Assembly: GCA_030824555.1 (NCBI GenBank)
Contig: JAVBXK010000019.1
Coordinates: forward strand, 1 to 64,000
Length of the DNA: 64,000 nucleotides
From: a bacterium
GTDB lineage: Bacteria; Pseudomonadota; Gammaproteobacteria; Burkholderiales; Burkholderiaceae_C
Reading direction: 5' to 3'
In this document: in pieces, positions 1 to 64,000 of the stretch
Layout of the letters: each line of letters starts with the position of its first letter
How positions within the stretch are numbered: position 1 is the stretch's first letter
The notes under the pieces: model-generated
Databases searched by the model: none
The model's input: the letters and a program-made list of their open reading frames with translations, nothing else
What the model was told of the DNA's origin: nothing
Program-made: the position numbers and the translations under genes

Positions 1-205
<205 letters not shown>

Positions 206-241
206 GCCGTTCAAACCGTTTCATTGCAAGAGGAACGCAAC

Positions 242-1435
242 ATGAAATTCATCCGTTTTTCAGATGTCATTGCCAACGGCCAGGCCAAGGGCAAACGCGT
301 GTTCATCCGCGCTGACCTGAACGTGCCGCAAGACGACAACGGCCACATCACCGAAGACACCCGCATCCGCGCCAGCATCCCCGCCGTGAAGATGGCGTTG
401 GAAGCGGGTGCCGCCGTCATGGTGACCAGCCACCTGGGCCGCCCCACCGAAGGCGAGTTCAAACCCGCTGACAGCCTGGCCCCCGTGGCTGCCCGCATGA
501 GCGAACTGCTGGGTGCACCCGTGCGCCTGGTGGCCGATTGGGTGGACGGCAACTTCACAGTGGCCCCCGGTGAAGTGGTCATGCTGGAGAACTGCCGCCT
601 GAACAAGGGCGAAAAGAAGAACAAGCCCGAACTGGCCGAAAAGCTGGGCAAGCTGTGCGACGTGTTCGTGCACGACGCGTTCGGCACCGCCCACCGCGCC
701 GAAGGCACCACCTACGGCATTGCCGAAACCGCACCCATTGCGTGTGCCGGCCCGTTGCTGGCGGCCGAAATGGATGCCATCGGCAAAGCACTGGCCAACC
801 CGAAGCGCCCGCTGGTGGCCATCGTGGCGGGCAGCAAAGTCAGCACCAAGCTCACCATCCTGCAGGCCTTGTCCAGCAAAGTCGATGGCCTGATCGTCGG
901 CGGTGGCATTGCCAACACCTTCATGCTGGCGGCGGGCCTGAAGATCGGCAAGAGCCTGGCCGAACCCGATCTGGTGGGCGAAGCCAAAGCGGTGATCGAA
1001 GCCATGAAGGCACGTGGTGCCGACGTGCCAATTCCCACCGACGTGGTGTGCGCCAAAACTTTCAGCGCCGATGCAGAAGCCACCGTCAAGGCCGCCACCG
1101 ATGTGGCCGATGACGACCTGATCCTGGATATCGGCCCCGAAACCGCTGCCAAGCTGGCCGCGCAGCTGATGAAGGCCGGCACCATCGTCTGGAACGGCCC
1201 TGTGGGCGTGTTCGAGTTCGCCAAGTTCGAAAACGGCACCAAGGTGATTGCCCAGGCCATTGCTGCCAGCGAAGGCTTCAGCATCGCCGGTGGTGGCGAC
1301 ACGCTGGCCGCCATTGCCAAGTACGGCATCGAAAAAGATGTGGGCTACATCAGCACCGGCGGCGGTGCCTTCCTGGAAGTGCTGGAAGGCAAAACCCTGC
1401 CAGCCTTTGAAGTGCTGGCGCGCCGCGCGGGTTGA
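242..1435 (+). CDS. pgk: Phosphoglycerate kinase
   Basis: Makes ATP from 1,3-bisphosphoglycerate in the cytoplasm. At 397 residues it is the normal bacterial length. Visible marks are RADLNVP at residues 23-29 (substrate-binding arginine), the SHLGRP loop near 61-66, GPVGVFE and GGGDTLAA in the nucleotide-binding C-terminal half, and the closing STGGGAFLE block. I chose the ATG at 242 because AGAGGA lies about 7 bases upstream and the protein then begins MKFIRFSDV as usual. An in-frame start at 224 would add six residues before it. It follows gap and precedes fba. A pyruvate kinase gene, often found between pgk and fba in Burkholderiales, is absent here. Confidence 0.97.
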
Positions 1436-1451
1436 TGACCTGATGTGACCG

Positions 1452-1482
1452 CCCCCTGGCTGCGCGCCGTGCAGCCAGGGGG
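1452..1482 (+). terminator. GC-rich hairpin after pgk
   Basis: A 12-base perfect inverted repeat (CCCCCTGGCTGC / GCAGCCAGGGGG) with a 7-base loop lies 16 bases after the pgk stop. No T-run follows, so it may be a processing or stability hairpin rather than a true intrinsic terminator. Confidence 0.5.
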
Positions 1483-1647
1483 GCAACCAGCCAACGCAGG
1501 GCGACGGTTCTGCGGCGGCTGGGGTAGAGAACATGAGAACGGGCAGGGGAGGCATCCCCTGCGCCAAGAGCCTGAGAAACCGCCCCGACGGGTCAACCCA
1601 ATCTCAGCCTCCAGGCCACCAGCAGGTGGCGCAAAGCATTCATTTTT

Positions 1648-1703
1648 TGGTAGCTGAAATCGCTTGTCAATCAAGCGGTGGGGGCGTTTTTTTCTTAAAT
1701 TTT
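1648..1703 (+). repeat. Palindromic interspersed element, copy 1 (upstream of fba)
   Basis: Contains TAGCTG, then the perfect stem CGCTTG-TCAAT-CAAGCG at 1661-1677, then GGGGGC and a T-rich tail. It ends a few bases before the fba ribosome binding site. It is one of twelve related copies in this window. Confidence 0.7.
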
Positions 1704-1718
1704 GATTGGAGACACACC

Positions 1719-2786
1719 ATGGCCTTGATTTCTTTGCGTCAACTGCTGGACCACGCTGCCGACCACAGCTACGGCCTGCCTGCTTTCAACGTCAACAACA
1801 TGGAGCAGGTGCAGGCCATCATGCAGGCGGCGGCTGCGGTGGACAGCCCTGTCATCCTGCAAGGCTCGGCCGGTGCGCGTTCGTATGCGGGCGAGCCGTT
1901 TTTGCGCCACCTCATCCTGGCGGCGGTCGAGATGTACCCCCACATTCCCGTGTGCATGCACCAGGATCACGGCGCGTCGCCTGGCATTTGTGCGCGCTCC
2001 ATTCAGTCGGGTTTCAGCTCGGTCATGATGGACGGCAGCCTGCGCGAAGACGGCAAAACCCCCGCCAGCTACGAATACAACGTGGCCGTCACCCGCCAGG
2101 TGGCCGACATGGCCCACGCCTGCGGCGTGTCGGTGGAAGGCGAACTGGGTTGTTTGGGGTCACTGGAAACCGGCATGGCCGGTGAAGAAGACGGTCACGG
2201 TGCCGAAGGCAAGCTGGACCATTCCGCCCTGCTGACCGACCCCGACGAGGCCGCCGACTTCGTGGCCAAAACCCAGGTGGACGCGCTGGCCATCGCCATC
2301 GGCACCAGCCACGGCGCGTACAAGTTCACGCAAAAGCCCACGGGCAAGGTGCTGCGCATCGACCGCGTGCGCGAGATCAACCAGCGCATCCCCAACGTGC
2401 ACCTGGTCATGCACGGCAGCTCCAGCGTGCCCGAAGACTGGCTGGCCATCATCAACCAGTACGGCGGCGACATGGGCCAGACCTACGGCGTGCCGGTGGA
2501 AGAAATTGTGGAAGGCATCAAGAATGGCGTGCGCAAGGTGAACATCGACACCGACCTGCGCATGGCCAGCACGGGCGCCATTCGCAAGTTTTTGGCTGAG
2601 GACCGCAAAAACTTTGACCCCCGCAAGTTCTACAAAGAAGCCACCAAGGCCATGCAGGCCATTTGCGCCCACCGTTACCAAGCGTTCGGTAGCGCGGGCA
2701 TGGCCAGCAAAATCACCCAGGTACACAGCCTGGAAGCCATGCAGCGCCGGTATGACAAGGGCGAGTTGGCACCACGCGTGGCCTGA
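1719..2786 (+). CDS. fba: Class II fructose-1,6-bisphosphate aldolase
   Basis: Zinc-dependent aldolase that interconverts fructose-1,6-bisphosphate with dihydroxyacetone phosphate and glyceraldehyde-3-phosphate. The 355-residue protein has the catalytic/zinc block HQDHG at 81-85, EGELG near 140-144, the second zinc histidine in GTSHGAYKF near 195-203, MHGSSSV at 231-237 and [10 protein letters not shown] chose the ATG at 1719 because GGAGA precedes it and the family N-terminus ([12 protein letters not shown]) begins there. The reading frame is open further upstream across the palindromic element, but that part does not look like protein. It forms a lower-glycolysis cluster with gap and pgk. 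Confidence 0.96.
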
Positions 2787-2896
2787 GGGGTTGTTCACAC
2801 GGGGCAACACGGTGGGGTGATGAGAAAGCCTGCCTGGCTGCATGCTCGGGCCAAGTGTCCCAATGCCTGTCAGGTGTTTTGCCCATGTGCACAGCC

Positions 2897-3982
2897 TCAT
2901 GCGGGCAGTCCCAGAAACGCACGCATGTTTGCCAGTTCGGCTTGCAGCGCCGGGTTGAACGCCGCGTCACTGGGCGGCGCACCTGCCACATAGCCCAGCG
3001 CAACGTGCATCTGACCTTGGGCCACGGACACATTGGCCCACCCCATCACCTGTTCGCGCCACAAGAGCGGCAGTGCGTAGTAACCCCGCACCCGTTTGGG
3101 GGCGGGTGTGTAGGCCTCAAAACGGTAAGCCCAGCCCCACAGGTGCTCGAAGCGGCGGCGGTCCCACACCAGCGGGTCAAACGGGGCCAGCAGGCGCATC
3201 GCCTCCATGGGCGCATGGCAGCGTGACGCCGGGTTTTCATCGGCGGGCCAGTAATAGGTTTGGCCGTCAACGGTGGCGCTGGCCAGGCGCGTTTGGGCAC
3301 GCGTGAACGCGTCGCTGCGCAAATGGGCCCACTGTGGTGCGCCGCCGCGCAGGTGGCCAATCAAGGCCTTCAAGCTGTGCTCAGGCAAGGGCGCGTAGGT
3401 CTGAACGATCACGTCCACCAGCGCATCCAGGGCGTGCTGCGGGTCGGGCGCATTCTCGGGTGCGCTGCGCGCAGCGTAGGTGCGCACGCCACTGGCACGC
3501 CCGGCAATGCGCAGCAGGCCGCGGAAATGCATGTCGTCCAGCAGTTGGGTGCTGGCATTGCTGGCGCCGCCAAACCAGTTGCGCGACTTGCCGTGGGCAA
3601 AGTGTGCGTCCACCGCGCGCGGATGCACCACGCCGTGCGTTTGCACAAAGGCCAGTACCGCGTCCATTTGCGCACATCGCTCGGCGCTCAGGGCGGTTTT
3701 GGGCGTGCGCGGGTGCATCAGTGCCTGCGTGGCCCGTGGCAAAAAGCCGTAGTTGACGAAGAAGTCTTCCTCAATGTCCAGCTTTGCGTAGCGCTGTTCC
3801 AGGTCGCCAGCACGGTAAGCCTTGACGCGGTGGCGAAGGATGAGGTCTTGCGCCCGTGCCGGGGCACGTATCGGGTCGGCCTGCACAAAGCCCAGTTTGA
3901 CAATGGCCTTGGCCAGGGTGGTGGGCGCAAACAGGGTGCGCGCCACGGCGTAGCGGCGAAGGGTGTCCAGGGTGATGGGCAT
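2897..3982 (-). CDS. YcaQ/AlkX-like winged-helix DNA glycosylase
   Basis: A 361-residue member of the winged-helix (HTH_42) DNA glycosylase family that includes AlkZ and E. coli YcaQ. The N-terminal part has the LGFVQADPIR segment, where Q34-A-D36 matches the Q-x-D catalytic motif I associate with the YcaQ (AlkX) branch, as against Q-x-Q in AlkZ. QDLILRHR and DIEEDFFVNYGFLPR follow, as in the family. E. coli YcaQ unhooks interstrand crosslinks made by alkylating agents. Here that activity is inferred. I start at the ATG at 3982, where the family-like MPITLDTLRRYAVAR begins. It diverges from alkB with a 59-base gap, consistent with joint control of alkylation repair. Confidence 0.8.
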   Translation of the reverse strand: MPITLDTLRRYAVARTLFAPTTLAKAIVKLGFVQADPIRAPARAQDLILRHRVKAYRAGDLEQRYAKLDIEEDFFVNYGFLPRATQALMHPRTPKTALSAERCAQMDAVLAFVQTHGVVHPRAVDAHFAHGKSRNWFGGASNASTQLLDDMHFRGLLRIAGRASGVRTYAARSAPENAPDPQHALDALVDVIVQTYAPLPEHSLKALIGHLRGGAPQWAHLRSDAFTRAQTRLASATVDGQTYYWPADENPASRCHAPMEAMRLLAPFDPLVWDRRRFEHLWGWAYRFEAYTPAPKRVRGYYALPLLWREQVMGWANVSVAQGQMHVALGYVAGAPPSDAAFNPALQAELANMRAFLGLPA

Positions 3983-4041
3983 GGTGGCAGGCGAACGTGT
4001 ACTGTGCAAAAATACAGTGTACCGCTCCCAAAGCAACCAAG

Positions 4042-4692
4042 ATGGACCTCTTCGACGATTTGCCCCCGCACCCCGATGCCGCTCCCACGCCCATCGCGCC
4101 CGGCGCGGTGCTGCTGCACGGTTTTGCGTGCGACGAGGCGGTTGCCCTGTTGCAAGCCGTCGAGGTCGTTTTGCAGCAAGCCCCCTTGCGTCACCTGCAA
4201 ACCCCTGGCGGCTACACCATGTCGGTGGCCATGAGCAATTGCGGGTCGCTGGGTTGGGTGTCCAGCGTCAACGGTTACCGTTACACCGCGTGTGACCCGG
4301 CATCCCACCGGCCGTGGCCGGCCATGCCCGCGTGCCTGCTGGACCTGGCCCAGCGCGCTGCCGCGCAGGCGGGCTACCCGCAGTTTGCCCCCGATGCCTG
4401 TTTGATCAACCAATACGTGCCCGGTGCCAAACTTTCGCTGCACCAGGACAAGGACGAGCTGGACCTGCTCGCGCCCATCGTCTCTGTGTCGCTGGGCTTG
4501 CCTGCGGTGTTTCTGTTTGGCACATCCAGCCGCAAAGACCGCCCGCAGCGCCACCGCTTGGTGCACGGTGACGTGGTGGTGTGGGGCGGGCCGTCGCGCC
4601 TGGCGTACCACGGGGTGAACGCGCTGGCCGATGGCACGCATGCGCTGCTGGGGCAGCGCAGGTTGAACCTGACGTTTCGGTGCGTGCGGTAG
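4042..4692 (+). CDS. alkB: Alpha-ketoglutarate-dependent DNA dealkylase AlkB
   Basis: Oxidatively demethylates 1-methyladenine and 3-methylcytosine in DNA using Fe(II) and 2-oxoglutarate. At 216 residues it is the same length as E. coli AlkB and collinear with it: TPGGYTMSVAMSNCG at 54-68, the iron ligands H134-x-D136 in LHQDKDE, H190, and the 2-oxoglutarate-binding arginines around R207 and R213 in RRLNLTFR. The ATG at 4042 gives the standard MDLF N-terminus. An upstream in-frame extension (from 3997) is probably untranslated. It is divergent from a YcaQ/AlkX-like glycosylase gene. Confidence 0.96.
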   Translation: MDLFDDLPPHPDAAPTPIAPGAVLLHGFACDEAVALLQAVEVVLQQAPLRHLQTPGGYTMSVAMSNCGSLGWVSSVNGYRYTACDPASHRPWPAMPACLLDLAQRAAAQAGYPQFAPDACLINQYVPGAKLSLHQDKDELDLLAPIVSVSLGLPAVFLFGTSSRKDRPQRHRLVHGDVVVWGGPSRLAYHGVNALADGTHALLGQRRLNLTFRCVR

Positions 4693-4930
4693 TGTGTTGC
4701 GAGCACTCGGCGTTATCCGTGGTGCAACCGTTCAGCTCATCCGCACCCAACGGATTCAGCGCCTTCTGCGGGCAACAAGCGAAAAAAAGGGCCATGTCAC
4801 CAGACATGGCCCCAAGCTTTGAACACCGGGGGCATGTTCGTGTTCACATGTGAACCACATGCCCGCCAGTGCTCTCGCACATCAAACCCGGGTGTGCGGC
4901 CAGCGGTGTGCAACCGCTGGCACGCCGCAA
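4693..4930. other. Intergenic spacer between alkB and the cytochrome c4 gene
   Basis: The genes on either side converge. Apart from the terminator at 4782-4813, I see no gene or repeat. Confidence 0.6.
4782..4813 (-). terminator. Intrinsic terminator for the cytochrome c4 gene
   Basis: Perfect 10-base inverted repeat GGGCCATGTC / GACATGGCCC with a 4-base loop. On the minus strand it is followed by seven T. It lies about 120 bases past the cytochrome stop. Confidence 0.8.
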
Positions 4931-5554
4931 TCATTTGCCGCTGAGGTACTCCGCCACGGCGTGCATTTCAAGTTCGGTCATTTTTTCGGCCACCACGTGC
5001 ATCACGGCGTTGTCGTTGGTGCGGTCACGCTTGTTGAACATCTTCAACTGGTGTTCCAGGTACGACGCAAACTGCCTGCCCAGGCGCGGCAGGTTGGCTG
5101 CGCCTTCTGCGTTCTGGCCGTGGCAGGCCACACAGGCGGGCACACCGGTGAACTTGTTGCCGTTGTGAAAGATGTAACTGCCCATGGCAGCCAGTTGAGG
5201 CTCTTTGGGCTCTTCGCGCGGCAGTTCCATCTTCTGGTAATAGTGGCCCAGCGCCGCCATCTCGTCGGGTGTCAGCTTGGCGGCCATGTCGGCCATGGCC
5301 GTGCTTTTGCGCGCGCCTGACTGGAACGCAGTCAATTGCTTCACGATGTATTCGGCGTTCTGGCCAGCCAGGCGCGGAAATATTTCGCTGGTGGATTCGC
5401 CCTTGCCGCCATGGCACAGGAAGCACGAGCCACCGGCAATTTTCTTGGCGCGTGCCTCGTCGGCCTGGGCCCATGCCTGCGTTCCCCAGCCACCGATGGT
5501 CAGGACGATGGCCGCTGCGGCGGTCAGTGTGTGTTTGCGATGTGCGTTGCTCAC
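4931..5554 (-). CDS. Periplasmic diheme cytochrome c4-type protein
   Basis: About 207 residues with a cleavable signal peptide ending at AWA and two heme c motifs, CFLCH (near 44-48) and CVACH (near 141-145), each followed by a PRLAGQ or PRLGRQ segment, the duplicated layout of cytochrome c4. It would carry electrons in the periplasm, probably from sulfide or thiosulfate oxidation to terminal oxidases. The GTG at 5554 has AGAGG at good spacing. Another in-frame GTG at 5560 sits directly on that Shine-Dalgarno and is less likely. A terminator separates it from the flavoprotein gene upstream, so it probably has its own promoter. Confidence 0.85.
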   Translation of the reverse strand: MSNAHRKHTLTAAAAIVLTIGGWGTQAWAQADEARAKKIAGGSCFLCHGGKGESTSEIFPRLAGQNAEYIVKQLTAFQSGARKSTAMADMAAKLTPDEMAALGHYYQKMELPREEPKEPQLAAMGSYIFHNGNKFTGVPACVACHGQNAEGAANLPRLGRQFASYLEHQLKMFNKRDRTNDNAVMHVVAEKMTELEMHAVAEYLSGK

Positions 5555-5593
5555 GTTCACCTCTTATAACTTGCTTACATACTTATATTTGTA

Positions 5594-5632
5594 GCCGAAA
5601 AAAACCGCCGGGGTGTACCGGCGGTTTTCGGC
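5594..5632 (-). terminator. Terminator after the flavocytochrome flavoprotein gene
   Basis: The stem AAACCGCCGG / CCGGCGGTTT has a 6-base loop and A/T-runs on both sides, so it could stop transcription in both directions. It lies immediately past the stop at 5645 on the minus strand. Confidence 0.85.
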
Positions 5633-5644
5633 TTCAGTGCAGGC

Positions 5645-6931
5645 TCATGCCAACGAGTCGGCCCAGATGTTGCGCGCCCAGGCGTGGGCATAGCGGCCTT
5701 CCAGCTCGCTGGCGGCGCTGGACACACCACCGGCGCCGGGCACCGTCAGCATGGTTTTCTTGGCGGCGTCGTATTTGTGCACGCTGGACACGTGCACCAC
5801 GTCTTCGTCGGTGACGAAGCTGTAGCAGGTGTTGGCGTAAATGGGCAGGGCGGGGGGTGCCTTGCCTTGCAACAGCGACACCACAGCAGCCGCGCAGGTC
5901 TTGGCGTGCTGGTTGGCCATGTGGCCTGACTTGGGCATGAGCGGTGCAATTTGCAAGGCATCGCCCAGCACGTGCACGTTTTTGACGGCGACCGATTCAA
6001 ACGTCAGCCAGTCAATTTCGCACCAGCGTTTGTTGGCCGTGGCCAGACCGGTTTTGACGGCGATGTCGCCAGCGCGCATGTTGGGCACCACGTTGGCCAC
6101 GCTGGCCTTGAAGTCGTCGTTGAATTCAAACTTCAGCGTGTTGGTGGCCGTGTCCACGTCCACCACGTTGTGCTTGGGGCGGTATTCGATGATGCCCTTG
6201 TAGTGCTCAGACCAAGCCTTCATGAACAGGCCTTTTTTGGACTGAATGTCGTCGTTGGCATCAAAAATGATGACCTTGCTCTTGGGTTTGGCCTTTTTGA
6301 AGTAGCTGGCGACCAGGCACGCACGCTCGTAAGGGCCGGGGGGGCAACGATAGGGCGCACGGGGAATGGTCAGTGCGTACACACCGCCGTCAGGCATGGC
6401 TTCGAGTTGCTTGCGCAAGGCAACGGTCTGCGGGCCGGCTTTCCAGGCGTGCAGTACCTTGTCTTTGGCTGCCGCGCTGGCCATGCCGGGCAGGGTTTCC
6501 CACATGAAGTCGATGCCGGGGGACACGATCACGCGGTCGTAGGGCAGTTCGCCGCCACCGGCCAGCTTGACCACTTTCTTGTCAGCATCGATGGCCGTGA
6601 CCATGTCCTTGACCAGCTTCACGCCATGGCGCGACTGCAGGTTGTCATAGGGCGTGGTGATGTCGGCCATGGTTTTGTAGCCACCGACCACCAGGTTGGA
6701 AATGGGGCACGACACGAAGGCGGCGTTGGGCTCGACCAACGTCACGTCGACGGTGTGGTCAGAGAACATGCGCAGGTACTTGGCTGCCGTGGCACCACCG
6801 TAACCCCCACCGATGACCACCACCTTGCCGATGCTGGCACCCCCCCCCACGGATGCACAGCCTGACATGAAGCCTGCTGCGCCCAGCGCTGACCCAGCGC
6901 CCAGTGTTTGTACAAATTGACGACGTTGCAT
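5645..6931 (-). CDS. Flavocytochrome c sulfide dehydrogenase flavoprotein subunit (SoxF/FccB-like)
   Basis: FAD-dependent periplasmic enzyme of the FccB/SoxF type that oxidises sulfide and passes electrons to a small cytochrome c partner. The 428-residue protein starts with a twin-arginine-like signal (RRQF, residues 3-6) and has the FAD-binding GGGYGG at 41-46. C75 in FVSCPISN sits where FccB proteins bind flavin covalently. Further cysteines in PYRCPPGP and ANTCYSF could form the redox disulfide. The C-terminus matches the FCSD flavin-binding domain (EMLxxxE type). AAGGAG precedes the ATG. The cytochrome gene upstream ends 12 bases before, so the two form an operon. Sulfide:quinone reductase is the main alternative, but the Tat signal and cytochrome partner argue against it. 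Confidence 0.85.
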   Translation of the reverse strand: MQRRQFVQTLGAGSALGAAGFMSGCASVGGGASIGKVVVIGGGYGGATAAKYLRMFSDHTVDVTLVEPNAAFVSCPISNLVVGGYKTMADITTPYDNLQSRHGVKLVKDMVTAIDADKKVVKLAGGGELPYDRVIVSPGIDFMWETLPGMASAAAKDKVLHAWKAGPQTVALRKQLEAMPDGGVYALTIPRAPYRCPPGPYERACLVASYFKKAKPKSKVIIFDANDDIQSKKGLFMKAWSEHYKGIIEYRPKHNVVDVDTATNTLKFEFNDDFKASVANVVPNMRAGDIAVKTGLATANKRWCEIDWLTFESVAVKNVHVLGDALQIAPLMPKSGHMANQHAKTCAAAVVSLLQGKAPPALPIYANTCYSFVTDEDVVHVSSVHKYDAAKKTMLTVPGAGGVSSAASELEGRYAHAWARNIWADSLA

Positions 6932-6943
6932 GGTGTGGGCTCC

Positions 6944-7252
6944 TTATTGTTTTTTGGGTTGGGCAGCAAAGTAGGCGGCCAGTTCCTGCAACTGCTCGTC
7001 GCTGTAGCCCTTGGAGAGCTGGTGCATGATGGTCGCGGGCTTGCGGCCAGACTTGAAGTCCATCAGCTTTTGCAGCATCTCGGCCTTGTCTTTGCCGGCG
7101 AGTGCCTCGTTACCGGGGAGCGCCTGGCCGTTGGTGCCGTGGCAGTTGGCGCACGCGGCTGCCCACACCTTGATTTGCGCAACTTGCGCCTGAGCCAGCG
7201 TGGCACCGAGGGCCAGGGTGCAGCCCAAGAGGATTCGGGAGGTCAGTTTCAT
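6944..7252 (-). CDS. Small monoheme cytochrome c, partner of the flavoprotein (SoxE/FccA-like)
   Basis: A 102-residue protein with a signal peptide (cleavage after AQA) and one heme motif, CANCH, followed by GTNGQALPGNEALAG. It is probably the electron acceptor subunit of the flavocytochrome c encoded just downstream. It is shorter than diheme FccA. I start at the ATG at 7252, which gives a standard signal peptide. The frame runs open to 7381 but crosses the putative SoxR operator at 7299-7318, so that part is untranslated. Confidence 0.82.
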   Translation of the reverse strand: MKLTSRILLGCTLALGATLAQAQVAQIKVWAAACANCHGTNGQALPGNEALAGKDKAEMLQKLMDFKSGRKPATIMHQLSKGYSDEQLQELAAYFAAQPKKQ

Positions 7253-7298
7253 TTTGTGGTGTTGCTCCGGGTGAGGTTGATGGCGATGGAGTTTAGCA

Positions 7299-7318
7299 AT
7301 ATCAGTTGTTGCGGATAT
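7299..7318 (-). promoter_or_regulatory. SoxR-type operator, site 1
   Basis: ATATCCGCAACAACTGATAT on the minus strand, inside a larger GCAATATC / GATATTGC dyad (7296-7321). It matches site 2 at 16 of 20 positions. It lies 46 bases upstream of the small cytochrome start. Confidence 0.65.
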
Positions 7319-7477
7319 TGCAATTGATGGTAGCGGTGCCCAAGGCGTGGCGGGACCGTAGAAACCCTGAAACAGGGTCACACCACGCAGTATTTTCGAT
7401 CAACTGACGGCGTGCTTACGCTTGCCCGCAGCTGGCCAGTCAGCTTGTGTAGGGTTCAAGGGTTTACACTAATCCGT

Positions 7478-7497
7478 ATATTCGCAATAACGCATAT
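7478..7497 (+). promoter_or_regulatory. SoxR-type operator, site 2
   Basis: ATATTCGCAATAACGCATAT, an imperfect dyad matching site 1 in inverted orientation. It lies 35 bases upstream of the soxR start, where an ArsR-type repressor would block the promoter. Confidence 0.65.
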
Positions 7498-7532
7498 AGT
7501 TTGTTGCAAACGAACACATCGGAGACGCTTTC

Positions 7533-7904
7533 TTGGACACGCTGCACGGAGTTTTTGAATCTGCGGCACGCTATTTCAGCGTGTTGGCAGAGCCTGCACG
7601 GCTCAAGATACTGCACGTGATCTGTGCCGAAGAAAAGAGCGTCAACACCATCATTGGCGCCACGGGCATGGCGCAGGCCAATGCCTCGCGCCACCTGGGG
7701 CTGATGTACCAGGCCGGCCTGTTGTCGCGCCGCCGTGAAGGCACGCAGGTGTTTTACCGGGTGGCTGACAGCATGTTCCTGGAGTTGTGTCGCACCGTGT
7801 CAACACAAATCGAATTGCGCAGCGGCCTCGATCGATCTGCCCAGGCCTTTGGCCAACCCATTCCCGTTTCCCCCTCCAACCAGAAGGAACAAGCAAGTGT
7901 CTAA
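7533..7904 (+). CDS. soxR: ArsR-family transcriptional repressor of sox genes
   Basis: A 123-residue winged-helix repressor at the head of the sox operon, the usual place for the ArsR-type SoxR. The DNA-binding part reads ARLKILHVIC...AQANASRHLGLMYQAGLLSRRREG, with a wing ending QVFYRVAD. C31 and C86 are the only cysteines and could sense sulfane sulfur as in the related BigR/SqrR proteins. That is inference. The start is TTG at 7533, with GGAGA at 7521-7525. The end overlaps the soxC start by 8 bases, so the two are translationally coupled. Two matching operator-like sites lie upstream. Confidence 0.85.
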   Translation: MDTLHGVFESAARYFSVLAEPARLKILHVICAEEKSVNTIIGATGMAQANASRHLGLMYQAGLLSRRREGTQVFYRVADSMFLELCRTVSTQIELRSGLDRSAQAFGQPIPVSPSNQKEQASV

Positions 7905-9237
7905 AGACCTGAGCGACGTCATCGGGCGCGTGTTACCCGCGCCTGAAAACAACTTGAGTGCAGAAAAGCACGAGCAGGCGCGCAAGGCCCGCCGCAGTTT
8001 CATGGGCAAGGCCCTGGCCATGGGTGCGGGTGTGGCAACGGCCGCCAAGGTCGGTGCCGCGCAGGTTGCCGAGGGTGAAGATGTCATCCTCACGCTGCCC
8101 GAGCACACCAAAGGTTTGGGGCTGCCAGTGGCCATGAATCCCTACGGCATGCCCAGCAAATGGGAAGCCGCACTGCAGCGCCGCGAGAGCCCTGGCTTGA
8201 CCCGTGTGCCCCAGGCCTCGGTCAGCTTCACGCCCTTGCAGGGCCTGTTCGGCATCATCACGCCCAGCGGCTTGCACTTCGAACGCCATCACCAGGGCTG
8301 GTGGGACATTGATCCGTCCAAGCACCGCCTGATGGTCAACGGCATGGTCAAGCGCCAGCGCGTGTTCACCATGGACGACCTGATGCGCCTGCCCAGCGTG
8401 TCGCGCATTCACTTCATCGAATGCGGTGCCAACTCCGCCACCGAATGGGGCAACGTGGCAGTGTCATCCGTGCAGTATTCGCATGGCATGCTGAGCTGCT
8501 CAGAGTTCACTGGCGTGCTGTTGTCCACGCTGCTGGAAATGTGCGGCTACGACAAGAAAAACGCGAAGGTTGTGCTGGCCGAAGGTGCCGATGGTTCTTC
8601 CATGACCCGCACCATCGACATCGAGCGCGCCATGGACGACTGTGTGGTGGCCTGGGCCATGAACGGCGAGATGCTGCGCCCCGAGAACGGCTACCCGTTG
8701 CGCCTGGTGGTGCCCGGTGTGCAGGGTGTGAGCTGGGTGAAGTACCTGCGCCGCATCGAGGTGGGTGACGAGAAATACGCCACCAAAGACGAGGCGGTGC
8801 ACTACATCGACCACATGCCCGACGGCATGCACCGCCAATACACCGGCATTCAGGAATGCAAGAGCGTGATCACCACACCTTCTGGCAGCCAGACGCTGCT
8901 GGACAAGGGTTTCTACAACATCAGTGGCCTGGCTTGGTCCGGCCGCGGTGCCATCAAGCGCGTGGATGTGAGCGTGGACGGCGGCCGCAACTGGCGCACG
9001 GCCCGCATCGAGGGCCCGGTGCTGCCCAAGGCGTTGACACGTTTCAACATCGACTGGGTGTGGGATGGCAAGCCCGCCATCCTGCAAAGCCGTGCGATCG
9101 ACAGCACCGGCTATGTACAACCCAAGATGAACCAGCTGCGTGCCGTGCGCGGTACGCGTTCGGTCTACCACCAGAACGCCATTCACTCGTGGAAAGTGGC
9201 CGAAAACGGTGAAGTCTCTAACGTGCAGGTGTTCTGA
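7897..9237 (+). CDS. soxC: Sulfite dehydrogenase (sulfane dehydrogenase) molybdenum subunit SoxC
   Basis: Molybdopterin subunit of SoxCD, which oxidises the SoxY-bound sulfane sulfur to a sulfone during complete thiosulfate oxidation in the periplasm. The 446-residue protein has a twin-arginine-type leader (ARRSFMGKAL near 31-40), the molybdenum-ligating cysteine at C176 in HFIECGANSATEWG, and the Mo-co dimerisation domain in the last 120 or so residues (SGRGAIKRVDVSVDGG). I chose the GTG at 7897 because AGAAGGAAC lies just upstream and the Tat leader follows. The frame is open upstream only through the overlapping soxR. soxD follows with a one-base overlap. Confidence 0.94.
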   Translation: MSKDLSDVIGRVLPAPENNLSAEKHEQARKARRSFMGKALAMGAGVATAAKVGAAQVAEGEDVILTLPEHTKGLGLPVAMNPYGMPSKWEAALQRRESPGLTRVPQASVSFTPLQGLFGIITPSGLHFERHHQGWWDIDPSKHRLMVNGMVKRQRVFTMDDLMRLPSVSRIHFIECGANSATEWGNVAVSSVQYSHGMLSCSEFTGVLLSTLLEMCGYDKKNAKVVLAEGADGSSMTRTIDIERAMDDCVVAWAMNGEMLRPENGYPLRLVVPGVQGVSWVKYLRRIEVGDEKYATKDEAVHYIDHMPDGMHRQYTGIQECKSVITTPSGSQTLLDKGFYNISGLAWSGRGAIKRVDVSVDGGRNWRTARIEGPVLPKALTRFNIDWVWDGKPAILQSRAIDSTGYVQPKMNQLRAVRGTRSVYHQNAIHSWKVAENGEVSNVQVF

Positions 9238-10007
9238 TGAAACTGACATTCAAACTTTCCGTTGCAGCCGTCGCACTGGGCGCGGCGTTCGCGGGCTCTG
9301 CCATGGCAGATACCAAGGCGGCCATGATGGCCATGGGGCGCGATGCCACACCGGCCGAGGTCAAGGCCTGGGACATCGATGTACGCCCTGATTTCAAGGG
9401 CTTGCCAAAGGGTTCGGGCAGTGTCGCCAAAGGCGAAGAGCTGTGGGAATCCAAATGTGCGTCTTGCCACGGTGGTTTCGGTGAGTCGAACGAGGTGTTC
9501 ACGCCGCTCATCGGTGGCACCACCAAAGACGACATCAAGACTGGCCGTGTGAAAGGGCTGGAAGAGGGCAAGAGCATCGTCCCTCAGAAGACCACGCTGA
9601 TGAAAGTGGCCACGGTGTCGACGCTGTTCGATTACATCAACCGTGCCATGCCCTGGAATGCGCCCAAGTCCCTGAGTACCGACGAGGTTTACAGCGTATT
9701 GGCATACTTGTTGAGCTTGGCCGATGTGGTGCCCGCAGACCACGTGCTGTCCGATCAGAACATGGCCGATGCGCAAAAACGCATGCCCAACCGCAACGGC
9801 ATGACTTACTTTGAACCTCTGTGGAAAGTCAATGGCAAAGGCGACGTGAAGAACGTTGCCTGCATGAAGGACTGCCCCACAGACGCCAAGATCACGTCTG
9901 CATTGCCCGATTACGCGAAAGACGCCCAAGGCAACACGGCCGAGCAGAACCGGACCATTGGCCCGGTTCGCGGTCTGGACACCTCCAAACCCGCCCCGGC
10001 CAAGTGA
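9237..10007 (+). CDS. soxD: Sulfane dehydrogenase cytochrome subunit SoxD
   Basis: Periplasmic cytochrome c that takes electrons from SoxC. The 256-residue protein has a signal peptide (cleavage near SAMA-DTK) and one heme site, CASCH, at 74-78, then the ATVSTLFDYINRAMPWNAPKSL segment typical of SoxD. It is shorter than the diheme SoxD of Paracoccus. A later CMKDC near 204-208 has no following histidine and is not a heme site. Stop and start overlap as TGATG with soxC, so the two are coupled. Confidence 0.92.
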   Translation: MKLTFKLSVAAVALGAAFAGSAMADTKAAMMAMGRDATPAEVKAWDIDVRPDFKGLPKGSGSVAKGEELWESKCASCHGGFGESNEVFTPLIGGTTKDDIKTGRVKGLEEGKSIVPQKTTLMKVATVSTLFDYINRAMPWNAPKSLSTDEVYSVLAYLLSLADVVPADHVLSDQNMADAQKRMPNRNGMTYFEPLWKVNGKGDVKNVACMKDCPTDAKITSALPDYAKDAQGNTAEQNRTIGPVRGLDTSKPAPAK

Positions 10008-10072
10008 AGCCGGGTAAGCCCCCTCTACGTTTCAGTTTGTTTGTTCCAAAGTCGATTTTTTAAGGAGTTCAC

Positions 10073-10528
10073 ATGAACAACACCCGCCGTACCGTCATCA
10101 AGACGACCAGCGCATTCGGCACCCTCGTGGCCCTGGGCCTGGTGACTCAGCAGCAAGCCATGGCCGCCGTGGACCGCGCAGCTTTCGATGTCAAAACGCT
10201 TGACGATGCCCTGAAGGCCATCGGTGGCAAGCCCGCTACCAGCGACCAAGTGTCCGTGATTGCCCCCGATATCGCCGAAAACGGCGCAGTGGTGCCTGTC
10301 GGTGCCACCAGCAACATCCCCAACACGACCGAGATTTACCTGATCGTCGAGAAGAACCCAACGCCCCTGGCGGCCGGGTTCGAAATTCCTTCCGGTACGG
10401 AAGCCTCGGTGCAGACCCGCCTGAAGATGGGCCAGTCCACCAACGTGATCGCTGTGGTCAAGGCTGACGGCAAGCTCTTCTCGGCCACCAAAGAAACCAA
10501 AGTGACGCTGGGCGGTTGCGGCGGCTGA
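10073..10528 (+). CDS. soxY: Thiosulfate oxidation carrier protein SoxY
   Basis: Carries sulfur intermediates on a cysteine of the flexible C-terminal arm. The 151-residue protein has a twin-arginine-type leader (TRRTVIK, cleavage near AMA) and ends in GGCGG, with the carrier cysteine at C149. AAGGAG precedes the ATG. A 65-base gap follows soxD. It is partnered with soxZ 73 bases downstream. Confidence 0.96.
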   Translation: MNNTRRTVIKTTSAFGTLVALGLVTQQQAMAAVDRAAFDVKTLDDALKAIGGKPATSDQVSVIAPDIAENGAVVPVGATSNIPNTTEIYLIVEKNPTPLAAGFEIPSGTEASVQTRLKMGQSTNVIAVVKADGKLFSATKETKVTLGGCGG

Positions 10529-10601
10529 AAGCCACTGCATACACCGTTACCCGTCAGTTTTTCCTTTTCAAGCAATCAATCAGTTTCACAGGAGTCCAGT
10601 C

Positions 10602-10913
10602 ATGGCAGATCCAATGCGCATCCGTGCCGCCAACAAAGAAGGCGTGACCGAAGTTCGAGTTCTCATGTCCCACCCCATGGAGTCGGGTGCCCGCAAAGAC
10701 GCAGCCGGCGCCACCGTGCCTGCTCACTACATCAAAGACCTGGAAGCCACCCATGCCGGCAAAACCGTGCTGAAGGCCCAGTTCAGCGGCGCTGTGTCGC
10801 AAAACCCCTTCCTGTCTTTCAAATTCAAGGGCGGCGCCAAGGGCGAAAAAGTGTCCGTGAAGTGGACGGACAACAAGGGTGACAGTCGCACCGACGAAGC
10901 TGCCATCGCCTGA
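10602..10913 (+). CDS. soxZ: Thiosulfate oxidation carrier complex protein SoxZ
   Basis: A 103-residue immunoglobulin-fold partner of SoxY with no signal peptide. It is exported with SoxY as a complex through the Tat system. The family segments HPMESGARKDAAG, HYIKDLEATHAGKTVL and NPFLSFKFKGGAKGEKVSVKWTDNKGD are plain. CAGGAG precedes the ATG. Confidence 0.96.
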   Translation: MADPMRIRAANKEGVTEVRVLMSHPMESGARKDAAGATVPAHYIKDLEATHAGKTVLKAQFSGAVSQNPFLSFKFKGGAKGEKVSVKWTDNKGDSRTDEAAIA

Positions 10914-10926
10914 TTGGGTTGGTGGC

Positions 10927-10957
10927 AAACGGCTTGCTTGTGTGGCGAGCCGTTTTT
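10927..10957 (+). terminator. Attenuator-like hairpin between soxZ and soxA
   Basis: An 11-base stem starting AAACGGCT and closing AGCCGTTT with one G-T pair, a 7-base loop, and a short T-run. It follows soxZ by 13 bases and precedes soxA by 34. It probably lowers read-through rather than stopping transcription entirely. Confidence 0.6.
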
Positions 10958-10991
10958 CAGGCTTCTATAAGCAAAAAGAGGAGACATCGTG

Positions 10992-11792
10992 ATGACCAAG
11001 TACGTGATGGCGCTGGCCGCTGCACTGGCTGCAGCGGGCACCGGGGCGTTGGCGCAGGATTCGGCGGCCGATGGCATAGCCAAGTTCCGCGAAATGCTGG
11101 CCGACGGCAACCCTGCCGAGCTGTTTGAGGCCAAGGGCGAGGGCTTGTGGACGCAAAAGCGCGGTCCCAAAAACGCCTCCCTGGAGCAATGTGACCTGGG
11201 CCTGGGTTCTGGTGTGGTCAAAGGTGCATTCGTGCAGTTGCCCAAGTACTTTGCCGATACCCAGCGCGTGCAGGACTTGGAAACGCGCCTCATCACGTGC
11301 ATGGAAACGTTGCAGGGTTTCAATGCGGCAGAGATTTACAAAACACCGTTTGGCAAGGGCGAGCAAGTCAACCTGACCGCGCTGGCCACGTGGATCAGTG
11401 CCGAATCGAAGGGCATGCGGTTCAACGTGTCGCAAGCGCACGAACCCGAGCGCACCATGTATGAAGTGGGCAAGCGCCTGTTCTTTGCCCGTGGCAGTTC
11501 ACACGACTTTTCCTGTGCCACGTGCCACGGCCAAGATGGCAAGCGCATTCGCCTGCAAGACCTGCCCAACCTCACCAAAAACCCCGGCGACGGTATCGGC
11601 TTCGCGGCGTGGCCTGCTTACCGCATTTCAAACGGGCAGATGTGGGGCCAGCAACTGCGCCTGAACGACTGCTACCGCCAGCAGCGTTTCCCCGAGCCCA
11701 AGTTTGGCAGCGACGTGACCATTGCACTGGGTGTGTACATGGGCGTGAATGCCAAGGGCGCCGAGTCCATTGCACCTGCACTGAAGCGCTGA
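10992..11792 (+). CDS. soxA: SoxA, cytochrome subunit of the SoxAX sulfur-transfer complex (monoheme form)
   Basis: With SoxX it joins thiosulfate to the SoxY cysteine. The 266-residue protein has a signal peptide (cleavage after ALA-QDS). The first heme site of diheme SoxA is replaced by two single cysteines, C67 and C103, as in monoheme SoxA proteins where they form a disulfide. The remaining heme site is CATCH at 175-179. C227 in LNDCYRQQ is the expected axial cysteine, a persulfide in known structures. GAGGAGA is better spaced for the ATG at 10992 than for the GTG at 10989. Confidence 0.93.
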   Translation: MTKYVMALAAALAAAGTGALAQDSAADGIAKFREMLADGNPAELFEAKGEGLWTQKRGPKNASLEQCDLGLGSGVVKGAFVQLPKYFADTQRVQDLETRLITCMETLQGFNAAEIYKTPFGKGEQVNLTALATWISAESKGMRFNVSQAHEPERTMYEVGKRLFFARGSSHDFSCATCHGQDGKRIRLQDLPNLTKNPGDGIGFAAWPAYRISNGQMWGQQLRLNDCYRQQRFPEPKFGSDVTIALGVYMGVNAKGAESIAPALKR

Positions 11793-11804
11793 GGAGCCAC
11801 ACCC

Positions 11805-12452
11805 ATGAAAAAACAACTGTTGCTGGGCTTGCCCTTTGCTGCACTGGTGCTGGTGGGCTGCTCCACTGGCATGTCCTCTGTTGACTACGACAAGCTTGCG
11901 GCCGACATCACCAAAGCGTCCTTTCAGGACAAGAACCTGGTCAAAGTTGACCGGTTGGTGCAAGACGATGTCATGGCCGCTTGCAGCGCTGCCGACGTGG
12001 CTGGCAAACCGCTGGACGAGAAAGCGGCCAAGGCCATTGAAGCTGCCGCCATGAAAACCATCAAGTGGCCGACCGACGGCAAGTTTTTGGGCGACTGGAA
12101 AAAAGGTGAGGCCATTGCCCAAAGTGGTCGAGGTTCCACGTGGTCAGACGGACCCAAACAAGTCAACGGCGGCAATTGCTACAACTGTCACCAGATCGAT
12201 AAGAAGGAAGTGTCCTACGGGACCATCGGTCCCAGCCTGTACAACTACGGCAAGACCCGTGGCGTGACTGACCCCAATGGCGCTGCAGCCAAAGAAATTG
12301 TGGCCTACACCTGGGGCAAGATCTGGAACCCACATGCGTACAACGCCTGCTCCCTGATGCCCCGTGCGGGCGCAAAGGGCGTGCTGACCGAGCAACAGAT
12401 CAAAGACGTGATGGCCTTGCTGCTGGACCCCAAGTCGCCAGTGAACCAATGA
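11805..12452 (+). CDS. soxX: SoxX, cytochrome subunit of the SoxAX complex (lipoprotein form)
   Basis: Monoheme partner of SoxA. The 215-residue protein has a lipobox (LVGC, C19), so it is probably membrane-anchored, unlike the soluble Paracoccus SoxX. About 100 residues of helix-rich insertion come before the heme site CYNCH at 125-129. IGPSLYNYGKTRG and the NACSLMPRAG segment, with the distal methionine ligand, follow. soxA ends 12 bases upstream. A strong terminator follows before soxB. Confidence 0.93.
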   Translation: MKKQLLLGLPFAALVLVGCSTGMSSVDYDKLAADITKASFQDKNLVKVDRLVQDDVMAACSAADVAGKPLDEKAAKAIEAAAMKTIKWPTDGKFLGDWKKGEAIAQSGRGSTWSDGPKQVNGGNCYNCHQIDKKEVSYGTIGPSLYNYGKTRGVTDPNGAAAKEIVAYTWGKIWNPHAYNACSLMPRAGAKGVLTEQQIKDVMALLLDPKSPVNQ

Positions 12453-12464
12453 TTACGGTCAATC

Positions 12465-12490
12465 AAGGGGCGTTATGCGCCCCTTTTTTT
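12465..12490 (+). terminator. Intrinsic terminator between soxX and soxB
   Basis: AAGGGGCG-TTATG-CGCCCCTT stem-loop running into a T-tract. It sits 13 bases after soxX and about 38 bases before the soxB start, inside the operon. Confidence 0.85.
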
Positions 12491-12527
12491 GCCCCAAATA
12501 TGCACATTTAATCAACAAGGAATATTC

Positions 12528-14252
12528 ATGAGCTTTTCCCGCCGCGAATTTATGCAGGTGCTGGCCGTGGCCAGTGCAGGGGGCATGGCCCTGGACCACA
12601 AAGATGTGCTGGCAGCCAAACCCGGCGCGGTCAACAAGCTGTACGACCTGCCCAAGTTCGGCAACGTCAGTTTTCTGCATTTCACCGATTGCCACGCGCA
12701 GTTGATGCCCATCTACTTCCGCGAGCCCAACGTCAACCTGGGGGTGTCGGAAGCCTATGGTCGCCCCCCCCATGTGGTGGGCGAAGGCCTGCTGAAGCAC
12801 TTCAACATCCGCCCTGGCACGGCAGAGGCGCATGCCTTCACGTACCTGAACTTTGAAAAAGCAGCCAAAACCTACGGCAAGGTGGGTGGTTTTGCGCATT
12901 TGGCGACGTTGGTCAACATGCTGCGCGCCAGCCGCCCACATGCCATGCTGCTCGACGGTGGCGACACCTGGCAGGGCAGTGCCACGGCGCTGTGGACCAA
13001 TGGTCAAGACATGGTCGATGCCTGCAAACTGCTGGGCGTGGACGCCATGTGCCCGCACTGGGAATTCACCTACGGTGAAAAGCGCGTGCAGGAAATCATT
13101 GAAAAAGACTTTGCGGGCAAGCTCGACTTCCTGGCACAAAACGTCAAAACCAACGACTTTGGTGACCAGGTCTTCAAGCCCTATGTCATCAGGGAAATGA
13201 ATGGCGTGCCCGTGGCCGTTATCGGCCAGGCCTTTCCGTACACGCCCATTGCTAACCCTGGTTACATGGTGTCGAACTGGACCTTCGGTATCCAGGACGA
13301 CAACATGCAGAAAATGGTCGACGAAGCCCGCAGCAAAGGTGCGCAGGCCGTGGTGGTCATCAGCCACAACGGCATGGACGTGGACATCAAGATGGCCTCG
13401 CGCGTGACTGGTATCGACGCCATCCTGGGCGGCCACACCCACGACGGCATGCCTGCACCCATCGTGGTGAAAAACGCCAAAGGCCAGACGCTGGTCACCA
13501 ACGCCGGCTCGAACAGCAAGTTCCTGGGTGTGCTCGACTTCGACGTGCGTGGTGGCAAGGTGCAAGACTTCCGCTACAAGCTGCTGCCCGTGTTTGCCAA
13601 CCTGCTGCCTGCCGACAAGGCTATGCAGACCTACATCGACAAGGTGCGCGCACCCTACAAGGCCAAACTGGACGAAACGCTGGCTGTTTCCGAAGGCCTG
13701 CTGTACCGCCGTGGCAACTTCAATGGTTCGTGGGACCAGCTCATCGTCGATGCGTTGATGGAAGTCAAGGGCGCTGACATGGCCTTCTCCCCCGGCTTCC
13801 GCTGGGGCACCACCATATTGCCGGGCCAGTCCATCACCCGCGAACTGATGATGGACCAAGTGGCCATCACCTACCCAGCCAGCACACTGACCAACATGAC
13901 CGGCGAAACCATCAAAACCGTGATGGAAGACGTGGCCGACAACCTGTTCAACCCCGATCCCTACTACCAGCAGGGCGGTGACATGGTGCGCGTGGGTGGG
14001 CTGCAGTACACCTGCGACCCCAAGGCCGGTGCGGGCAAGCGCATCAACAACATGATGCTCAACGGCAAAGCCATCGAGGCTGACAAAACCTACAAGGTGG
14101 CGGGCTGGGCACCGGTGGCCGAAGGGGCCAAGGGCGACCCCATCTGGGACGTGATGGAGGCCTACTTCAAAAACCACAAAACCATTGCACCACGCAAGAT
14201 CAACACACCCAAGCTGGTGGGCATGGACGGCAACCCGGGCCTGGTGGTCTGA
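12528..14252 (+). CDS. soxB: Thiosulfohydrolase SoxB
   Basis: Dinuclear manganese enzyme that hydrolyses the terminal sulfone from SoxY to release sulfate. The 574-residue protein begins with a twin-arginine signal (SRREFM, residues 4-9). It has the metallophosphatase motifs HFTDCHAQ, LLDGGDTWQGS, ISHNGMDVD and GGHTHDG, and the 5'-nucleotidase C-terminal domain. I chose the ATG at 12528 because AAGGAA precedes it and the Tat motif follows directly. A GTG/ATG extension to 12489 would overlap the terminator. Expression past that terminator needs read-through or a promoter of its own. Confidence 0.95.
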   Translation: MSFSRREFMQVLAVASAGGMALDHKDVLAAKPGAVNKLYDLPKFGNVSFLHFTDCHAQLMPIYFREPNVNLGVSEAYGRPPHVVGEGLLKHFNIRPGTAEAHAFTYLNFEKAAKTYGKVGGFAHLATLVNMLRASRPHAMLLDGGDTWQGSATALWTNGQDMVDACKLLGVDAMCPHWEFTYGEKRVQEIIEKDFAGKLDFLAQNVKTNDFGDQVFKPYVIREMNGVPVAVIGQAFPYTPIANPGYMVSNWTFGIQDDNMQKMVDEARSKGAQAVVVISHNGMDVDIKMASRVTGIDAILGGHTHDGMPAPIVVKNAKGQTLVTNAGSNSKFLGVLDFDVRGGKVQDFRYKLLPVFANLLPADKAMQTYIDKVRAPYKAKLDETLAVSEGLLYRRGNFNGSWDQLIVDALMEVKGADMAFSPGFRWGTTILPGQSITRELMMDQVAITYPASTLTNMTGETIKTVMEDVADNLFNPDPYYQQGGDMVRVGGLQYTCDPKAGAGKRINNMMLNGKAIEADKTYKVAGWAPVAEGAKGDPIWDVMEAYFKNHKTIAPRKINTPKLVGMDGNPGLVV

Positions 14253-14274
14253 CACTTCTGTGTGGGTTTTAGCA

Positions 14275-14301
14275 AGAAAAAGCGCCTTCGGCGCTTTTTC
14301 T
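14275..14301 (+). terminator. Intrinsic terminator after soxB
   Basis: AGAAAAAGCGC-CTTCG-GCGCTTTTTCT, a perfect stem closing on a TTCG-type loop, 22 bases past the soxB stop. It ends the sox operon. Confidence 0.9.
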
Positions 14302-14470
14302 GTTTCATGTGCTTGCTGTCTTCAGATACATTGATTGCAGCGGGCAGGCTGCGATATTGCCTGAGTGATGGCCTGGTGACCCAAGACGGCCCCCGCGAAC
14401 AGCTGAACCCAGAGCGCCGCCAAGAAGGCGACTGGCACCGGGGAGGATTGTCGCCATTGGAGGGGTTGCC

Positions 14471-15889
14471 ATGTCACGCCCTGAGCCTGTCGCCTTGGAT
14501 GGCGGCCCACTGCTGTCAGCGATAGTCGATTGCAACCCCGTGGCGACGTTCGTGCTGAATGCGCAAGGCCAGGTCACGCACTGGAACCGCGCCTGCGAGT
14601 TGCTGACCTGCGTGCCCGCCTCGGACGTGCTGGGCACCACCCGCGCATGGACTGCGTTCTACGAATCTGCAAGGCCCGTGCTGGCGGAGCTGGTGTTGGC
14701 GGCGCAGCGTGACGAGGGTGAAGTGCTTGAGCTGGCACCCCTGTACTACAGCCGCTTTCAGCCCTCGGTCACGGTCAGCGGCGGCGTGGAGGCCGAAGAC
14801 TTCTTCCCGCGCATGGCCCCCGATGGCCGGTGGTTGTCGTTCACGGCGGCACCGCTGTTCAATGCCGCCAACCAGTTGTGCGGGGCCATCGAAACCCTGC
14901 AAGATGTGACGGAGCGGCACCTTGCCGACGAGGCCCTGCACGACAGCCGCAACTACCTGGCGCAGATTGTCGATGGCGGCGCGGTGGCCACGTTCGTGAT
15001 TGACTGGCACCACATCGTCACGCATTGGAACCGAGCCTGCGAAGCCTTGACTGGCATGCCCGCCCGCGATGTGTTGGGCACGCAGCAGCAGTGGCGGGCT
15101 TTTTATGACGCCCCCCGCCCGGTGATGGCCGACATCGTGCTGGACGGTGCCCACGAAAATGCGGTCAGCACCTATTACCACGGGAAATACCGGCCCTCGT
15201 CGGTCATCAAAGGCGGGTTCGAGGCCGAAGATTTTTTCCCGGCGTTCGGTGAATCAGGCCGTTGGGTTTTTTTCACGGCGGCACCCCTGCGCAATGCTGC
15301 CGGCCAGGTGGTCGGTGCGGTCGAAACCCTGCAGGATGTGAGCAGGCGCAAGCGAGCCGAAATTGCACTGCGCAAAAGTGAGGAGCGTTACCGCCTCATC
15401 AGCCAGCTTGATGCGTTGACGCAACTGTTCAACTCACGGCATCTGCACGAGCAGCTTGGGCGTGAAATCGAGCGTGCGCAACGCTATGCACGTCCGTTGT
15501 CCCTGATGATGATCGATGCAGACCACTTCAAACGTGTCAACGACACGTATGGGCACCTGAAAGGCGACAGCGTGCTGCAGACCCTGGCCCACACCCTGCG
15601 CGAATGCCTGCGGGCCAGCGACACGGCGTTTCGCTACGGCGGGGAGGAGTTCGTGGCGCTGATGCCTGAAACCGTGCTGGCAACCGCCCTGGTGGTGGCC
15701 GAGCGCTTGCGGCAACAGTTTGCTGCGCTGGCGCTGGACATGGGGGGTTCGCAACCCTTGCATTGCACCATCAGCATTGGCGTGGCTGAACTGACCGCCG
15801 AGGACACGGCCCACACGCTGTTGCAGCGGGCTGACCAGGCTGCGTACAAGGCCAAGGCGAAAGGCCGCAATCGCGTCGAACGGGCGTGA
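14471..15889 (+). CDS. PAS-PAS-GGDEF diguanylate cyclase
   Basis: A 472-residue cytoplasmic protein with no membrane segment. Two related PAS domains (about 10-160 and 165-300) repeat the same pattern: VDCNPVATFVLNAQGQVTHWNRACE against VDGGAVATFVIDWHHIVTHWNRACE. A GGDEF domain follows, with active-site GGEEF at 390-394. RASD, five residues upstream, fits the product-inhibition I-site RxxD. It should make cyclic di-GMP from GTP in response to a signal sensed by the PAS pair. The ATG at 14471 has GGAGGGG upstream. It sits between the sox operon and the sigma-54 activator with no clear link to either. Confidence 0.88.
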   Translation: MSRPEPVALDGGPLLSAIVDCNPVATFVLNAQGQVTHWNRACELLTCVPASDVLGTTRAWTAFYESARPVLAELVLAAQRDEGEVLELAPLYYSRFQPSVTVSGGVEAEDFFPRMAPDGRWLSFTAAPLFNAANQLCGAIETLQDVTERHLADEALHDSRNYLAQIVDGGAVATFVIDWHHIVTHWNRACEALTGMPARDVLGTQQQWRAFYDAPRPVMADIVLDGAHENAVSTYYHGKYRPSSVIKGGFEAEDFFPAFGESGRWVFFTAAPLRNAAGQVVGAVETLQDVSRRKRAEIALRKSEERYRLISQLDALTQLFNSRHLHEQLGREIERAQRYARPLSLMMIDADHFKRVNDTYGHLKGDSVLQTLAHTLRECLRASDTAFRYGGEEFVALMPETVLATALVVAERLRQQFAALALDMGGSQPLHCTISIGVAELTAEDTAHTLLQRADQAAYKAKAKGRNRVERA

Positions 15890-15964
15890 GCATGGGGCCA
15901 TGCCGCTTGTTCAAGTGAGCCTGCGGGTTGGGGGCAGCCTGTTGGCGACGATACTCACCCTGTC

Positions 15965-17434
15965 ATGACGCCTCATCCCCACCTGCCCACCGATGCCGAG
16001 AGCATCTTGGAGCTCGCCGCGCGCTCCATGTTCGACCTGTTTGCCAACGCCAGCGAGGGCATGCTGCTGGTGGACCGAGACGCGCGCGTGGTCTGGATCA
16101 ACGACCAGTACCGCCGCTTCCTTCCCGCATTGGGTTTTGCGCGCGAGGCAGATTTTGTGGGCCACCCGGTGTCGGCTGTGGTGCAAAACACGCAAATGCA
16201 CCAGGTGCTGCAAACGGGCAAACCCATTTTGATTGACCTGCTGAGCAACCGGGCGGGCACCTTTGTGGTCAGCCGCATCCCGCTGCGCGATGCGAGCGGG
16301 ATGGTCATTGGGGCGTTGGGCATCGTGCTGTTCGAGCAGCCTCAGGCCAATTTGCAGCCGCTGATTGCCAAGTTCTCGGATTTGCAGCGCGAATTGGAAG
16401 ATGCCCGAAAAGAATTGGCAAAAACACGACTTGGTGCAAGTGGTAAAAGACAATCTCGCTACACATTTGCAAGCTTTGTGGGCCGCAGCGAAGCCGCTGT
16501 TGACGTGAAGCGCCAAGCACGCCGTGCCGCGCAAACCAGCAGCCCTGTGCTGCTGCTGGGTGAAACCGGTACCGGCAAAGAGCTGCTGGCTCAGGCCATA
16601 CACGCGGCGTCGGCACGGGCGCAGGGGCCGTTTGTGGGGGTGAACATCGCGGCCGTGCCCGACACCTTGCTGGAGGCTGAATTTTTTGGCGTGGCCCCCG
16701 GTGCCTACACGGGCGCAGACCGCAAGGGCCGCGACGGCAAGTTCAAACTGGCCGACGGTGGCACGCTGTTCCTGGACGAAATTGGCGACATGCCGGTGGG
16801 CTTGCAAGCCAAGTTGCTGCGTGCGCTGCAAGAAGGCGAAATAGAGCCCTTGGGCTCCAACCGCCTGGTGCCGTTCAACGCGCGCGTGGTGGCCGCCACC
16901 TCGCGCGATTTGCAGGCGCTGGTCAGGGAAGGGCGGTTCCGCGAAGACCTGTACTACCGCCTCAGCGTGTTGCCCATTCGCGTGCCCCCGCTGCGCGAGC
17001 GCCGCGAAGACATTCCCGCGCTGCTGGAAACGCTGGGTGAAGACATGCTGCACCGCGACGGCGTGCACCCGCCCGAGCTGGAGCCCCAGGCGTTGGCGCT
17101 GCTGAGCGCGCAAACCTGGCGCGGCAACATACGCGAGCTGCGCAACGTGCTGGAACAGGCCACGTTGCGGTGCGACACCGACCGCATCGGCGCTGCGCAG
17201 GTGGAACAGGTGCTGCGCGCATCCGGTGTGGCCGAGGTGGCCCCTGCGTTGCCGGTGGCCAGCGTGTCGGGGGCCGATGACGTTACCCGCCCGCTGGCCG
17301 AGCAGGTGACCGAGCTGGAGCAGCGCGCACTGGCCGCTGCCTTGCAGGCCACCCAAGGCAACAAGCAAGCAGCGGCCCGCAGGCTGGGTATTTCGCGTGC
17401 CAAGCTGTATGCTTTACTGGATAACCCTGATTGA
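15965..17434 (+). CDS. Sigma-54-dependent activator with N-terminal PAS domain
   Basis: A 489-residue enhancer-binding protein. An N-terminal PAS-like sensor (about 20-125) joins through a helical linker (about 130-160) to an AAA+ domain with Walker A GETGTGKE (199-206), GAYTGA (246-251, a tyrosine variant of the sigma-54-contacting GAFTGA loop), Walker B TLFLDEIG (267-274) and R-finger region FREDLYYRLSVLPI. A Fis-type helix-turn-helix ends it (NKQAAARRLGISRAKLYALL). No receiver domain is present, so it probably senses a ligand. A dyad and a -24/-12 promoter lie between it and the ABC transporter, its likely target. No strong Shine-Dalgarno precedes the chosen ATG. Confidence 0.92.
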   Translation: MTPHPHLPTDAESILELAARSMFDLFANASEGMLLVDRDARVVWINDQYRRFLPALGFAREADFVGHPVSAVVQNTQMHQVLQTGKPILIDLLSNRAGTFVVSRIPLRDASGMVIGALGIVLFEQPQANLQPLIAKFSDLQRELEDARKELAKTRLGASGKRQSRYTFASFVGRSEAAVDVKRQARRAAQTSSPVLLLGETGTGKELLAQAIHAASARAQGPFVGVNIAAVPDTLLEAEFFGVAPGAYTGADRKGRDGKFKLADGGTLFLDEIGDMPVGLQAKLLRALQEGEIEPLGSNRLVPFNARVVAATSRDLQALVREGRFREDLYYRLSVLPIRVPPLRERREDIPALLETLGEDMLHRDGVHPPELEPQALALLSAQTWRGNIRELRNVLEQATLRCDTDRIGAAQVEQVLRASGVAEVAPALPVASVSGADDVTRPLAEQVTELEQRALAAALQATQGNKQAAARRLGISRAKLYALLDNPD

Positions 17435-17487
17435 ATTTCAGGCATGTGTCTGAAATCCAGGCAATTGAGTTGTCTTGATTTCAGGCA
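17435..17487 (+). promoter_or_regulatory. Enhancer site for the sigma-54 activator
   Basis: ATTTCAG at 17435 and CTGAAAT at 17450 form a 22-base dyad with 9 of 10 arm positions paired. A third half-site, ATTTCAGGCA, lies at 17478. The cluster is about 110 bases upstream of the -24/-12 promoter, a usual enhancer distance. Confidence 0.6.
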
Positions 17488-17562
17488 AATTGAGTGGCCT
17501 GGGATGGCCGCATGGGTGAGTAAGCTGAGCAAAATCAAGCACTTGGTGTGCAACTCGACAGC

Positions 17563-17578
17563 TGGCACAAAGGGTGCA
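17563..17578 (+). promoter_or_regulatory. Sigma-54 (-24/-12) promoter of the ABC transporter operon
   Basis: TGGCAC-AAAGG-GTGCA, with ten bases between the invariant GG and GC as sigma-54 promoters require and one mismatch to TTGCA. The AGGAGA ribosome site and the ATG at 17611 follow at sensible distance. Confidence 0.7.
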
Positions 17579-17610
17579 ATGGGGCTGTACCTAACCAGGA
17601 GACACCTCAC

Positions 17611-18810
17611 ATGCAACGCCGCCCCCTTTTCAAGCTGACCGCCCTTGCTGCTCTGGCCACCGTGGCCGGTGCATTCGCTGCACCCGCGATGGCACAAGGC
17701 AAAGACATCAAGATTGCCCACATTTACAGCAAGACCGGTCCGCTGGAAGCCTATGGCAAGCAAACCCAGACAGGTTTGATGATGGGCCTGCGATACGCTA
17801 CCGGTGGCACCATGGAGGTGAACGGCCGCAAGATCGTGGTCATTGAAAAAGACGATCAGGGCAAGCCCGACCAGGGCAAGAGCCTGCTGGCCGCCGCCTA
17901 TGGCGACGACAAGGTGGACTTGGCCGTGGGCCCCACCGCATCGCCCGTGGCGCTGGCCATGCTGCCCGTGGCCGAAGAGTACAAAAAGATCCTGCTGGTC
18001 GAGCCCGCCGTGGCCGACAGCATCACCGGCGACAAGTGGAACAAGTACATCTTCCGCACCGGCCGCAACAGCAGCCAGGACGCCATTGCCAACGCCGTGG
18101 CGCTGGACAAAGAGGGCGTGACCATCGTCACCATGGCGCAAGACTCGGCCTTCGGCAAAGACGGCGTCAAGGCGTTCAAAGAGTCGCTCAAAAAATCCAA
18201 GCTGGTGCACGAAGAGTACCTGCCTCCCGCCACCACCGACTTCACCGCCGGTGGCCAGCGCATGATCGACAAGCTCAAGGGCCTGCCAGGCCGAAAGGTG
18301 ATCTTCATCATCTGGGCTGGCGGCAACCCGTTCAAGATTGCCGACATGGACCTGAAGCGCCACGGCATCGAAATTGCCACGGGCGGCAACATCTTGCCGG
18401 CCATGGTGGCGTACAAGCAGTTCCCCGGCATGGAAGGCGCTGCGTACTACTACTTCGGCATGCCCAAAAACCCGGTCAACGAAGCACTGGTGGCCCAGCA
18501 CTACAAAGAGTTCAAGGCCCCGCCCGACTTCTTCACGGCCGGTGGCTTCAGCTCGGCCATGGCCATCGTCACGGCTTTGAAAGCCACCAAGGGCGACACC
18601 ACCACCAACACCCTCATCAAAACGATGGAGGGCATGAGTTTCGACACCCCCAAGGGCAAGATGACCTTCCGCAAGGAAGACCACCAGGCCATGCAGAGCA
18701 TGTACCACTTCAAGATCAAGGTGGACCCTGCGTTCGCCTGGGGCGTGCCCGAGCTGGTGCGCGAGATCAAGCCTGAAGAAATGAACGTGCCGATCCGCAA
18801 CAACAGGTAA
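17611..18810 (+). CDS. Branched-chain-amino-acid-type ABC transporter substrate-binding protein
   Basis: Periplasmic binding protein of the LivK/Leu-Ile-Val family, 399 residues, with a signal peptide cleaved after AMA. The type I fold is plain from DIKIAHIYSKTGPLEAYGKQTQTGLMMGL at the mature N-terminus, VDLAVGPTASPVALAM, and the second-lobe segment KVIFIIWAGGNP. The ligand cannot be read from sequence. Clustering with a 3-hydroxybutyrate-oligomer hydrolase suggests hydroxyacid monomers or oligomers. AGGAGA lies just upstream of the ATG at 17611. A large stem-loop follows the stop. Confidence 0.88.
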   Translation: MQRRPLFKLTALAALATVAGAFAAPAMAQGKDIKIAHIYSKTGPLEAYGKQTQTGLMMGLRYATGGTMEVNGRKIVVIEKDDQGKPDQGKSLLAAAYGDDKVDLAVGPTASPVALAMLPVAEEYKKILLVEPAVADSITGDKWNKYIFRTGRNSSQDAIANAVALDKEGVTIVTMAQDSAFGKDGVKAFKESLKKSKLVHEEYLPPATTDFTAGGQRMIDKLKGLPGRKVIFIIWAGGNPFKIADMDLKRHGIEIATGGNILPAMVAYKQFPGMEGAAYYYFGMPKNPVNEALVAQHYKEFKAPPDFFTAGGFSSAMAIVTALKATKGDTTTNTLIKTMEGMSFDTPKGKMTFRKEDHQAMQSMYHFKIKVDPAFAWGVPELVREIKPEEMNVPIRNNR

Positions 18811-18822
18811 TGGCAGGCGGTA

Positions 18823-18861
18823 AGAGGCAGGAACCTGAAATTCAGGATCATTTCTGCCTCT
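18823..18861 (+). promoter_or_regulatory. Stem-loop between binding-protein and ATPase genes
   Basis: Outer arms AGAGGCAG / CTGCCTCT enclose an inner palindrome CCTGAA-A-TTCAGG. There is no T-run. Such hairpins after binding-protein genes often protect the upstream mRNA and raise its expression over the rest of the operon. Confidence 0.55.
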
Positions 18862-18963
18862 GTCGCTTGACCCTGTTGGGTTGTCAGCTACTGATTCAGC
18901 AAGCTGGCAACCCCTTCGATTCCGCTTCAATTGGCCGCCAACGGCCCGCTTGCAACCCGTTCC

Positions 18964-19758
18964 ATGCTTCAAACCCAAGACCTCACGATCCGCTTTGGCG
19001 GACACGTGGCGGTGAATGCTGTCTCGTGCACGTTTGCACCGGGCACGCTCACCGCCATCGTCGGCCCCAACGGCGCGGGCAAAACCACGTACTTCAACCT
19101 GATTTCGGGCCAGTTGCCCGCGTCAGCTGGCAGCGTGAGCCTGAACGGGCACAACCTGTCGGGCCTGCCTGCGTCGGCCCGCACCCGTGCGGGGCTGGGC
19201 AGGGCGTTTCAGTTGACCAACCTGTTCCCCAACCTCAGCGTGCTGGAAAACGTGCGGCTGGCCGTGCAGGCCGCCAGCGCCGGACCACACCGCCGGGGGC
19301 TGAACCTGTGGAGCATCTGGAGCGACCACGCCGCCCTGACTGACCGCGCGCATGCCATTCTGGTGTCGGTGTCCATGGCCGCACAGCAGGATGCCGTGGT
19401 GGCCAGCTTGCCGCATGGCGACCAACGGAAACTGGAAGTGGCGCTGCTGATGGCGCTTGACCCACAGGTGTACATGTTTGACGAACCCACCGCGGGCATG
19501 AGCCACGACGAGGCCCCGGTCATCCTCAACCTCATTCGGCAATTGAAAGCCGATAAAACCAAAACCATTTTGCTGGTGGAGCACAAGATGGACGTGGTGC
19601 GCGAACTGGCTGACCGCATCATCGTGCTGCACAACGGCACCTTGGTGGCCGACGGCGACCCGGCCACCGTGATTGCTTCGCCCGTGGTGCAAGAGGCCTA
19701 CCTGGGTGTGAGCGCCCAGCCCGATGCGGCGGCCAAAGCTGCAGGAGCCGTGGCATGA
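18964..19758 (+). CDS. ABC transporter ATP-binding protein, LivG type
   Basis: A 264-residue ATPase with Walker A GPNGAGKTT, Q-loop in GLGRAFQLTNLFPNLSVLENV, a LivG-type signature LPHGDQRKLE, Walker B VYMFDEPTAGM and switch histidine in LLVEHKMD. LivG proteins normally carry this degenerate signature. The ATG at 18964 begins at the first family-like residues (MLQTQDLTIRFGG). An in-frame start at 18931 would add eleven residues. The 3' end overlaps the next gene by four bases (ATGA). Confidence 0.92.
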   Translation: MLQTQDLTIRFGGHVAVNAVSCTFAPGTLTAIVGPNGAGKTTYFNLISGQLPASAGSVSLNGHNLSGLPASARTRAGLGRAFQLTNLFPNLSVLENVRLAVQAASAGPHRRGLNLWSIWSDHAALTDRAHAILVSVSMAAQQDAVVASLPHGDQRKLEVALLMALDPQVYMFDEPTAGMSHDEAPVILNLIRQLKADKTKTILLVEHKMDVVRELADRIIVLHNGTLVADGDPATVIASPVVQEAYLGVSAQPDAAAKAAGAVA

Positions 19759-20570
19759 GCAACTACCACAGCACAAGCGGTCTGTTTGCCCCGCAGCCCG
19801 CCAAAGTGGCCACAGCCAAACAAGTGCCCTTGCCGCCGACCGTACCGGTGGAAGCGCTGCTTCGCCTGGAAGGTGTGCACACGCACATCGGTGCGTATCA
19901 CATCCTGCACGGGGTGGATTTGGTGGTGCCACGCGGGCAGCTCACCATGCTGCTGGGCCGCAACGGCGCGGGCAAAACCACCACGTTGCGCACCATCATG
20001 GGGTTGTGGCAGGCCTCGCAGGGCAGGGTGGTGTTCAACGGGCAGGACATCACGCGTCTGCACACGCCGCACATTGCGGGCCTGAACATTGCCTATGTGC
20101 CCGAAAACATGGGCATTTTTGCCGACCTGACCGTCAAAGAAAACATGCTGCTGGCTGCCCGTGCGGCCAAGCGTGCGAGTCAGATGGACGAGGCCCGTTT
20201 GCAGTGGATTTTCAAACTGTTCCCGGCTGTGGAAAAGTTCTGGAACCACCCGGCAGGCAAGCTGTCGGGCGGGCAGAAACAGATGCTGGCGGTGTCACGC
20301 GCCATCGTCGAGCCGCGCGATTTGCTCATCATCGACGAGCCCAGCAAAGGCTTGGCCCCCGTGATGATCAACAACATGATCGATGCCTTCCAGCAGCTCA
20401 AAGCCAGCGGCGTGACCATTTTGCTGGTGGAACAAAACATCAATTTTGCCAAACGCCTGGGTGACACCGTGGCCGTGATGGACGATGGCCGCGTGGTCCA
20501 TGCCGGCAACATGCAGGCATTGGCACAAGACGAGGCGTTGCAGCGTTCGCTGCTGGGGTTGGCACTGTGA
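19755..20570 (+). CDS. ABC transporter ATP-binding protein, LivF type
   Basis: A 271-residue ATPase with an N-terminal extension of about 35 residues before the domain. Walker A GRNGAGKTTT, PENMGIFADLTVKENM, signature LSGGQKQ, Walker B LLIIDEPSKGLAP and VEQN are all intact. It pairs with the LivG-type subunit and starts inside the end of that gene (ATGA overlap), so the two are coupled. Confidence 0.92.
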   Translation: MSNYHSTSGLFAPQPAKVATAKQVPLPPTVPVEALLRLEGVHTHIGAYHILHGVDLVVPRGQLTMLLGRNGAGKTTTLRTIMGLWQASQGRVVFNGQDITRLHTPHIAGLNIAYVPENMGIFADLTVKENMLLAARAAKRASQMDEARLQWIFKLFPAVEKFWNHPAGKLSGGQKQMLAVSRAIVEPRDLLIIDEPSKGLAPVMINNMIDAFQQLKASGVTILLVEQNINFAKRLGDTVAVMDDGRVVHAGNMQALAQDEALQRSLLGLAL

Positions 20571-20634
20571 AAAATTGCAATAAAAAAATGCACCTTACGC
20601 TTTCTTGTGAAGCTTTGTTTGCTATTGAAAATAT
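20571..20634 (-). repeat. Palindromic interspersed element, copy 2
   Basis: Read on the minus strand it has ATAGC, AAGCTT, a loop, AAAGCG, AAGGTGC and a run of seven T. It fills the gap between the LivF- and LivH-type genes. Confidence 0.65.
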
Positions 20635-20649
20635 AGAAATGGAGTGTGC

Positions 20650-21633
20650 ATGAAGCTCGTCAGTCTGGATGTCAAGCCCCTGTTGCTGGTGCCGGTGCTG
20701 GCGCTGGCCGTGCTGCCCTTCATCGGCTCGGGGTCCACGTGGGTCACGCTCACGGTGGCGGGACTGGCCATGGGCATGATCATTTTCATCATCGCGTCCG
20801 GGTTGACGCTGGTGTTCGGCCTGATGGACGTGCTGAACTTCGGCCACGGCCTGTTCATTGCGCTGGGTGCCTTCGTGGCCACCAGCGTCATGGGCGGCAT
20901 GGGCGACTGGACGGGCTCTGACGAGCTCTGGCGCAACATGGTGGCCGTGCTGCCTGCCATGGCGGTGGCCATGGCCGTGGCGGCTGCGGTGGGCCTGGCG
21001 TTCGAGCGCTTCATCGTGCGGCCCGTGTACGGCCAGCACCTGAAGCAAATCCTGATCACCATGGGCGGGATGATCATTGGCGAAGAGCTGATCAAGGTCG
21101 TCTGGGGGCCGCTGCAAATACCGCTGCCCCTGCCCGAAGGCATGCGCGGCGCGGTGTACCTGGGCGATGCCGCCGTGGAAAAGTACCGCCTGATCGCCGT
21201 GGTGGTGGGGCTGGCCGTGTTTGCGCTGCAGTTCTGGGTGCTGGCGCGTACCAAAGTGGGCCTACTGATCCGTGCAGGGGTGCAGGACCGCGAGATGGTG
21301 GAGTCGCTGGGCTACCGCATCCGCCGCCTGTTTGTGGGCGTGTTCGTGGTGGGCAGCGCGTTGGCGGGCCTGGGTGGCGTGATGTGGGGCATGTACCAGC
21401 AAAGCGTGGTGCCGCAAATGGGCGCGCAGGTGAACGTGCTGATCTTCATCGTGATCATCATCGGCGGTCTGGGCTCCACGGGCGGGGCGCTGATCGGCTC
21501 GCTGCTGGTGGGGCTGATGGCCAACTACACCGGTTTTCTGGCACCCAAAGTGGCGCTGTTTTCCAACATCGCGCTGATGGTGGCCATCCTGTTGTGGCGC
21601 CCGCAAGGGGTCTATCCCGTGGCCAATCGCTGA
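20650..21633 (+). CDS. ABC transporter permease, LivH type
   Basis: A hydrophobic 327-residue inner-membrane permease with about eight membrane segments. Family marks are GLTLVFGLMDVLNFGHGLFIALGAF near the N-terminus and GLGSTGGALIGSLLVGL near the C-terminus. Start choice: GGAG at 20641-20644 serves either the ATG at 20650 or the GTG two codons earlier. I prefer the ATG. The palindromic element lies just upstream. Confidence 0.9.
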   Translation: MKLVSLDVKPLLLVPVLALAVLPFIGSGSTWVTLTVAGLAMGMIIFIIASGLTLVFGLMDVLNFGHGLFIALGAFVATSVMGGMGDWTGSDELWRNMVAVLPAMAVAMAVAAAVGLAFERFIVRPVYGQHLKQILITMGGMIIGEELIKVVWGPLQIPLPLPEGMRGAVYLGDAAVEKYRLIAVVVGLAVFALQFWVLARTKVGLLIRAGVQDREMVESLGYRIRRLFVGVFVVGSALAGLGGVMWGMYQQSVVPQMGAQVNVLIFIVIIIGGLGSTGGALIGSLLVGLMANYTGFLAPKVALFSNIALMVAILLWRPQGVYPVANR

Positions 21634-21653
21634 GCCCCCGAAGGAATGCTCCC

Positions 21654-22721
21654 ATGCTGAAACGACTCATTTCAAACGACCTGCCGCGCAGCCGCGTGCT
21701 GGGTGTGCTGTTGCTGGCGCTGCTGCTGGCGCTGGCGTTCGCGCCGTTCCTGGTGCCCGGTGTCAAGGCGCTGAACGTGGCGGCCAAGGTGCTGATTTTT
21801 GTGGTGCTGGTGGCCAGTTTTGACTTGCTGCTGGGCTACACCGGCATCGTCAGCTTTGCGCACACCATGTTCTTTGGCATCGGTGCCTACGGGGTGGCCA
21901 TTGCCACCACGCGCATGGGGCCCACCTGGGAGGCGTTGGCCGTGGGCATTGCAGGCGCGCTGGCCTTGAGCCTGGTGCTGTCGCTGGCGGTGGGGCTGTT
22001 TTCGCTGCGGGTGCGCGCCATTTTCTTCGCCATGATCACGCTGGCGGTGGCCACCGCGTTCATGACCTTGGCCTCTCAGCTGTCCGACATCACCGGGGGG
22101 GAGGACGGCTTGTCGTTCAAGCTGCCCTCGGTGATGTCGCCAAGCCACGAGTTTGCCGACGACCCGTTCCTGGGTGTGATGCTCGACGGCCGGTTGCTGA
22201 CCTACTACGTGCTGTTTGCCACGGCGCTGGTGCTGGTGTTGGCGTTGCTGCGCATCGTCAACTCGCCGTTCGGTCGGGTGCTGCAGGCCATTCGCGAGAA
22301 CGAGTTCCGAGCCGAAGCCATTGGCTACCGCGTGGTGGTGTACCGCACCACATCGAGCGTGCTGTCGGCATTGTTCGCGTGCCTGTCGGGCGTGATGCTG
22401 GCGCTTTGGCTGCGCTACAACGGGCCGGACACGTCGCTGAGCTTCGAAATCATGATGGACGTGCTGCTCATCGTCGTCATCGGTGGCATGGGCACCATCT
22501 ACGGCTCGGCCATTGGGGCGGTGCTGTTTCTGGTCGCGCAAAGCTATCTGCAAGACCTGCTCAGGCTGGGCAGCGAGGCCACGTCTGCCGTGCCGCTGCT
22601 GTCTGCCTTGCTGTCACCTGACCGCTGGTTGCTGTGGCTGGGCGTGTTGTTTGTGCTGTCGGTCTACCACTTCCCGACCGGCGTGGTGGGGCGGTTGCGG
22701 GCGGGGGCAGCCAGCCGATAA
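21654..22721 (+). CDS. ABC transporter permease, LivM type
   Basis: A 355-residue inner-membrane permease with the LivM marks FDLLLGYTGIVSFAHTMFFGIGAYG, the EAA-like segment GRVLQAIRENEFRAEAIGYR, and IVVIGGMGTIYGSAIGA. It pairs with the LivH-type subunit to form the channel. AAGGAA precedes the ATG at 21654, 20 bases after the livH-type stop. Confidence 0.9.
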   Translation: MLKRLISNDLPRSRVLGVLLLALLLALAFAPFLVPGVKALNVAAKVLIFVVLVASFDLLLGYTGIVSFAHTMFFGIGAYGVAIATTRMGPTWEALAVGIAGALALSLVLSLAVGLFSLRVRAIFFAMITLAVATAFMTLASQLSDITGGEDGLSFKLPSVMSPSHEFADDPFLGVMLDGRLLTYYVLFATALVLVLALLRIVNSPFGRVLQAIRENEFRAEAIGYRVVVYRTTSSVLSALFACLSGVMLALWLRYNGPDTSLSFEIMMDVLLIVVIGGMGTIYGSAIGAVLFLVAQSYLQDLLRLGSEATSAVPLLSALLSPDRWLLWLGVLFVLSVYHFPTGVVGRLRAGAASR

Positions 22722-22767
22722 GCGTTTTTTCTCGGGTCAGTTCAATTCAAAACATCAGGAGACAAGC

Positions 22768-24891
22768 ATGAAAGCATCTGTGACGAACTGGGGTTTGACC
22801 GTGGTGGCTGCCGCCAGCCTGGCCGCGTGTGGCGGTGGTGGGGACGACATCAACCAGAAACCTGCGTACCTGGGCAGCGTGGCCGAAGCCACCTATGACG
22901 GCAACACCAACGACCTGCTGACCGCCGGCCTGGGCAAAACCGGCTTGGCGTCGCCCGTGGCCCCGGCGTATGCCGACCCGCTCAACCCCACGGCTGCCGA
23001 GCTGCGTCGCAACGCCATCCACGCCAACTACCGCGCCATGCTGGACATGACTGCAGCCGGTGGCTATGGCTCGCTGTACGGCCCCAACGTGGATGCCGCT
23101 GGCGTGGTGGGCACGGGCGAGGGCAAGGTGGCCGGCACCGAATTCATTGCCTACGCCGACGACGGCACCGGCAAACAGAACGTGACGCTGATGGTGCAGC
23201 TGCCCGCCAGCTTCAACGCGGCCAGCCCCTGCATCATCACGGCCACGTCATCGGGCTCGCGCGGGGTGTATGGCGGCATCACCACGGGTGAATGGGGCTT
23301 GAAACGCGGTTGTGCGGTGGCCTACACCGACAAAGGCACAGGCGCCGCCCCGCACGACATGGGGGCCGACACCGTGCCTCTGGTCGATGGCAGGCGCGCC
23401 AGCGCGGCCATGGCTGGCCAGGCTGCGGCGTTCAACGCAGGCCTCAGCAGTGCCGAGCTGGCGGCGTTCAACACCGCCACGCCCAACCGTTTTGCGTTCA
23501 AACACGCCCATTCGGGCCAGAACGCCGAGAAAAATTGGGGCCAGAACACCTTGCAGGCCGTGGCGTTTGCGTTTTACGCCATCAACCAGAAGTACGGTTC
23601 GCTCGATGCACTGGGTAACCGCTACCAGACCATCAAGCCGTCCAACACCATCGTCATCGCGTCCAGCCTGTCCAACGGCGGCGGGGCGGCCATTGCCGCA
23701 GCCGAACAGGACACGGCTGGCCTGATTGACGGCGTGGCCGTGTCCGAGCCCGCCATTGAAATGCCCGCCAACCCAGGCGTGACCGTCAAGCGTGGCACCA
23801 CCACCCTTGCCGTGACCAGCAAAACCCTGGTGGACTTCACGACCCACGCCAACCTGTACCAGGCCTGTGCGTCGCTGGCGCCATCTGTCAGCACCAGCCC
23901 GTATGCAGCGGCATTCACTGCCGGGTTTGCCAGCACAGCACTGCCCATTGCGCCCAACCGCTGCGCCGCGCTGCAGGCCAAGGGCTTGCTCACGGCCACC
24001 ACCACAGCAGGCCAGGCCGAAGAGGCGTTGCAAAAGCTGCGTGACTACGGCTGGGAGCCCGAGTCCAACACGCTGCACGCATCGCTGGCCGCTTTCGAAG
24101 TGGCTCCTGCTGTGGCCGTGACGTTTGCCAACAGCCTGTCACGCGCCAGCGTGAAAGACCACCTGTGCGGCTTCAGCTTCGGCTCTGCTGTGGCAGCAAC
24201 CGGTGCAGTCAACACGCTGGCTGCCGCCTCGCTGGCAGGCATGTTTGCCACCGGCAACGGTGTGCCACCCTCCAGCGGCGTGCAGCTGCTCAACAACCAA
24301 GGCAAGTTGGGTGCCGGGCGCGACTTTTTGTCGTTCAACGCCGCAGGCGTGGCCGACTGGAACCTGGACGGTGCGCTGTGCCTGCGCAACCTGGTCGCAG
24401 GTACCGATGCTGCGGCGCAGAAGCTGCAGGCCGGTGTCAACGAAACCCGCCGCAACGGCAACCTGCGCGGCAAGCCCACCGTCATCGTGCACGGCCGGGC
24501 CGATGCATTGCTGCCGGTCAACCACACCTCGCGCCCCTATGCCGCGCTCAACCGCCAGGTGGAAGGCACCGCCAGCAAGCTGAGCTACGTGGAAGTGACC
24601 AACGCGCAGCACTTCGATTCGTTCATTGGTCTGCCCACCGTGCTGCCAGGCTATGACACCCGCTATGTGCCCCTGCACGTGTACCTGAACCGCGCGCTCG
24701 ACGCCATGTACTACCACCTGAAAAACGGCAAACCACTGCCCGCCAGCCAGGTGGTGCGCACATTGCCACGCGGCGGCACACCCGGTGCGGCACCGGCCAT
24801 CACGGCTGCCAACGTGCCCGCCATGCTGACCACCCCCGCAGCGGGCGATGCCATCGCCATCACGGCAGCCAGCATCGTGGTGCCTGACTGA
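22768..24891 (+). CDS. D-(-)-3-hydroxybutyrate oligomer hydrolase, lipoprotein
   Basis: A 707-residue member of the 3-hydroxybutyrate-oligomer hydrolase family of betaproteobacteria, which cuts the oligomers left by poly(3-hydroxybutyrate) depolymerase to monomers. A lipobox (LAAC, C21, then a glycine run) puts it on a membrane facing the periplasm or outside. The likely nucleophile is S302 in SSLSNGGGA, with the GSRGVYGG and HAHSGQNAEKNWGQNT segments upstream and HGRADALLPVNHTSRPY and NAQHFDSF near the C-terminus supplying acid and histidine. CAGGAGA precedes the ATG. It follows the transporter permease by 46 bases and is probably in the same operon. Confidence 0.83.
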   Translation: MKASVTNWGLTVVAAASLAACGGGGDDINQKPAYLGSVAEATYDGNTNDLLTAGLGKTGLASPVAPAYADPLNPTAAELRRNAIHANYRAMLDMTAAGGYGSLYGPNVDAAGVVGTGEGKVAGTEFIAYADDGTGKQNVTLMVQLPASFNAASPCIITATSSGSRGVYGGITTGEWGLKRGCAVAYTDKGTGAAPHDMGADTVPLVDGRRASAAMAGQAAAFNAGLSSAELAAFNTATPNRFAFKHAHSGQNAEKNWGQNTLQAVAFAFYAINQKYGSLDALGNRYQTIKPSNTIVIASSLSNGGGAAIAAAEQDTAGLIDGVAVSEPAIEMPANPGVTVKRGTTTLAVTSKTLVDFTTHANLYQACASLAPSVSTSPYAAAFTAGFASTALPIAPNRCAALQAKGLLTATTTAGQAEEALQKLRDYGWEPESNTLHASLAAFEVAPAVAVTFANSLSRASVKDHLCGFSFGSAVAATGAVNTLAAASLAGMFATGNGVPPSSGVQLLNNQGKLGAGRDFLSFNAAGVADWNLDGALCLRNLVAGTDAAAQKLQAGVNETRRNGNLRGKPTVIVHGRADALLPVNHTSRPYAALNRQVEGTASKLSYVEVTNAQHFDSFIGLPTVLPGYDTRYVPLHVYLNRALDAMYYHLKNGKPLPASQVVRTLPRGGTPGAAPAITAANVPAMLTTPAAGDAIAITAASIVVPD

Positions 24892-24932
24892 GCAACCTGC
24901 GTTTTACACCCCACCTACACAGGCCTGCTGCC

Positions 24933-25826
24933 ATGCTTGCTGAATCACGCTACCTCCGCTGCGCTGGGCGCGAACTTCATTTTGTTGACTGGGGCGACCC
25001 CAACGCCCCGGTGGTGGTGGCGTGGCACGGCCTGGCCCGTACCGGCCGCGACATGGACGAACTGGCCCGCCACCTGGTGGGCCAGGGGTACCGCGTGTTG
25101 TGCCCCGACACCGTGGGCCGGGGTCTCAGCCAATGGAGCGCCGACCCCGCCAACGAATACAAGCTGTCGTTTTACGCCGCCCAGGCGCGTGACCTGCTCG
25201 ACCAGCTGGGGTTGCAGCGCGTGCACTGGGTGGGCACCTCCATGGGCGGGGCCATCGGCACGCTGTGCGCAGGCGGGCTGGCCGAGCCCACGCTCAAAGG
25301 CCGCATCCGCAGCCTGGTGCTGAACGACAACGCGCCGCAACTGGCGCAGCCCGCCATCGAGCGCATCAAGGCCTACGCTGGCCAACCCCCTGCGTTTGAC
25401 ACCGTTCTGGAGCTGGAAGCCTTTTTCAGGCAGGTTTACAAGCCCTACGGCTGGCTGAGCGACCCGCAGTGGAAGGTGCTGACCGAAAGCTCGGTGCGCC
25501 GCCTGCCCGATGGCCGCGTGACCCCGCACTACGACCCGGCCATGGTGCAGCAGTTTGTGAACCACCCCGATGACTATTTGATTTGGCACCATTACGACGC
25601 CATCACCTGCCCGGTGCTGTGCCTGCGCGGCGCCGAGTCAGACCTGGTGCTGCCCGACACCGTGACCCAGATGCACACCCGTGGCCCCGGTGCACGCGGC
25701 CAGCTGACCGTGGTGGAAGTGCCCGGCTGCGGCCACGCCCCCGCGCTGAACGTGGACAGTCACTTCAACTGGGTGACCGGGTTTTTGAAAACCGCCGAGC
25801 AGGCCGAGGCAGGTGCTGGCCTGTGA
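24933..25826 (+). CDS. Alpha/beta-fold hydrolase
   Basis: A 297-residue cytoplasmic hydrolase with the fold marks WHGLARTGRDMDEL (oxyanion region), DTVGRGLS, the nucleophile S103 in GTSMGG, and a C-terminal HAPALN histidine. There is no signal peptide. Its place 41 bases after the oligomer hydrolase suggests an ester substrate from the same pathway, such as short 3-hydroxybutyrate esters taken up by the transporter. That is inference from position only. Confidence 0.8.
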   Translation: MLAESRYLRCAGRELHFVDWGDPNAPVVVAWHGLARTGRDMDELARHLVGQGYRVLCPDTVGRGLSQWSADPANEYKLSFYAAQARDLLDQLGLQRVHWVGTSMGGAIGTLCAGGLAEPTLKGRIRSLVLNDNAPQLAQPAIERIKAYAGQPPAFDTVLELEAFFRQVYKPYGWLSDPQWKVLTESSVRRLPDGRVTPHYDPAMVQQFVNHPDDYLIWHHYDAITCPVLCLRGAESDLVLPDTVTQMHTRGPGARGQLTVVEVPGCGHAPALNVDSHFNWVTGFLKTAEQAEAGAGL

Positions 25827-25877
25827 GGCCCCCACGGCCACTGACAGGTACTGTCTGATGGTTCAAAAAGCGCAGCA

Positions 25878-25938
25878 TAAAAAGTGAGCTGTTTGCGCTT
25901 GTGAATATTGCGCTAAAGCCAATTTCGCATGTCAAAAA
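25878..25938 (+). repeat. Palindromic interspersed element, copy 3
   Basis: Begins AAAAAGTGAGCTG, then GCGCTT, a loop, GCGCTAAAGCC and AATTTC. It is the left end of a larger inverted pair with copy 4. Confidence 0.65.
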
Positions 25939-26048
25939 ATAGCCGAAAAACACCAAAAATAAGGCTCAAACCGTTTGGGCAGGCGTTTTCAGGGTCATTG
26001 GTGGTTGATTTGGGTATTTTCGACAGATTTTTGACCAATTTCAGGTGA
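25939..26048. other. AT-rich spacer inside the inverted pair
   Basis: About 110 bases rich in A/T-runs between copies 3 and 4. I see no gene, promoter or further repeat that I can name. Confidence 0.5.
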
Positions 26049-26104
26049 CTTTTTTGGGTTCAAACGCCTTTAAATAAAGTGCAGGCAGCTCACTTTTTTT
26101 GCTC
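26049..26104 (-). repeat. Palindromic interspersed element, copy 4
   Basis: On the minus strand it begins AAAAAAAGTGAGCTG, then TGCACTT, a loop, AAAGGCG and an A-rich tail. It faces copy 3, and the outer 24 bases of the two match at 20 positions, as terminal inverted repeats would. Confidence 0.6.
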
Positions 26105-26121
26105 TGATTTCAGAAGCACAT

Positions 26122-27237
26122 TCAACCCTTCGCCCCCATCGTCAACGCTGCTTGCTTGCTGGCTGTCAATTCGGCCCCATCCGGCAGTGCCTGTGTAGGC
26201 CAACCTGAAAGGTGCTGGGCGGCGATGTCGGTCAGCGCACGTACCCAGCCCAGGTCGTCGTTCAGGCAGGGGATGTAGTTGAACGTGGTGCCGCCCGCGT
26301 GCAAAAACGCCTCGCGGGCTTCCATGTTGATTTCTTCCAGCGTTTCCAGGCAGTCGCCTGTGAAGCCGGGGCACATCACGTCCACCTGCTTGGTGCCCGC
26401 CTGGGCCAAGGCCACCAGGGTGGGCTCGGTGTAGGGCTCCAGCCATTTGGCCTTGCCAAAGCGGGACTGGAACGTCACCACGTACTGCTCTTTGCGCAGG
26501 CCCAGTGCCTGGGCCAGCAGGCGGCCGGTTTTGTGGCATTCGCAGTGGTAGGGGTCGCCCAGGTGCAGGGTGCGTTCGGGCACACCATGGAAACTCATCA
26601 CGAGCTTGTCTGGCTGGCCGTTGGCCTGCCAGTGTTTGCGCACCGTGGCGGCCAGGGCGCTGATGTAGCCGGGGTCGTCGTGGTAACGGTTCACAAACCT
26701 GAACTCGGGCAGGTGGCGGGTTTGGCGCCCCCAGTCGTACACCTGGTCGAACAGCGGCGCGGTGGTGGTGCCGCTGTACTGCGGGTAGGCAGGCAGCAGC
26801 AGGATGCGGGTATGCCCCTCGGCCTTCAACCGGTCCAGCTCGCTGGCGATGGATGGGTTGCCGTAAGTCATGGCGTAGCGCACGGTCACGTGGTGGCCGC
26901 GTTCACCCAAAAAACCTTGCAGCAGCTTGGCCTGCTTGTCAGTCCACACCTTCAATGGTGAACCTTCAGGCGTCCACACGCTGGCGTATTTGGCTGCCGA
27001 CTTGGCCGGGCGGGTGCGCAAAATGATGCCGTGCAAGATGAGCCACCAGATGGGCCTGGGAATTTCCACCACCCGGTGGTCACCCAAAAACTGCGCCAGG
27101 TAGCGGCGCAGGGCCGGGGCGGTGGGGGCATCGGGCGTGCCCAGGTTGCAGTACAGCACGGCAGTGCGTGCAGGTTGACCATGGGTGAACGGGGGTTCGG
27201 TGCGGAAGGGGGATGAAAGCGGGTTGAAAAAGGCCAT
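26122..27237 (-). CDS. hemH: Ferrochelatase
   Basis: Inserts Fe(II) into protoporphyrin IX, the last step of heme synthesis, fitting the many cytochromes encoded here. The 371-residue protein has LYCNLGTPDAP near 28-38, PQYSGTTTAP, the catalytic histidine H217 in SFHGVPER, and PGFTGDCLETLEEI with the conserved glutamates. The start is 19 bases from the divergent HAD hydrolase start. Confidence 0.96.
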   Translation of the reverse strand: MAFFNPLSSPFRTEPPFTHGQPARTAVLYCNLGTPDAPTAPALRRYLAQFLGDHRVVEIPRPIWWLILHGIILRTRPAKSAAKYASVWTPEGSPLKVWTDKQAKLLQGFLGERGHHVTVRYAMTYGNPSIASELDRLKAEGHTRILLLPAYPQYSGTTTAPLFDQVYDWGRQTRHLPEFRFVNRYHDDPGYISALAATVRKHWQANGQPDKLVMSFHGVPERTLHLGDPYHCECHKTGRLLAQALGLRKEQYVVTFQSRFGKAKWLEPYTEPTLVALAQAGTKQVDVMCPGFTGDCLETLEEINMEAREAFLHAGGTTFNYIPCLNDDLGWVRALTDIAAQHLSGWPTQALPDGAELTASKQAALTMGAKG

Positions 27238-27256
27238 GCGGTATTCTCACGCACCT

Positions 27257-27961
27257 ATGCTGGACACCACGCGCATACGCGCCATAACCTTTGACCTTGA
27301 CGACACGCTGTGGCCCATCTGGCCCATCATCGAGCGTGCCGAAAAAACGCTGTCTGCCTGGTTGGCTGTGCACGCACCGATGACGTCGGCCTTGTTTGCC
27401 AACGCCCATGCGCGGCACGACATTCGCCAGCAGGTGATGAAAAGCCGACCAGACATCCTTCACGACTTGAGCGCCATCCGTCGCGAGGCCATCAGGCTGG
27501 CGTTGACCCGTGCTGGCGACGACCCCGCATTGGCCGAGCCCGCTTTCGACGTGTTTTTTGCCGAACGCAACCACGTGACGCTGTTTGACGACACGCTGCC
27601 CGCGCTTGCGTGGCTGGCTTCGCGTTACCCGTTGGTGGCGTTGTCCAATGGCAATGCCGATCTCGGTAAGGTGGGGCTGTCGGCCTATTTCAAGGGTGGC
27701 ATCAGCGCGGCGCGTTTTGGTGTGGCCAAACCCCATGTCAGCATCTTTTTTGCTGCAGCAGAGTTGGCTGGTGTCGCGCCGCACGAGGTGCTGCATGTAG
27801 GTGACGATGCCCACCACGACGTGATCGGTGCACTGGGTGCGGGCATGCAGGCGGTCTGGGTCAACCGCAGTGAACACCTGTGGACCCACACCCCGCACGA
27901 ACCGAACGAAACCATCGGTCAACTCAACGAACTGTGTGATTTGCTGGCGGGTGAATGCTGA
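27257..27961 (+). CDS. HAD-superfamily phosphatase (YigB-like)
   Basis: A 234-residue hydrolase with all HAD motifs: nucleophile block TFDLDDTLW near 11-19, motif II LVALSNGN, the conserved lysine in GVAKPHVSIF and motif IV HVGDDAHHDV. The helical cap after motif I matches the YigB/YjjG type that act on FMN, sugar phosphates or nucleotides. The substrate is unknown. It diverges from hemH. Confidence 0.85.
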   Translation: MLDTTRIRAITFDLDDTLWPIWPIIERAEKTLSAWLAVHAPMTSALFANAHARHDIRQQVMKSRPDILHDLSAIRREAIRLALTRAGDDPALAEPAFDVFFAERNHVTLFDDTLPALAWLASRYPLVALSNGNADLGKVGLSAYFKGGISAARFGVAKPHVSIFFAAAELAGVAPHEVLHVGDDAHHDVIGALGAGMQAVWVNRSEHLWTHTPHEPNETIGQLNELCDLLAGEC

Positions 27962-28007
27962 CACGGCCCCTTCAGTTTGAGTGTCGATGCCATCCAAGGA
28001 GCCTGAC

Positions 28008-28679
28008 ATGACCACACCCGCTCTGACCATTTACGGCATTGCTGCCTCACGTGCAGTGCGCCCCCTCTGGGTGGCCGAAGAGCTGAGCCTGCCCTATACG
28101 CACGAGCCTGTGCCCTACCTGAATGCGGGTGCACGCACGCCTGAGATGCTGGCGCTCAACCCCAACGGCCACATTCCGGTGCTGAAAGATGCCCGCCCCG
28201 AGGGCGACGTGATCGTCTGGGAAAGCATGGCTTGCGCCCTGTACCTGGCCCGCGTGCATGGCAAAGCTGACGGGGTGGACATCAGCCCCGCCAGCGCGGC
28301 GGAAGAGGCCGATGCCCTGCGCTGGTCGTTCTGGGCCGTGACCGAGCTGGAAAAAGACGCCCTGACCGTGCTGATGCACCGCGTGGTCATGCCTGCCGAG
28401 CAGCGCAAGGCTGATTTGGCCGATGCCGCCGAAAGACGTCTGGCCGTGCCGTTGGGTGTGATGGAGCGGCACCTGGCCGCACAGCAGGCCAAAGGTCAGT
28501 CATGGCTGGCTGCCGATCGGTTTACCGTGGCCGACGTGTGTGTAGGCGCCGTGGCCGCCTGGGCCCTGCCAGCCCGGCACCTGATGGCCAGCTTGCCGCT
28601 GACCGCCGACTGGATTCAGCGTTGCCAGGCACGCCCGGCCCAGCAGGCGTTGCGCGTGAAGGCCCGCTCGGGCCGGTGA
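28008..28679 (+). CDS. Glutathione S-transferase family protein
   Basis: A 223-residue protein with an N-terminal thioredoxin-like domain (LTIYGIAASRAVRPLWVAEEL, NPNGHIPVL, VWESMACALYLA) and a C-terminal helical domain with FTVADVCVGAVAAWAL. The ESMA turn is the usual glutathione gamma-glutamate site. AAGGAG precedes the ATG at 28008. The reaction cannot be told from sequence. Confidence 0.9.
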   Translation: MTTPALTIYGIAASRAVRPLWVAEELSLPYTHEPVPYLNAGARTPEMLALNPNGHIPVLKDARPEGDVIVWESMACALYLARVHGKADGVDISPASAAEEADALRWSFWAVTELEKDALTVLMHRVVMPAEQRKADLADAAERRLAVPLGVMERHLAAQQAKGQSWLAADRFTVADVCVGAVAAWALPARHLMASLPLTADWIQRCQARPAQQALRVKARSGR

Positions 28680-28697
28680 CGGCAATTTTTTGGAACC

Positions 28698-29135
28698 TCA
28701 CGTGCGCAGCGCAATGGCCTGCAGCGCCTGGCGAAGCCGCTCGGGTATGGCCACGGGCTTGTTGGTGGCCTGCGCCACGAACACATGCACCATGGACCCC
28801 ACGGCACTGGGTGCTGTTTCTCCGGGCTTGAACAGCGCCACCTGATACGTGACAGACGAATGGCCCACCTTGGTGGTGGCAATGCCCACTTCCAAGTTGC
28901 CCGGGTAGGCCACCGGCCCCAGGTAGTCGCACTCGGAATGCACGATGAAGCCCACCACGTCGCCCCGGTGAATGTCCAGCCCGCCCTGGTCCACCAAGTA
29001 GGCGTTGATCACGCTGTCAAAGTAGTGGTAGTACACCGCGTTGTTGACATGGCCGTAAATGTCGTTGTCGGTCCACCGGGTTGAAACGGTGCCCACATGC
29101 GGGAAGGCGTGGCGTTGAGGGTAGGTTTTGCGCAT
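28698..29135 (-). CDS. Acyl-CoA thioesterase, 4-hydroxybenzoyl-CoA thioesterase family
   Basis: A 145-residue single hot-dog-fold protein. The catalytic region TRWTDNDIYGHVNNAVYYHYFDSV carries the family's D-x-x-G-H-V-N-N motif. It should hydrolyse an acyl-CoA. The chain is unknown. It lies 69 bases downstream of the iron alcohol dehydrogenase gene on the same strand and may share its transcript. Confidence 0.9.
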   Translation of the reverse strand: MRKTYPQRHAFPHVGTVSTRWTDNDIYGHVNNAVYYHYFDSVINAYLVDQGGLDIHRGDVVGFIVHSECDYLGPVAYPGNLEVGIATTKVGHSSVTYQVALFKPGETAPSAVGSMVHVFVAQATNKPVAIPERLRQALQAIALRT

Positions 29136-29204
29136 GGCTGTGGCTGCTGCAGGTAGGGCGTTGGCGGGTGTCCAGGTCGTTCAGTCGTGGTGCTTGCCGA
29201 ACAG

Positions 29205-30377
29205 TTACCACGCAGCCTGGTATATGGCACGTGCATCGTCGAGTGAAACCGGGCGCGGGTTGTTTTTCAGCAGCCGCTGCTGGCCCATGGCTGCGGCGGC
29301 CAGCGCATCGATGGCATCGGCCGCAATGTCGCAATCTCGCAGGCGCTGGGGCAGGCCGGTGCGGGCGGTCAGGTCGGCCATGTGGGCAATGAAGGCATCG
29401 CACCTGGCCTCTGCCGAGCCTTGCACGGCGGGCAGCACCACCGTGGCCAGTTCGGCATACAGGTTGGCACAGGCGGAACGGTTGAAACGCATCACGTGGG
29501 GCAACACCAGCGCGTTGCTCACGCCATGGGCAATGTGATAAATGCCCCCCAACGGGTACGCCAGTGCATGCACGGCCGCCACGGGCGAGTTTTCGAACGC
29601 CTGGCCCGCCAGCATGGCCCCCAGCAGCATGGCTTCGCGTGCAGCGGCATCAGTGCCGTTGGCATGGGCACGCAACAGGTTGCTTGACAGCAGTTGCAGC
29701 GCCTGGCGTGCCAGCATGTCAGACAGTGGGTTTTTGCGGTGAAGGCTGGTGTAGGCTTCGATGGCGTGCACCATGGCATCCACGCCCGTAGCGGCCGTCA
29801 CGGCGGGCGGCAGGCCAATGGTCAGCTGCGCGTCCAGCAGCACCAGATCGGCCAGCAACGCGGTGTTGACGATACCGGCCTTGGTGCTTTCGCCCGTGGT
29901 GACGATGGCAATACTGGTCACCTCCGAGCCCGTGCCTGCTGTGGTGGGCACCATCACCAGCGGCAAACGCGTGGCGCGCACGCTTTCCACGCCATACAGG
30001 TCTGGCAGCTTCAGCGCTGTGCCTGGCAGCGCCAGGCAGGCGACGATTTTGGCCACATCCAAGCTGCTGCCGCCGCCCATGCCCAGCACCAGATCCACAC
30101 CTTCGCTTTGTGCCTGCGACACCGCAGCCTGCACCACGGCTTCGGACGGGTCTGGCAACACACCTGTGAACTCGAACACGCTGAAACCCGCGTCGCGCAG
30201 CGACTGGCGCGCAGGGTTCAGCAAGCCGCTGCCAGCCAGGAAGGCATCGGTCACGATGAGCGCTTTCCGGGTTTGCGAGGCGGGTCCGAGGATTGAGCTG
30301 GCCAGGTCACCCAGGCGTTGCGAGCCGCCTTGCTCGACCACGGTGCGTCGCACGGTGTTGAATGGGAATGGTGTCAT
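29205..30377 (-). CDS. Iron-containing alcohol dehydrogenase
   Basis: A 390-residue group III dehydrogenase with the NAD-binding GMGGGSSLDVAK, PTTAGTGSEVT, and metal ligands in AMVHAIEAY, AVHALAYPLGGIYHIAHG. Oxidises or reduces an alcohol/aldehyde pair. Substrate not evident. Maleylacetate reductase is a relative but its typical short form and motifs fit less well. The minus-strand thioesterase follows. Confidence 0.9.
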   Translation of the reverse strand: MTPFPFNTVRRTVVEQGGSQRLGDLASSILGPASQTRKALIVTDAFLAGSGLLNPARQSLRDAGFSVFEFTGVLPDPSEAVVQAAVSQAQSEGVDLVLGMGGGSSLDVAKIVACLALPGTALKLPDLYGVESVRATRLPLVMVPTTAGTGSEVTSIAIVTTGESTKAGIVNTALLADLVLLDAQLTIGLPPAVTAATGVDAMVHAIEAYTSLHRKNPLSDMLARQALQLLSSNLLRAHANGTDAAAREAMLLGAMLAGQAFENSPVAAVHALAYPLGGIYHIAHGVSNALVLPHVMRFNRSACANLYAELATVVLPAVQGSAEARCDAFIAHMADLTARTGLPQRLRDCDIAADAIDALAAAAMGQQRLLKNNPRPVSLDDARAIYQAAW

Positions 30378-30761
30378 GTTGTCTCCTGCTGGGTTCCGAT
30401 GGTTTCGGCGGGCGGATGGTAAGGCAAGCCTGCGTGGGTCGGCTGTCGCTCACGTTGAAAACGCTGTGGTTGCTTAAAAATGTGGCACGTCAACGGGGTT
30501 TCAAGCTGCGCCTGGCTTGCGGCAAGGGCTCCCCATGCTGTCCAAGGGTTATCCACAGGGTTTGGCGTGTGTTTGCGGGATAAGTGCCCGTGAGTGGGCA
30601 CGCACAGCGGAAAAGTGATGATTGTGTTAGGGTATACCCTTATATGTAGGTCTGATGAGACCGCTCAAGGCGCCAGTCCCTGCAAACCAGGTCACACATA
30701 GCGCTTCCACACACTGTCGTGTCAGTGCCCTCTGTACAGACTTCACTGAGAACCCCAGATC
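30378..30761. other. Intergenic spacer with palindrome and a lone DnaA-box-like word
   Basis: Upstream of both the alcohol dehydrogenase (minus) and a small ORF (plus). It holds TTATCCACA at 30549-30557, a GTGCCC/GGGCAC hairpin near 30586, and the palindrome at 30629. No gene is evident. Confidence 0.5.
30629..30640 (+). promoter_or_regulatory. Perfect 12-base palindrome AGGGTATACCCT
   Basis: A self-complementary word followed directly by TATATG, about 120 bases before the small ORF at 30762. It looks like a dimeric repressor site or part of a promoter. No regulator gene is adjacent. Confidence 0.4.
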
Positions 30762-30980
30762 ATGACCACTGTCGAATTGACCACGCACCGAGCTGCCATG
30801 GCGCACATGCACATCGCCCACATCACAGAACCTGCTGAACGCCGCATGCAAACCCAAACTGCCAGCGATCAACTGCGTTTTGCCCTGGCTGAAACCCAGG
30901 CGGACCGACACACGCCTGACAGGTCATTGTTCGGTGCCCAGAGCAACTTCGATCTTTGCAAATACCTCATCGGCGTTTGA
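30762..30980 (+). CDS. Small hypothetical protein
   Basis: A 72-residue ORF I do not recognise. It is soluble and polar, with many His, Thr and Ala residues and no signal peptide or membrane segment. Support for it being real is position: a palindrome and promoter-like AT stretch upstream and a strong terminator 85 bases downstream. No clear Shine-Dalgarno is seen, only a weak purine stretch (GAGAA) about 15 bases upstream. Confidence 0.45.
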   Translation: MTTVELTTHRAAMAHMHIAHITEPAERRMQTQTASDQLRFALAETQADRHTPDRSLFGAQSNFDLCKYLIGV

Positions 30981-31064
30981 AGGGGCCGTCTGTTGGTGCG
31001 GACGAGGCCGTGGACATGGTTTGACGAACCTGACGCATCGGTTCAGGCAAGCAAGCACAGACAA

Positions 31065-31102
31065 GAAAAAAGCACCTAGGCATTTCTGCATAGGTGCTTT
31101 TT
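31065..31102. terminator. Bidirectional intrinsic terminator
   Basis: AAAAAAGCACCTA ... TAGGTGCTTTTT stem-loop with runs on both sides. It ends the small ORF transcript on the plus strand and the tRNA transcript on the minus strand. Confidence 0.9.
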
Positions 31103-31115
31103 CATTCTTGATTTT

Positions 31116-31191
31116 TGGTGGGTCCTGAGTGGCTCGAACACTCGACCTACGGATTAAGAGTCCGCTGCTCTACCAACTGAGCTAAGAACCC
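31116..31191 (-). tRNA. tRNA-Lys (anticodon CTT)
   Basis: A 76-base cloverleaf including an encoded CCA end. The anticodon loop is CTCTTAA, D-arm GCTCAGTTGGTAGAGC, T-loop TTCGAGC. It is 6 bases downstream of tRNA-Thr. Confidence 0.93.
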
Positions 31192-31197
31192 GAAAAC

Positions 31198-31273
31198 TGG
31201 TGCCGGAGAGATGAATCGAACACCCGACCTTCTCATTACGAATGAGCTGCTCTACCGACTGAGCTACACCGGC
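31198..31273 (-). tRNA. tRNA-Thr (anticodon CGT)
   Basis: A 76-base cloverleaf with encoded CCA. The anticodon loop is TTCGTAA. The acceptor stem has one T-T mismatch at pair 6-67. It starts only 11 bases after the fbp stop codon. Confidence 0.92.
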
Positions 31274-31283
31274 GAAGCTTTCA

Positions 31284-31289
31284 ATTATA
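31284..31289 (-). promoter_or_regulatory. Possible -10 box for the tRNA pair
   Basis: TATAAT on the minus strand, overlapping the fbp stop codon and 10 bases before the tRNA-Thr gene. I see no good -35 at the usual spacing. Confidence 0.4.
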
Positions 31290-32292
31290 GCTCGGTGTGA
31301 TAGCTGGTTACGCGGTCTACTTCGTTTTTGGAACCCAGGAACACCGGCACGCGCTGGTGCAGCTTGGTCACGGGCACGTCGAGGATGCGTTGGGTGCCAT
31401 CTGTGGCTGCGCCACCGGCTTGCTCCACCAGCCAGGCCATGGGGTTGGCTTCGTACATCAGGCGCAGCTTGCCAGCCTTGTCGGGTTCGCGCTTGTCCCA
31501 GGGGTACATGAACACGCCGCCACGGGTCAGGATGCGGTGCACATCGGCCACCATGCTGGCCACCCAGCGCATGTTGAAGTCTTTGCCGCGCACGCCTTCT
31601 TTGCCTTGCAGGCATTCGTCAATGTAGCGCTTCACCGGGGGGGCCCAATGGCGCATGTTGCTCATGTTGATGGCAAATTCTTTGGTGTCCGCTGGAATCT
31701 TCACATGCTCTTCGGTCAGCACGAAGGAGCCTTGCTCGCGGTCCAGCGTGAACATGACCACGCCGTCGCCCACGGTCAGCACCAATGTGGTTTGCGGGCC
31801 GTACACGCAGTAGCCTGCAGCCACCTGGTTGACACCGGTCTGCAGAAAATCGTTCTCTTCAATGCCGCGGTCGCCATCGGGTTTTTTCAGCACGCTGAAG
31901 ATGGTGCCGATGCTCACGTTCACGTCGATGTTGCTGGAGCCGTCGAGGGGGTCGAACAGCAACAGGTATTCGCCTTGTGGGTAGCGGTTGGGCACCAGGT
32001 AGATGCTGTCCATTTCTTCCGATGCCATGGCGGCCAGGTGGCCGCCCCATTCGTTGGCCTCGATCAGCACTTCGTTGGCAATGATGTCCAGCTTTTTCTG
32101 CATCTCGCCCTGGATGTTTTCGGTCTCAGCACCGCCCAGCACGCCGCCCAAAGCGCCTTTGTTGACGGCCTGGCTGATGCGTTTGCAAGCGCGGGCCACC
32201 ACTTCGATCAGCAAACGCAGCTGCGGTTGGATGTGGCCTTCTTCGCGTTGCTGTTCGACCAGGTATCGGGTCAGCGAAATTTTGGCTGCCAT
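31285..32292 (-). CDS. fbp: Fructose-1,6-bisphosphatase class I
   Basis: Gluconeogenic phosphatase, 335 residues. Metal and active-site segments are present: [10 protein letters not shown] (glutamates), [25 protein letters not shown], and [25 protein letters not shown]. The substrate-binding [14 protein letters not shown] follows. pepN ends 39 bases upstream and two tRNA genes follow at once, so the group is probably one transcript. Confidence 0.96.
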
Positions 32293-32331
32293 GGGTATCT
32301 CCTTGGGGTGTGTATTCAGGTTGTTCGGCTG

Positions 32332-35052
32332 TCAGTCGGCCAGCGCACGGTTGACCACTTCGCGCACGTCGTTGCTCAGGCTCTGGCAGGCGGCCACGCG
32401 CTTGATGGCTTCTTGTGCGGCGGTTCGATACGGCGTGGCCAGCTTCTTCCAGCGGTCGAGTGCGCGCGCCAGGCGTGCGGCCACCTGGGGGTTGAAGCCG
32501 TCCAGCTCGACCACCAGTTCGCTCCAGAACACGTAACCCGCCGCGTCGATCCGGTGAAAGCCCGCCGGGTTGCCCTGGCAGAACGTGCTGACCAGGCTGC
32601 GCGCCCGGTTCGGGTTTTTAATGTTGAAGTCAGGGTGGCTCATCAGGCGCTTGACCAATGGCAGCACCTGGCCGTTGCGGTCTATGCAGCCAGCCTGCAA
32701 CCCAAACCACTTGTCGATGACCAGCGCCTCGTCTTTGAACAGCGCGTGAAAGCGCTGCAGCGCGTTCTGCGCCAATGGGTGCCCGGCGTTGACCAGTGCG
32801 GCCACGGCACCGAACCGGTCGGTCATGTTGGACGCGTCTTTGAAGCGTTGCAACGCTTTGCCGGGCCACACTGTCTCGCCACGCAGGGTGGCTGCCAGGC
32901 ACAGGTGTTGCAGTGCCTGGTTGGCCAGCGCACGGCGGCCACTGCTGACGGCGTCTGGTGAATAGCCGCCGATGGTCTGGTGTGTGTCGTAGGCCCATTG
33001 CCAGTCGTCGTACAGCGCCAGTGCCAGGGCTTCGCGCATGGCTTCACGCACGGCGTGTATGCGTTGGGGGTCGACCACGTCAAGCTGTTCGGCGATGTAG
33101 GTCTCGGACGGCAGGGTCAGCACCAGTTCCTTGAATGCCGGGTCAAGGTCGGGGTGACGCAACACCGACCGCATGGCCTGAATATATGAATCATTCAGTG
33201 CCTCACCGCTTGATGGTGTTGAATTGTTTGCTATCAACCCAATGGCTGTTCTGAGTGCCAGGCGTTGACCGGCTTCCCAGCGGTTGAAGGCGTCTTCGTC
33301 GTGGGCCAGCAGGGTCAGCAGCTGGGCATCGGTCAGATCGATATCGAGTTGAACGGGTGCACTGAAGCTGCGCAGCAGCGAGGGTACGGGCGCAGCCGTC
33401 AGGCCTGCAAACACCAGCGTCTGGCTGGCCTCGGTCAGCACAAAGGTGCGGGTGTCGGCGGTGGCAGGGGGCTCGCCTTCCAGTTGCACCGGCAGTGGCT
33501 GGCCGCTCTGGCTGAGCAAGCCGATGGCCATGGGGATGACGAAGGGTGCTTTGTCCGGCTGACCCGGGGTCGCCGCGCAGCTCTGGTTGAACGTGAGGGC
33601 ATAGGTGCCCGACTCGGCATCAAAATGACCGGCAGCAGACACGCGTGGCGTACCCGCCTGTGCATACCAGCGCTTGAACTGGGGCAGGTGCCTGGCCAGC
33701 GGGCTCTGTGGGTTGGCATCGGCTATGGCACCCGCAAAGTCGTCACACGTCACAGCCTGGCCGTCGTGACGCTCGAAATACAGCTTCATGCCCTTCGCAA
33801 ACCCTGCGCGGCCGTTGTCAGATGCATTGGCTGTGGCCAGCGACTGCATCATGCGCACCACTTCCGCGCCTTTTTCGTACACCGTCACGGTGTAGAAATT
33901 GTTGATCTCCATGTAGCTGTCGGGCCGCACGGGGTGGGCCATGGGGCCCGCGTCTTCAGGGAACTGTGCGGTGCGCAGCACACGCACGTCCTCAATGCGC
34001 TTGACGGCGCGGGCTGACGGGCTGCCCGCCATGTCCATGCTGAATTCCTGGTCGCGGAAAACGGTCAGGCCTTCTTTCAGACTGAGCTGAAACCAGTCAC
34101 GGCAGGTGACGCGGTTGCCGGTCCAGTTGTGGAAATATTCGTGGGCTACCACGCTTTCCACGTTGCCAAAGTCCACATCGGTGGCGGTGGCGGGGCTGGC
34201 CAACACGTATTTGGTGTTGAAAATGTTCAGGCCCTTGTTCTCCATCGCGCCCATGTTGAAGTCGCTGGTGGCGACGATCATGAAGCGCTCCAGGTCCAAT
34301 GGCAGGCCAAAGCGGGTTTCGTCCCAGGCGATGGATGCCATGAGAGAGTTCATGGCGTGCTCGGTCTTGTCGAGGTCGCCCGGACGCACGTACACCTGCA
34401 ACAGATGGTCGGTGCCGGTGCGGCTGCGGATGGGCTGGGTGCGGCACACCAGGCTGCCTGCCACCAGCGCAAACAGGTAGGCGGGCTTTTTGTGGGGGTC
34501 CACCCACTTGGCAAAGTGGCGCCCGTCTTCAAGCAAGCCTTCTTCCACCAGGTTGCCGTTGGACAGCAGCACGGGGTATTTGGCTTTGTCGGCACGCAGC
34601 GTGACGGTGTAGCTGGCCATCACGTCCGGGCGGTCCAGGAAGTAGGTGATGCGGCGGAAACCTTCTGCTTCGCACTGGGTGAAGAAGGTGTCCTGGCTGA
34701 CGTACAGGCCCATCAGCTTGGTGTTTTTGGCCGGGGCGCAGGTGGTGAAGATTTCGAGGTCGAACGCCTCGTCACCTTCTGGCAGGTTGGCCAGCACCAG
34801 CTGGCTGCCATCCATTTTGAAGCTGGTGCCCTGGCCGTTGACCAGCACGCGGGCCAGGTTCAGGTCTTCGCCGTCCAGCGTCAGGGGTTGTGCCGGGACA
34901 TCGGGGTTGCGGCGCAGGCGCATGCGGTTGAGCACGCGGGTTTTTGCCGGGTCCAGGTCGAACGTCAGGTCAACGGTGTCGATCCAGAACGCTGGCGCTG
35001 TGTAGTCCTCACGCTTGACGAGTACGGACGGGCCTTCTCGAAATGACAACAT
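32332..35052 (-). CDS. pepN: Aminopeptidase N
   Basis: Zinc M1-family aminopeptidase, 906 residues, that removes N-terminal residues from peptides in the cytoplasm. It has the GAMEN substrate motif at 268-272, HEYFHNW (H304, E305, H308) and the downstream glutamate in the NRVTCRDWFQLSLKEGLTVFRDQEF block, and the long helical C-terminal domain. A copy of the palindromic element lies in frame at about residues 604-625 (IGLIANNSTPSSGEALNDSYI), in the C-terminal helical region, where it should be tolerated. Confidence 0.95.
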   Translation of the reverse strand: MLSFREGPSVLVKREDYTAPAFWIDTVDLTFDLDPAKTRVLNRMRLRRNPDVPAQPLTLDGEDLNLARVLVNGQGTSFKMDGSQLVLANLPEGDEAFDLEIFTTCAPAKNTKLMGLYVSQDTFFTQCEAEGFRRITYFLDRPDVMASYTVTLRADKAKYPVLLSNGNLVEEGLLEDGRHFAKWVDPHKKPAYLFALVAGSLVCRTQPIRSRTGTDHLLQVYVRPGDLDKTEHAMNSLMASIAWDETRFGLPLDLERFMIVATSDFNMGAMENKGLNIFNTKYVLASPATATDVDFGNVESVVAHEYFHNWTGNRVTCRDWFQLSLKEGLTVFRDQEFSMDMAGSPSARAVKRIEDVRVLRTAQFPEDAGPMAHPVRPDSYMEINNFYTVTVYEKGAEVVRMMQSLATANASDNGRAGFAKGMKLYFERHDGQAVTCDDFAGAIADANPQSPLARHLPQFKRWYAQAGTPRVSAAGHFDAESGTYALTFNQSCAATPGQPDKAPFVIPMAIGLLSQSGQPLPVQLEGEPPATADTRTFVLTEASQTLVFAGLTAAPVPSLLRSFSAPVQLDIDLTDAQLLTLLAHDEDAFNRWEAGQRLALRTAIGLIANNSTPSSGEALNDSYIQAMRSVLRHPDLDPAFKELVLTLPSETYIAEQLDVVDPQRIHAVREAMREALALALYDDWQWAYDTHQTIGGYSPDAVSSGRRALANQALQHLCLAATLRGETVWPGKALQRFKDASNMTDRFGAVAALVNAGHPLAQNALQRFHALFKDEALVIDKWFGLQAGCIDRNGQVLPLVKRLMSHPDFNIKNPNRARSLVSTFCQGNPAGFHRIDAAGYVFWSELVVELDGFNPQVAARLARALDRWKKLATPYRTAAQEAIKRVAACQSLSNDVREVVNRALAD
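33177..33238 (-). repeat. Palindromic interspersed element, copy 5, inside pepN
   Basis: Read with pepN: ATAGC, AAACAATTC, a loop, CAAGCGGTGAGGCA and an AT-rich tail. The codons here are AT-rich in a GC-rich gene. The frame stays open. Confidence 0.6.
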
Positions 35053-35207
35053 GGGATTTCCTTTTCTTGTGGGTGTGGGAAGCCGCCCGAACAGGGCTGG
35101 TCAACGGAGCTGGCCAACTGGGCTGAGTCTTGGGGCTCGATTCGGGGCGGCTGTCGTCGTTGGGCGTGCGGTGGTGGTGCGAGGTGTACAGCGTGTGGGC
35201 CGCAGCC

Positions 35208-36312
35208 TCACACGCCTTGTTTCAGGCTGGCTTCAATGAACGCGTCCAGGTCACCGTCCAGCACCTTTTGCGTGGCTGAAATCTCGACGTTGGTGCGCAG
35301 GTCCTTGATGCGGCTGTTGTCCAGCACATAAGAGCGAATCTGGTGGCCCCAACCCACGTCTGTCTTGGTGTCTTCCAGCTTTTGCTGTTCTTCCTGTTGC
35401 TTGCGCAACTCGTGGTCGTACAGGCGGCTGCGCAGGCGTTTCCAGGCCACGTCGCGGTTGCTGTGTTGGCTGCGGCCGTCCTGGCACTGCACCACGATGC
35501 CGGTGGGGATGTGCGTCAGGCGCACGGCCGAATCGGTCTTGTTGATGTGCTGGCCGCCCGCACCCGAGGCACGGAAAGTGTCGGTGCGCACATCCGCCGG
35601 GTTGATGTTGATTTCGATCGAGTCGTCGATTTCGGGGTATACGAATACGCTGGCAAAACTGGTGTGGCGGCCGCCCGAGCTGTCGAACGGGCTTTTGCGC
35701 ACCAGGCGGTGCACGCCGGTTTCGGTGCGCAGGAGGCCAAAGGCGTATTCGCCCTCAACCTTGATGGTGGCGCTTTTGATGCCTGCGGTGTCGCCAGGGG
35801 TTTCGTCTTCCAGTGTGGCCTTGAAGTCTTTGCGTTCAGCGTACTTCAGGTACTGGCGCAGCAGCATGCTGGCCCAGTCGCACGCCTCGGTGCCACCGGC
35901 CCCGGCCTGGATGTCGAGGAAGCAGTTCAGTGGATCGGCCGGGTTGTTGAACATGCGGCGGAATTCCAGCTGCTCCACGGTACCGCCCAGCTTGGCGGCT
36001 TCGGCCTCGATGGTCATCAGGCCCGCGTCGTCGCCTTCTTCCTTGGACATCTCGAACAGCTCCGAGTTGTCGGCCAGTTCGCTGGTGAGTGTGTCCAGCA
36101 CCACCACCACGTCTTCGAGCGATTTTTTCTCTTTGCCCAGGTCCTGTGCCCGCTTGGGGTTGTCCCAGACTTTTGGGTCTTCCAGCGCGCTGGTGACTTC
36201 GCTCAGTTTGCGTGCTTTGGCATCGTAGTCAAAGATACCTCCGTAACTCGACGACCCTGGTGCTCAGGTCAACGAGGCGGTTGCTGATGGTATTGATGCG
36301 TTCTGCTTCCAT
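35208..36312 (-). CDS. prfB: Peptide chain release factor 2, with programmed +1 frameshift
   Basis: Recognises UGA and UAA stop codons and releases the peptide through the GGQ motif ([18 protein letters not shown]). Translation starts at the ATG at 36312 and runs 27 codons to CTT, followed by an in-frame TGA at 36231-36229. Skipping one T continues at GAC to the stop at 35208, giving 367 residues, close to the E. coli length. The stimulating Shine-Dalgarno-like GGAGG sits just before TAT-CTT-TGA-C, as in the classical site. This makes RF2 control its own level. lysS, often downstream of prfB, is not here. Confidence 0.95.
36229..36246 (-). promoter_or_regulatory. prfB autoregulatory frameshift site
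   Basis: GGAGG followed by TAT-CTT-TGA-C. The internal Shine-Dalgarno and slippery CTT-T direct the +1 shift when RF2 is scarce. Confidence 0.9.
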
Positions 36313-36385
36313 GATCGGTGTCTGCTTTTGTATGGGCTAAAGCCAAGATTTTCTCACGGCGGGTCAGCGCGCCGAGCAACCCGGC

Positions 36386-37351
36386 TCAAGTTGACGTGAT
36401 GTGGGCTTCGATCAGGCGGGCAACGGCCTCGGGCTGGTCGTGGTGCAGCATGTGGCCAGCGTCGTCAATCACCTCGATGCGGACGTTGGGCACGCTTTGC
36501 AGACGCTGGTGGTACTCGTCCAGCGTGTAGCGGTTTTGCCACCACTTGGCCATCTGGTTGTGGCTGGCTTCCACCGCCAGTGTGGGCGCGGTGATGCGCT
36601 GGTAAATGGCTTGCACCTCTTCCACCCGGTACAGCTGCGGGTTGACCAGCTTGTGCCCGGCTTCACCCAGGATGCGCCACTGGCCTTGCGCGTCGGGGGC
36701 TGCCCACTGGCTGGCCAGCCACAGTGCCTTGTCGGGGGGCAGGCGCGGGTTGGTTTTTTGCAACCGCTGGGCCACGGCTTGATGGCTGGGGTAGGTCTTG
36801 AGGTCTTTGTCGCCCTGGCGCAGGGCTTTCAGTTCGTCCATCCACAGGGCGTAACGGCCGGGGGCCTGTGCGGGTTTGGCCGCAGGCAGGCCAAAACCCT
36901 CCAGGTTGACCAGCTTGCGGATGCGCTCGGGACGGATGCCCGCATACAGCATGACCACGTTGCCGCCCATGCTGTGGCCCACCAGGTCCACCGGTGCGTC
37001 GGGCGAAAAGTGGTCCAGCAGCGCGTCCAAGTCGGCCAGGTAGTCGGGGAACCAAAAGCAGTCGGCCCCGCCAGACGGTGTGAGACCGAAGCCGCGCCAG
37101 TCGGGTGCAATCACCCACCGCTCGGTGGCCATGGCATCCACCACAAACTGGTACGACGCCCCCACGTCCATCCAGCCGTGCACCATGACCAGCGGCGCAA
37201 CGCCGGGTTGCGGCTGGCCCCACTGCAGCACGTGGTAGGGCAGGGTGCGCACGGGCAGGGTGCTGCTGCGGGCGGCACGCCGAGGTGAGTAGGCCGGCAC
37301 GGTCAGTACGGGTTCTTCCGGGGAAATGGGGGGCTGTTGGGTGTCGTTCAT
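36386..37351 (-). CDS. Alpha/beta-fold hydrolase
   Basis: A 321-residue hydrolase with VMVHGWMDVGASYQF (oxyanion region), APDWRGFGLT, the nucleophile in VGHSMGGNV, and the histidine in DDAGHMLHH. There is no signal peptide. I start at the ATG at 37351. An in-frame TTG at 37369 is less likely. Substrate unknown. It stands alone upstream of prfB on the same strand. Confidence 0.85.
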   Translation of the reverse strand: MNDTQQPPISPEEPVLTVPAYSPRRAARSSTLPVRTLPYHVLQWGQPQPGVAPLVMVHGWMDVGASYQFVVDAMATERWVIAPDWRGFGLTPSGGADCFWFPDYLADLDALLDHFSPDAPVDLVGHSMGGNVVMLYAGIRPERIRKLVNLEGFGLPAAKPAQAPGRYALWMDELKALRQGDKDLKTYPSHQAVAQRLQKTNPRLPPDKALWLASQWAAPDAQGQWRILGEAGHKLVNPQLYRVEEVQAIYQRITAPTLAVEASHNQMAKWWQNRYTLDEYHQRLQSVPNVRIEVIDDAGHMLHHDQPEAVARLIEAHITST

Positions 37352-37465
37352 GGGCAGCAATGTAAGCAAAATGGAGGGCTGCGCCAGTCAGTCCAGCGAC
37401 ATGCCCTTGTTTGCTTGCGCCTTACGCTGCTGCCTGCTTGTTCCCGCCACCACGGATGCACCCAC

Positions 37466-39607
37466 ATGACCCCTGACACCAAGGCTTTGCAGCCCCTCAA
37501 CTCGTTCGCAGGGCCGCCCCAAGAACGATTGCACCCCCTTGGGGGGCCTGGCGAAGCCAGGGTTGGGGGCGATGTCAACTCGTTCGCAGGGCCGCCCCAA
37601 GAACGATTGCACCCCCTTGGGGGGCCGGGCGAAGCCAGGGTTGAGGGCACCAGCACTCGACATGACCACCACACCGCCATGCAGGCGCGTTTCGGGTGGC
37701 AGGTGCCCACGCACCTCAACATGGCGCATGCCTGCTGCGTGCGCTGGGCTTTGCACCCGGAGCATGCTGAAAATATAGCTGTCATCGCAGATGGTGTAAG
37801 CGGTAAGGTCACTTTTCATACCTATTTTGATTTGTGGCAAAGCGCCTGCCGCCTGTCGAACGTGCTGGGCGGCCTGGGCGTGCACCGGGGCGACCGCGTG
37901 GCCATCGTGCTGCCGCAGCGCTTTGAAACCGCTGTGGCCTACATGGGGGTGATGCAGGTCGGCGCGGTGGGCATGCCGCTGTCCATGCTGTTCGGGCCGG
38001 AGGCGCTGGCCTACCGCTTGCAAGACAGCGCGGCCACCGTGGCCATATGCGACCAGGGCGGGTTGGGTCAGTTGTTGCAAGTGCGTGCCGATTGCCCCAG
38101 CCTGCGGCACATTTTGGTGGTGGGCGATGCGCCGACGAGCGATTCGTCCGCCGCTGCCGACCCCATGCTGTTGCCCTGGCACGAAGCCCTGGCAGGCGCC
38201 GCCAGCACCTACACCGCCGTGGACACCCTGGCCGACGAACCTGCCGTGTTGATTTACACCAGCGGCACCACGGGCAACCCCAAGGGCGGGCTGATTCCGC
38301 ACCGTGCGCTGGTGGGCAACCTGAGCGGGTTTGTGTGCAGCCAGAACCTGTTCGGCTTTGCGCCGGGGCTGCAGGGCGAACTGCCGTTTCCCAGTGCGGC
38401 ACCGCGCCGTCGCGCGGCCGAGGGCGACGCACCGGTCCGCACCGCAGCAGGGCCGTCTTGCGCGTATGACGTGTCGGCCACGCCCAACTTGCCCACCGGC
38501 AGCCAAGCCGTGTTCTGGTCGCCCGCCGACTGGGCGTGGACGGGCGGGCTGATGGACGCGCTGTTGCCCACGCTGTACTTTGGCCGCCCCATCGTGGCGT
38601 ACAACGGGCGCTTCAGCCCCGAGGTGGCGTTCAATCTGCTGCAGCGCCACGGTGTGACGCACAGCTTTTTGTTCCCCACGGCGCTCAAAGCCATGATGAA
38701 GGCCTACCCCCAGCCCCGCAAGCAGTTCACTTTTGCCCTGCAAGGCCTGATGAGCGCGGGCGAGGCCGTGGGCGACGCCGTGTTTGCCTACTGCCGCGAA
38801 CAACTGGGCGTGGTGGTGAACGAGATGTTCGGCCAGACCGAGGTGAACTACATCGTCGGCAACTTCTGCCTGGGCCAGGTGTGGGGCGATGACGCTTCGC
38901 TGGGCACGGCAACCCACCCCGCCCAACTGGGCCTGGGCTGGCCCGCCAAACCCGGCAGCATGGGCAAGGGCTACCCCGGCCACCGGGTGAGCGTGATCGA
39001 CGACGACGGCCACGAGTGCCCCAACGGCGTGCCCGGCGAGGTGGCGGTGCACGCCCAGAGCCCCAACGGGCAGCCCGACCCCATCTTCATGCTGGGCTAC
39101 TGGCGCCAGCCCGAGGCCACGCTGGCCAAATTCACCGGCCCGCGCGAGGCCAGCTGGTTCCGCACGGGCGACATGGCCGTGCGCGATGCCGACGGGTACT
39201 TGTGGTACCACGGGCGGGCCGACGACGTGTTCAAGTCAGCCGGTTACCGCATTGGTCCCAGCGAAATTGAAAACTGCCTGGTCAAACACCCCGCCGTGCT
39301 GAACGCGGCCGTGGTGCCCAAACCCGATGCCGAGCGCGGTGCACTGGTCAAGGCCTATGTGGTGCTGTCGCCTGATTACATAGCTGCTAACCTATGCCAA
39401 ATAAGCGCTGAAGGCATTTTTGACGCTGAAACCATGGCCCCGCTGGCGGCCGAGCTGCAAGCGCACGTCAAAACGCTGCTGGCCCCCTACGAGTACCCCA
39501 AGGAGATCGAGTTTGTTGAGCACCTGCCCATGACCACCACCGGCAAGGTGCAGCGCCGCATCCTGCGTTTGCAGGAAGAAGCCCGGGCCCAAGCTGCCAA
39601 AGGTTGA
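37466..39607 (+). CDS. Acyl-CoA synthetase (AMP-forming), enlarged by repeat insertions
   Basis: ANL-superfamily enzyme that activates a carboxylic acid with ATP and CoA. Motifs include LIYTSGTTGNPKG (near 260-272), the aromatic WSPADWAWTGGLMDALLP, NEMFGQTE, WFRTGDMAVRDADGYLWYHGRADDVFKSAGYRIGP, and the C-terminal lysine in TTTGKVQRR. It resembles medium-chain acyl-CoA synthetases. The start is uncertain. ATG 37466 includes a translated 78-base tandem repeat, while ATG 37679 begins right before family-like sequence (RFGWQVPTHLNMAHACCVRWA). Two palindromic elements lie in frame at about residues 101-122 and 637-653, so the gene may be a hot spot for small insertions. Confidence 0.85.
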   Translation: MTPDTKALQPLNSFAGPPQERLHPLGGPGEARVGGDVNSFAGPPQERLHPLGGPGEARVEGTSTRHDHHTAMQARFGWQVPTHLNMAHACCVRWALHPEHAENIAVIADGVSGKVTFHTYFDLWQSACRLSNVLGGLGVHRGDRVAIVLPQRFETAVAYMGVMQVGAVGMPLSMLFGPEALAYRLQDSAATVAICDQGGLGQLLQVRADCPSLRHILVVGDAPTSDSSAAADPMLLPWHEALAGAASTYTAVDTLADEPAVLIYTSGTTGNPKGGLIPHRALVGNLSGFVCSQNLFGFAPGLQGELPFPSAAPRRRAAEGDAPVRTAAGPSCAYDVSATPNLPTGSQAVFWSPADWAWTGGLMDALLPTLYFGRPIVAYNGRFSPEVAFNLLQRHGVTHSFLFPTALKAMMKAYPQPRKQFTFALQGLMSAGEAVGDAVFAYCREQLGVVVNEMFGQTEVNYIVGNFCLGQVWGDDASLGTATHPAQLGLGWPAKPGSMGKGYPGHRVSVIDDDGHECPNGVPGEVAVHAQSPNGQPDPIFMLGYWRQPEATLAKFTGPREASWFRTGDMAVRDADGYLWYHGRADDVFKSAGYRIGPSEIENCLVKHPAVLNAAVVPKPDAERGALVKAYVVLSPDYIAANLCQISAEGIFDAETMAPLAAELQAHVKTLLAPYEYPKEIEFVEHLPMTTTGKVQRRILRLQEEARAQAAKG
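37497..37648 (+). repeat. GC-rich 78-base tandem repeat, two copies
   Basis: Copies begin at 37497 and 37575 and differ at two positions. Each contains a CCTGGC-GAA-GCCAGG (or near) hairpin and a CCCCAAG/CTTGGGG stem. Seventy-eight is a multiple of three, so the acyl-CoA synthetase frame stays open across both. Confidence 0.85.
37769..37832 (+). repeat. Palindromic interspersed element, copy 6, inside the acyl-CoA synthetase gene
   Basis: ATAGCTG, a degenerate left arm (TCGCAG), a loop, TAAGCGGTAAGGTC and an ACTTTTC tail. The left arm of the stem has decayed. In frame it encodes IAVIADGVSGKVTFHTYF. Confidence 0.55.
39376..39425 (+). repeat. Palindromic interspersed element, copy 7, inside the acyl-CoA synthetase gene
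   Basis: ATAGCTGCTA, a loop, ATAAGCGCTGAAGGC and ATTTTTG. In frame it encodes IAANLCQISAEGIFD, an AT-rich patch in a GC-rich gene. Confidence 0.65.
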
Positions 39608-39824
39608 TGCGCCTTGCGCCAGCGTGTGTGCTGGCGGCGCGTTAACCTTGTGCACTGCGCGCACTTGCGTTTGATTCGTTACGGTTGGCAACCATTTTCG
39701 CAACCCGGCTTGCCCGTTTATGTTTGCCCTTTTGGGTTGACCCTTTCGTTCAGTTTTCTTGTTCGGCTTCTTTGTTCGTTCTTTTCGTGCCTCGTTTTTT
39801 GCAACCGTTCACACCGCTCCCAAC
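39608..39824. other. T-rich leader region of the aldo-keto reductase gene
   Basis: About 217 bases. The second half is a plus-strand pyrimidine-rich stretch of short T-runs. I see no gene, hairpin or clear promoter in it. Confidence 0.5.
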
Positions 39825-40895
39825 ATGAACCTCATTCCACTTGGCCAGTCAGGCCTGTCCGTCACCCCCATCTGCCTGGGCACCATGACCTTTGGCGAAC
39901 AAGTCAACCAGGCCGATGCCCATGCCATCCTCGACCGCTCGCTTGAGCGCGGCGTGAATTTTCTGGACACGGCCGAGATGTACGCCGTGCCCGCCAAGGC
40001 CGAAACCTGTGGGGCCACCGAAACCATCATTGGCAACTGGTTTGCCGCCAACCCCGGCGCGCGCCAGAAAGTGGTGCTGGCCACCAAAGTGGCCGGGCCG
40101 TCGCGCGGCATGCCGTGGATCAGGGGCGAGGTGTCGGGCCTGACCAAGGCCGAAATCCTCAACGCCTGCGACGCCAGCCTGCGCCGCCTGCAGACCGATG
40201 TCATCGATTTGTATCAAATTCACTGGCCAGCACGCAACACACCTGCATTCGGTGCTATTTATTTCGACCCCAAGAAGGACAAGCCCTGCGCCAGCATCCA
40301 CGAGCAGCTCGAAGCTATGGCCGAGCTGGTCAAAGCGGGCAAGGTGCGCGCCATCGGCCTGTCGAACGAAACACCTTATGGTGTGCACGAGTTCGTGCGC
40401 CTGGCCGAACAGCATGGCTTGCCCCGCGTGGCCACCGTGCAAAACCCCTATTGCCTGATCAACCGCAGTTGGGAAAACGGGCTGGACGAAACCTGCCACC
40501 ACCTGAACGTGGGCCTGCTGGCCTACTCGCCCTTGGGCTTTGGGCTGCTGAGCGGCAAGTACGACGACGGCGGCATCCACAAACCCGCGTCAGCCGACGG
40601 CCAGAAAGGCCGCATGGCCCTGTACGACAGCATGAAAGCCCAACGCTGGGGCCGCCCCGAGTCACTGGCCGCCGCACAGCAATACAACACGCTGGCGCGC
40701 GAGCACGGCCTCACCCCGGCGCAACTGGCGCTGGCGTTCTGCTACCGCAACGCCAAAGTGGCCAGCACCATCATCGGCGTGACCAGCCTGACCCAGCTGG
40801 ACGAATGCCTGGACGCCTGGAGCGTGCAACTGTCACCCGAGCTGCTGAAAGCCATCGACGCCATCCGCTGGCAACACCGCGACCCGGCGCAGTGA
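39825..40895 (+). CDS. Aldo-keto reductase, Tas family
   Basis: NADP(H)-dependent reductase of 356 residues, collinear with E. coli Tas: GTMTFGEQVNQADAHAILD, the tyrosine in DTAEMYAVPAKAET, KVAGPSRGMPWIRG, LYQIHWP, GLSNETPYGVHEF and the cofactor segment VASTIIGVTSLTQLDE. The ATG at 39825 gives the family start. An upstream in-frame extension is T-rich and not protein-like. A palindromic element copy lies at the variable loop after HWP (residues about 128-148), where Tas proteins differ in length. Confidence 0.9.
   Translation: MNLIPLGQSGLSVTPICLGTMTFGEQVNQADAHAILDRSLERGVNFLDTAEMYAVPAKAETCGATETIIGNWFAANPGARQKVVLATKVAGPSRGMPWIRGEVSGLTKAEILNACDASLRRLQTDVIDLYQIHWPARNTPAFGAIYFDPKKDKPCASIHEQLEAMAELVKAGKVRAIGLSNETPYGVHEFVRLAEQHGLPRVATVQNPYCLINRSWENGLDETCHHLNVGLLAYSPLGFGLLSGKYDDGGIHKPASADGQKGRMALYDSMKAQRWGRPESLAAAQQYNTLAREHGLTPAQLALAFCYRNAKVASTIIGVTSLTQLDECLDAWSVQLSPELLKAIDAIRWQHRDPAQ
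40207..40266 (-). repeat. Palindromic interspersed element, copy 8, inside the aldo-keto reductase gene
   Basis: On the minus strand: AAATAGC, a degenerate stem, GCTGGCCAGTGAATTTGATAC. It is diverged, but it keeps the ends of the element and the AT-rich codons. It encodes part of LYQIHWPARNTPAFGAIYF. Confidence 0.45.
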
Positions 40896-41019
40896 ACATG
40901 GCGTGTACACCCGCCGTGCACATGTTCACGCATGTGTTCGCCCAAGTGCTCGTGCCAGTGCGGACGCTGTTCCGCTTGGCGCAGCCGGCAGTTGGGGCGC
41001 GTGTCGTCCTGGGATTGGC

Positions 41020-42021
41020 ATGACACTTGAGATCGCGCAGTCCACCCCCACAGCCCGGGCCATTGGCGCGCTGGTCGAAGCCCAGTACGCCCTGGGGCCC
41101 GTGGTGGATGCCGAGTTTCTGCGCCGCTCCTTCAACCAGGTTTACCGGCTGACCTTTGCCAGCGGGCAGCGCGTGGTGGCCAGATTGAGTGCCGAGCGGC
41201 CCCGTGGCCCAGCCAATGTCGCCTTCGAGGCGGCTGTGCTGGCGCACTGGCATGCCCACGGGTGCCCGGTGTCCCGCTGCCTGCCCACATCGGCGGGCGT
41301 GATGGCGGTGGCGGTGGCGTTGCCCGAAGGCGAGCGCCCGCTGATGCTGTTCGAGTTTTTCGACGGCGAGTTCACTGGTGAGGCTTTGCCCGATGTCGCT
41401 GCCTTTGGCCGGGGCCTGGCAGCGCTGCACCAGGCTGGCCAAACCTACCAAGGCGTGTCAAGCCTGTACGCGCTGGACCTGGAACACCTGTTGGTGCGCC
41501 CGGTGCAATGGCTGCTGCAAGCCCCCACCCTGACCGCAGAACTGCGCCCGCAGTTCGAGGCGCTGGTGCAGCGCCTGCACAGCCGCATCCTGGCGCTGGG
41601 GCCACTGACCCAGGTGCTGGGCCATGGCGACGCCCATGGCCAGAACAATTTCGTGGTGAACGGGCCGCACGGCGAGCGGCAGGCGGTGTTTTTCGACTTT
41701 GACGATGCCGGGCCAGGCTACCTTGCCTATGAACTGGCGGTGTACGCGTGGAGCATGCACCCGCATTCGGTGGACGGCGTGATGAGCGACCAGGCGCAGG
41801 CGCGCTGGCGGCACTTCCTGGCCGCATACCGCGAAGTGGGTGCCGTCAGCCAGGCTGACCTGGCCGCCATGCCCCTGTTCATGGCCGTGCGGCACATCTG
41901 GTTACTGGGTGAATACGCAGGCCGCGTACCCGTGTGGGGCACGCAGGCCATGCCCACCGACTACCTGCGAAGGCAGGCGGACATGCTGACCCAATGGGAA
42001 AACCTGACCTTGCCTGCGTGA
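41020..42021 (+). CDS. Aminoglycoside-phosphotransferase-fold kinase (homoserine-kinase-II-like)
   Basis: A 333-residue small-molecule kinase with the catalytic LGHGDAHGQNNF (Brenner motif) and the metal-binding FFDFDDAGPGYLAYELA. The substrate is unknown. Homoserine, choline or a sugar are possible. The family includes antibiotic kinases, but nothing here indicates resistance. I chose ATG 41020. An open extension to 40903 does not look like the family. Confidence 0.82.
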   Translation: MTLEIAQSTPTARAIGALVEAQYALGPVVDAEFLRRSFNQVYRLTFASGQRVVARLSAERPRGPANVAFEAAVLAHWHAHGCPVSRCLPTSAGVMAVAVALPEGERPLMLFEFFDGEFTGEALPDVAAFGRGLAALHQAGQTYQGVSSLYALDLEHLLVRPVQWLLQAPTLTAELRPQFEALVQRLHSRILALGPLTQVLGHGDAHGQNNFVVNGPHGERQAVFFDFDDAGPGYLAYELAVYAWSMHPHSVDGVMSDQAQARWRHFLAAYREVGAVSQADLAAMPLFMAVRHIWLLGEYAGRVPVWGTQAMPTDYLRRQADMLTQWENLTLPA

Positions 42022-42067
42022 CAAGCCTGCCTGCAAGACGCGTTTGAGTCGTTGCAAACTTCTATTC

Positions 42068-42571
42068 ATGGCCAAAAAAGACAAATCCACGGCGCACGTT
42101 TCCGAAACCCCCGCCACCGCCTGGCTCAAAAGCCATGGGGTGGCCTATACCGAGCACCCCTACGAATACCTTGAGCACGGCGGTGCGCAGCACAGTGCCA
42201 AGGTGCTGGGGCTGGACCCGTTCACGGTGGTCAAAACCCTGGTCATGCAAGACCAGGATGCCAAGCCCCTGCTGGTGCTGATGCACGGCAACCGGCAGGT
42301 GTCCACCAAGAACCTGGCGCGGCAGATCGGTGCCAAATCGGTCGAGCCTTGCAAACCCGAGGTAGCCAACCGCCACAGCGGCTATCTGGTTGGCGGCACG
42401 TCGCCCTTCGGCACGCGCAAGGCCATACCTGTGTATGTCGAGGCGGCTGTTCTGGCGCTGCCGCGCATCGTCATCAACGGTGGGCGGCGGGGTTTTCTGG
42501 TCGGCATCGATCCCCGCGTGCTGGCAGACGTGCTGGGGGCCCGGCCCGTGGAATGCGCACTGGCAGAATGA
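42068..42571 (+). CDS. ybaK: YbaK-type aminoacyl-tRNA deacylase
   Basis: Clears mischarged Cys-tRNA(Pro) in the cytoplasm. The 167-residue single-domain protein has the YbaK core FTVVKTLVMQDQDAKPLLVLMHGNRQVSTKNLAR with the catalytic lysine, and GYLVGGTSPFGTRKAIPVYVE. The start ATG at 42068 gives MAKKDKSTAHVSETPA. Confidence 0.92.
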   Translation: MAKKDKSTAHVSETPATAWLKSHGVAYTEHPYEYLEHGGAQHSAKVLGLDPFTVVKTLVMQDQDAKPLLVLMHGNRQVSTKNLARQIGAKSVEPCKPEVANRHSGYLVGGTSPFGTRKAIPVYVEAAVLALPRIVINGGRRGFLVGIDPRVLADVLGARPVECALAE

Positions 42572-42671
42572 GCGGTTTTCCGTTGTGGCCGAAGGTGCCG
42601 GGCTGTCGTCGCTGTCGGCGCTGCTTGTGGTGGGGTGTATCCACCAACACGCTGTGCATTCGTGGGTTCTG

Positions 42672-42727
42672 AATGCATAGCTGCAAAGTACCGTATATCA
42701 AGCGGTAAAGGCCAATTTCATTCAAAG
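42672..42727 (+). repeat. Palindromic interspersed element, copy 9 (upstream of plsY)
   Basis: ATAGCTG, a degenerate left arm, ATATCAAGCGGTAAAGGCC and AATTTCATTC. Its tail runs into the AAAGGA Shine-Dalgarno of plsY. Confidence 0.65.
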
Positions 42728-42735
42728 GATGTGTC

Positions 42736-43365
42736 GTGGATGCTGTGTTGCCATTTCTGGCCGTTGTGGGAGCTTACCTTGTGGGGTCGCTGTCGTTTGC
42801 CGTCATCGTGAGCAAGGGGTTCGGGCTGTCTGACCCGCGCACCTACGGCAGCAAAAACCCGGGGGCCACCAACGTGCTGCGCTCGGGCAACAAGGCGGCG
42901 GCGGTCACCACGTTGCTGCTCGACGCCATCAAGGGCTGGTTGCCGATGTGGGCGGTCAAAACCTGGGGCATGGCGCATGGCCTGGGCGACGTCACACTGG
43001 CTGCGGTGGGGCTGGCGGCATTCATGGGGCACCTGTTCCCGGTGTTTTTCAAGTTCAAGGGTGGCAAGGGCGTGGCCACGGCGGCGGGCATGCTGTTCGG
43101 GGTCGATGCGCTGCTGGGACTGTTCACGCTGGTGGCCTGGGCGGCGGTGGTGGCGGTGTGGCGCTATTCGTCGCTGGGGGCCATTGCGGCCGGGGTGCTG
43201 GCACCGGCCATTTACCTGTTCGGTTCTGGCGAGTTGTGGACGTCATCCGGCCCCATGACGGGTGCCATCTCTGTGATGAGCGCGTTTTTGGTTTGGCGGC
43301 ATGCCGAGAACATCAGCCGCCTGCTGCAGGGCAAAGAGTCGAAGCTGGGGGCCAAAAAATCATGA
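42736..43365 (+). CDS. plsY: Glycerol-3-phosphate acyltransferase PlsY
   Basis: Inner-membrane enzyme that moves the acyl group of acyl-phosphate to glycerol-3-phosphate. The 209-residue protein has about five membrane segments and the three PlsY motifs: GSLSFAVIVSKGFGLSDPRTYGSKNPGATNVLR, HLFPVFFKFKGGKGVATAAG and the third loop near RHAENISRLLQGKE. The start is GTG at 42736 with AAAGGA upstream. Its end overlaps ridA by four bases. Confidence 0.93.
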   Translation: MDAVLPFLAVVGAYLVGSLSFAVIVSKGFGLSDPRTYGSKNPGATNVLRSGNKAAAVTTLLLDAIKGWLPMWAVKTWGMAHGLGDVTLAAVGLAAFMGHLFPVFFKFKGGKGVATAAGMLFGVDALLGLFTLVAWAAVVAVWRYSSLGAIAAGVLAPAIYLFGSGELWTSSGPMTGAISVMSAFLVWRHAENISRLLQGKESKLGAKKS

Positions 43366-43775
43366 GCAACCACATTGCCAGCGGCCACACGGGCGCTCAG
43401 GCTCAGACCGTTGCCGAGGTGCAGCGCCACCATGTGTCAACTCGCTACAGCGAGGCGGCGGTGTTCAACGGCGTGGTGTACCTGGCGGGCATGGTGCCCG
43501 AGTGCGCGGCCACCGACATCCGCAGCCAGACGGCCGATGTGCTGGCCCAAATTGACACCCGCCTGGCCGAATGCGGCAGCGACAACACCCGCCTGCTGCG
43601 GGTGCAGATTTACCTGACCGACATACAAAACATTGCCGCCATGAACGAGGTGTGGGATGCTTGGGTGCCCGCAGGTCACGCCCCACCTCGCGCCACGGTG
43701 CAGGCGGCGTTGGCCGACCCGGCCTGGCAAATTGAAGTGGTGGTGACTGCCGCACAGCGTCCCGCCACGGTGTGA
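43362..43775 (+). CDS. RidA-family protein
   Basis: A 137-residue protein of the RidA/YjgF family, some members of which deaminate reactive enamine/imine intermediates. Family segments are SEAAVFNGVVYLAGMVPE, RLLRVQIYLTDIQNIAAMNEVWDAWVP and the GHAPPRATVQ loop with the conserved arginine. The ATGA overlap couples it to plsY. Confidence 0.88.
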   Translation: MSNHIASGHTGAQAQTVAEVQRHHVSTRYSEAAVFNGVVYLAGMVPECAATDIRSQTADVLAQIDTRLAECGSDNTRLLRVQIYLTDIQNIAAMNEVWDAWVPAGHAPPRATVQAALADPAWQIEVVVTAAQRPATV

Positions 43776-43779
43776 CGCG

Positions 43780-44481
43780 TCAGGGCTTGCGTTCCAGCGT
43801 CATCTGATCGTTCTGGCGCACCATCTGGAAGCGCGTCAGAAAGCTGTTGCCCAGCAGCACAAACGGCATGGGTTGGGGCAGCACCACGGCTTTCACGTCG
43901 CGCACCTCGGCATCGCCCAGGCGAACCTTGTCAAGCCGGTGTTCGTACCCGTCCACCGTGCCGTTGGCGGTGTTCATGCGCACGCGGGTGCCTTGCTGGG
44001 CTTTCAGGCCAATTCGCTGCGCCTCGGCCTGGCCCAAAGTGACCCAGGTGGCCCCTGTGTCCACCAGAAAACTGACCGTTTGGCCGTTGATGCTGCCCAG
44101 TGACTGAAAGTGGCCCTGGCTGTCGGCGGTCAGCACCACTTTGTTGCCGCTGCCTGGGGCCTGAGCGGATGGGGCCATGGTGACGTTGAAGGGTGTTTCG
44201 CCCAGTTTCAGCAGCAGGGCTTGGCCCTTCACCTCGACTGTGGCCTCGCCACCCGCCACCTGCAGCACCTTCACGCCAGCGTGCGACTGGCCTGTGGCCA
44301 CGAATTTGGGTGGTGCACCATCGACCACCAGCAACGCTTTGTCGTCCGACACACCTGCCAGGTTGACCGATTGGGACCGTGCGTTCACCAGCGGTGCGCA
44401 CAGCAGGGCGGCCAGGGCACCGTGCAACCAGGCGGCACTGCGCGGACACGCCCGGCGTGGGTCAGACGCGGCCCGTGCCAC
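43780..44481 (-). CDS. Retropepsin-like aspartic protease, secreted
   Basis: A 233-residue protein of the retropepsin-like (clan AA) family. A signal peptide ends near NARS-QS. FLVDTGATWVTLGQ carries the active aspartate D141, and VLLGNSFLTRF is the conserved C-terminal glycine block. It works as a dimer in the periplasm. Substrate unknown. It starts with GTG at 44481 and overlaps the upstream HD-GYP gene by 20 bases, so it is translationally coupled. Confidence 0.82.
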   Translation of the reverse strand: MARAASDPRRACPRSAAWLHGALAALLCAPLVNARSQSVNLAGVSDDKALLVVDGAPPKFVATGQSHAGVKVLQVAGGEATVEVKGQALLLKLGETPFNVTMAPSAQAPGSGNKVVLTADSQGHFQSLGSINGQTVSFLVDTGATWVTLGQAEAQRIGLKAQQGTRVRMNTANGTVDGYEHRLDKVRLGDAEVRDVKAVVLPQPMPFVLLGNSFLTRFQMVRQNDQMTLERKP

Positions 44482-45748
44482 GGTCGGCCCCGGTTTTGGT
44501 GAAGGCCAATTGCCTGAGCATGAGGTCGGTGTTCAGGCGCACGCGAATGGTCGAGGCTGACACACCTTGCACCACCGCCACGTCGGGTTTGGATGTGTTG
44601 TGCAGGCGGGGCTCTGAAATGGGTTCGTCGCGCTTGTTCAGCACGCTGGCCACGTAGGGCTCGTTGGGCTTGGCACCCTTGCGCAGCACCACCGCGGTTT
44701 CGCCGTTGGCCAGTTTGACAAAAGTGCCCGCCGGGTGCAGCCCCAGCAGCATCATGAGGGCCAGCCCCACTTCGTCGTGCCCGGCGGCACCGGGCTGCAC
44801 GATGGCCGAGCGTGCGGCGTCTTTCGACTCGCGGCCTGCGCGTGACACGCGGGGGCTCATGGCTGCGGTGTAGCGGTCCACCACCTGCAGGATGCGCGCC
44901 AGCCGCTCGGCCGGTGGGCGCTCGACCAGTGGCACGCCTGCGGGCAAATCGTCGTGGTGTTTGAACACCACGTTCAGCCACAGCGAATCGGTTACGCCTG
45001 CAGCGTGCAACAGACGCACGCCCTCAGCTGCGTGCTTGTCAATCTGGACTTGTTGTATGGGCGAGGGTCGCTGCTTCTGATTGGCCAGCGCGTCTTGCAG
45101 GGCGGTCATGCCCACGTTCATGGTCAGGGCGGCGCGGGTCAGACTGGCGCTCTCAGCCGGGCTGAGTTTGAGCGGTGTGGCCAGCAGGTGCACCACCGTG
45201 GCGGTCAGCAGCGAGTGCAGGGCGCTGTAACCCGTGAAGGCCGTCACGGCACGGTGAATCAGCAGGAACAGGGCGGCTTCGCGGTCGCGGTTGAGCAGCT
45301 GCTGCAGGAACATGTCAATGGTGGTGCCGATGCGCCCCACGGCATCGGATGCCGGTTGGCCGCCCAGTGCCAAGCTGCTCAGCAGCGCACGCAGCCGCGT
45401 TTCCGCCTCGATCCAGCCTTCGGGCAGCGTGCCTTTGACGACTTCCTTGGTTTCGGTTTCATTGAACGACACGTACTTGTCGATGTCCTTGAGGGCTGCA
45501 TCGCGTCGTGTGGCCTCGTTCAGGCCGCTCATCAGCACTTTGACGGCTTCGTCGGATTCGTCGTAATCGACGTACACCGCGCGGCGCTTTTGCAAGGCTT
45601 CGAGCGCGTGGTGGTTCTCGATCCTCAGCCCCTTGGCCAGCAGCACCTGACCGCGTTCGTCACGCAGCGTGAAGCGCAGGGCAATGCCCACGTGCAACTT
45701 CTCGGTTGACACGGCAATCAGCTCGCCTTTGGATGAGGGGTCGGCCAT
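44462..45748 (-). CDS. Degenerate HD-GYP-domain protein (second of a tandem pair)
   Basis: A 428-residue protein with an N-terminal region of about 120 residues and an HD-GYP-like domain. The residues expected to bind metal are mostly missing. The HD pair is replaced by ALTMNVG (near 207-213), HSLLTATVVHLLA keeps one histidine (H178), and the HHE plus GYP region reads HHDDLPAG (264-270). So it is likely a pseudo-phosphodiesterase that binds or senses rather than cuts cyclic di-GMP. The PilZ-like tail RKGAKPNEPYVASVLNKRDEPI is shared with its paralogue, 16 bases upstream. Confidence 0.75.
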   Translation of the reverse strand: MADPSSKGELIAVSTEKLHVGIALRFTLRDERGQVLLAKGLRIENHHALEALQKRRAVYVDYDESDEAVKVLMSGLNEATRRDAALKDIDKYVSFNETETKEVVKGTLPEGWIEAETRLRALLSSLALGGQPASDAVGRIGTTIDMFLQQLLNRDREAALFLLIHRAVTAFTGYSALHSLLTATVVHLLATPLKLSPAESASLTRAALTMNVGMTALQDALANQKQRPSPIQQVQIDKHAAEGVRLLHAAGVTDSLWLNVVFKHHDDLPAGVPLVERPPAERLARILQVVDRYTAAMSPRVSRAGRESKDAARSAIVQPGAAGHDEVGLALMMLLGLHPAGTFVKLANGETAVVLRKGAKPNEPYVASVLNKRDEPISEPRLHNTSKPDVAVVQGVSASTIRVRLNTDLMLRQLAFTKTGADRGTGRV

Positions 45749-45764
45749 GGCTTGACGTGCAGTT

Positions 45765-47087
45765 TCAGTTCATTGCAACGTCCAGCCTGCTGGCTGACTG
45801 GTGGCGCAGCATCTGTTCTTCGTTCAGTCGCACCCGGATGCTGGAGCCCGACAAACCGGTCTCCACCGCCAATTCAGGCAACTCGGTGCTGAACACGCGG
45901 GGTGCCAGCACGGGTTCGCCCTGTCGGTTCAGCACATTGGCCACCACGGGTTCGTTCAGCCGCAAGCCGCGGCGCAGCACCACGGCGGCGTCGCCCCGCT
46001 TGAGCTGCACAAACGTGCCCGGCGGAAACAGGCCCAGGTTCTGCATGAGGTCAAGGCCCACTTCGTCATGGTCAGCCGTGCCGGGCGAGCGGATGACGGC
46101 CTTGACCGCATGGCGCGATTCGCGCCCGGGCCGCGAGCCGCGCGGGCTCATGGCCGCCGAGTAGCGGTCGATCACCTGCAACACCTTGGCCAGCTTTTCG
46201 GCGGTGGGCCGGTCGTTGATGGCGGGGCAGGGGGGCAGGTCGTCGTGGTGTTGGCCCACCACGGCCAGCCAGATCGGGTCGGTCACGCCTGCGCGGTGCA
46301 GCAGGCGCATGCTTTCGCGCGAATGTGCGTCAATGGCCAGCAACTGCTCCTGGGTGGGCTTGTTTTTTTGCCCAGCCATGAGGTCTTGCAGCGGTTTGAT
46401 GGACACGTTCATCGTCAGCGCGGCACGCACCAGGCTGACGGTTTCGGCGTCGCTGATGGGCAAGCGGCTGGCGGCATCCCAAGCCAGGGCAGCGCACAGC
46501 AGCGAATGCAGGGTGCTGTAGCCGTTGAAGTGTGTGACCGAGCGGTTGAACAACAGGAACAGGGCGGCCTCGCGGTCGCGCTGCATCAGCGCCACAAAGC
46601 GCGCTTCAATGATCTCCAGCCGCTTGATGGCTTTTTGTGCAGCCTCGCCACCTACCGCAATGCTGCCCAGCACGGCACCCAAGTTGGATTCCAGGTCGGT
46701 CCACAGTTCGGGCAGCGTGCGGCGGGCAGCGGCCTCGGCTTCGGCCCTGAGCTGCGCTTGCTGTGTGGCCTCCGGCGACGGTGTGGTCGCCATGATGCGC
46801 TGCGTGGACAGCTCTTGCATTTTGGTCAGCGGTGCACCGCGGCGTGTGGCTTCGTTGAAGCTGGACAGCACGGCGCGCGCGGTTTCGCGCAGCGACGCCT
46901 CGTCTGTGAACAGGGCCGGGTGCTCGCGCAACGACTGGAGCAGCGTGGGCGTGTTGATGACCTGGTGTTTGGCCAGCAACAAATTGCCACCCTCGTCGTA
47001 CAAAGGTGTTTGCAGCGCCATGCCCAGCTTCAGTGACACGGAGGGCACCGGCTGGAGGGAACTGGGGGGAATGATCTTGGCCGACAT
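45765..47087 (-). CDS. Degenerate HD-GYP-domain protein (first of a tandem pair)
   Basis: A 440-residue paralogue of the next gene, collinear along its whole length. Its HD block reads ALTMNVS (223-229), HSLLCAALAWDA keeps H194, IDAHSRESMRLLHRAG keeps H255, and the second histidine pair is HHDDLPP (280-286). The GYP is gone. RRGLRLNEPVVANVLNRQGEPV near the C-terminus matches the paralogue. It lies 32 bases downstream of yajQ. No signal peptide or membrane segment. Function unknown. Probably a regulatory partner in the cyclic-di-GMP network. Confidence 0.75.
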   Translation of the reverse strand: MSAKIIPPSSLQPVPSVSLKLGMALQTPLYDEGGNLLLAKHQVINTPTLLQSLREHPALFTDEASLRETARAVLSSFNEATRRGAPLTKMQELSTQRIMATTPSPEATQQAQLRAEAEAAARRTLPELWTDLESNLGAVLGSIAVGGEAAQKAIKRLEIIEARFVALMQRDREAALFLLFNRSVTHFNGYSTLHSLLCAALAWDAASRLPISDAETVSLVRAALTMNVSIKPLQDLMAGQKNKPTQEQLLAIDAHSRESMRLLHRAGVTDPIWLAVVGQHHDDLPPCPAINDRPTAEKLAKVLQVIDRYSAAMSPRGSRPGRESRHAVKAVIRSPGTADHDEVGLDLMQNLGLFPPGTFVQLKRGDAAVVLRRGLRLNEPVVANVLNRQGEPVLAPRVFSTELPELAVETGLSGSSIRVRLNEEQMLRHQSASRLDVAMN

Positions 47088-47119
47088 GCGTGAAAGGCCT
47101 GTTGATGGGCCGTTGGGTG

Positions 47120-47605
47120 TCAGTCCCTGAAGTTGTTGAAGCTCAATGGCAGGTCGGCCACGTCCTTGCGGATCACGGCCATGGCGGCCTGCAGGTCGTC
47201 GCGCTTGGCACCGCTGACGCGCACGGCGTCACCCTGGATGGCGGCCTGCACCTTGAGCTTGCTGTTTTTGATGGCTTGCTGAATTTTTTTGCCGACATCG
47301 GCTTCAATGCCATTGCGCACCGTGATGACCTGCTTGACCTTGTCACCACCGATTTTCTCTATCTTGGCAGCGTCCAGGAAACGCACGTCCACGCTGCGTT
47401 TGGCCAGCTTGTTGCGCAAAATGTCGTCCACCTGCGTGATCTGGAAATCGCTGTCGCCAAACAGCGTCACGGTTTTGTCCTTCAGCTCCAAGTTGGCCGA
47501 GGTGCCTTTGAAGTCGAAGCGGGTGCCCACCTCTTTGGCGGCCTGGTCAACGGCGTTTTTCACTTCAACGAGGTTGGCTTCGAGAACGGTGTCAAAAGTG
47601 GGCAT
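47120..47605 (-). CDS. yajQ: YajQ-family nucleotide-binding protein
   Basis: A 161-residue protein of the YajQ family, members of which bind cyclic di-GMP and act as effectors in Xanthomonas and others. It starts [22 protein letters not shown], with [27 protein letters not shown] and ends PLSFNNFRD, as the family does. It heads the operon with two degenerate HD-GYP genes and the protease. It diverges from murB with a 59-base gap. Confidence 0.93.
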
Positions 47606-47664
47606 GGCGAATGTGAAAAATGGGTGGGTTCTGAGAGTGAAAACCGGGGTGAGACAATTCCGCC

Positions 47665-48720
47665 ATGTTAGTCGAGAACCTGGTCCCCCTTCAGCCCTTC
47701 AACACGTTTGGCATCCAGGCGCGGGCGCACACGTTTGTCCGCATTGACAGCGTGGCTACCTTGCTGGCATTGCACCGCGCACACCCCAGTTGGCTGCGCA
47801 GCCAGCCGCTGGTGCTGGGCGGTGGCAGCAACCTGGTGCTGACCGGCGACGTGACGCAAGCCGTGCTGAAAGTCGAGATCATGGGGCGCGAGCTGGTGAG
47901 CGAAACTCCTCACCACTGGGTGGTGCAAGCCGGCGCGGGCGAAAACTGGCACGGCTTTATCGATTGGACGCTGGCACAAGGCTGGCCTGGGCTGGAAAAC
48001 CTGGCCCTGGTGCCGGGTACCGTGGGTGCCTCGCCGGTGCAAAACATCGGTGCCTACGGCGTGGAGCTGCAAGACCGCTTCCATTCGCTCGACGCGGTGG
48101 ACCTGCACACCGGCCAGCTGTTCTCGCTGGACGCGGCGCAGTGCGGGTTTGGCTACCGCGACTCTGTGTTCAAACACGCACCCGGCAACGCCCGCCACCT
48201 CGGCCTGGCAGGCCGTGCGCTGATCACGCATGTGCGGTTTGCGCTGCCCAAAAAATGGGTGCCTGAACTCAGCTACCTGGACCTGGTCCGCAAGGCCGAA
48301 GAAACCGGCACGGCGCACCCGTCTGCCCGGCAGGTGTTCGACTGGGTGTGCGACATCCGCCGCGCCAAATTGCCCGACCCATCGAAAGTGGGCAATGTGG
48401 GCAGTTTTTTCAAGAACCCGACAGTGAGTGCCGAGCAGTGCACCGACATCATCGCCCGCGACCCCAAGGTGGTGCATTACCCCATGCCTGACGGCACGGT
48501 GAAGCTGGCCGCCGGTTGGCTGATCGACGCCTGCGGCTGGAAGGGCAAAGCCGTGGGCAATGCCGGTGTGTACGACAAGCAGGCGCTGGTGCTCGTCAAC
48601 AAAGGCGGCGCGGCCAACCCCGCAACCGGTGGCGAGGTGATGACGCTGGCCAAAGCCATACAGACCAGCGTGTACGAGCGGTTTGGGTTGCGGCTGGAGA
48701 TCGAGCCCGTGGTGGTTTGA
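47665..48720 (+). CDS. murB: UDP-N-acetylenolpyruvoylglucosamine reductase
   Basis: Flavoenzyme that makes UDP-N-acetylmuramic acid for peptidoglycan. The 351-residue type I protein has [41 protein letters not shown], the catalytic [21 protein letters not shown] and [30 protein letters not shown]. The start ATG (47665) is the first in frame. Confidence 0.96.
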
Positions 48721-48751
48721 GCGGTGGGAGCTTCCCAGCGTCGCACCACCA

Positions 48752-49009
48752 TCAGCATGGGGCGGCTTCGGTTGTGCCACCGCTGGAAAAGACACCATCT
48801 GTGTTGCTGCGGAGGCACTGACATGGGTCGATCGCGAACATGACGTCGACCGCAGGACACGTCACATGGCAGTGAGGTGGCGCATGTTCGTCGGCATGGA
48901 CGTGAATTTGCAGTGCACCGCAACGCGCAACGCGGGTACCATCCGCAAAGCTGTGTTCAAGCTGTTCGCCGGTAGGCTCTTCCACCTGATCAAAAAAGGT
49001 ACACGCCAT
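48752..49009 (-). CDS. DUF4160-like small protein, probably truncated
   Basis: An 85-residue reading frame whose first 60 or so residues match the DUF4160 pattern (GALQIHVHADEHAPPHCHVTCP), a small family often found beside DUF2442. After AIDPCQCLRS the sequence loses the family's helical tail, which suggests a truncated remnant. No ribosome site is seen before the ATG at 49009, and the frame overlaps the start of the next plus-strand gene by two bases. Confidence 0.4.
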   Translation of the reverse strand: MACTFFDQVEEPTGEQLEHSFADGTRVARCGALQIHVHADEHAPPHCHVTCPAVDVMFAIDPCQCLRSNTDGVFSSGGTTEAAPC

Positions 49010-51179
49010 GCGATTTCAATCAATCAAACTGATCGTGGCCTATTTCTGGCTGCTGGCGAGCGTGTTGATGTGCGCCGGTGCCGCGGCACAAAGCGTCAGC
49101 CCACCTCCGTTGACCGACGTCACGTTCAGCAGCCCCTTCATCAACATCGGGGGCAGTCCTCAAAACATTTTTGTGACGCCCGTTCCCGCCACTGCCTCGG
49201 TGGCCAATTGTGCGATCACAAGTCCAACCACAGCGTTGGCGACGTACAACCCCACCTACCTGCTTGGGCCCACGATAACGGTCTCGTCACGGGCAACAGG
49301 TACGACGCAAGCGGTGCAGCACACCTTCACATGTGGCGCGGTGTCCAAAACGTTTGTGGTCAAACCACCGACCTATCCGGCTGACATTGTGTTGATTGGT
49401 ACCCAACTTCAAGTGGGCAGCACCACCAACCAGAACCTGATAGTGAGCCCGGCCCCCGTGGACACCGTGTTGCCTGCCTGCACGATCACCAGCACACCTG
49501 CGCTGGCAACCGTGACGGTGGATGCGGCGGGAGGCACAAAAATAGCCCTGACAACCGCAGCCAACGCCATCACGGCCGATACTGCTCAAACGGTGACCTG
49601 CGGGTCGTTGAGCAAAACATTCATCGTCAAACCTCCGCAGCCCAATCTGCTCACGCTCACCGGTTCCGGGGCTCTGAAAAGTGGAGCCCGCACCGCGCTC
49701 ACGGCGACGATCCGATACCCTGACAACAGGGAAAGCGTCGTCAACCCTGTGTGGTCCAGCTCAGACCAGGCGGTCGCCTCCGTGAACGCGGTAGGCGTCG
49801 TGACTGCCGGGGTGGTGTCAACCCCGACGCCTGTCACCATTTCTGCTGTCTGGACTGAAAACGGGGCCACCGTGACGGGCCGCCACGTCATCACGGTCTC
49901 CGCTGCGTTGTCAGTGCCGACAGATCTCACGGTCACCGGTTCCGGCACCCTGCAAAGCGGAGCCCGCACCACGCTCACGGCGACCGCCAAGTACACCGAC
50001 AACAGCACCATCACAGTCAACCCGAAGTGGTCCAGCTCAAACCCGGTGGCCGCAGCCGTGAGCGCGGCTGGCGTGGTGACTGCCGGTGTGGTGTCCACCA
50101 CGACGTCCGTCATCATTTCTGCCGAGTGGATTGAAAGCGGGGTCACTGTGGAAGCGCGCCACGTCATCTCTGTTTCCGCTGCGCCCGCTGTGCTGACAGA
50201 CCTCACGATCATCGGTGCAGCCAGCATGCAGTCTGGCGGGCAGGCGCGGTTGGTTGTGAATGCTGTGTACGCTGATCACTCCAGCAAAGCCGTCTCCGCG
50301 ACAGGTTTTACCCTGTCTGACCCCGCCCTGGGCTCGGTCAGCAGCCGGGGCGTGCTCACCGTCGGCAGTGTCACGGTCAACACTGTGCTGACGGTGACCG
50401 CCACTTACCAGGAGGGCGGTGTGACCAAGACCGCTCGCTTGTCCATCACGGTTTCTGCTGCGCCGGCAGTGCTCACGCGCCTCACGTTGGTAGGTGCCAC
50501 TGCGCTGGTGGCCTCTGGCCAGACGCTCAACCTGTCGGCGCTGGGTGTCTACGAAGACACTTCCAGCAAACCCGTGGCGGCGACCTGGCAAGTCACCGGC
50601 ACGGCGGCCACCGTGTCCAGTACGGGGGTCTTCCAGGCGTCGTCGGTGAGCGCTGACACGCCCGTTGTGGTGTCAGCCAGTTACACCGAGGCCGGTGTGA
50701 CGGTCAGCGCCCAGTTCCAGGTCATCATTCAAGCCACGGTGCCGTCATCGCCCATTCAAGCGGAAGTGCAGGCTACCGGCACCCGCTCCAAATTCAGTTT
50801 GGCCGTGTGGACCAGTGCCACGGCCTTTGCGCCCAGCGGAGCCAGCCTTGCCAGCGCCAATCGTGCGAGCAGCCTGCCTCCGGCGGCCAAGGCCCGTGCG
50901 GTCTACAAATTGTTTGTGATGACCCTCATACCCGGTGGTCAGCTGGTGCCGGTGGACACCATCTTCACGCTCAACCGCAACAGCGAGTGGCAAGGCCTGA
51001 GCTTTCCGGTGGGTGAATACCTCAACGGTGTGACCGACGACAGTGTGCAGTTGGTGGAAATTCTGGACAGCCTTGATGTCAGCGTCATCTCGGGCACCAA
51101 AATCTACGTGGGGTATGGCATCGATGACCTGGAAATGCTTGCATCGGGCCGCTTCCGGCTGGTTTACCAGATTCAGTAG
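49008..51179 (+). CDS. Secreted bacterial Ig-like (BIG2) repeat protein
   Basis: A 723-residue exported protein. A signal peptide ends near GAAA-QS. About 190 residues without clear family follow, containing two VSKTFVVKPP-type segments. Then come four tandem Ig-like domains of about 90 residues (starting near 207, 303, 402 and 495), each with SGARTALTAT-, WSSSDQAVASVNAVGVVTAG- and -VTVSA-type blocks. The last 110 residues (VYKLFVMTLIPGG ... RFRLVYQIQ) form a distinct C-terminal domain seen in similar proteins of the family. It probably acts on the cell surface. The repeats are also alike in DNA, so the array may change length. Confidence 0.75.
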   Translation: MRFQSIKLIVAYFWLLASVLMCAGAAAQSVSPPPLTDVTFSSPFINIGGSPQNIFVTPVPATASVANCAITSPTTALATYNPTYLLGPTITVSSRATGTTQAVQHTFTCGAVSKTFVVKPPTYPADIVLIGTQLQVGSTTNQNLIVSPAPVDTVLPACTITSTPALATVTVDAAGGTKIALTTAANAITADTAQTVTCGSLSKTFIVKPPQPNLLTLTGSGALKSGARTALTATIRYPDNRESVVNPVWSSSDQAVASVNAVGVVTAGVVSTPTPVTISAVWTENGATVTGRHVITVSAALSVPTDLTVTGSGTLQSGARTTLTATAKYTDNSTITVNPKWSSSNPVAAAVSAAGVVTAGVVSTTTSVIISAEWIESGVTVEARHVISVSAAPAVLTDLTIIGAASMQSGGQARLVVNAVYADHSSKAVSATGFTLSDPALGSVSSRGVLTVGSVTVNTVLTVTATYQEGGVTKTARLSITVSAAPAVLTRLTLVGATALVASGQTLNLSALGVYEDTSSKPVAATWQVTGTAATVSSTGVFQASSVSADTPVVVSASYTEAGVTVSAQFQVIIQATVPSSPIQAEVQATGTRSKFSLAVWTSATAFAPSGASLASANRASSLPPAAKARAVYKLFVMTLIPGGQLVPVDTIFTLNRNSEWQGLSFPVGEYLNGVTDDSVQLVEILDSLDVSVISGTKIYVGYGIDDLEMLASGRFRLVYQIQ

Positions 51180-51245
51180 TTGCGATACCCGGTGTGTTGG
51201 GCCATCGTGCCCGAAGTCTCTTCAGGGTGCGAAACCGGGTGCATC

Positions 51246-51313
51246 AAAAAATATGAATAAAAAGTGCTTCTACCGCTTTATCAGTAAGCGGTAGAAGCTA
51301 TGAATTTCATATT
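51246..51313 (-). repeat. Palindromic interspersed element, copy 10
   Basis: The best-preserved copy: a perfect 13-base stem GCTTCTACCGCTT / AAGCGGTAGAAGC with a 7-base loop (51266-51298), and ATATGAATAAAAAG and GCTATGAATTTCAT flanks. Confidence 0.8.
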
Positions 51314-51379
51314 TCGTTGATGTGGCGCAGCAAACAGGCCGCTGGCCCTTGTGTGTTGAGGGGCTGCCATGTCTGGTGA

Positions 51380-51690
51380 GCCGCCCAAGGCCGGGGTGGG
51401 GCGGGCTGCGGGCTTCATGCTTGCCCCGCCAGGGGCGAGGTTCCCTGCCAACAACATTGCCCCCACGCTCCCTGCGGTCGCTGCCCCCCGAGGGGGCGTT
51501 CGCCGCCTTGGGGCGGCCCGGCGGCGGCTCAGGCCATGGGGTTGGTGCTGCGGAACTCGCTACACGCCCCTTGGGCGCTCCGCTCAAACAGCCGCAGCAA
51601 GTCAGAAGTTGAAGCGTGCTGCGCACGCCGACCCCATGGCTGTGCTTCTCAGCGTCGCATCACAAGCCCCCAGCCCGTCCCACCCCTGCC
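51380..51690. repeat. GC-rich intergenic repeat block
   Basis: Contains GCCCCC-CGA-GGGGGC and a CCGCCTTGGGGCGG hairpin, a motif related to the CTTGGGG stem of the repeat at 37497. I recognise such blocks as frequent between genes in Comamonadaceae. I cannot set the ends exactly. Confidence 0.5.
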
Positions 51691-51713
51691 TTGGGCAGCG
51701 GGGAGGTTGCTGT

Positions 51714-51779
51714 ATTACAAGGAAAAAGTGCCTATTTCGCTTTATTGGTAAGCGTTTATAGCTATGAATTTTGTGTATT
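51714..51779 (-). repeat. Palindromic interspersed element, copy 11
   Basis: Minus strand: ATAGCTATAAA, CGCTT, loop ACCAATA, AAGCG, AAATAGGC and ACTTTTT. Stem of five base pairs plus one. Confidence 0.7.
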
Positions 51780-51905
51780 ATCTGGTATGCACAAGTGGTT
51801 GCTGGCCCGCGTGCCTGAACTGATGCAAGGGTGCTGCTTGAACCTGACTGCGATAGGGGGTCTGACGGTTGTAAGTGGTCGTTGTCGCGCTACTTGAACG
51901 ACCGG

Positions 51906-53294
51906 CTAGACCTTTTTGTATTGAAAGTGGAATGCTGATGCATTTGGATCCACGACATCAATCAAGCCATCGGCACGTAGCTTCTGTAAAGCTTTTTTTA
52001 CCTTATTGATGTCATCTTCACCACTGAGTTGGCGCGCCAATTTGTTCGTCATTGTGGCGCTAGGATTTTTCTGCAAATGCTGCATCACGACATCCTCGAC
52101 AGATGCCATCCGTTGGTGTCGTATCGTCGCAAAAAATGCATTTCCGCGAAGTTCGAAGGTTGGAGCAACAAGGCCAGCCTTTGTCATCTCATTTCTTACG
52201 GTATCCAAGCCCTCACCGATGTCGTGATTCAGTGGGTCAGGAAGGTTGTGAAGCATCCGAACAATATTCGGATTTCTGGAGAACCTCTCGTCGTACAGGT
52301 TATCCAGCGTCATGTACCCAGGCAGTTTCCCGGGGCTTGATATCTCGATTCGGTTGTCAAAAAGTCGAACATGTATGTCGTCATTCAGGCTGTAGTCACG
52401 GTGAATGACGGCATTGACAAGCAATTCTTTAATGGCCTCGACCGGATATTTGAGTGCAACAAGGTTTTCGCCCTCGTAGTACGACGCACCGTTCACTAGC
52501 TCCGCAACTTTTGCGAGGGCGGATCGAATCTGTATTTCGAGCGGCCCATTTATGGTGGCTGGCATTTCCGCCAAATGTTCCCGTTTGTATTCGGTGTCTG
52601 TTGTTCTTAGTCGGTACACCTTGATCGCGCACCGCGTCTCAACTGTTGCTTGTGGTTCTTCATCGAAAAGTAAGACACAGCCTACGTTCGGGAAGATCGC
52701 CTGATTCCTGTCAGTAGTCAGTCGCTGCTTCTTGAGGAACCGCTTGGGTTCGAGCGATGTACCCACGCGTTCCATATATGTGGCCAATGCTTCTGCAGAG
52801 GCAATCTCGTCAATGTCAACCGACTCAACTGCTACGCGCTCATAGAGAGCTGAGCCTTTCGAGTAGGCGAGACTGGTAACTCGCTCTCCTTTAATCTTTA
52901 CCTTCGCTGCATTCAGGCGTACGAAGCAGTCCCCGGATGCCGTGTAGTGCACTTTTGGACTCTTTGGTACGGATATGTGAAGTACGCTACCGCCCGTCAC
53001 GGTAAGAAATTCGATGGATACGTTCTCAACCGCAGGGGTGGTCTGCTCAAGCAATACTGTCAATATGGCGTTGGCATCTTCCTTTGCTGCAAAGGGTTGC
53101 AATCGCTCCCCTTGGCACTTCTTATCTTCGACACCGACATAGATGTCCCCGCCATCTGCATTTGCGAAGGCCACGAACGTTTCTTGTAGTTTGGCCGGCT
53201 GGATTAGCTTGGACTTAAAGTCGAAGAAGTGGTCTTCTTCTGCTGTCAAGAGCTTCTGAGTTTCAGCGGAGTTTAGGTTGCGTTCTTCAATCAC
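51906..53294 (-). CDS. AlbA_2-domain and HATPase-type DNA-binding protein
   Basis: A 462-residue protein. An AlbA_2/Schlafen-type domain comes first (EEDHFFDFKSKLIQPAKLQETFVAFANADGGDIYVGVEDK, residues 18-60). A GHKL-type ATP-binding part follows: EAIKELLVNAVIHRDYSLNDDI near 280-300, DNRIEISSPGKLPGYMTLDN and the glycine box near GEGLDTVRNEM. A winged-helix tail ends it. Proteins of this build are called putative transcriptional regulators or helicases, and some relatives occur in defence loci. The function here is unknown. Codon use is AT-richer than its neighbours and repeats lie on one side, which suggests transfer. Confidence 0.75.
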   Translation of the reverse strand: MIEERNLNSAETQKLLTAEEDHFFDFKSKLIQPAKLQETFVAFANADGGDIYVGVEDKKCQGERLQPFAAKEDANAILTVLLEQTTPAVENVSIEFLTVTGGSVLHISVPKSPKVHYTASGDCFVRLNAAKVKIKGERVTSLAYSKGSALYERVAVESVDIDEIASAEALATYMERVGTSLEPKRFLKKQRLTTDRNQAIFPNVGCVLLFDEEPQATVETRCAIKVYRLRTTDTEYKREHLAEMPATINGPLEIQIRSALAKVAELVNGASYYEGENLVALKYPVEAIKELLVNAVIHRDYSLNDDIHVRLFDNRIEISSPGKLPGYMTLDNLYDERFSRNPNIVRMLHNLPDPLNHDIGEGLDTVRNEMTKAGLVAPTFELRGNAFFATIRHQRMASVEDVVMQHLQKNPSATMTNKLARQLSGEDDINKVKKALQKLRADGLIDVVDPNASAFHFQYKKV

Positions 53295-53394
53295 GAGTCA
53301 CCCTGGGGTAGTGTGGGTTGTGTCAGGCAGGAGCTGGTGCGACAGTCCGCAAGGCCAAGGTGACCCCAGCACGTGCTGGGGCGGAACAGAAATA

Positions 53395-54779
<1,385 letters not shown>

Positions 54780-54824
54780 ATGGCGCCCGCAGCGGCTGGC
54801 GCTGCCTGGCAACCAGGGCCTGCA

Positions 54825-55151
54825 TCAACCGAAGTGGCAGATGTAGTGGTATGCGTCAAAGCCTTCGGTCACACGGATCTGGAACTTGGCGTTGCCGGGT
54901 ACGTTGAATTGCTGGCCTGCAGCGGATGTCACCCACACGTCGGAGCCGTCCAGTTTGTAGTCGCAGCTGCCACCGACGCATTCCATGATTTCGGGCGCAC
55001 CGGTGTTGAAGGTGAGTGTGGCGGGCAGGATCACGCCGACCGATTTGCGCGTGCCATCGGCCTGGGTGAAGCCGTGGCTCACGCATTTGCCGTCAAAGTA
55101 CACGTTGGCTTTGGTGGTGACGCTCACGGCGTCGATGGTTTCGGTGGTCAT
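54825..55151 (-). CDS. ppnP: Pyrimidine/purine nucleoside phosphorylase
   Basis: A 108-residue cupin of the PpnP (YaiE) family, which splits nucleosides with phosphate. It has NVYFDGKCVSHGFTQADGTRKSVGVILPATLTFNTGAPEIMEC and the C-terminal FNVPGNAKFQIRVTEGFDAYHYICHF block. It is the same strand as argG, lying just upstream. Confidence 0.93.
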   Translation of the reverse strand: MTTETIDAVSVTTKANVYFDGKCVSHGFTQADGTRKSVGVILPATLTFNTGAPEIMECVGGSCDYKLDGSDVWVTSAAGQQFNVPGNAKFQIRVTEGFDAYHYICHFG

Positions 55152-55320
55152 GGTCGCTTGGGTGAAAAGGTGTAGGGGTGGGTGTGCTGGCCGGTGTTCA
55201 GGCGGCCAGTGTGCCTTGGGTAACCCGGTATTTTAGGTTGCTGAGGTCAGCCGTTTGGGCATGCAGCGTATGTCACTACTGTATGCCGCCAACGCATGGC
55301 CCTGGCCCATGGCTTCATGG

Positions 55321-55677
55321 CTATGTGGCCAGCGTCTGCCATTGTTCGGGCACAAACCCCACGGTCACCACCGGGCCGCTGACGACCACGGGGCGTTTGA
55401 TGACGCTGGGGTGCAGGCGCATCAGCGCCATGGCCGACGCGGCATCCACCACGGTGGCCTGCTCCTCTGCTGGCAGCTTGCGCCAGGTGGTGCCTTTGCG
55501 GTTGAGCACCGGCTCCCAGCCGAGCGCGCCCACCCATTGCGCCAGGGCGTCGTCGGGCACACCCTGTTTTTTGAAGTCGTGAAATTCAAAGGCCACGCCG
55601 TGTTCACCAAGCCATTGCCTTGATTTTTTGACGGTGTCGCAGTTCGGGATGCCGTAAACAGTGGTCGTGTGAGACAT
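55321..55677 (-). CDS. ArsC/Spx-family protein (YffB-like)
   Basis: A 118-residue protein with the thioredoxin-like fold YGIPNCDTVKKSRQWL, the single active cysteine C13, and RPVVVSGPVVTVGF near the end. Length and sequence fit YffB, a glutathione-dependent reductase relative. Arsenate reduction is not shown. I start at the ATG at 55677. An in-frame TTG three codons earlier is unlikely. Confidence 0.9.
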   Translation of the reverse strand: MSHTTTVYGIPNCDTVKKSRQWLGEHGVAFEFHDFKKQGVPDDALAQWVGALGWEPVLNRKGTTWRKLPAEEQATVVDAASAMALMRLHPSVIKRPVVVSGPVVTVGFVPEQWQTLAT

Positions 55678-55760
55678 GGTTTGCAAGTGAGTGGGTGGTC
55701 AATGGGGTGAATGGTAGTGGGCGCAGGGCGCTTGCGTGTGCTGCGCGACAATCACGCCCC

Positions 55761-57080
55761 ATGGAACATTTGACGACACTGGCCGACTGGTTGACCCATT
55801 GTGAACAGCTGCACCCCAAGGGTGTGAACGGCATTGAACTGGGGCTGGACCGCATCCGCACGGTGGCCCAGCGGCTGGCATTGAAGTTCGACTGCCCGGT
55901 GTTCACCGTGGCGGGCACCAATGGCAAGGGGTCAACGTGCGCCATGCTGGAAAGCATCCTGCTGCAGGCGGGGTACAGCGTGGGGGTGTTTTCGTCGCCG
56001 CACCTGGTGCACTTTGAAGAACGCCTGCGCATCGGCGGCGAGGCCGTAGACGGCAACCGGCTGGTGGCGGCCTTTCGTGACGTGGAAGTGGCCCGCACCC
56101 AGCCAGGTGCCGAGGTGCAGCTCACGTATTTCGAATTCACGACGCTGGGCATCTTGCTTGAAATGTCCCGCAGCCGCTTGGACGCGGTGGTGCTGGAAGT
56201 GGGGTTGGGCGGGCGGCTGGATGCCGTGAACCTGATCGACACCGACTGCGCCATCATCACCAGCATCGACCTGGACCACACCGAACTGCTGGGCACTGAC
56301 CGCGAAAGCATCGGCCGCGAAAAAGCCGGCATCGTGCGCACCGGCAAACCGGTGGTGGTGAGCGACCCCGTGCCGCCGCAAAGCGTGGTGGACCATGCGA
56401 TGGAGGTGGGGGCCGACCTGTGGCGTGTGGGGCGCGACTTCAACACCTCGGGCGACAAGCAGCAGTGGGGCTGGTCCGGGCGCGGGCGCCGCTACAGCGG
56501 GCTGGCCTACCCGGCCCTGCGGGGGGCCAACCAGTTGCTGAACGCCGGTGGCGTGCTGGCGGCGCTGGAGGCCATGCGCGAGCAATTGCCCGTGACGGCA
56601 CAGGCCATCCGCAACGGTTTGGCTTTTGTCGAATTGCCCGGGCGGTTTCAAATTGTGCCGGGCCAGCCTGCGCTGGTGCTGGACGTGGCCCACAACCCCC
56701 ATTCGGTGGCGGCACTGGCACTCAACCTGGATGCCATGGGTTTCTTCCCGGCCACACATGCCGTGTTCGGTGCCATGGCCGACAAGGATTTGGCCCCCAT
56801 GCTGGCCAAGGTGGCCCCGGTGATTGACCACTGGTACCTGACCGACTTGCCCACCCCCCGTGCCGCCACGGCCGAGGCGCTGGAACAGAAGCTTGCCAGT
56901 CTGGCAGGGCGCAAGGCCGCCGTGGCGGGGCAGTTCGCTTCGCCGCAGGCTGCGCTGGACGCAGCCGTGGCTGCGGCAGACCCCGCTGATAGAATCGTCG
57001 TCTTCGGTTCCTTCTACACAGTGGGGGGTGTTTTGCTGAATGGCACCCCGCGACTTGCTGCCAAACACCTCTCGTCCTGA
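55761..57080 (+). CDS. folC: Bifunctional folylpolyglutamate/dihydrofolate synthase
   Basis: Adds glutamate to folates. The 439-residue protein has VFTVAGTNGKGSTCAMLESIL (P-loop), the GVFSSPHLVHFEERLRIGG block, TSIDLDHTELLG and VLDVAHNPHSVAALA. The ATG at 55761 gives MEHLTTLADWLTHCEQLHPKG, as in relatives. Confidence 0.94.
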   Translation: MEHLTTLADWLTHCEQLHPKGVNGIELGLDRIRTVAQRLALKFDCPVFTVAGTNGKGSTCAMLESILLQAGYSVGVFSSPHLVHFEERLRIGGEAVDGNRLVAAFRDVEVARTQPGAEVQLTYFEFTTLGILLEMSRSRLDAVVLEVGLGGRLDAVNLIDTDCAIITSIDLDHTELLGTDRESIGREKAGIVRTGKPVVVSDPVPPQSVVDHAMEVGADLWRVGRDFNTSGDKQQWGWSGRGRRYSGLAYPALRGANQLLNAGGVLAALEAMREQLPVTAQAIRNGLAFVELPGRFQIVPGQPALVLDVAHNPHSVAALALNLDAMGFFPATHAVFGAMADKDLAPMLAKVAPVIDHWYLTDLPTPRAATAEALEQKLASLAGRKAAVAGQFASPQAALDAAVAAADPADRIVVFGSFYTVGGVLLNGTPRLAAKHLSS

Positions 57081-57139
57081 CAGGTTTCGCCCCCGCGCTT
57101 TGACGTGGGTGACAAGCACTCACAACCCGATTCGCACGC

Positions 57140-58090
57140 ATGTTAAAGCCTCGTTCAGCCGCTGCATCTGCCACGCCACCCAGCGTTGAACTGGTCAGGC
57201 AACGCGCCAAACACCGCCTGATGGGTGTGTCGGTGCTGGTGCTGGCCGCTGTGGTGCTGTTCCCGTTGCTGTTCGACACGCAGCCACGGGCCATCCCGGT
57301 CGACATCCCCATTGAAATCCCATCTCGCAAAACGGCCAAGCCGCTGACGGTCGATCCCGTGCCCGACGCGCCCGCAGAGCAGGTTCTGGCCGCTGCGCCC
57401 AAAGGTGCCGAGACCAAACCTCAGCCCAAAGGCGAGCCTGCTGTCAAAGCAGTGGCTGATGACGAAGAAATCATCTTGTCGCATACGCCTGCGCGCAGCG
57501 TGGCAATGCCCCCTGCGCCAGCTGTGGTGGCTGCCGTGAAGCCACCGGCACCCAAGCCAGAAACTGCCAGACCTGAGCCTGCACCCGTCAAGGAAACCGC
57601 CAAAGAGGCAGTCAAAGAGTCGCCCAAGGAACCAGCCAAGCCTGCTCCTGCGAAAGAGGTTCACAAAGAGCCCGCGAAGGAAGTATCCAAGCCTGCCCCT
57701 GTGAAAGAGGCCGCCAAAGAACCGATCAAAGAGCCTGCCAAAGAAGCTGCCAAGGACGCACCGAAAGACGCGGCAGCCGATGCCGCACGTGCCCAGGCAC
57801 TGCTGGAAGGCAAGGTGCCGCCAGCGGCCAGCAAACCGGCTGCCACCGCAGATGCCGCCGGTGCGCGTTACATCGTGCAGGTGGGGGCCTTTGCTGACAG
57901 CACCGTGGCCCAATCGGCGCGGCTGAAATTGGAGCGGGTTGGGTTGAAAACCTACACCCACGAGGCCCAAACGCCCGAGGGCAAGCGCATCCGTGTGCGC
58001 TTGGGGCCATTTGCCACCCGTGCCGAGGCCGAGAAGGCCGCAGCCAAGGCCAAGTCAGCAGGCACTGCGGCCGCCATCCTCACGCTGTGA
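57140..58090 (+). CDS. SPOR-domain cell-division protein (DedD-like)
   Basis: A 316-residue inner-membrane protein. One transmembrane helix lies near residues 27-46 (LMGVSVLVLAAVVLFPLLF). A long Pro/Ala/Lys/Glu linker follows, with PAKEVHKEPAKEVSKPAPVKEAAKE-type repeats near 150-210. A C-terminal SPOR domain (ARYIVQVGAFADSTVAQSARLKLERVGLKTYTHEA) binds denuded peptidoglycan at the septum. It sits between folC and cvpA, the usual place of dedD. Confidence 0.9.
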   Translation: MLKPRSAAASATPPSVELVRQRAKHRLMGVSVLVLAAVVLFPLLFDTQPRAIPVDIPIEIPSRKTAKPLTVDPVPDAPAEQVLAAAPKGAETKPQPKGEPAVKAVADDEEIILSHTPARSVAMPPAPAVVAAVKPPAPKPETARPEPAPVKETAKEAVKESPKEPAKPAPAKEVHKEPAKEVSKPAPVKEAAKEPIKEPAKEAAKDAPKDAAADAARAQALLEGKVPPAASKPAATADAAGARYIVQVGAFADSTVAQSARLKLERVGLKTYTHEAQTPEGKRIRVRLGPFATRAEAEKAAAKAKSAGTAAAILTL

Positions 58091-58142
58091 CCGAGTCTCC
58101 TGTGGCGGTGGGCATGGGTGAGCGCGTACAGAGGTCGTCTGC

Positions 58143-58634
58143 ATGGCACTGAATGCAGTCGACATGGCTATTTTAGTGATAGCACTGGTATCAATAGCTG
58201 TAGGCGCGTGGCGTGGTTTTTTGTATGAAGTGCTGTCGCTGGCTGGTTGGTTTGCGGCTTTTTTCCTGGCGCGTTGGCTGGCGGCAGACGTGGCAGCCAT
58301 GCTACCCATGGGCGGCGCGTCGGCTGGCTTGAAGCTGGCGGTGGCCTTTGTGCTGGTGTTTGTCGGGGCCGCATTCGCGGCTGGCCTGGTGTCCTGGCTG
58401 GTGCGAAAACTCGTGGCTCAGCTGGGCCTCCGGCCTGTGGACCGCTTGCTGGGTGCCGTGTTCGGCATGATCCGGGCGGTGCTGTTGTTGATCGTGGGAA
58501 GTTTTGTCGTGGGCATGACCCCGCTGGCAAAACATGAAATGTGGGTGGCTTCTGCGGGTGGACCGCTGCTGCTCAAAGCGGCTGATGCGGGTAAGACCCT
58601 GCTGCCAACTGAACTTGTGAAGGTACTACCTTAA
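58143..58634 (+). CDS. cvpA: CvpA-family membrane protein
   Basis: A 163-residue inner-membrane protein with four membrane segments and the CvpA start MALNAVDMAILVIALVSIAVGAWRGFLYEVLSLAGW. The family is needed for colicin V production and envelope tolerance. Its stop and the purF start share one base (TAATG). Confidence 0.93.
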   Translation: MALNAVDMAILVIALVSIAVGAWRGFLYEVLSLAGWFAAFFLARWLAADVAAMLPMGGASAGLKLAVAFVLVFVGAAFAAGLVSWLVRKLVAQLGLRPVDRLLGAVFGMIRAVLLLIVGSFVVGMTPLAKHEMWVASAGGPLLLKAADAGKTLLPTELVKVLP

Positions 58635-60136
58635 TGTGCGGAATCATCGGCGTCGTCAGCAACGCCCCTGTCAATCAGCTGATTTATGACGGTTTGTTGT
58701 TGCTCCAACATCGGGGGCAGGATGCGGCGGGCATTGCCACGCAGGATGGCCGCAAGTTCTACATGCACAAGGCCAAGGGCATGGTGCGCGACGTGTTCCG
58801 CACCCGCAACATGCGCGCTTTGCCGGGCAATGTGGGCATGGGCCAGGTGCGCTACCCCACAGCGGGCAATGCGCACAGCGAAGAAGAGGCGCAGCCGTTC
58901 TACGTGAACGCGCCGTTCGGTCTGGTGATGTCGCACAACGGCAACCTGACCAACGCCACCGAGCTGAAAGCAGAGTTGTTCAACAGCGACCACCGCCACA
59001 TCAATACCGACAGCGATTCCGAGGTGTTGCTGAACGTGCTGGCGCACGAGCTGGAGCACACCACCCGTGGCCTGGCGCTCATGCCATCCGATGTGTTCGA
59101 GGCGGTGCGCGGGGTCAACCGCCGCATCAAAGGTTCCTATGCCGTGGTTGTGCTGATTGCCGGGCACGGTTTGCTGGCGTTCCGCGATCCGTTCGGTATT
59201 CGTCCGCTGTGCATGGGCCATGGCGACGGGCATGTGGCCGTGGCCAGCGAATCGGTTGCGCTGGAGGGGTCTGGCATGGTCTTTGACCGCGACATCCAGC
59301 CAGGCGAAGCCGTGTTCATCGATCTGACGGGCAAGGTGCACGCGGCCATCTGTGCCGACAACCCGATTCACTCACCCTGCATGTTCGAGTACGTGTACCT
59401 GGCCCGCCCCGACTCGGTGCTGGACGGCATTTCCGTGTATCAGGCCCGTTTGAACATGGGTGAGACGCTGGCCAAGCGCGTCATTTCAACTGTGCCGCCT
59501 GACCAGATCGACGTGGTCATTCCCATTCCAGAGTCGTCACGGCCCAGCGCCATGCAGTTGGCGCAATTGTTGGGCCTGCCGTACCGTGAAGGCTTCGTGA
59601 AGAACCGTTACGTGGGCCGCACCTTCATCATGCCGGGGCAGGGCGTGCGCAAAAAGTCGGTGCGCCAAAAGCTGAATGTGATTGCCAGCGAGTTCAAGGG
59701 CCGCAACGTGCTGTTGGTCGACGATTCCATCGTTCGCGGCACTACCAGCCGCGAAATCGTGCAAATGGCCCGCGATGCCGGTGCCAGCAAGGTGTACATG
59801 GCCAGTGCCGCGCCACCTGTACGCTTCCCCAACGTCTACGGCATTGACATGCCCACCAGCGCCGAACTGGTGGCGCACGGCCGGACGGTGGAAGAAATCC
59901 GCCAGATCATCGGTTGCGACGCGCTCATTTACCAGGATGTGGACGCCATGAAGCAGGCCGTGCACGCGCTGAACCCGGCACTGAACGGCTTCGACGCGTC
60001 GTGTTTTGACGGTGTGTACTGCACCGGCGACATCACGCCCGCTGACATCGAGCGGCTGAACTCGAAGCGCGTGAACACCGCCGAGCCGACGGAAGACACC
60101 TCACGCCTGGCCCTGCCCAACGCCCAGGAGGCTTGA
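58634..60136 (+). CDS. purF: Amidophosphoribosyltransferase
   Basis: First committed enzyme of purine synthesis. The 500-residue protein has the nucleophile cysteine C2 (MCGIIGVVSN), the glutaminase block QVRYPTAGN, the PRPP-binding VLLVDDSIVRGTTSREIV and YGIDMPTSAELVAHGRTVEEI. It overlaps the end of cvpA by one base. Confidence 0.97.
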   Translation: MCGIIGVVSNAPVNQLIYDGLLLLQHRGQDAAGIATQDGRKFYMHKAKGMVRDVFRTRNMRALPGNVGMGQVRYPTAGNAHSEEEAQPFYVNAPFGLVMSHNGNLTNATELKAELFNSDHRHINTDSDSEVLLNVLAHELEHTTRGLALMPSDVFEAVRGVNRRIKGSYAVVVLIAGHGLLAFRDPFGIRPLCMGHGDGHVAVASESVALEGSGMVFDRDIQPGEAVFIDLTGKVHAAICADNPIHSPCMFEYVYLARPDSVLDGISVYQARLNMGETLAKRVISTVPPDQIDVVIPIPESSRPSAMQLAQLLGLPYREGFVKNRYVGRTFIMPGQGVRKKSVRQKLNVIASEFKGRNVLLVDDSIVRGTTSREIVQMARDAGASKVYMASAAPPVRFPNVYGIDMPTSAELVAHGRTVEEIRQIIGCDALIYQDVDAMKQAVHALNPALNGFDASCFDGVYCTGDITPADIERLNSKRVNTAEPTEDTSRLALPNAQEA

Positions 60137-60138
60137 CC

Positions 60139-61347
60139 ATGTTTGAGCAAGACCCGCATTGGGCACCGGAAACGCAGGCTGTACGGGTGGCCAGCCCGCG
60201 CACGCCTTACGGCGAAAATTCCGAGGCGCTGTTCCTGACCAGCGGTTACGTGCAACCCTCGGCTGAGGCCGCCGCCAAGCGGTTTGCCGGTGACGAAGAG
60301 GGTTACACCTATGGCCGCTATGGCAACCCCACGGTCACGTCGTTCGAGCAACGGCTGGCGGCCATGGAAGGTGCCGAGGCAGCCATTTCAACCGCTTCCG
60401 GCATGTCAGCCATCCTGATGATGTGCATGGGCTTGCTCAAGGCCGGTGACCACGTGGTGTGCTCGCAGTCGATGTTCGGCTCGACCATCAAGCTCATCGG
60501 GTCCGACCTGGCCAAATTCGGGGTGCAGTCCACGTTCGTGTCGCAGACCGATCTGGCTGCGTGGGCTGCGGCCATACGGCCCAACACCCAACTGCTGTTT
60601 GCCGAAACCCCGACCAACCCGCTGACCGAGGTGTGCGACATCCGTGCCCTGGCCGACATGGCGCACAACGCCGGTGCCCTGTTTGCGGTGGACAACTGTT
60701 TTGCCACGCCCGCGCTGCAAAAACCCATGACCATGGGGGCCGACGTCGTCATGCATTCCGGCACCAAATACCTGGATGGCCAGGGCCGGGTCATGGCAGG
60801 AGCACTGTGTGCCAGCGAAGTGCTGGTGCGCGAAAAATTCCTGCCTGTCCTCAAGAGTGCCGGCATGACCTTGGCACCGTTCAATGCGTGGGTCGTGCTC
60901 AAGGGGCTTGAAACGCTGTCGTTGCGCATGCAGGCGCAATCCGCCAGGGCACTGGAAGTTGCCCGCTGGCTGGAAGGCCATGCTGCGGTCGAGCGCGTGT
61001 TTTACCCAGGTCTGCCATCGCACCCCCAGCATGAACTGGCCATGCGCCAGCTGTCTGGCGTGGGCGGGGCGGTGCTGTCGTTTTCGGTCAAAGCAGCCGA
61101 TGCCGACCAAGCCAGGGCACGTGCGTTCCATGTGCTTGACAGCATGAAGATGCTGTCACTTTCCACCAACCTGGGCGACACCAAAACACTGGTTGCCCAT
61201 CCTGCCAGCACCTCCCATGGCCGCCTGACCGAAGCGCAACGCCAGGCTGCGGGCGTGGGGCAGGGGCTTATCCGCGTGGCGGTGGGCCTGGAGCATCTGA
61301 AAGACATTCAAGCAGACCTGTCGTTGGGTCTGGATTCACTGACATGA
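60139..61347 (+). CDS. metZ: O-succinylhomoserine sulfhydrylase
   Basis: PLP enzyme that makes homocysteine from O-succinylhomoserine and sulfide. The 402-residue protein has [29 protein letters not shown], the PLP lysine in [16 protein letters not shown], and [27 protein letters not shown] lies seven bases before the ATG at 60139. Its end overlaps gltX by four bases. Confidence 0.93.
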
Positions 61348-62732
61348 CCACCAAAACACGCACCCGTTTCGCACCGTCGCCCACAGGCTTCATTCACCTG
61401 GGCAACATCCGCTCGGCCTTGTACCCCTGGGCATTTGCCAGGGCCACTGGTGGCGACTTCATCCTTCGCATCGAAGACACCGATGTCGAGCGCTCTACGC
61501 AGGCTGCTGTCGACGTCATCCTGGAAGGCATGTCCTGGCTGGGTTTGCACCATGATGAAGGCCCGTTCTATCAGATGCAGCGCATGGACCGGTACAAGGC
61601 TGTGCTGGCCGACATGGTGGCAGCCGATCTCGTGTACCCCTGCTACATGAGCGTGGTCGAGCTCGACCAGCTGCGCGAAAGCCAGATGGCTGCCAAAGAG
61701 AAGCCCCGCTACGACGGCACCTGGCGCCCTGAGCCCGGCAAAACCTTGCCACCTGTGCCCGAAGGCATCAAACCTGTGCTCCGTTTCAAAAACCCGAAAG
61801 ACGGTGTGGTGGCTTGGGACGACAAGGTCAAAGGCCGCATCGAAATCAGCAATGCCGAGCTGGACGACCTGGTCATTGCGCGCCCCGATGGCACGCCCAC
61901 CTACAACTTCTGCGTGGTGGTGGACGACATCGACATGACCATCACCCACGTGATCCGTGGTGACGACCATGTCAACAACACCCCGCGCCAGATCAACATC
62001 TTCCGCGCGCTGGGCAAGGAGCCGCCCGTTTACGCCCATTTGCCCACGGTGCTGAACGAGCAGGGCGAGAAGATGAGCAAGCGCAACGGTGCCAAACCCG
62101 TCACGCAGTACCGTGACGAAGGTTACCTGCCCGAAGCCATGGTGAACTACCTGGCACGCCTGGGCTGGAGCCATGGCGACGACGAGCTGTTCAGCCGCGA
62201 GCAGTTCGTGTCCTGGTTCAACCTCGATCACCTGGGCAAGAGTGCGGCGCAGTTTGACGAAGCCAAATTGCGCTGGGTCAACGCACAGCACCTCAAGGCG
62301 ATGGGCAATGCCGAGCTGGCTGCCCTGGTCGTGCCCATGCTGGCCGCACAAGGTCTGACGCCCGACGGGCGACTGGACGCCATCTGTGGCCTCTTCAAGG
62401 ACCGGTGCACCACGTTGGTTGAACTTGCCCAGTGGTGCAAGGCGTTCTATGCGCCAGTCGACGTGAATGCCGAAGAACGTGCCACACACGTCACCGAGGC
62501 CATCCAGCCCGCCTTGCGTGCGTTGGCTGCCAGTTTGATGGACTGCGTCTGGCAAAAGGCAGACATTGCTGCAGCCATGAAAAAGGTGCTGAGCGAGCAA
62601 GGTTTGAAAATGCCGCAACTGGCCATACCTGTGCGCGTGCTGGTGATGGGAACGGAGCACACGCCGTCCATCGACGCCGTGCTCGAATTGCTCGGCCAAA
62701 AAAATGTGATCGAGAGATTGCAAAGCCTCTGA
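61344..62732 (+). CDS. gltX: Glutamyl-tRNA synthetase
   Basis: Class I synthetase of 462 residues. The HIGH motif reads HLGN in [17 protein letters not shown], and the KMSKS motif is [21 protein letters not shown] and [26 protein letters not shown] are present. ATGA overlap with metZ shows coupling. A tRNA-Glu gene lies 190 bases downstream. Confidence 0.96.
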
Positions 62733-62747
62733 AAAGTACTCTATAAT
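62718..62747 (+). promoter_or_regulatory. Sigma-70 promoter for the tRNA-Ala-Glu-Asp group
   Basis: TTGCAA and TATAAT separated by 18 bases. The -35 lies in the last codons of gltX. A hairpin, CAGCAAC / GTTGCTG (62763-62788), lies in the leader. Confidence 0.75.
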
Positions 62748-62805
62748 TTGAGGCTTGCCAGACAGCAACAAGTTAAAACGAGTTGCTGTTGATTGTAGAC
62801 CTGTT

Positions 62806-62881
<76 letters not shown>

Positions 62882-62922
62882 AAAAAGGTGCTACAATCAA
62901 AGGCTTGAAAGTTTTAGGTCAT

Positions 62923-62998
62923 GACCCTATCGTCTAGAGGCCTAGGACATCACCCTTTCACGGTGAGTACCGGGGTTCGAATCCCCGTAGGGTCGCCA
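62923..62998 (+). tRNA. tRNA-Glu (anticodon TTC)
   Basis: A 76-base cloverleaf with encoded CCA. The anticodon stem-loop is CACCC-TTTCACG-GTG type, the usual TTC form. Acceptor GACCCTA / TAGGGTC. Confidence 0.95.
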
Positions 62999-63055
62999 GA
63001 TTCGTTGTAAAACGAAAAAGGCAAATCAAGTGATTCAGTTATGAGTCACTTGAGA

Positions 63056-63132
63056 GGAGTGGTAGTTCAGTTGGTTAGAATACCGGCCTGTCACGCCGGG
63101 GGTCGCGGGTTCGAGTCCCGTCCACTCCGCCA
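63056..63132 (+). tRNA. tRNA-Asp (anticodon GTC)
   Basis: A 77-base cloverleaf with encoded CCA. Anticodon loop CTGTCAC, acceptor GGAGTGG / CCACTCC. Confidence 0.95.
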
Positions 63133-63155
63133 ACATTCAGCGAATGCGCTGTAAG

Positions 63156-63187
63156 AAAAACCCGCTACAGAAATGTAGGCGGGTTTT
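63156..63187 (+). terminator. Intrinsic terminator after the tRNA group
   Basis: AAAAACCCGC-TACA-GAAA-TGTA-GCGGG stem with one bulged G, then a T-run. It ends the tRNA transcript. Confidence 0.9.
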
Positions 63188-63303
63188 TTCTTTTTGAAAT
63201 GCGAAAAAACGAAATTTGGCATTTGAACCGTTTCAAGCTGCAGCTGAGGTCAGGACACTGAACACCTGCGCATCGACCCCGCGCGTGCAGGTGAAACAGT
63301 CCC

Positions 63304-64000
63304 TCAGCGCTTGCGCGGCAACAAGCCTGACGACAAGGCCGTACCCAGCATCACCACGACGCCGCAGACCACCATCGTGAGGGTGACTTGCTCGTTCAGC
63401 AGTGTCCAGCCGTAGCCGAGCGCAAACACGGGTATCAGGAAGGTGACGGTCAGCGCCTTGGCCGGACCTGCCGACTCGATCAGGCGAAAATACAGGATGT
63501 AGGCCACGCCTGTGCACAACACGCCCGACACCAGCAATGCCAGCCATGCGTTCAAACTGGGCTGGGTGGCAGGCCACATCAGCACGGCGGGCAAGCTCAG
63601 GCCCAACGTTGCCCCGATTTGGCTGCCGGTTGCCGTCAGCAGCGAAGGCAAACCTTGCAGGTATTTCTTGGTGAAACTGGCTGCAATGCCGTAACACAGC
63701 GTGGCTGTCAAGCAAGCCAGCACGGCCAGCAGCGTGTGAACGCCATCGGCTGCAAACGTGCCGGGCCGCGTCTGGCTGAGCGTGAGCACGGTGACACCCG
63801 CAAAACCCGTGACCAGCCCCACGGTGCGCCAAGGGGTGAGTGTGTCTTTCAGCCAGACCCAGGCGATCAACGCGCCGAACAACGGCACCGTGGCATTCAG
63901 GATGGCCGACAACCCGCTCGATATGTACAGCAGCGCGAAGGCATAGCACGCAAACGGAATGCCCGAGTTCAACATGCCCACCACCAGCATGGTTTGCCAG
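63304..64000 (-). CDS. EamA-family (DMT) transporter, partial
   Basis: The 5' part is past the window end. The visible 232 or so residues hold about seven membrane segments and the duplicated EamA pattern (ALLYISSGLSAILNATVPLFGALIAWVWLKDTLTPWRTVGLVTGFAGV, then AYILYFRLIESAGPAKALTVTFLIPVFALGYGWTLLNEQVT). It is a drug/metabolite-type exporter. The substrate is unknown. The protein ends in a basic RKR tail. Confidence 0.88.
   Translation of the reverse strand, partial: WQTMLVVGMLNSGIPFACYAFALLYISSGLSAILNATVPLFGALIAWVWLKDTLTPWRTVGLVTGFAGVTVLTLSQTRPGTFAADGVHTLLAVLACLTATLCYGIAASFTKKYLQGLPSLLTATGSQIGATLGLSLPAVLMWPATQPSLNAWLALLVSGVLCTGVAYILYFRLIESAGPAKALTVTFLIPVFALGYGWTLLNEQVTLTMVVCGVVVMLGTALSSGLLPRKR

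Follow-up and report, generated by a model that had tools for sequence, protein, structure and literature searches.

In-frame palindromic elements have reportedly been found in Wolbachia, and DNA uptake sequences (DUS/USS) have a short sharp core. So far, palindromes in frame have been interpreted as insertions that the protein tolerates. The Rickettsia palindromic elements (RPE), with a length of 105-146 or ~150 bp, are described as insertions (PMC2229807, PMC10969869). In-frame copies of ERIC, of the 107-bp Correia element and of GTAG/CGTC REPs are also described (PMC2229807, PMC3733652); intragenic REPs, some of them in frame and including copies in UvrD and DNA polymerase I, are likewise presented as insertions (PMC3733652). 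Betaproteobacteria, Rhodoferax and Polaromonas among them, carry BRE, which are ~90 bp long, ~69% GC in Bordetella, partly tandem, present in 1-29 copies per listed Comamonadaceae genome, and in some cases located in coding sequences (PMC3110155).

A preliminary description of the 64-kb stretch of DNA analysed here (the window) proposed four palindromic elements translated in frame inside three enzymes, in the manner of Rickettsia, and called a second such lineage notable; the in-frame ERIC, Correia and REP copies already in print temper that last claim.

The repeat family and its copies in the window

The repeat is palindromic and hairpin-forming, ~45-55 nt long and ~51% GC, with at least 129 copies in the source genome; Rhodoferax bucti and strain OS-4 carry at least 150 apiece. 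Models of it have 44 and 55 positions, and the Rickettsia-type length of 105-150 bp was not reached. At E<=0.1, 56 matches were obtained in 464 kb of the source genome vs none in the reversed-sequence control, and 107 vs none in 800 kb of two relatives; the family is genuine, beyond chance. In the Rhodoferax-type repeat the boxes TGCTA, TAGCTGCTcGCGCA and GCGCTAgaGGC are kept, with two variable loops between them. Covariation analysis found no pairs with two-sided changes within either subtype, and Rfam at gathering thresholds reported five tRNAs only in the 64-kb window. With the Rhodoferax-type consensus (blastn, E<=0.01), one plasmid record, from Rhodoferax antarcticus, gave a match, and no phage record did. 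A literature search, with the Polaromonas JS666 genome paper outside it, returned no description of the repeat.

The window was searched by nhmmer with an own-genome model trained on 36 own-genome sequences, from which the acyl-CoA synthetase and pepN copies had been excluded.

Table 1. Repeat copies and related features in the window; E values of the three in-gene copies are per 64 kb.
Feature	Position	Strand	Evidence or remark
Intergenic copy with 8-nt insertion	1637..1698	+	nhmmer
Intergenic copy	20579..20628	-	nhmmer
pepN, aminopeptidase N	32332..35052	-	translation; match to solved aminopeptidase N structures
Weak or decayed in-frame copy, pepN, IANNSTPSSGEAL	33197..33239	-	nhmmer 33237-33200, E 0.023
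Acyl-CoA synthetase gene	37679..39607	+	translation, 80 orthologous loci; ORF open from 37337, likely ATG 37679
In-frame copy, acyl-CoA synthetase, N-terminal beta hairpin, ENIAVIADGVSGKVTFHT	37770..37824	+	nhmmer 37775-37819, E 3.8e-4
In-frame copy, acyl-CoA synthetase, C-terminal variable loop, IAANLCQISAEGIFD	39376..39427	+	nhmmer 39379-39421, E 2.5e-7
Supposed copy, Tas-like reductase	40207..40266	+	rejected; DLYQIHWPARN-type conserved segment
Intergenic copy	42671..42725	+	nhmmer
Intergenic copy nearest own-genome consensus	51253..51306	-	E 5.8e-15; top match genome-wide
Intergenic copy	51717..51770	-	E 2.2e-11
Copy at 5' edge of gene 53395-54726 (-)	54722..54773	-	E 2.1e-9
Element-free equivalent of the R. 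bucti folC copy, in folC-like gene	56049..56102	+	equal length, similar residues, GC-rich codons

Within genes, the search recovered a clear copy at 39376, a moderate one at 37769 and a weak one in pepN. Because nhmmer finds nothing at 40207, three of the four proposed copies stand, and they lie in two genes rather than three. The Tas-like segment gave no match at E<=10 and is present in all 30 relatives aligned. The open frame was borne out at the three remaining copies, all of which are read in the same frame (ATA GCx = I-A), IAANLCQISAEGIFD being the literal translation at 39376. The two weaker copies have stronger counterparts elsewhere: the codon position of 37769 holds stronger copies in Rhodoferax and Polaromonas, and the orthologous pepN copy in R. 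bucti has an E of 6e-10.

In a search of 800 kb from OS-4 and R. bucti, with a model built solely from intergenic copies, we found 103 copies at E<=0.01, of which 41 lie within genes and 12 at gene ends, the gene calls coming from a purpose-made codon-usage gene finder (80-94% coding) that stood in for annotation. In-gene copies occur in GcvT, GcvP, PolA, MurD, DapF, IcmF, FolC, GuaD, MurG, a KdtA-like gene, a UvrD-family ORF, CoA-lyase and others, the strongest reaching E 7e-13. Thirty of the 41 are read in two stop-free frames (p 2e-7 against 1/3). An in-gene location is often seen in two (OS-4 and R. bucti) of the three genomes searched.

Protein length and native residues at in-gene copies

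The preliminary description placed the elements in surface or variable-length regions and pointed to ortholog alignment and structure models as checks. Such a placement holds for 39376 only, where the source protein is 16 residues longer than short-form relatives (Hydrogenophaga among them) and than a distant paralogue, and 4 longer than the Ramlibacter long form; the other long forms, R. bucti included, exceed the short forms by 12, and the long loop is common to many genera. In the structure model (24-sequence alignment, mean pLDDT 74.6) this segment is a short helix plus coil. The 37769 segment forms two beta strands (residues 33-39 and 45-48) in a block with pLDDT ~90, and length at this site is unchanged in most of 45 relatives. 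At the pepN site length is near-constant, with 0-4 residues of difference in nearly all of 36 relatives and two that are ~7 longer. Orthologues mostly match these two proteins in length, exactly or nearly so, and in a distant PepN chain the difference is 1 residue; sequence comparison thus indicates that the 37769 and pepN copies are not insertions; of the reported copies, only 39376 fits a net insertion.

We then compared in-gene copies with element-free orthologues in two 0.8-Mb outgroup stretches; orthologues were taken by tblastn, after blastp gave few, and 6 of 32 pairs with an element E above 1e-3 were excluded. For 21 copies against the best outgroup, the net length change in residues was -1 (once), 0 (eight), 2 (once), 4 (four), 5 (two), 8 (once), 10 (once), 12 (two) and 25 (once, in the KdtA-like gene). 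The gain is thus at most half of the element in 17 of the 21 and exactly zero in 8, and it reaches at least 80% of the element in one. A separate comparison gave further gains in CoA-lyase (+9, against three genomes including the source) and in a short ORF (+8). In control windows the change was zero in 137 of 198, and element windows show zero less often. The R. bucti folC copy and the window's own gene do not differ in length, and the IcmF match spans 3291 nt in R. bucti and in 6/6 element-free genomes. Against outgroups from the PDB, the length difference across the element is 0 in GuaD and IcmF, 1 in GcvP and PepN, 2 in MurG and MurD, and 4 in FolC; DapF exceeds distant homologues by 10-11 residues, yet is equal in length to Ramlibacter. 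Among the matches listed, one intergenic site is ~58 nt longer than its empty relative. MurD has an 8-residue gap 8 residues downstream of the element, and IcmF a 3-residue gap ~20 upstream of it.

The likeness to Rickettsia is therefore only partial: an in-frame palindromic family does reside inside enzymes, while the clean-insertion model fits 1 of 21, and these comparisons suggest that in-gene copies are mostly not Rickettsia-like insertions. That an ancient insertion was later eroded in element-free genera is a serious concern: a quick tree with weak support requires 7 changes at the N-terminal site of the acyl-CoA synthetase and 10 at its C-terminal site. For GuaD, IcmF, GcvP, MurG, MurD, PepN and FolC the distant PDB homologues argue against it; DapF and the acyl-CoA synthetase lie outside this argument.

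The residues inside the element point the same way as most of the lengths. In nine ungapped copies, chosen after alignment, the BLOSUM sum for native residues is 202 vs -108 +/- 19 for shuffled pairing, with two of the nine below zero. In folC, murD, gcvP and guaD, native residues stay in register inside the element with few gaps or none; the 11 copies examined codon by codon were hand-picked after viewing the sequences. One ORF of the 21, RB1_66391, is without known family and has a native-residue score of -1. At three codon-exact orthologous sites, in genome groups also hand-picked after viewing the sequences, the own lineage scores better with its own model in 6/6 cases and Rhodoferax with the Rhodoferax model in 12/12; each lineage holds its own subtype at these positions.

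Origin of the in-gene copies

We consider it nearly an even proposition that short-tract copying spreads and homogenises the repeat, replacing codons rather than adding them. Short tracts would be copied from other copies, each usually replacing a stretch of about equal length that was already partly similar; gene conversion or patch replacement assisted by microhomology could do this, perhaps with the aid of single strands that form hairpins, and purifying selection would remove patches in other frames and restore needed residues. Scores are concentrated at the high end (82/132 matches at 30-60 bits, 28/132 at 10-30 bits), and in R. bucti the N-terminal acyl-CoA synthetase and pepN copies have in common an identical 20-nt tract that crosses a variable loop; both were counted for unit-like copying. 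Counted against it were the length-adding copies, DapF, the ~58-nt intergenic site and the control windows, where zero is more frequent. Replacement is deduced from diverged orthologues; no recent event separating near-identical strains was observed.

The length-neutral sites, the native residues kept and the joint change of subtype at orthologous sites would also be expected of a functional DNA site, one that a protein binds or recognises (in chromosome organisation or DNA uptake, for instance) and that accumulates in place through mutation and biased recombination, its dialects shifting with the recogniser. DNA uptake sequences have lineage dialects and intragenic copies (PMC3630211). Such a site would equally explain why boxes A and B are conserved alike in and between genes (97% vs 95% and 88% vs 89%; box C, 76% vs 82%) while the variable loops are less conserved in genes (50% vs 62%). 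We judge it unlikely: at ~55 nt the repeat would be of very unusual length for a site of this kind, intermediate sites are fewer than strong ones, an intergenic insertion is seen among the matches listed, and 10-mer counts in 800 kb, exact and with one mismatch, revealed no DUS-type sharp short core (the commonest 10-mers are exact at 35 places, with a one-mismatch excess of ~40-70 places over Markov sequence). Whole-element transposition into genes, of the Rickettsia or REP type, followed by loss of native neighbouring codons until length was nearly restored, seems less probable again. It would account for the gains at 39376, in the KdtA-like gene and in five further copies (+8 to +12, one against three genomes including the source), and for the empty intergenic site; it sits poorly with the eight copies of unchanged length, and insertion plus deletion is unlikely to yield the in-register native residues, nearly or wholly free of gaps, of folC, murD, gcvP and guaD. 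Homologues of the Y1 (RAYT-type) transposase, PF01797, are present in 15/15 genomes examined, six of them element-free, so this family, the one examined as a tracking partner, does not appear to follow the element; among the matches listed, no repeat copy lies within ~15 kb of the R. bucti Y1 gene. A chance likeness between AT-rich coding patches and an intergenic repeat, which describes Tas 40207 exactly and could be argued for the weak 37769 and pepN copies taken alone, is scarcely credible for the family, given the empty reversed-sequence controls, the in-gene E values and the frame bias.

Taking short-tract copying further, we put somewhat below an even chance the broader reading that overwriting proceeds in register, with length and many native residues kept, that concerted evolution holds all copies, including those in genes, in step, and that ~150-250 protein segments per genome have been rewritten, a figure extrapolated from the 41 in-gene copies of the 800-kb sample from two genomes. 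If true, repeats would be able to rewrite proteins in place, changing codons mostly without changing length, and AT-rich patches in genomes of this kind might have a source other than ordinary divergence, with a risk of misleading protein trees and annotation. The question raised is which agent copies the repeats and by what means coding and non-coding copies are kept similar. Short-patch illegitimate recombination is a known process; the term was found neither by phrase search of the literature nor in titles from a broader search.

Comparison with known repeats

The repeat resembles DUS/USS in its sites inside genes and its lineage dialects, and differs in that 10-mer counts showed no short sharp core. 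From the published description of BRE it differs in size (~45-55 nt), GC content (~51%) and copy number (more than 100). Like GTAG/CGTC REPs it is a small, many-copy hairpin, found here also in PolA and a UvrD-family ORF; it lacks the strict GTAG foot (consensus ATAG, positions 1 and 2 conserved in ~50-60% and ~70-80% of copies) and the Y1 family does not appear to track it. RPE are the closest in behaviour, as palindromic repeats in frame in many unrelated conserved genes, and the in-gene count in the 0.8-Mb sample of two relatives is comparable in magnitude to that published for Rickettsia genomes; the host class differs, the repeat is far shorter, and it mostly brings little net length change, where RPE add a segment relative to orthologues. 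What seems new, as judged from these alignments, is a repeat that stands mostly in place of existing codons, unlike the described insertions of such repeats.

The repeat family and its copies inside genes

The element is a palindromic repeat of about 45-55 nt. Its consensus from copies in the window's own genome is TTGATAGCTGCTAACGCTTATCAATAAAGCGGTAGAGGCACTTTTTATTTA; a second, Rhodoferax-type subtype, TGCTATTAATTTAATAGCTGCTCGCGCATATTCCACGAGCGCTAGAGGCCGATTT, with conserved boxes and two variable loops, is present in relatives. An imperfect hairpin fold was found in both subtypes, with no two-sided compensatory changes seen within either. One copy used as a blastn query gave 44 matches in the window's genome (E<=10), a few of which are one palindrome counted on both strands, and a covariance model found at least 129 copies there at E<=0.1, among the 150 that were scored of 1841 candidates. 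At the same threshold, Rhodoferax bucti and Comamonadaceae bacterium OS-4 hold at least 150 matches each (150 of 150 scored candidates), and one Hydrogenophaga and one Ramlibacter genome gave 0 of 150. Within the bacterial family, 120 genomes from 119 genera were searched, and 31 of them, from 30 genera, contain the Rhodoferax-type subtype at E<=1e-5. The repeat is hardly present in plasmids and phages, and its occurrence is not matched by that of the single transposase family examined.

Genes were called by a simple codon model in 400 kb of OS-4, two 200-kb stretches of R. bucti and twenty 20-kb stretches of the own genome, and searched with element models trained on intergenic copies only. 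In OS-4 and R. bucti together, 103 copies passed E<=0.01: 50 between genes, 41 in genes and 12 at gene ends. Reversed sequence gave 0 matches at that threshold, and 1 at E<=1. The own genome (464 kb including the window) yielded 46 copies, 40 intergenic, 4 in genes and 2 at ends, with no match in the reversed control. Coding copies are therefore frequent in OS-4 and R. bucti and few in the own genome. The hosts include GcvT, GcvP, DNA polymerase I, a UvrD-family ORF, LpxB, TrpF, HemD, MurG, MurD, DapF, IcmF, penicillin-binding protein 1C (two copies), galactarate dehydratase, molybdenum-enzyme subunits and glycerate kinase, as well as FolC and guanine deaminase, identified through their match to solved structures. 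Two frames, one per strand, are stop-free, and these hold 30 of the 41 in-gene copies (p 2e-7 against one third). Within the sampled OS-4 stretch 2350001-2750000 (L141-L160), element orientation is slightly biased (29 plus, 15 minus), which could reflect replication direction.

Copies in the window and protein length

The preliminary description had placed four palindromic copies in frame in three enzymes, likening them to Rickettsia palindromic elements (RPE). With a search model trained without the copies of the acyl-CoA synthetase (ACS) and pepN, three were recovered with support falling from strong to weak (Table), and these real or probable copies have a common reading frame, ATA GCx ...; the fourth, in the Tas-like reductase, was rejected, as the model search returned nothing and the segment is conserved in 30 aligned relatives.

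Table. Coordinates of element copies and other repeats
Feature	Location	Coordinates	Strand	Remarks
ACS gene	window	37679-39607	+	
ACS C site	window	39376		E 2.5e-7
ACS N site	window	37769		E 3.8e-4
pepN copy	window	33197-33239		E 0.023
Tas-like reductase segment	window	40207		rejected
Two adjoining 74-nt units	window	37497-37648		78 nt apart; identity 97%; GC-rich sequence containing CCCCCTTGGGGGGC palindromes; lie in open frame upstream of likely ACS start; second repeat family, unrelated to the element
Inverted copy related to 74-nt units	window	51483-51523		
Two adjoining 276-nt units	window	49650-50201		77% identical; within gene 49008-51179
Similar stretches	window	44942-45299; 46233-46590		77-78% identical, 1291 nt apart
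Neighbouring genes holding them	window	44462-45748; 45765-47087	-	probably paralogues
Intergenic copy	L091	14451-14498		apparent empty site in relative L104, than which it has about 58 nt more; flank identity 74%
UvrD-family ORF	OS-4 L153	1874-4462	-	copy in glycine-rich C-terminal stretch encodes YATNSGAARAYSTGAGSTL; common to three genomes; loci OS-4 L153, L116, L122 and L133
IcmF copy	own genome L166	8840-8881		directly before GTPase P-loop, as in R. bucti (L190); own-genome protein 9 residues longer there

A comparison of 80 named loci showed that the ACS C site is a variable-length loop, short in many Hydrogenophaga and in a distant paralogue, longer by 12 residues in the majority of the Polaromonas, Rhodoferax and Curvibacter rows and by 16 in the own genome; an element signal is lacking in many GC-rich long forms, with 35 of 58 long-loop rows scoring below 6 bits. 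Most relatives show no comparable gain at the N-terminal ACS site or in pepN, which speaks against reading these two as insertions; across the pepN site, a distant PepN chain has 1 residue fewer. In the predicted ACS structure (mean pLDDT 74.6), the N site lies on two beta strands, the C site in a short helix and coil.

Outgroup orthologues were taken from 0.8 Mb each of the Hydrogenophaga and Ramlibacter genomes, where no copy was found in either. Dropping 6 of the 32 pairs, in which the element was weaker, left 26 pairs covering 21 copies. The elements span 14-19 residues; against the best outgroup, the net change was -1, 0 (8 copies), 2, 4 (4), 5 (2), 8, 10, 12 (2) and 25 residues. Since 137 of 198 control windows in the same alignments had zero change, length changes at element sites are commoner than average, and seldom element-sized. 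Against other loci, gains of 9 and 8 residues were seen for two more copies. In-gene copies are thus mostly not clean insertions. That plain insertion occurs as well is indicated most clearly by the intergenic site of L091 and L104.

Nine ungapped copies keep outgroup residues in register, with a BLOSUM sum of 202, where shuffled pairings give -108 +/- 19 and reach at most -48 in 1846; two of the nine, the ACS N site against Hydrogenophaga and an ORF without family assignment, score below zero. Over 547 codon positions from 11 copies picked by hand, the gene sides with the element where the outgroup differs at 200, and with the outgroup where the element differs at 95. The plainest case of a same-length element and element-free gene is folC, where R. 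bucti has GEAAPATKFVAAFADVESARCQKGSE and the window GEAVDGNRLVAAFRDVEVARTQPGAE.

Proposed copying and replacement, and rival readings

Comparing sequences, we favour a reading in which the element would be copied as one unit, a step that we infer, and would replace existing codons rather than be added to them. Gradual build-up is disfavoured by the score distribution, with 82 of 132 matches at 30-60 bits and 28 at 10-30 bits, and by an exact 20-mer, CGCATATTCCACGAGCGCTA, common to ACS and pepN of R. bucti and running through a loop only 62% conserved among intergenic copies. The length data likewise argue for replacement over insertion. A serious rival is that the repeat is a functional DNA site; consistent with this, boxes A and B are similarly conserved in genes and between genes.

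It is also possible, for ACS, that the outgroups are eroded old insertions. A quick ACS tree, built without both sites and with 27 of 78 inner branches below 80% support, needs 7 changes at the N site and 10 at the C site, and 19 of 27 occupied rows have both. For other genes this worry is answered by alignment to PDB homologues: across the element, the alignments of guanine deaminase (6ohb, 2ood) and IcmF (4xc6) are free of gaps, GcvP (9uz6) and PepN (4quo) differ by 1, MurG (3s2u) and MurD (8dp2) by 2 and FolC (1w78) by 4, while DapF is 10-11 residues longer than 8qzy and 5ha4 and equal to Ramlibacter. All six element-free genomes searched agree with R. bucti in having an IcmF match that spans 3291 nt; the match in the own genome is 27 nt longer.

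Subtypes and known repeat systems

Subtypes were compared at three codon-exact orthologous positions (ACS N, ACS C and pepN) in genome groups picked by hand. For the own genome and its nearest relative, L031, the own-genome intergenic model outscores the Rhodoferax one in all 6 cases (once by only 1.8 bits); the Rhodoferax model fits better in 12 of 12 Rhodoferax-type copies, and 19 of 20 Polaromonas copies lean to it, one having no score. The 46 site sequences from 17 GC-rich genomes (Hydrogenophaga, Ramlibacter and similar) reach at most 1.4 bits. Subtypes shifting together may reflect either homogenisation of copies within a genome or all copies tracking a changing recogniser; DNA uptake sequences are described as having dialects (PMC3630211).

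The beta-proteobacterial repeat element BRE, compared here by its description, is longer than our element and GC-rich and, like it, has some copies within coding sequences (PMC3110155). Copies of ERIC, Correia and REP in frame are already in print (PMC2229807, PMC3733652). A review places RPE within Rickettsia genes and calls similar protein evolution in other prokaryotes conceivable (PMC10969869).
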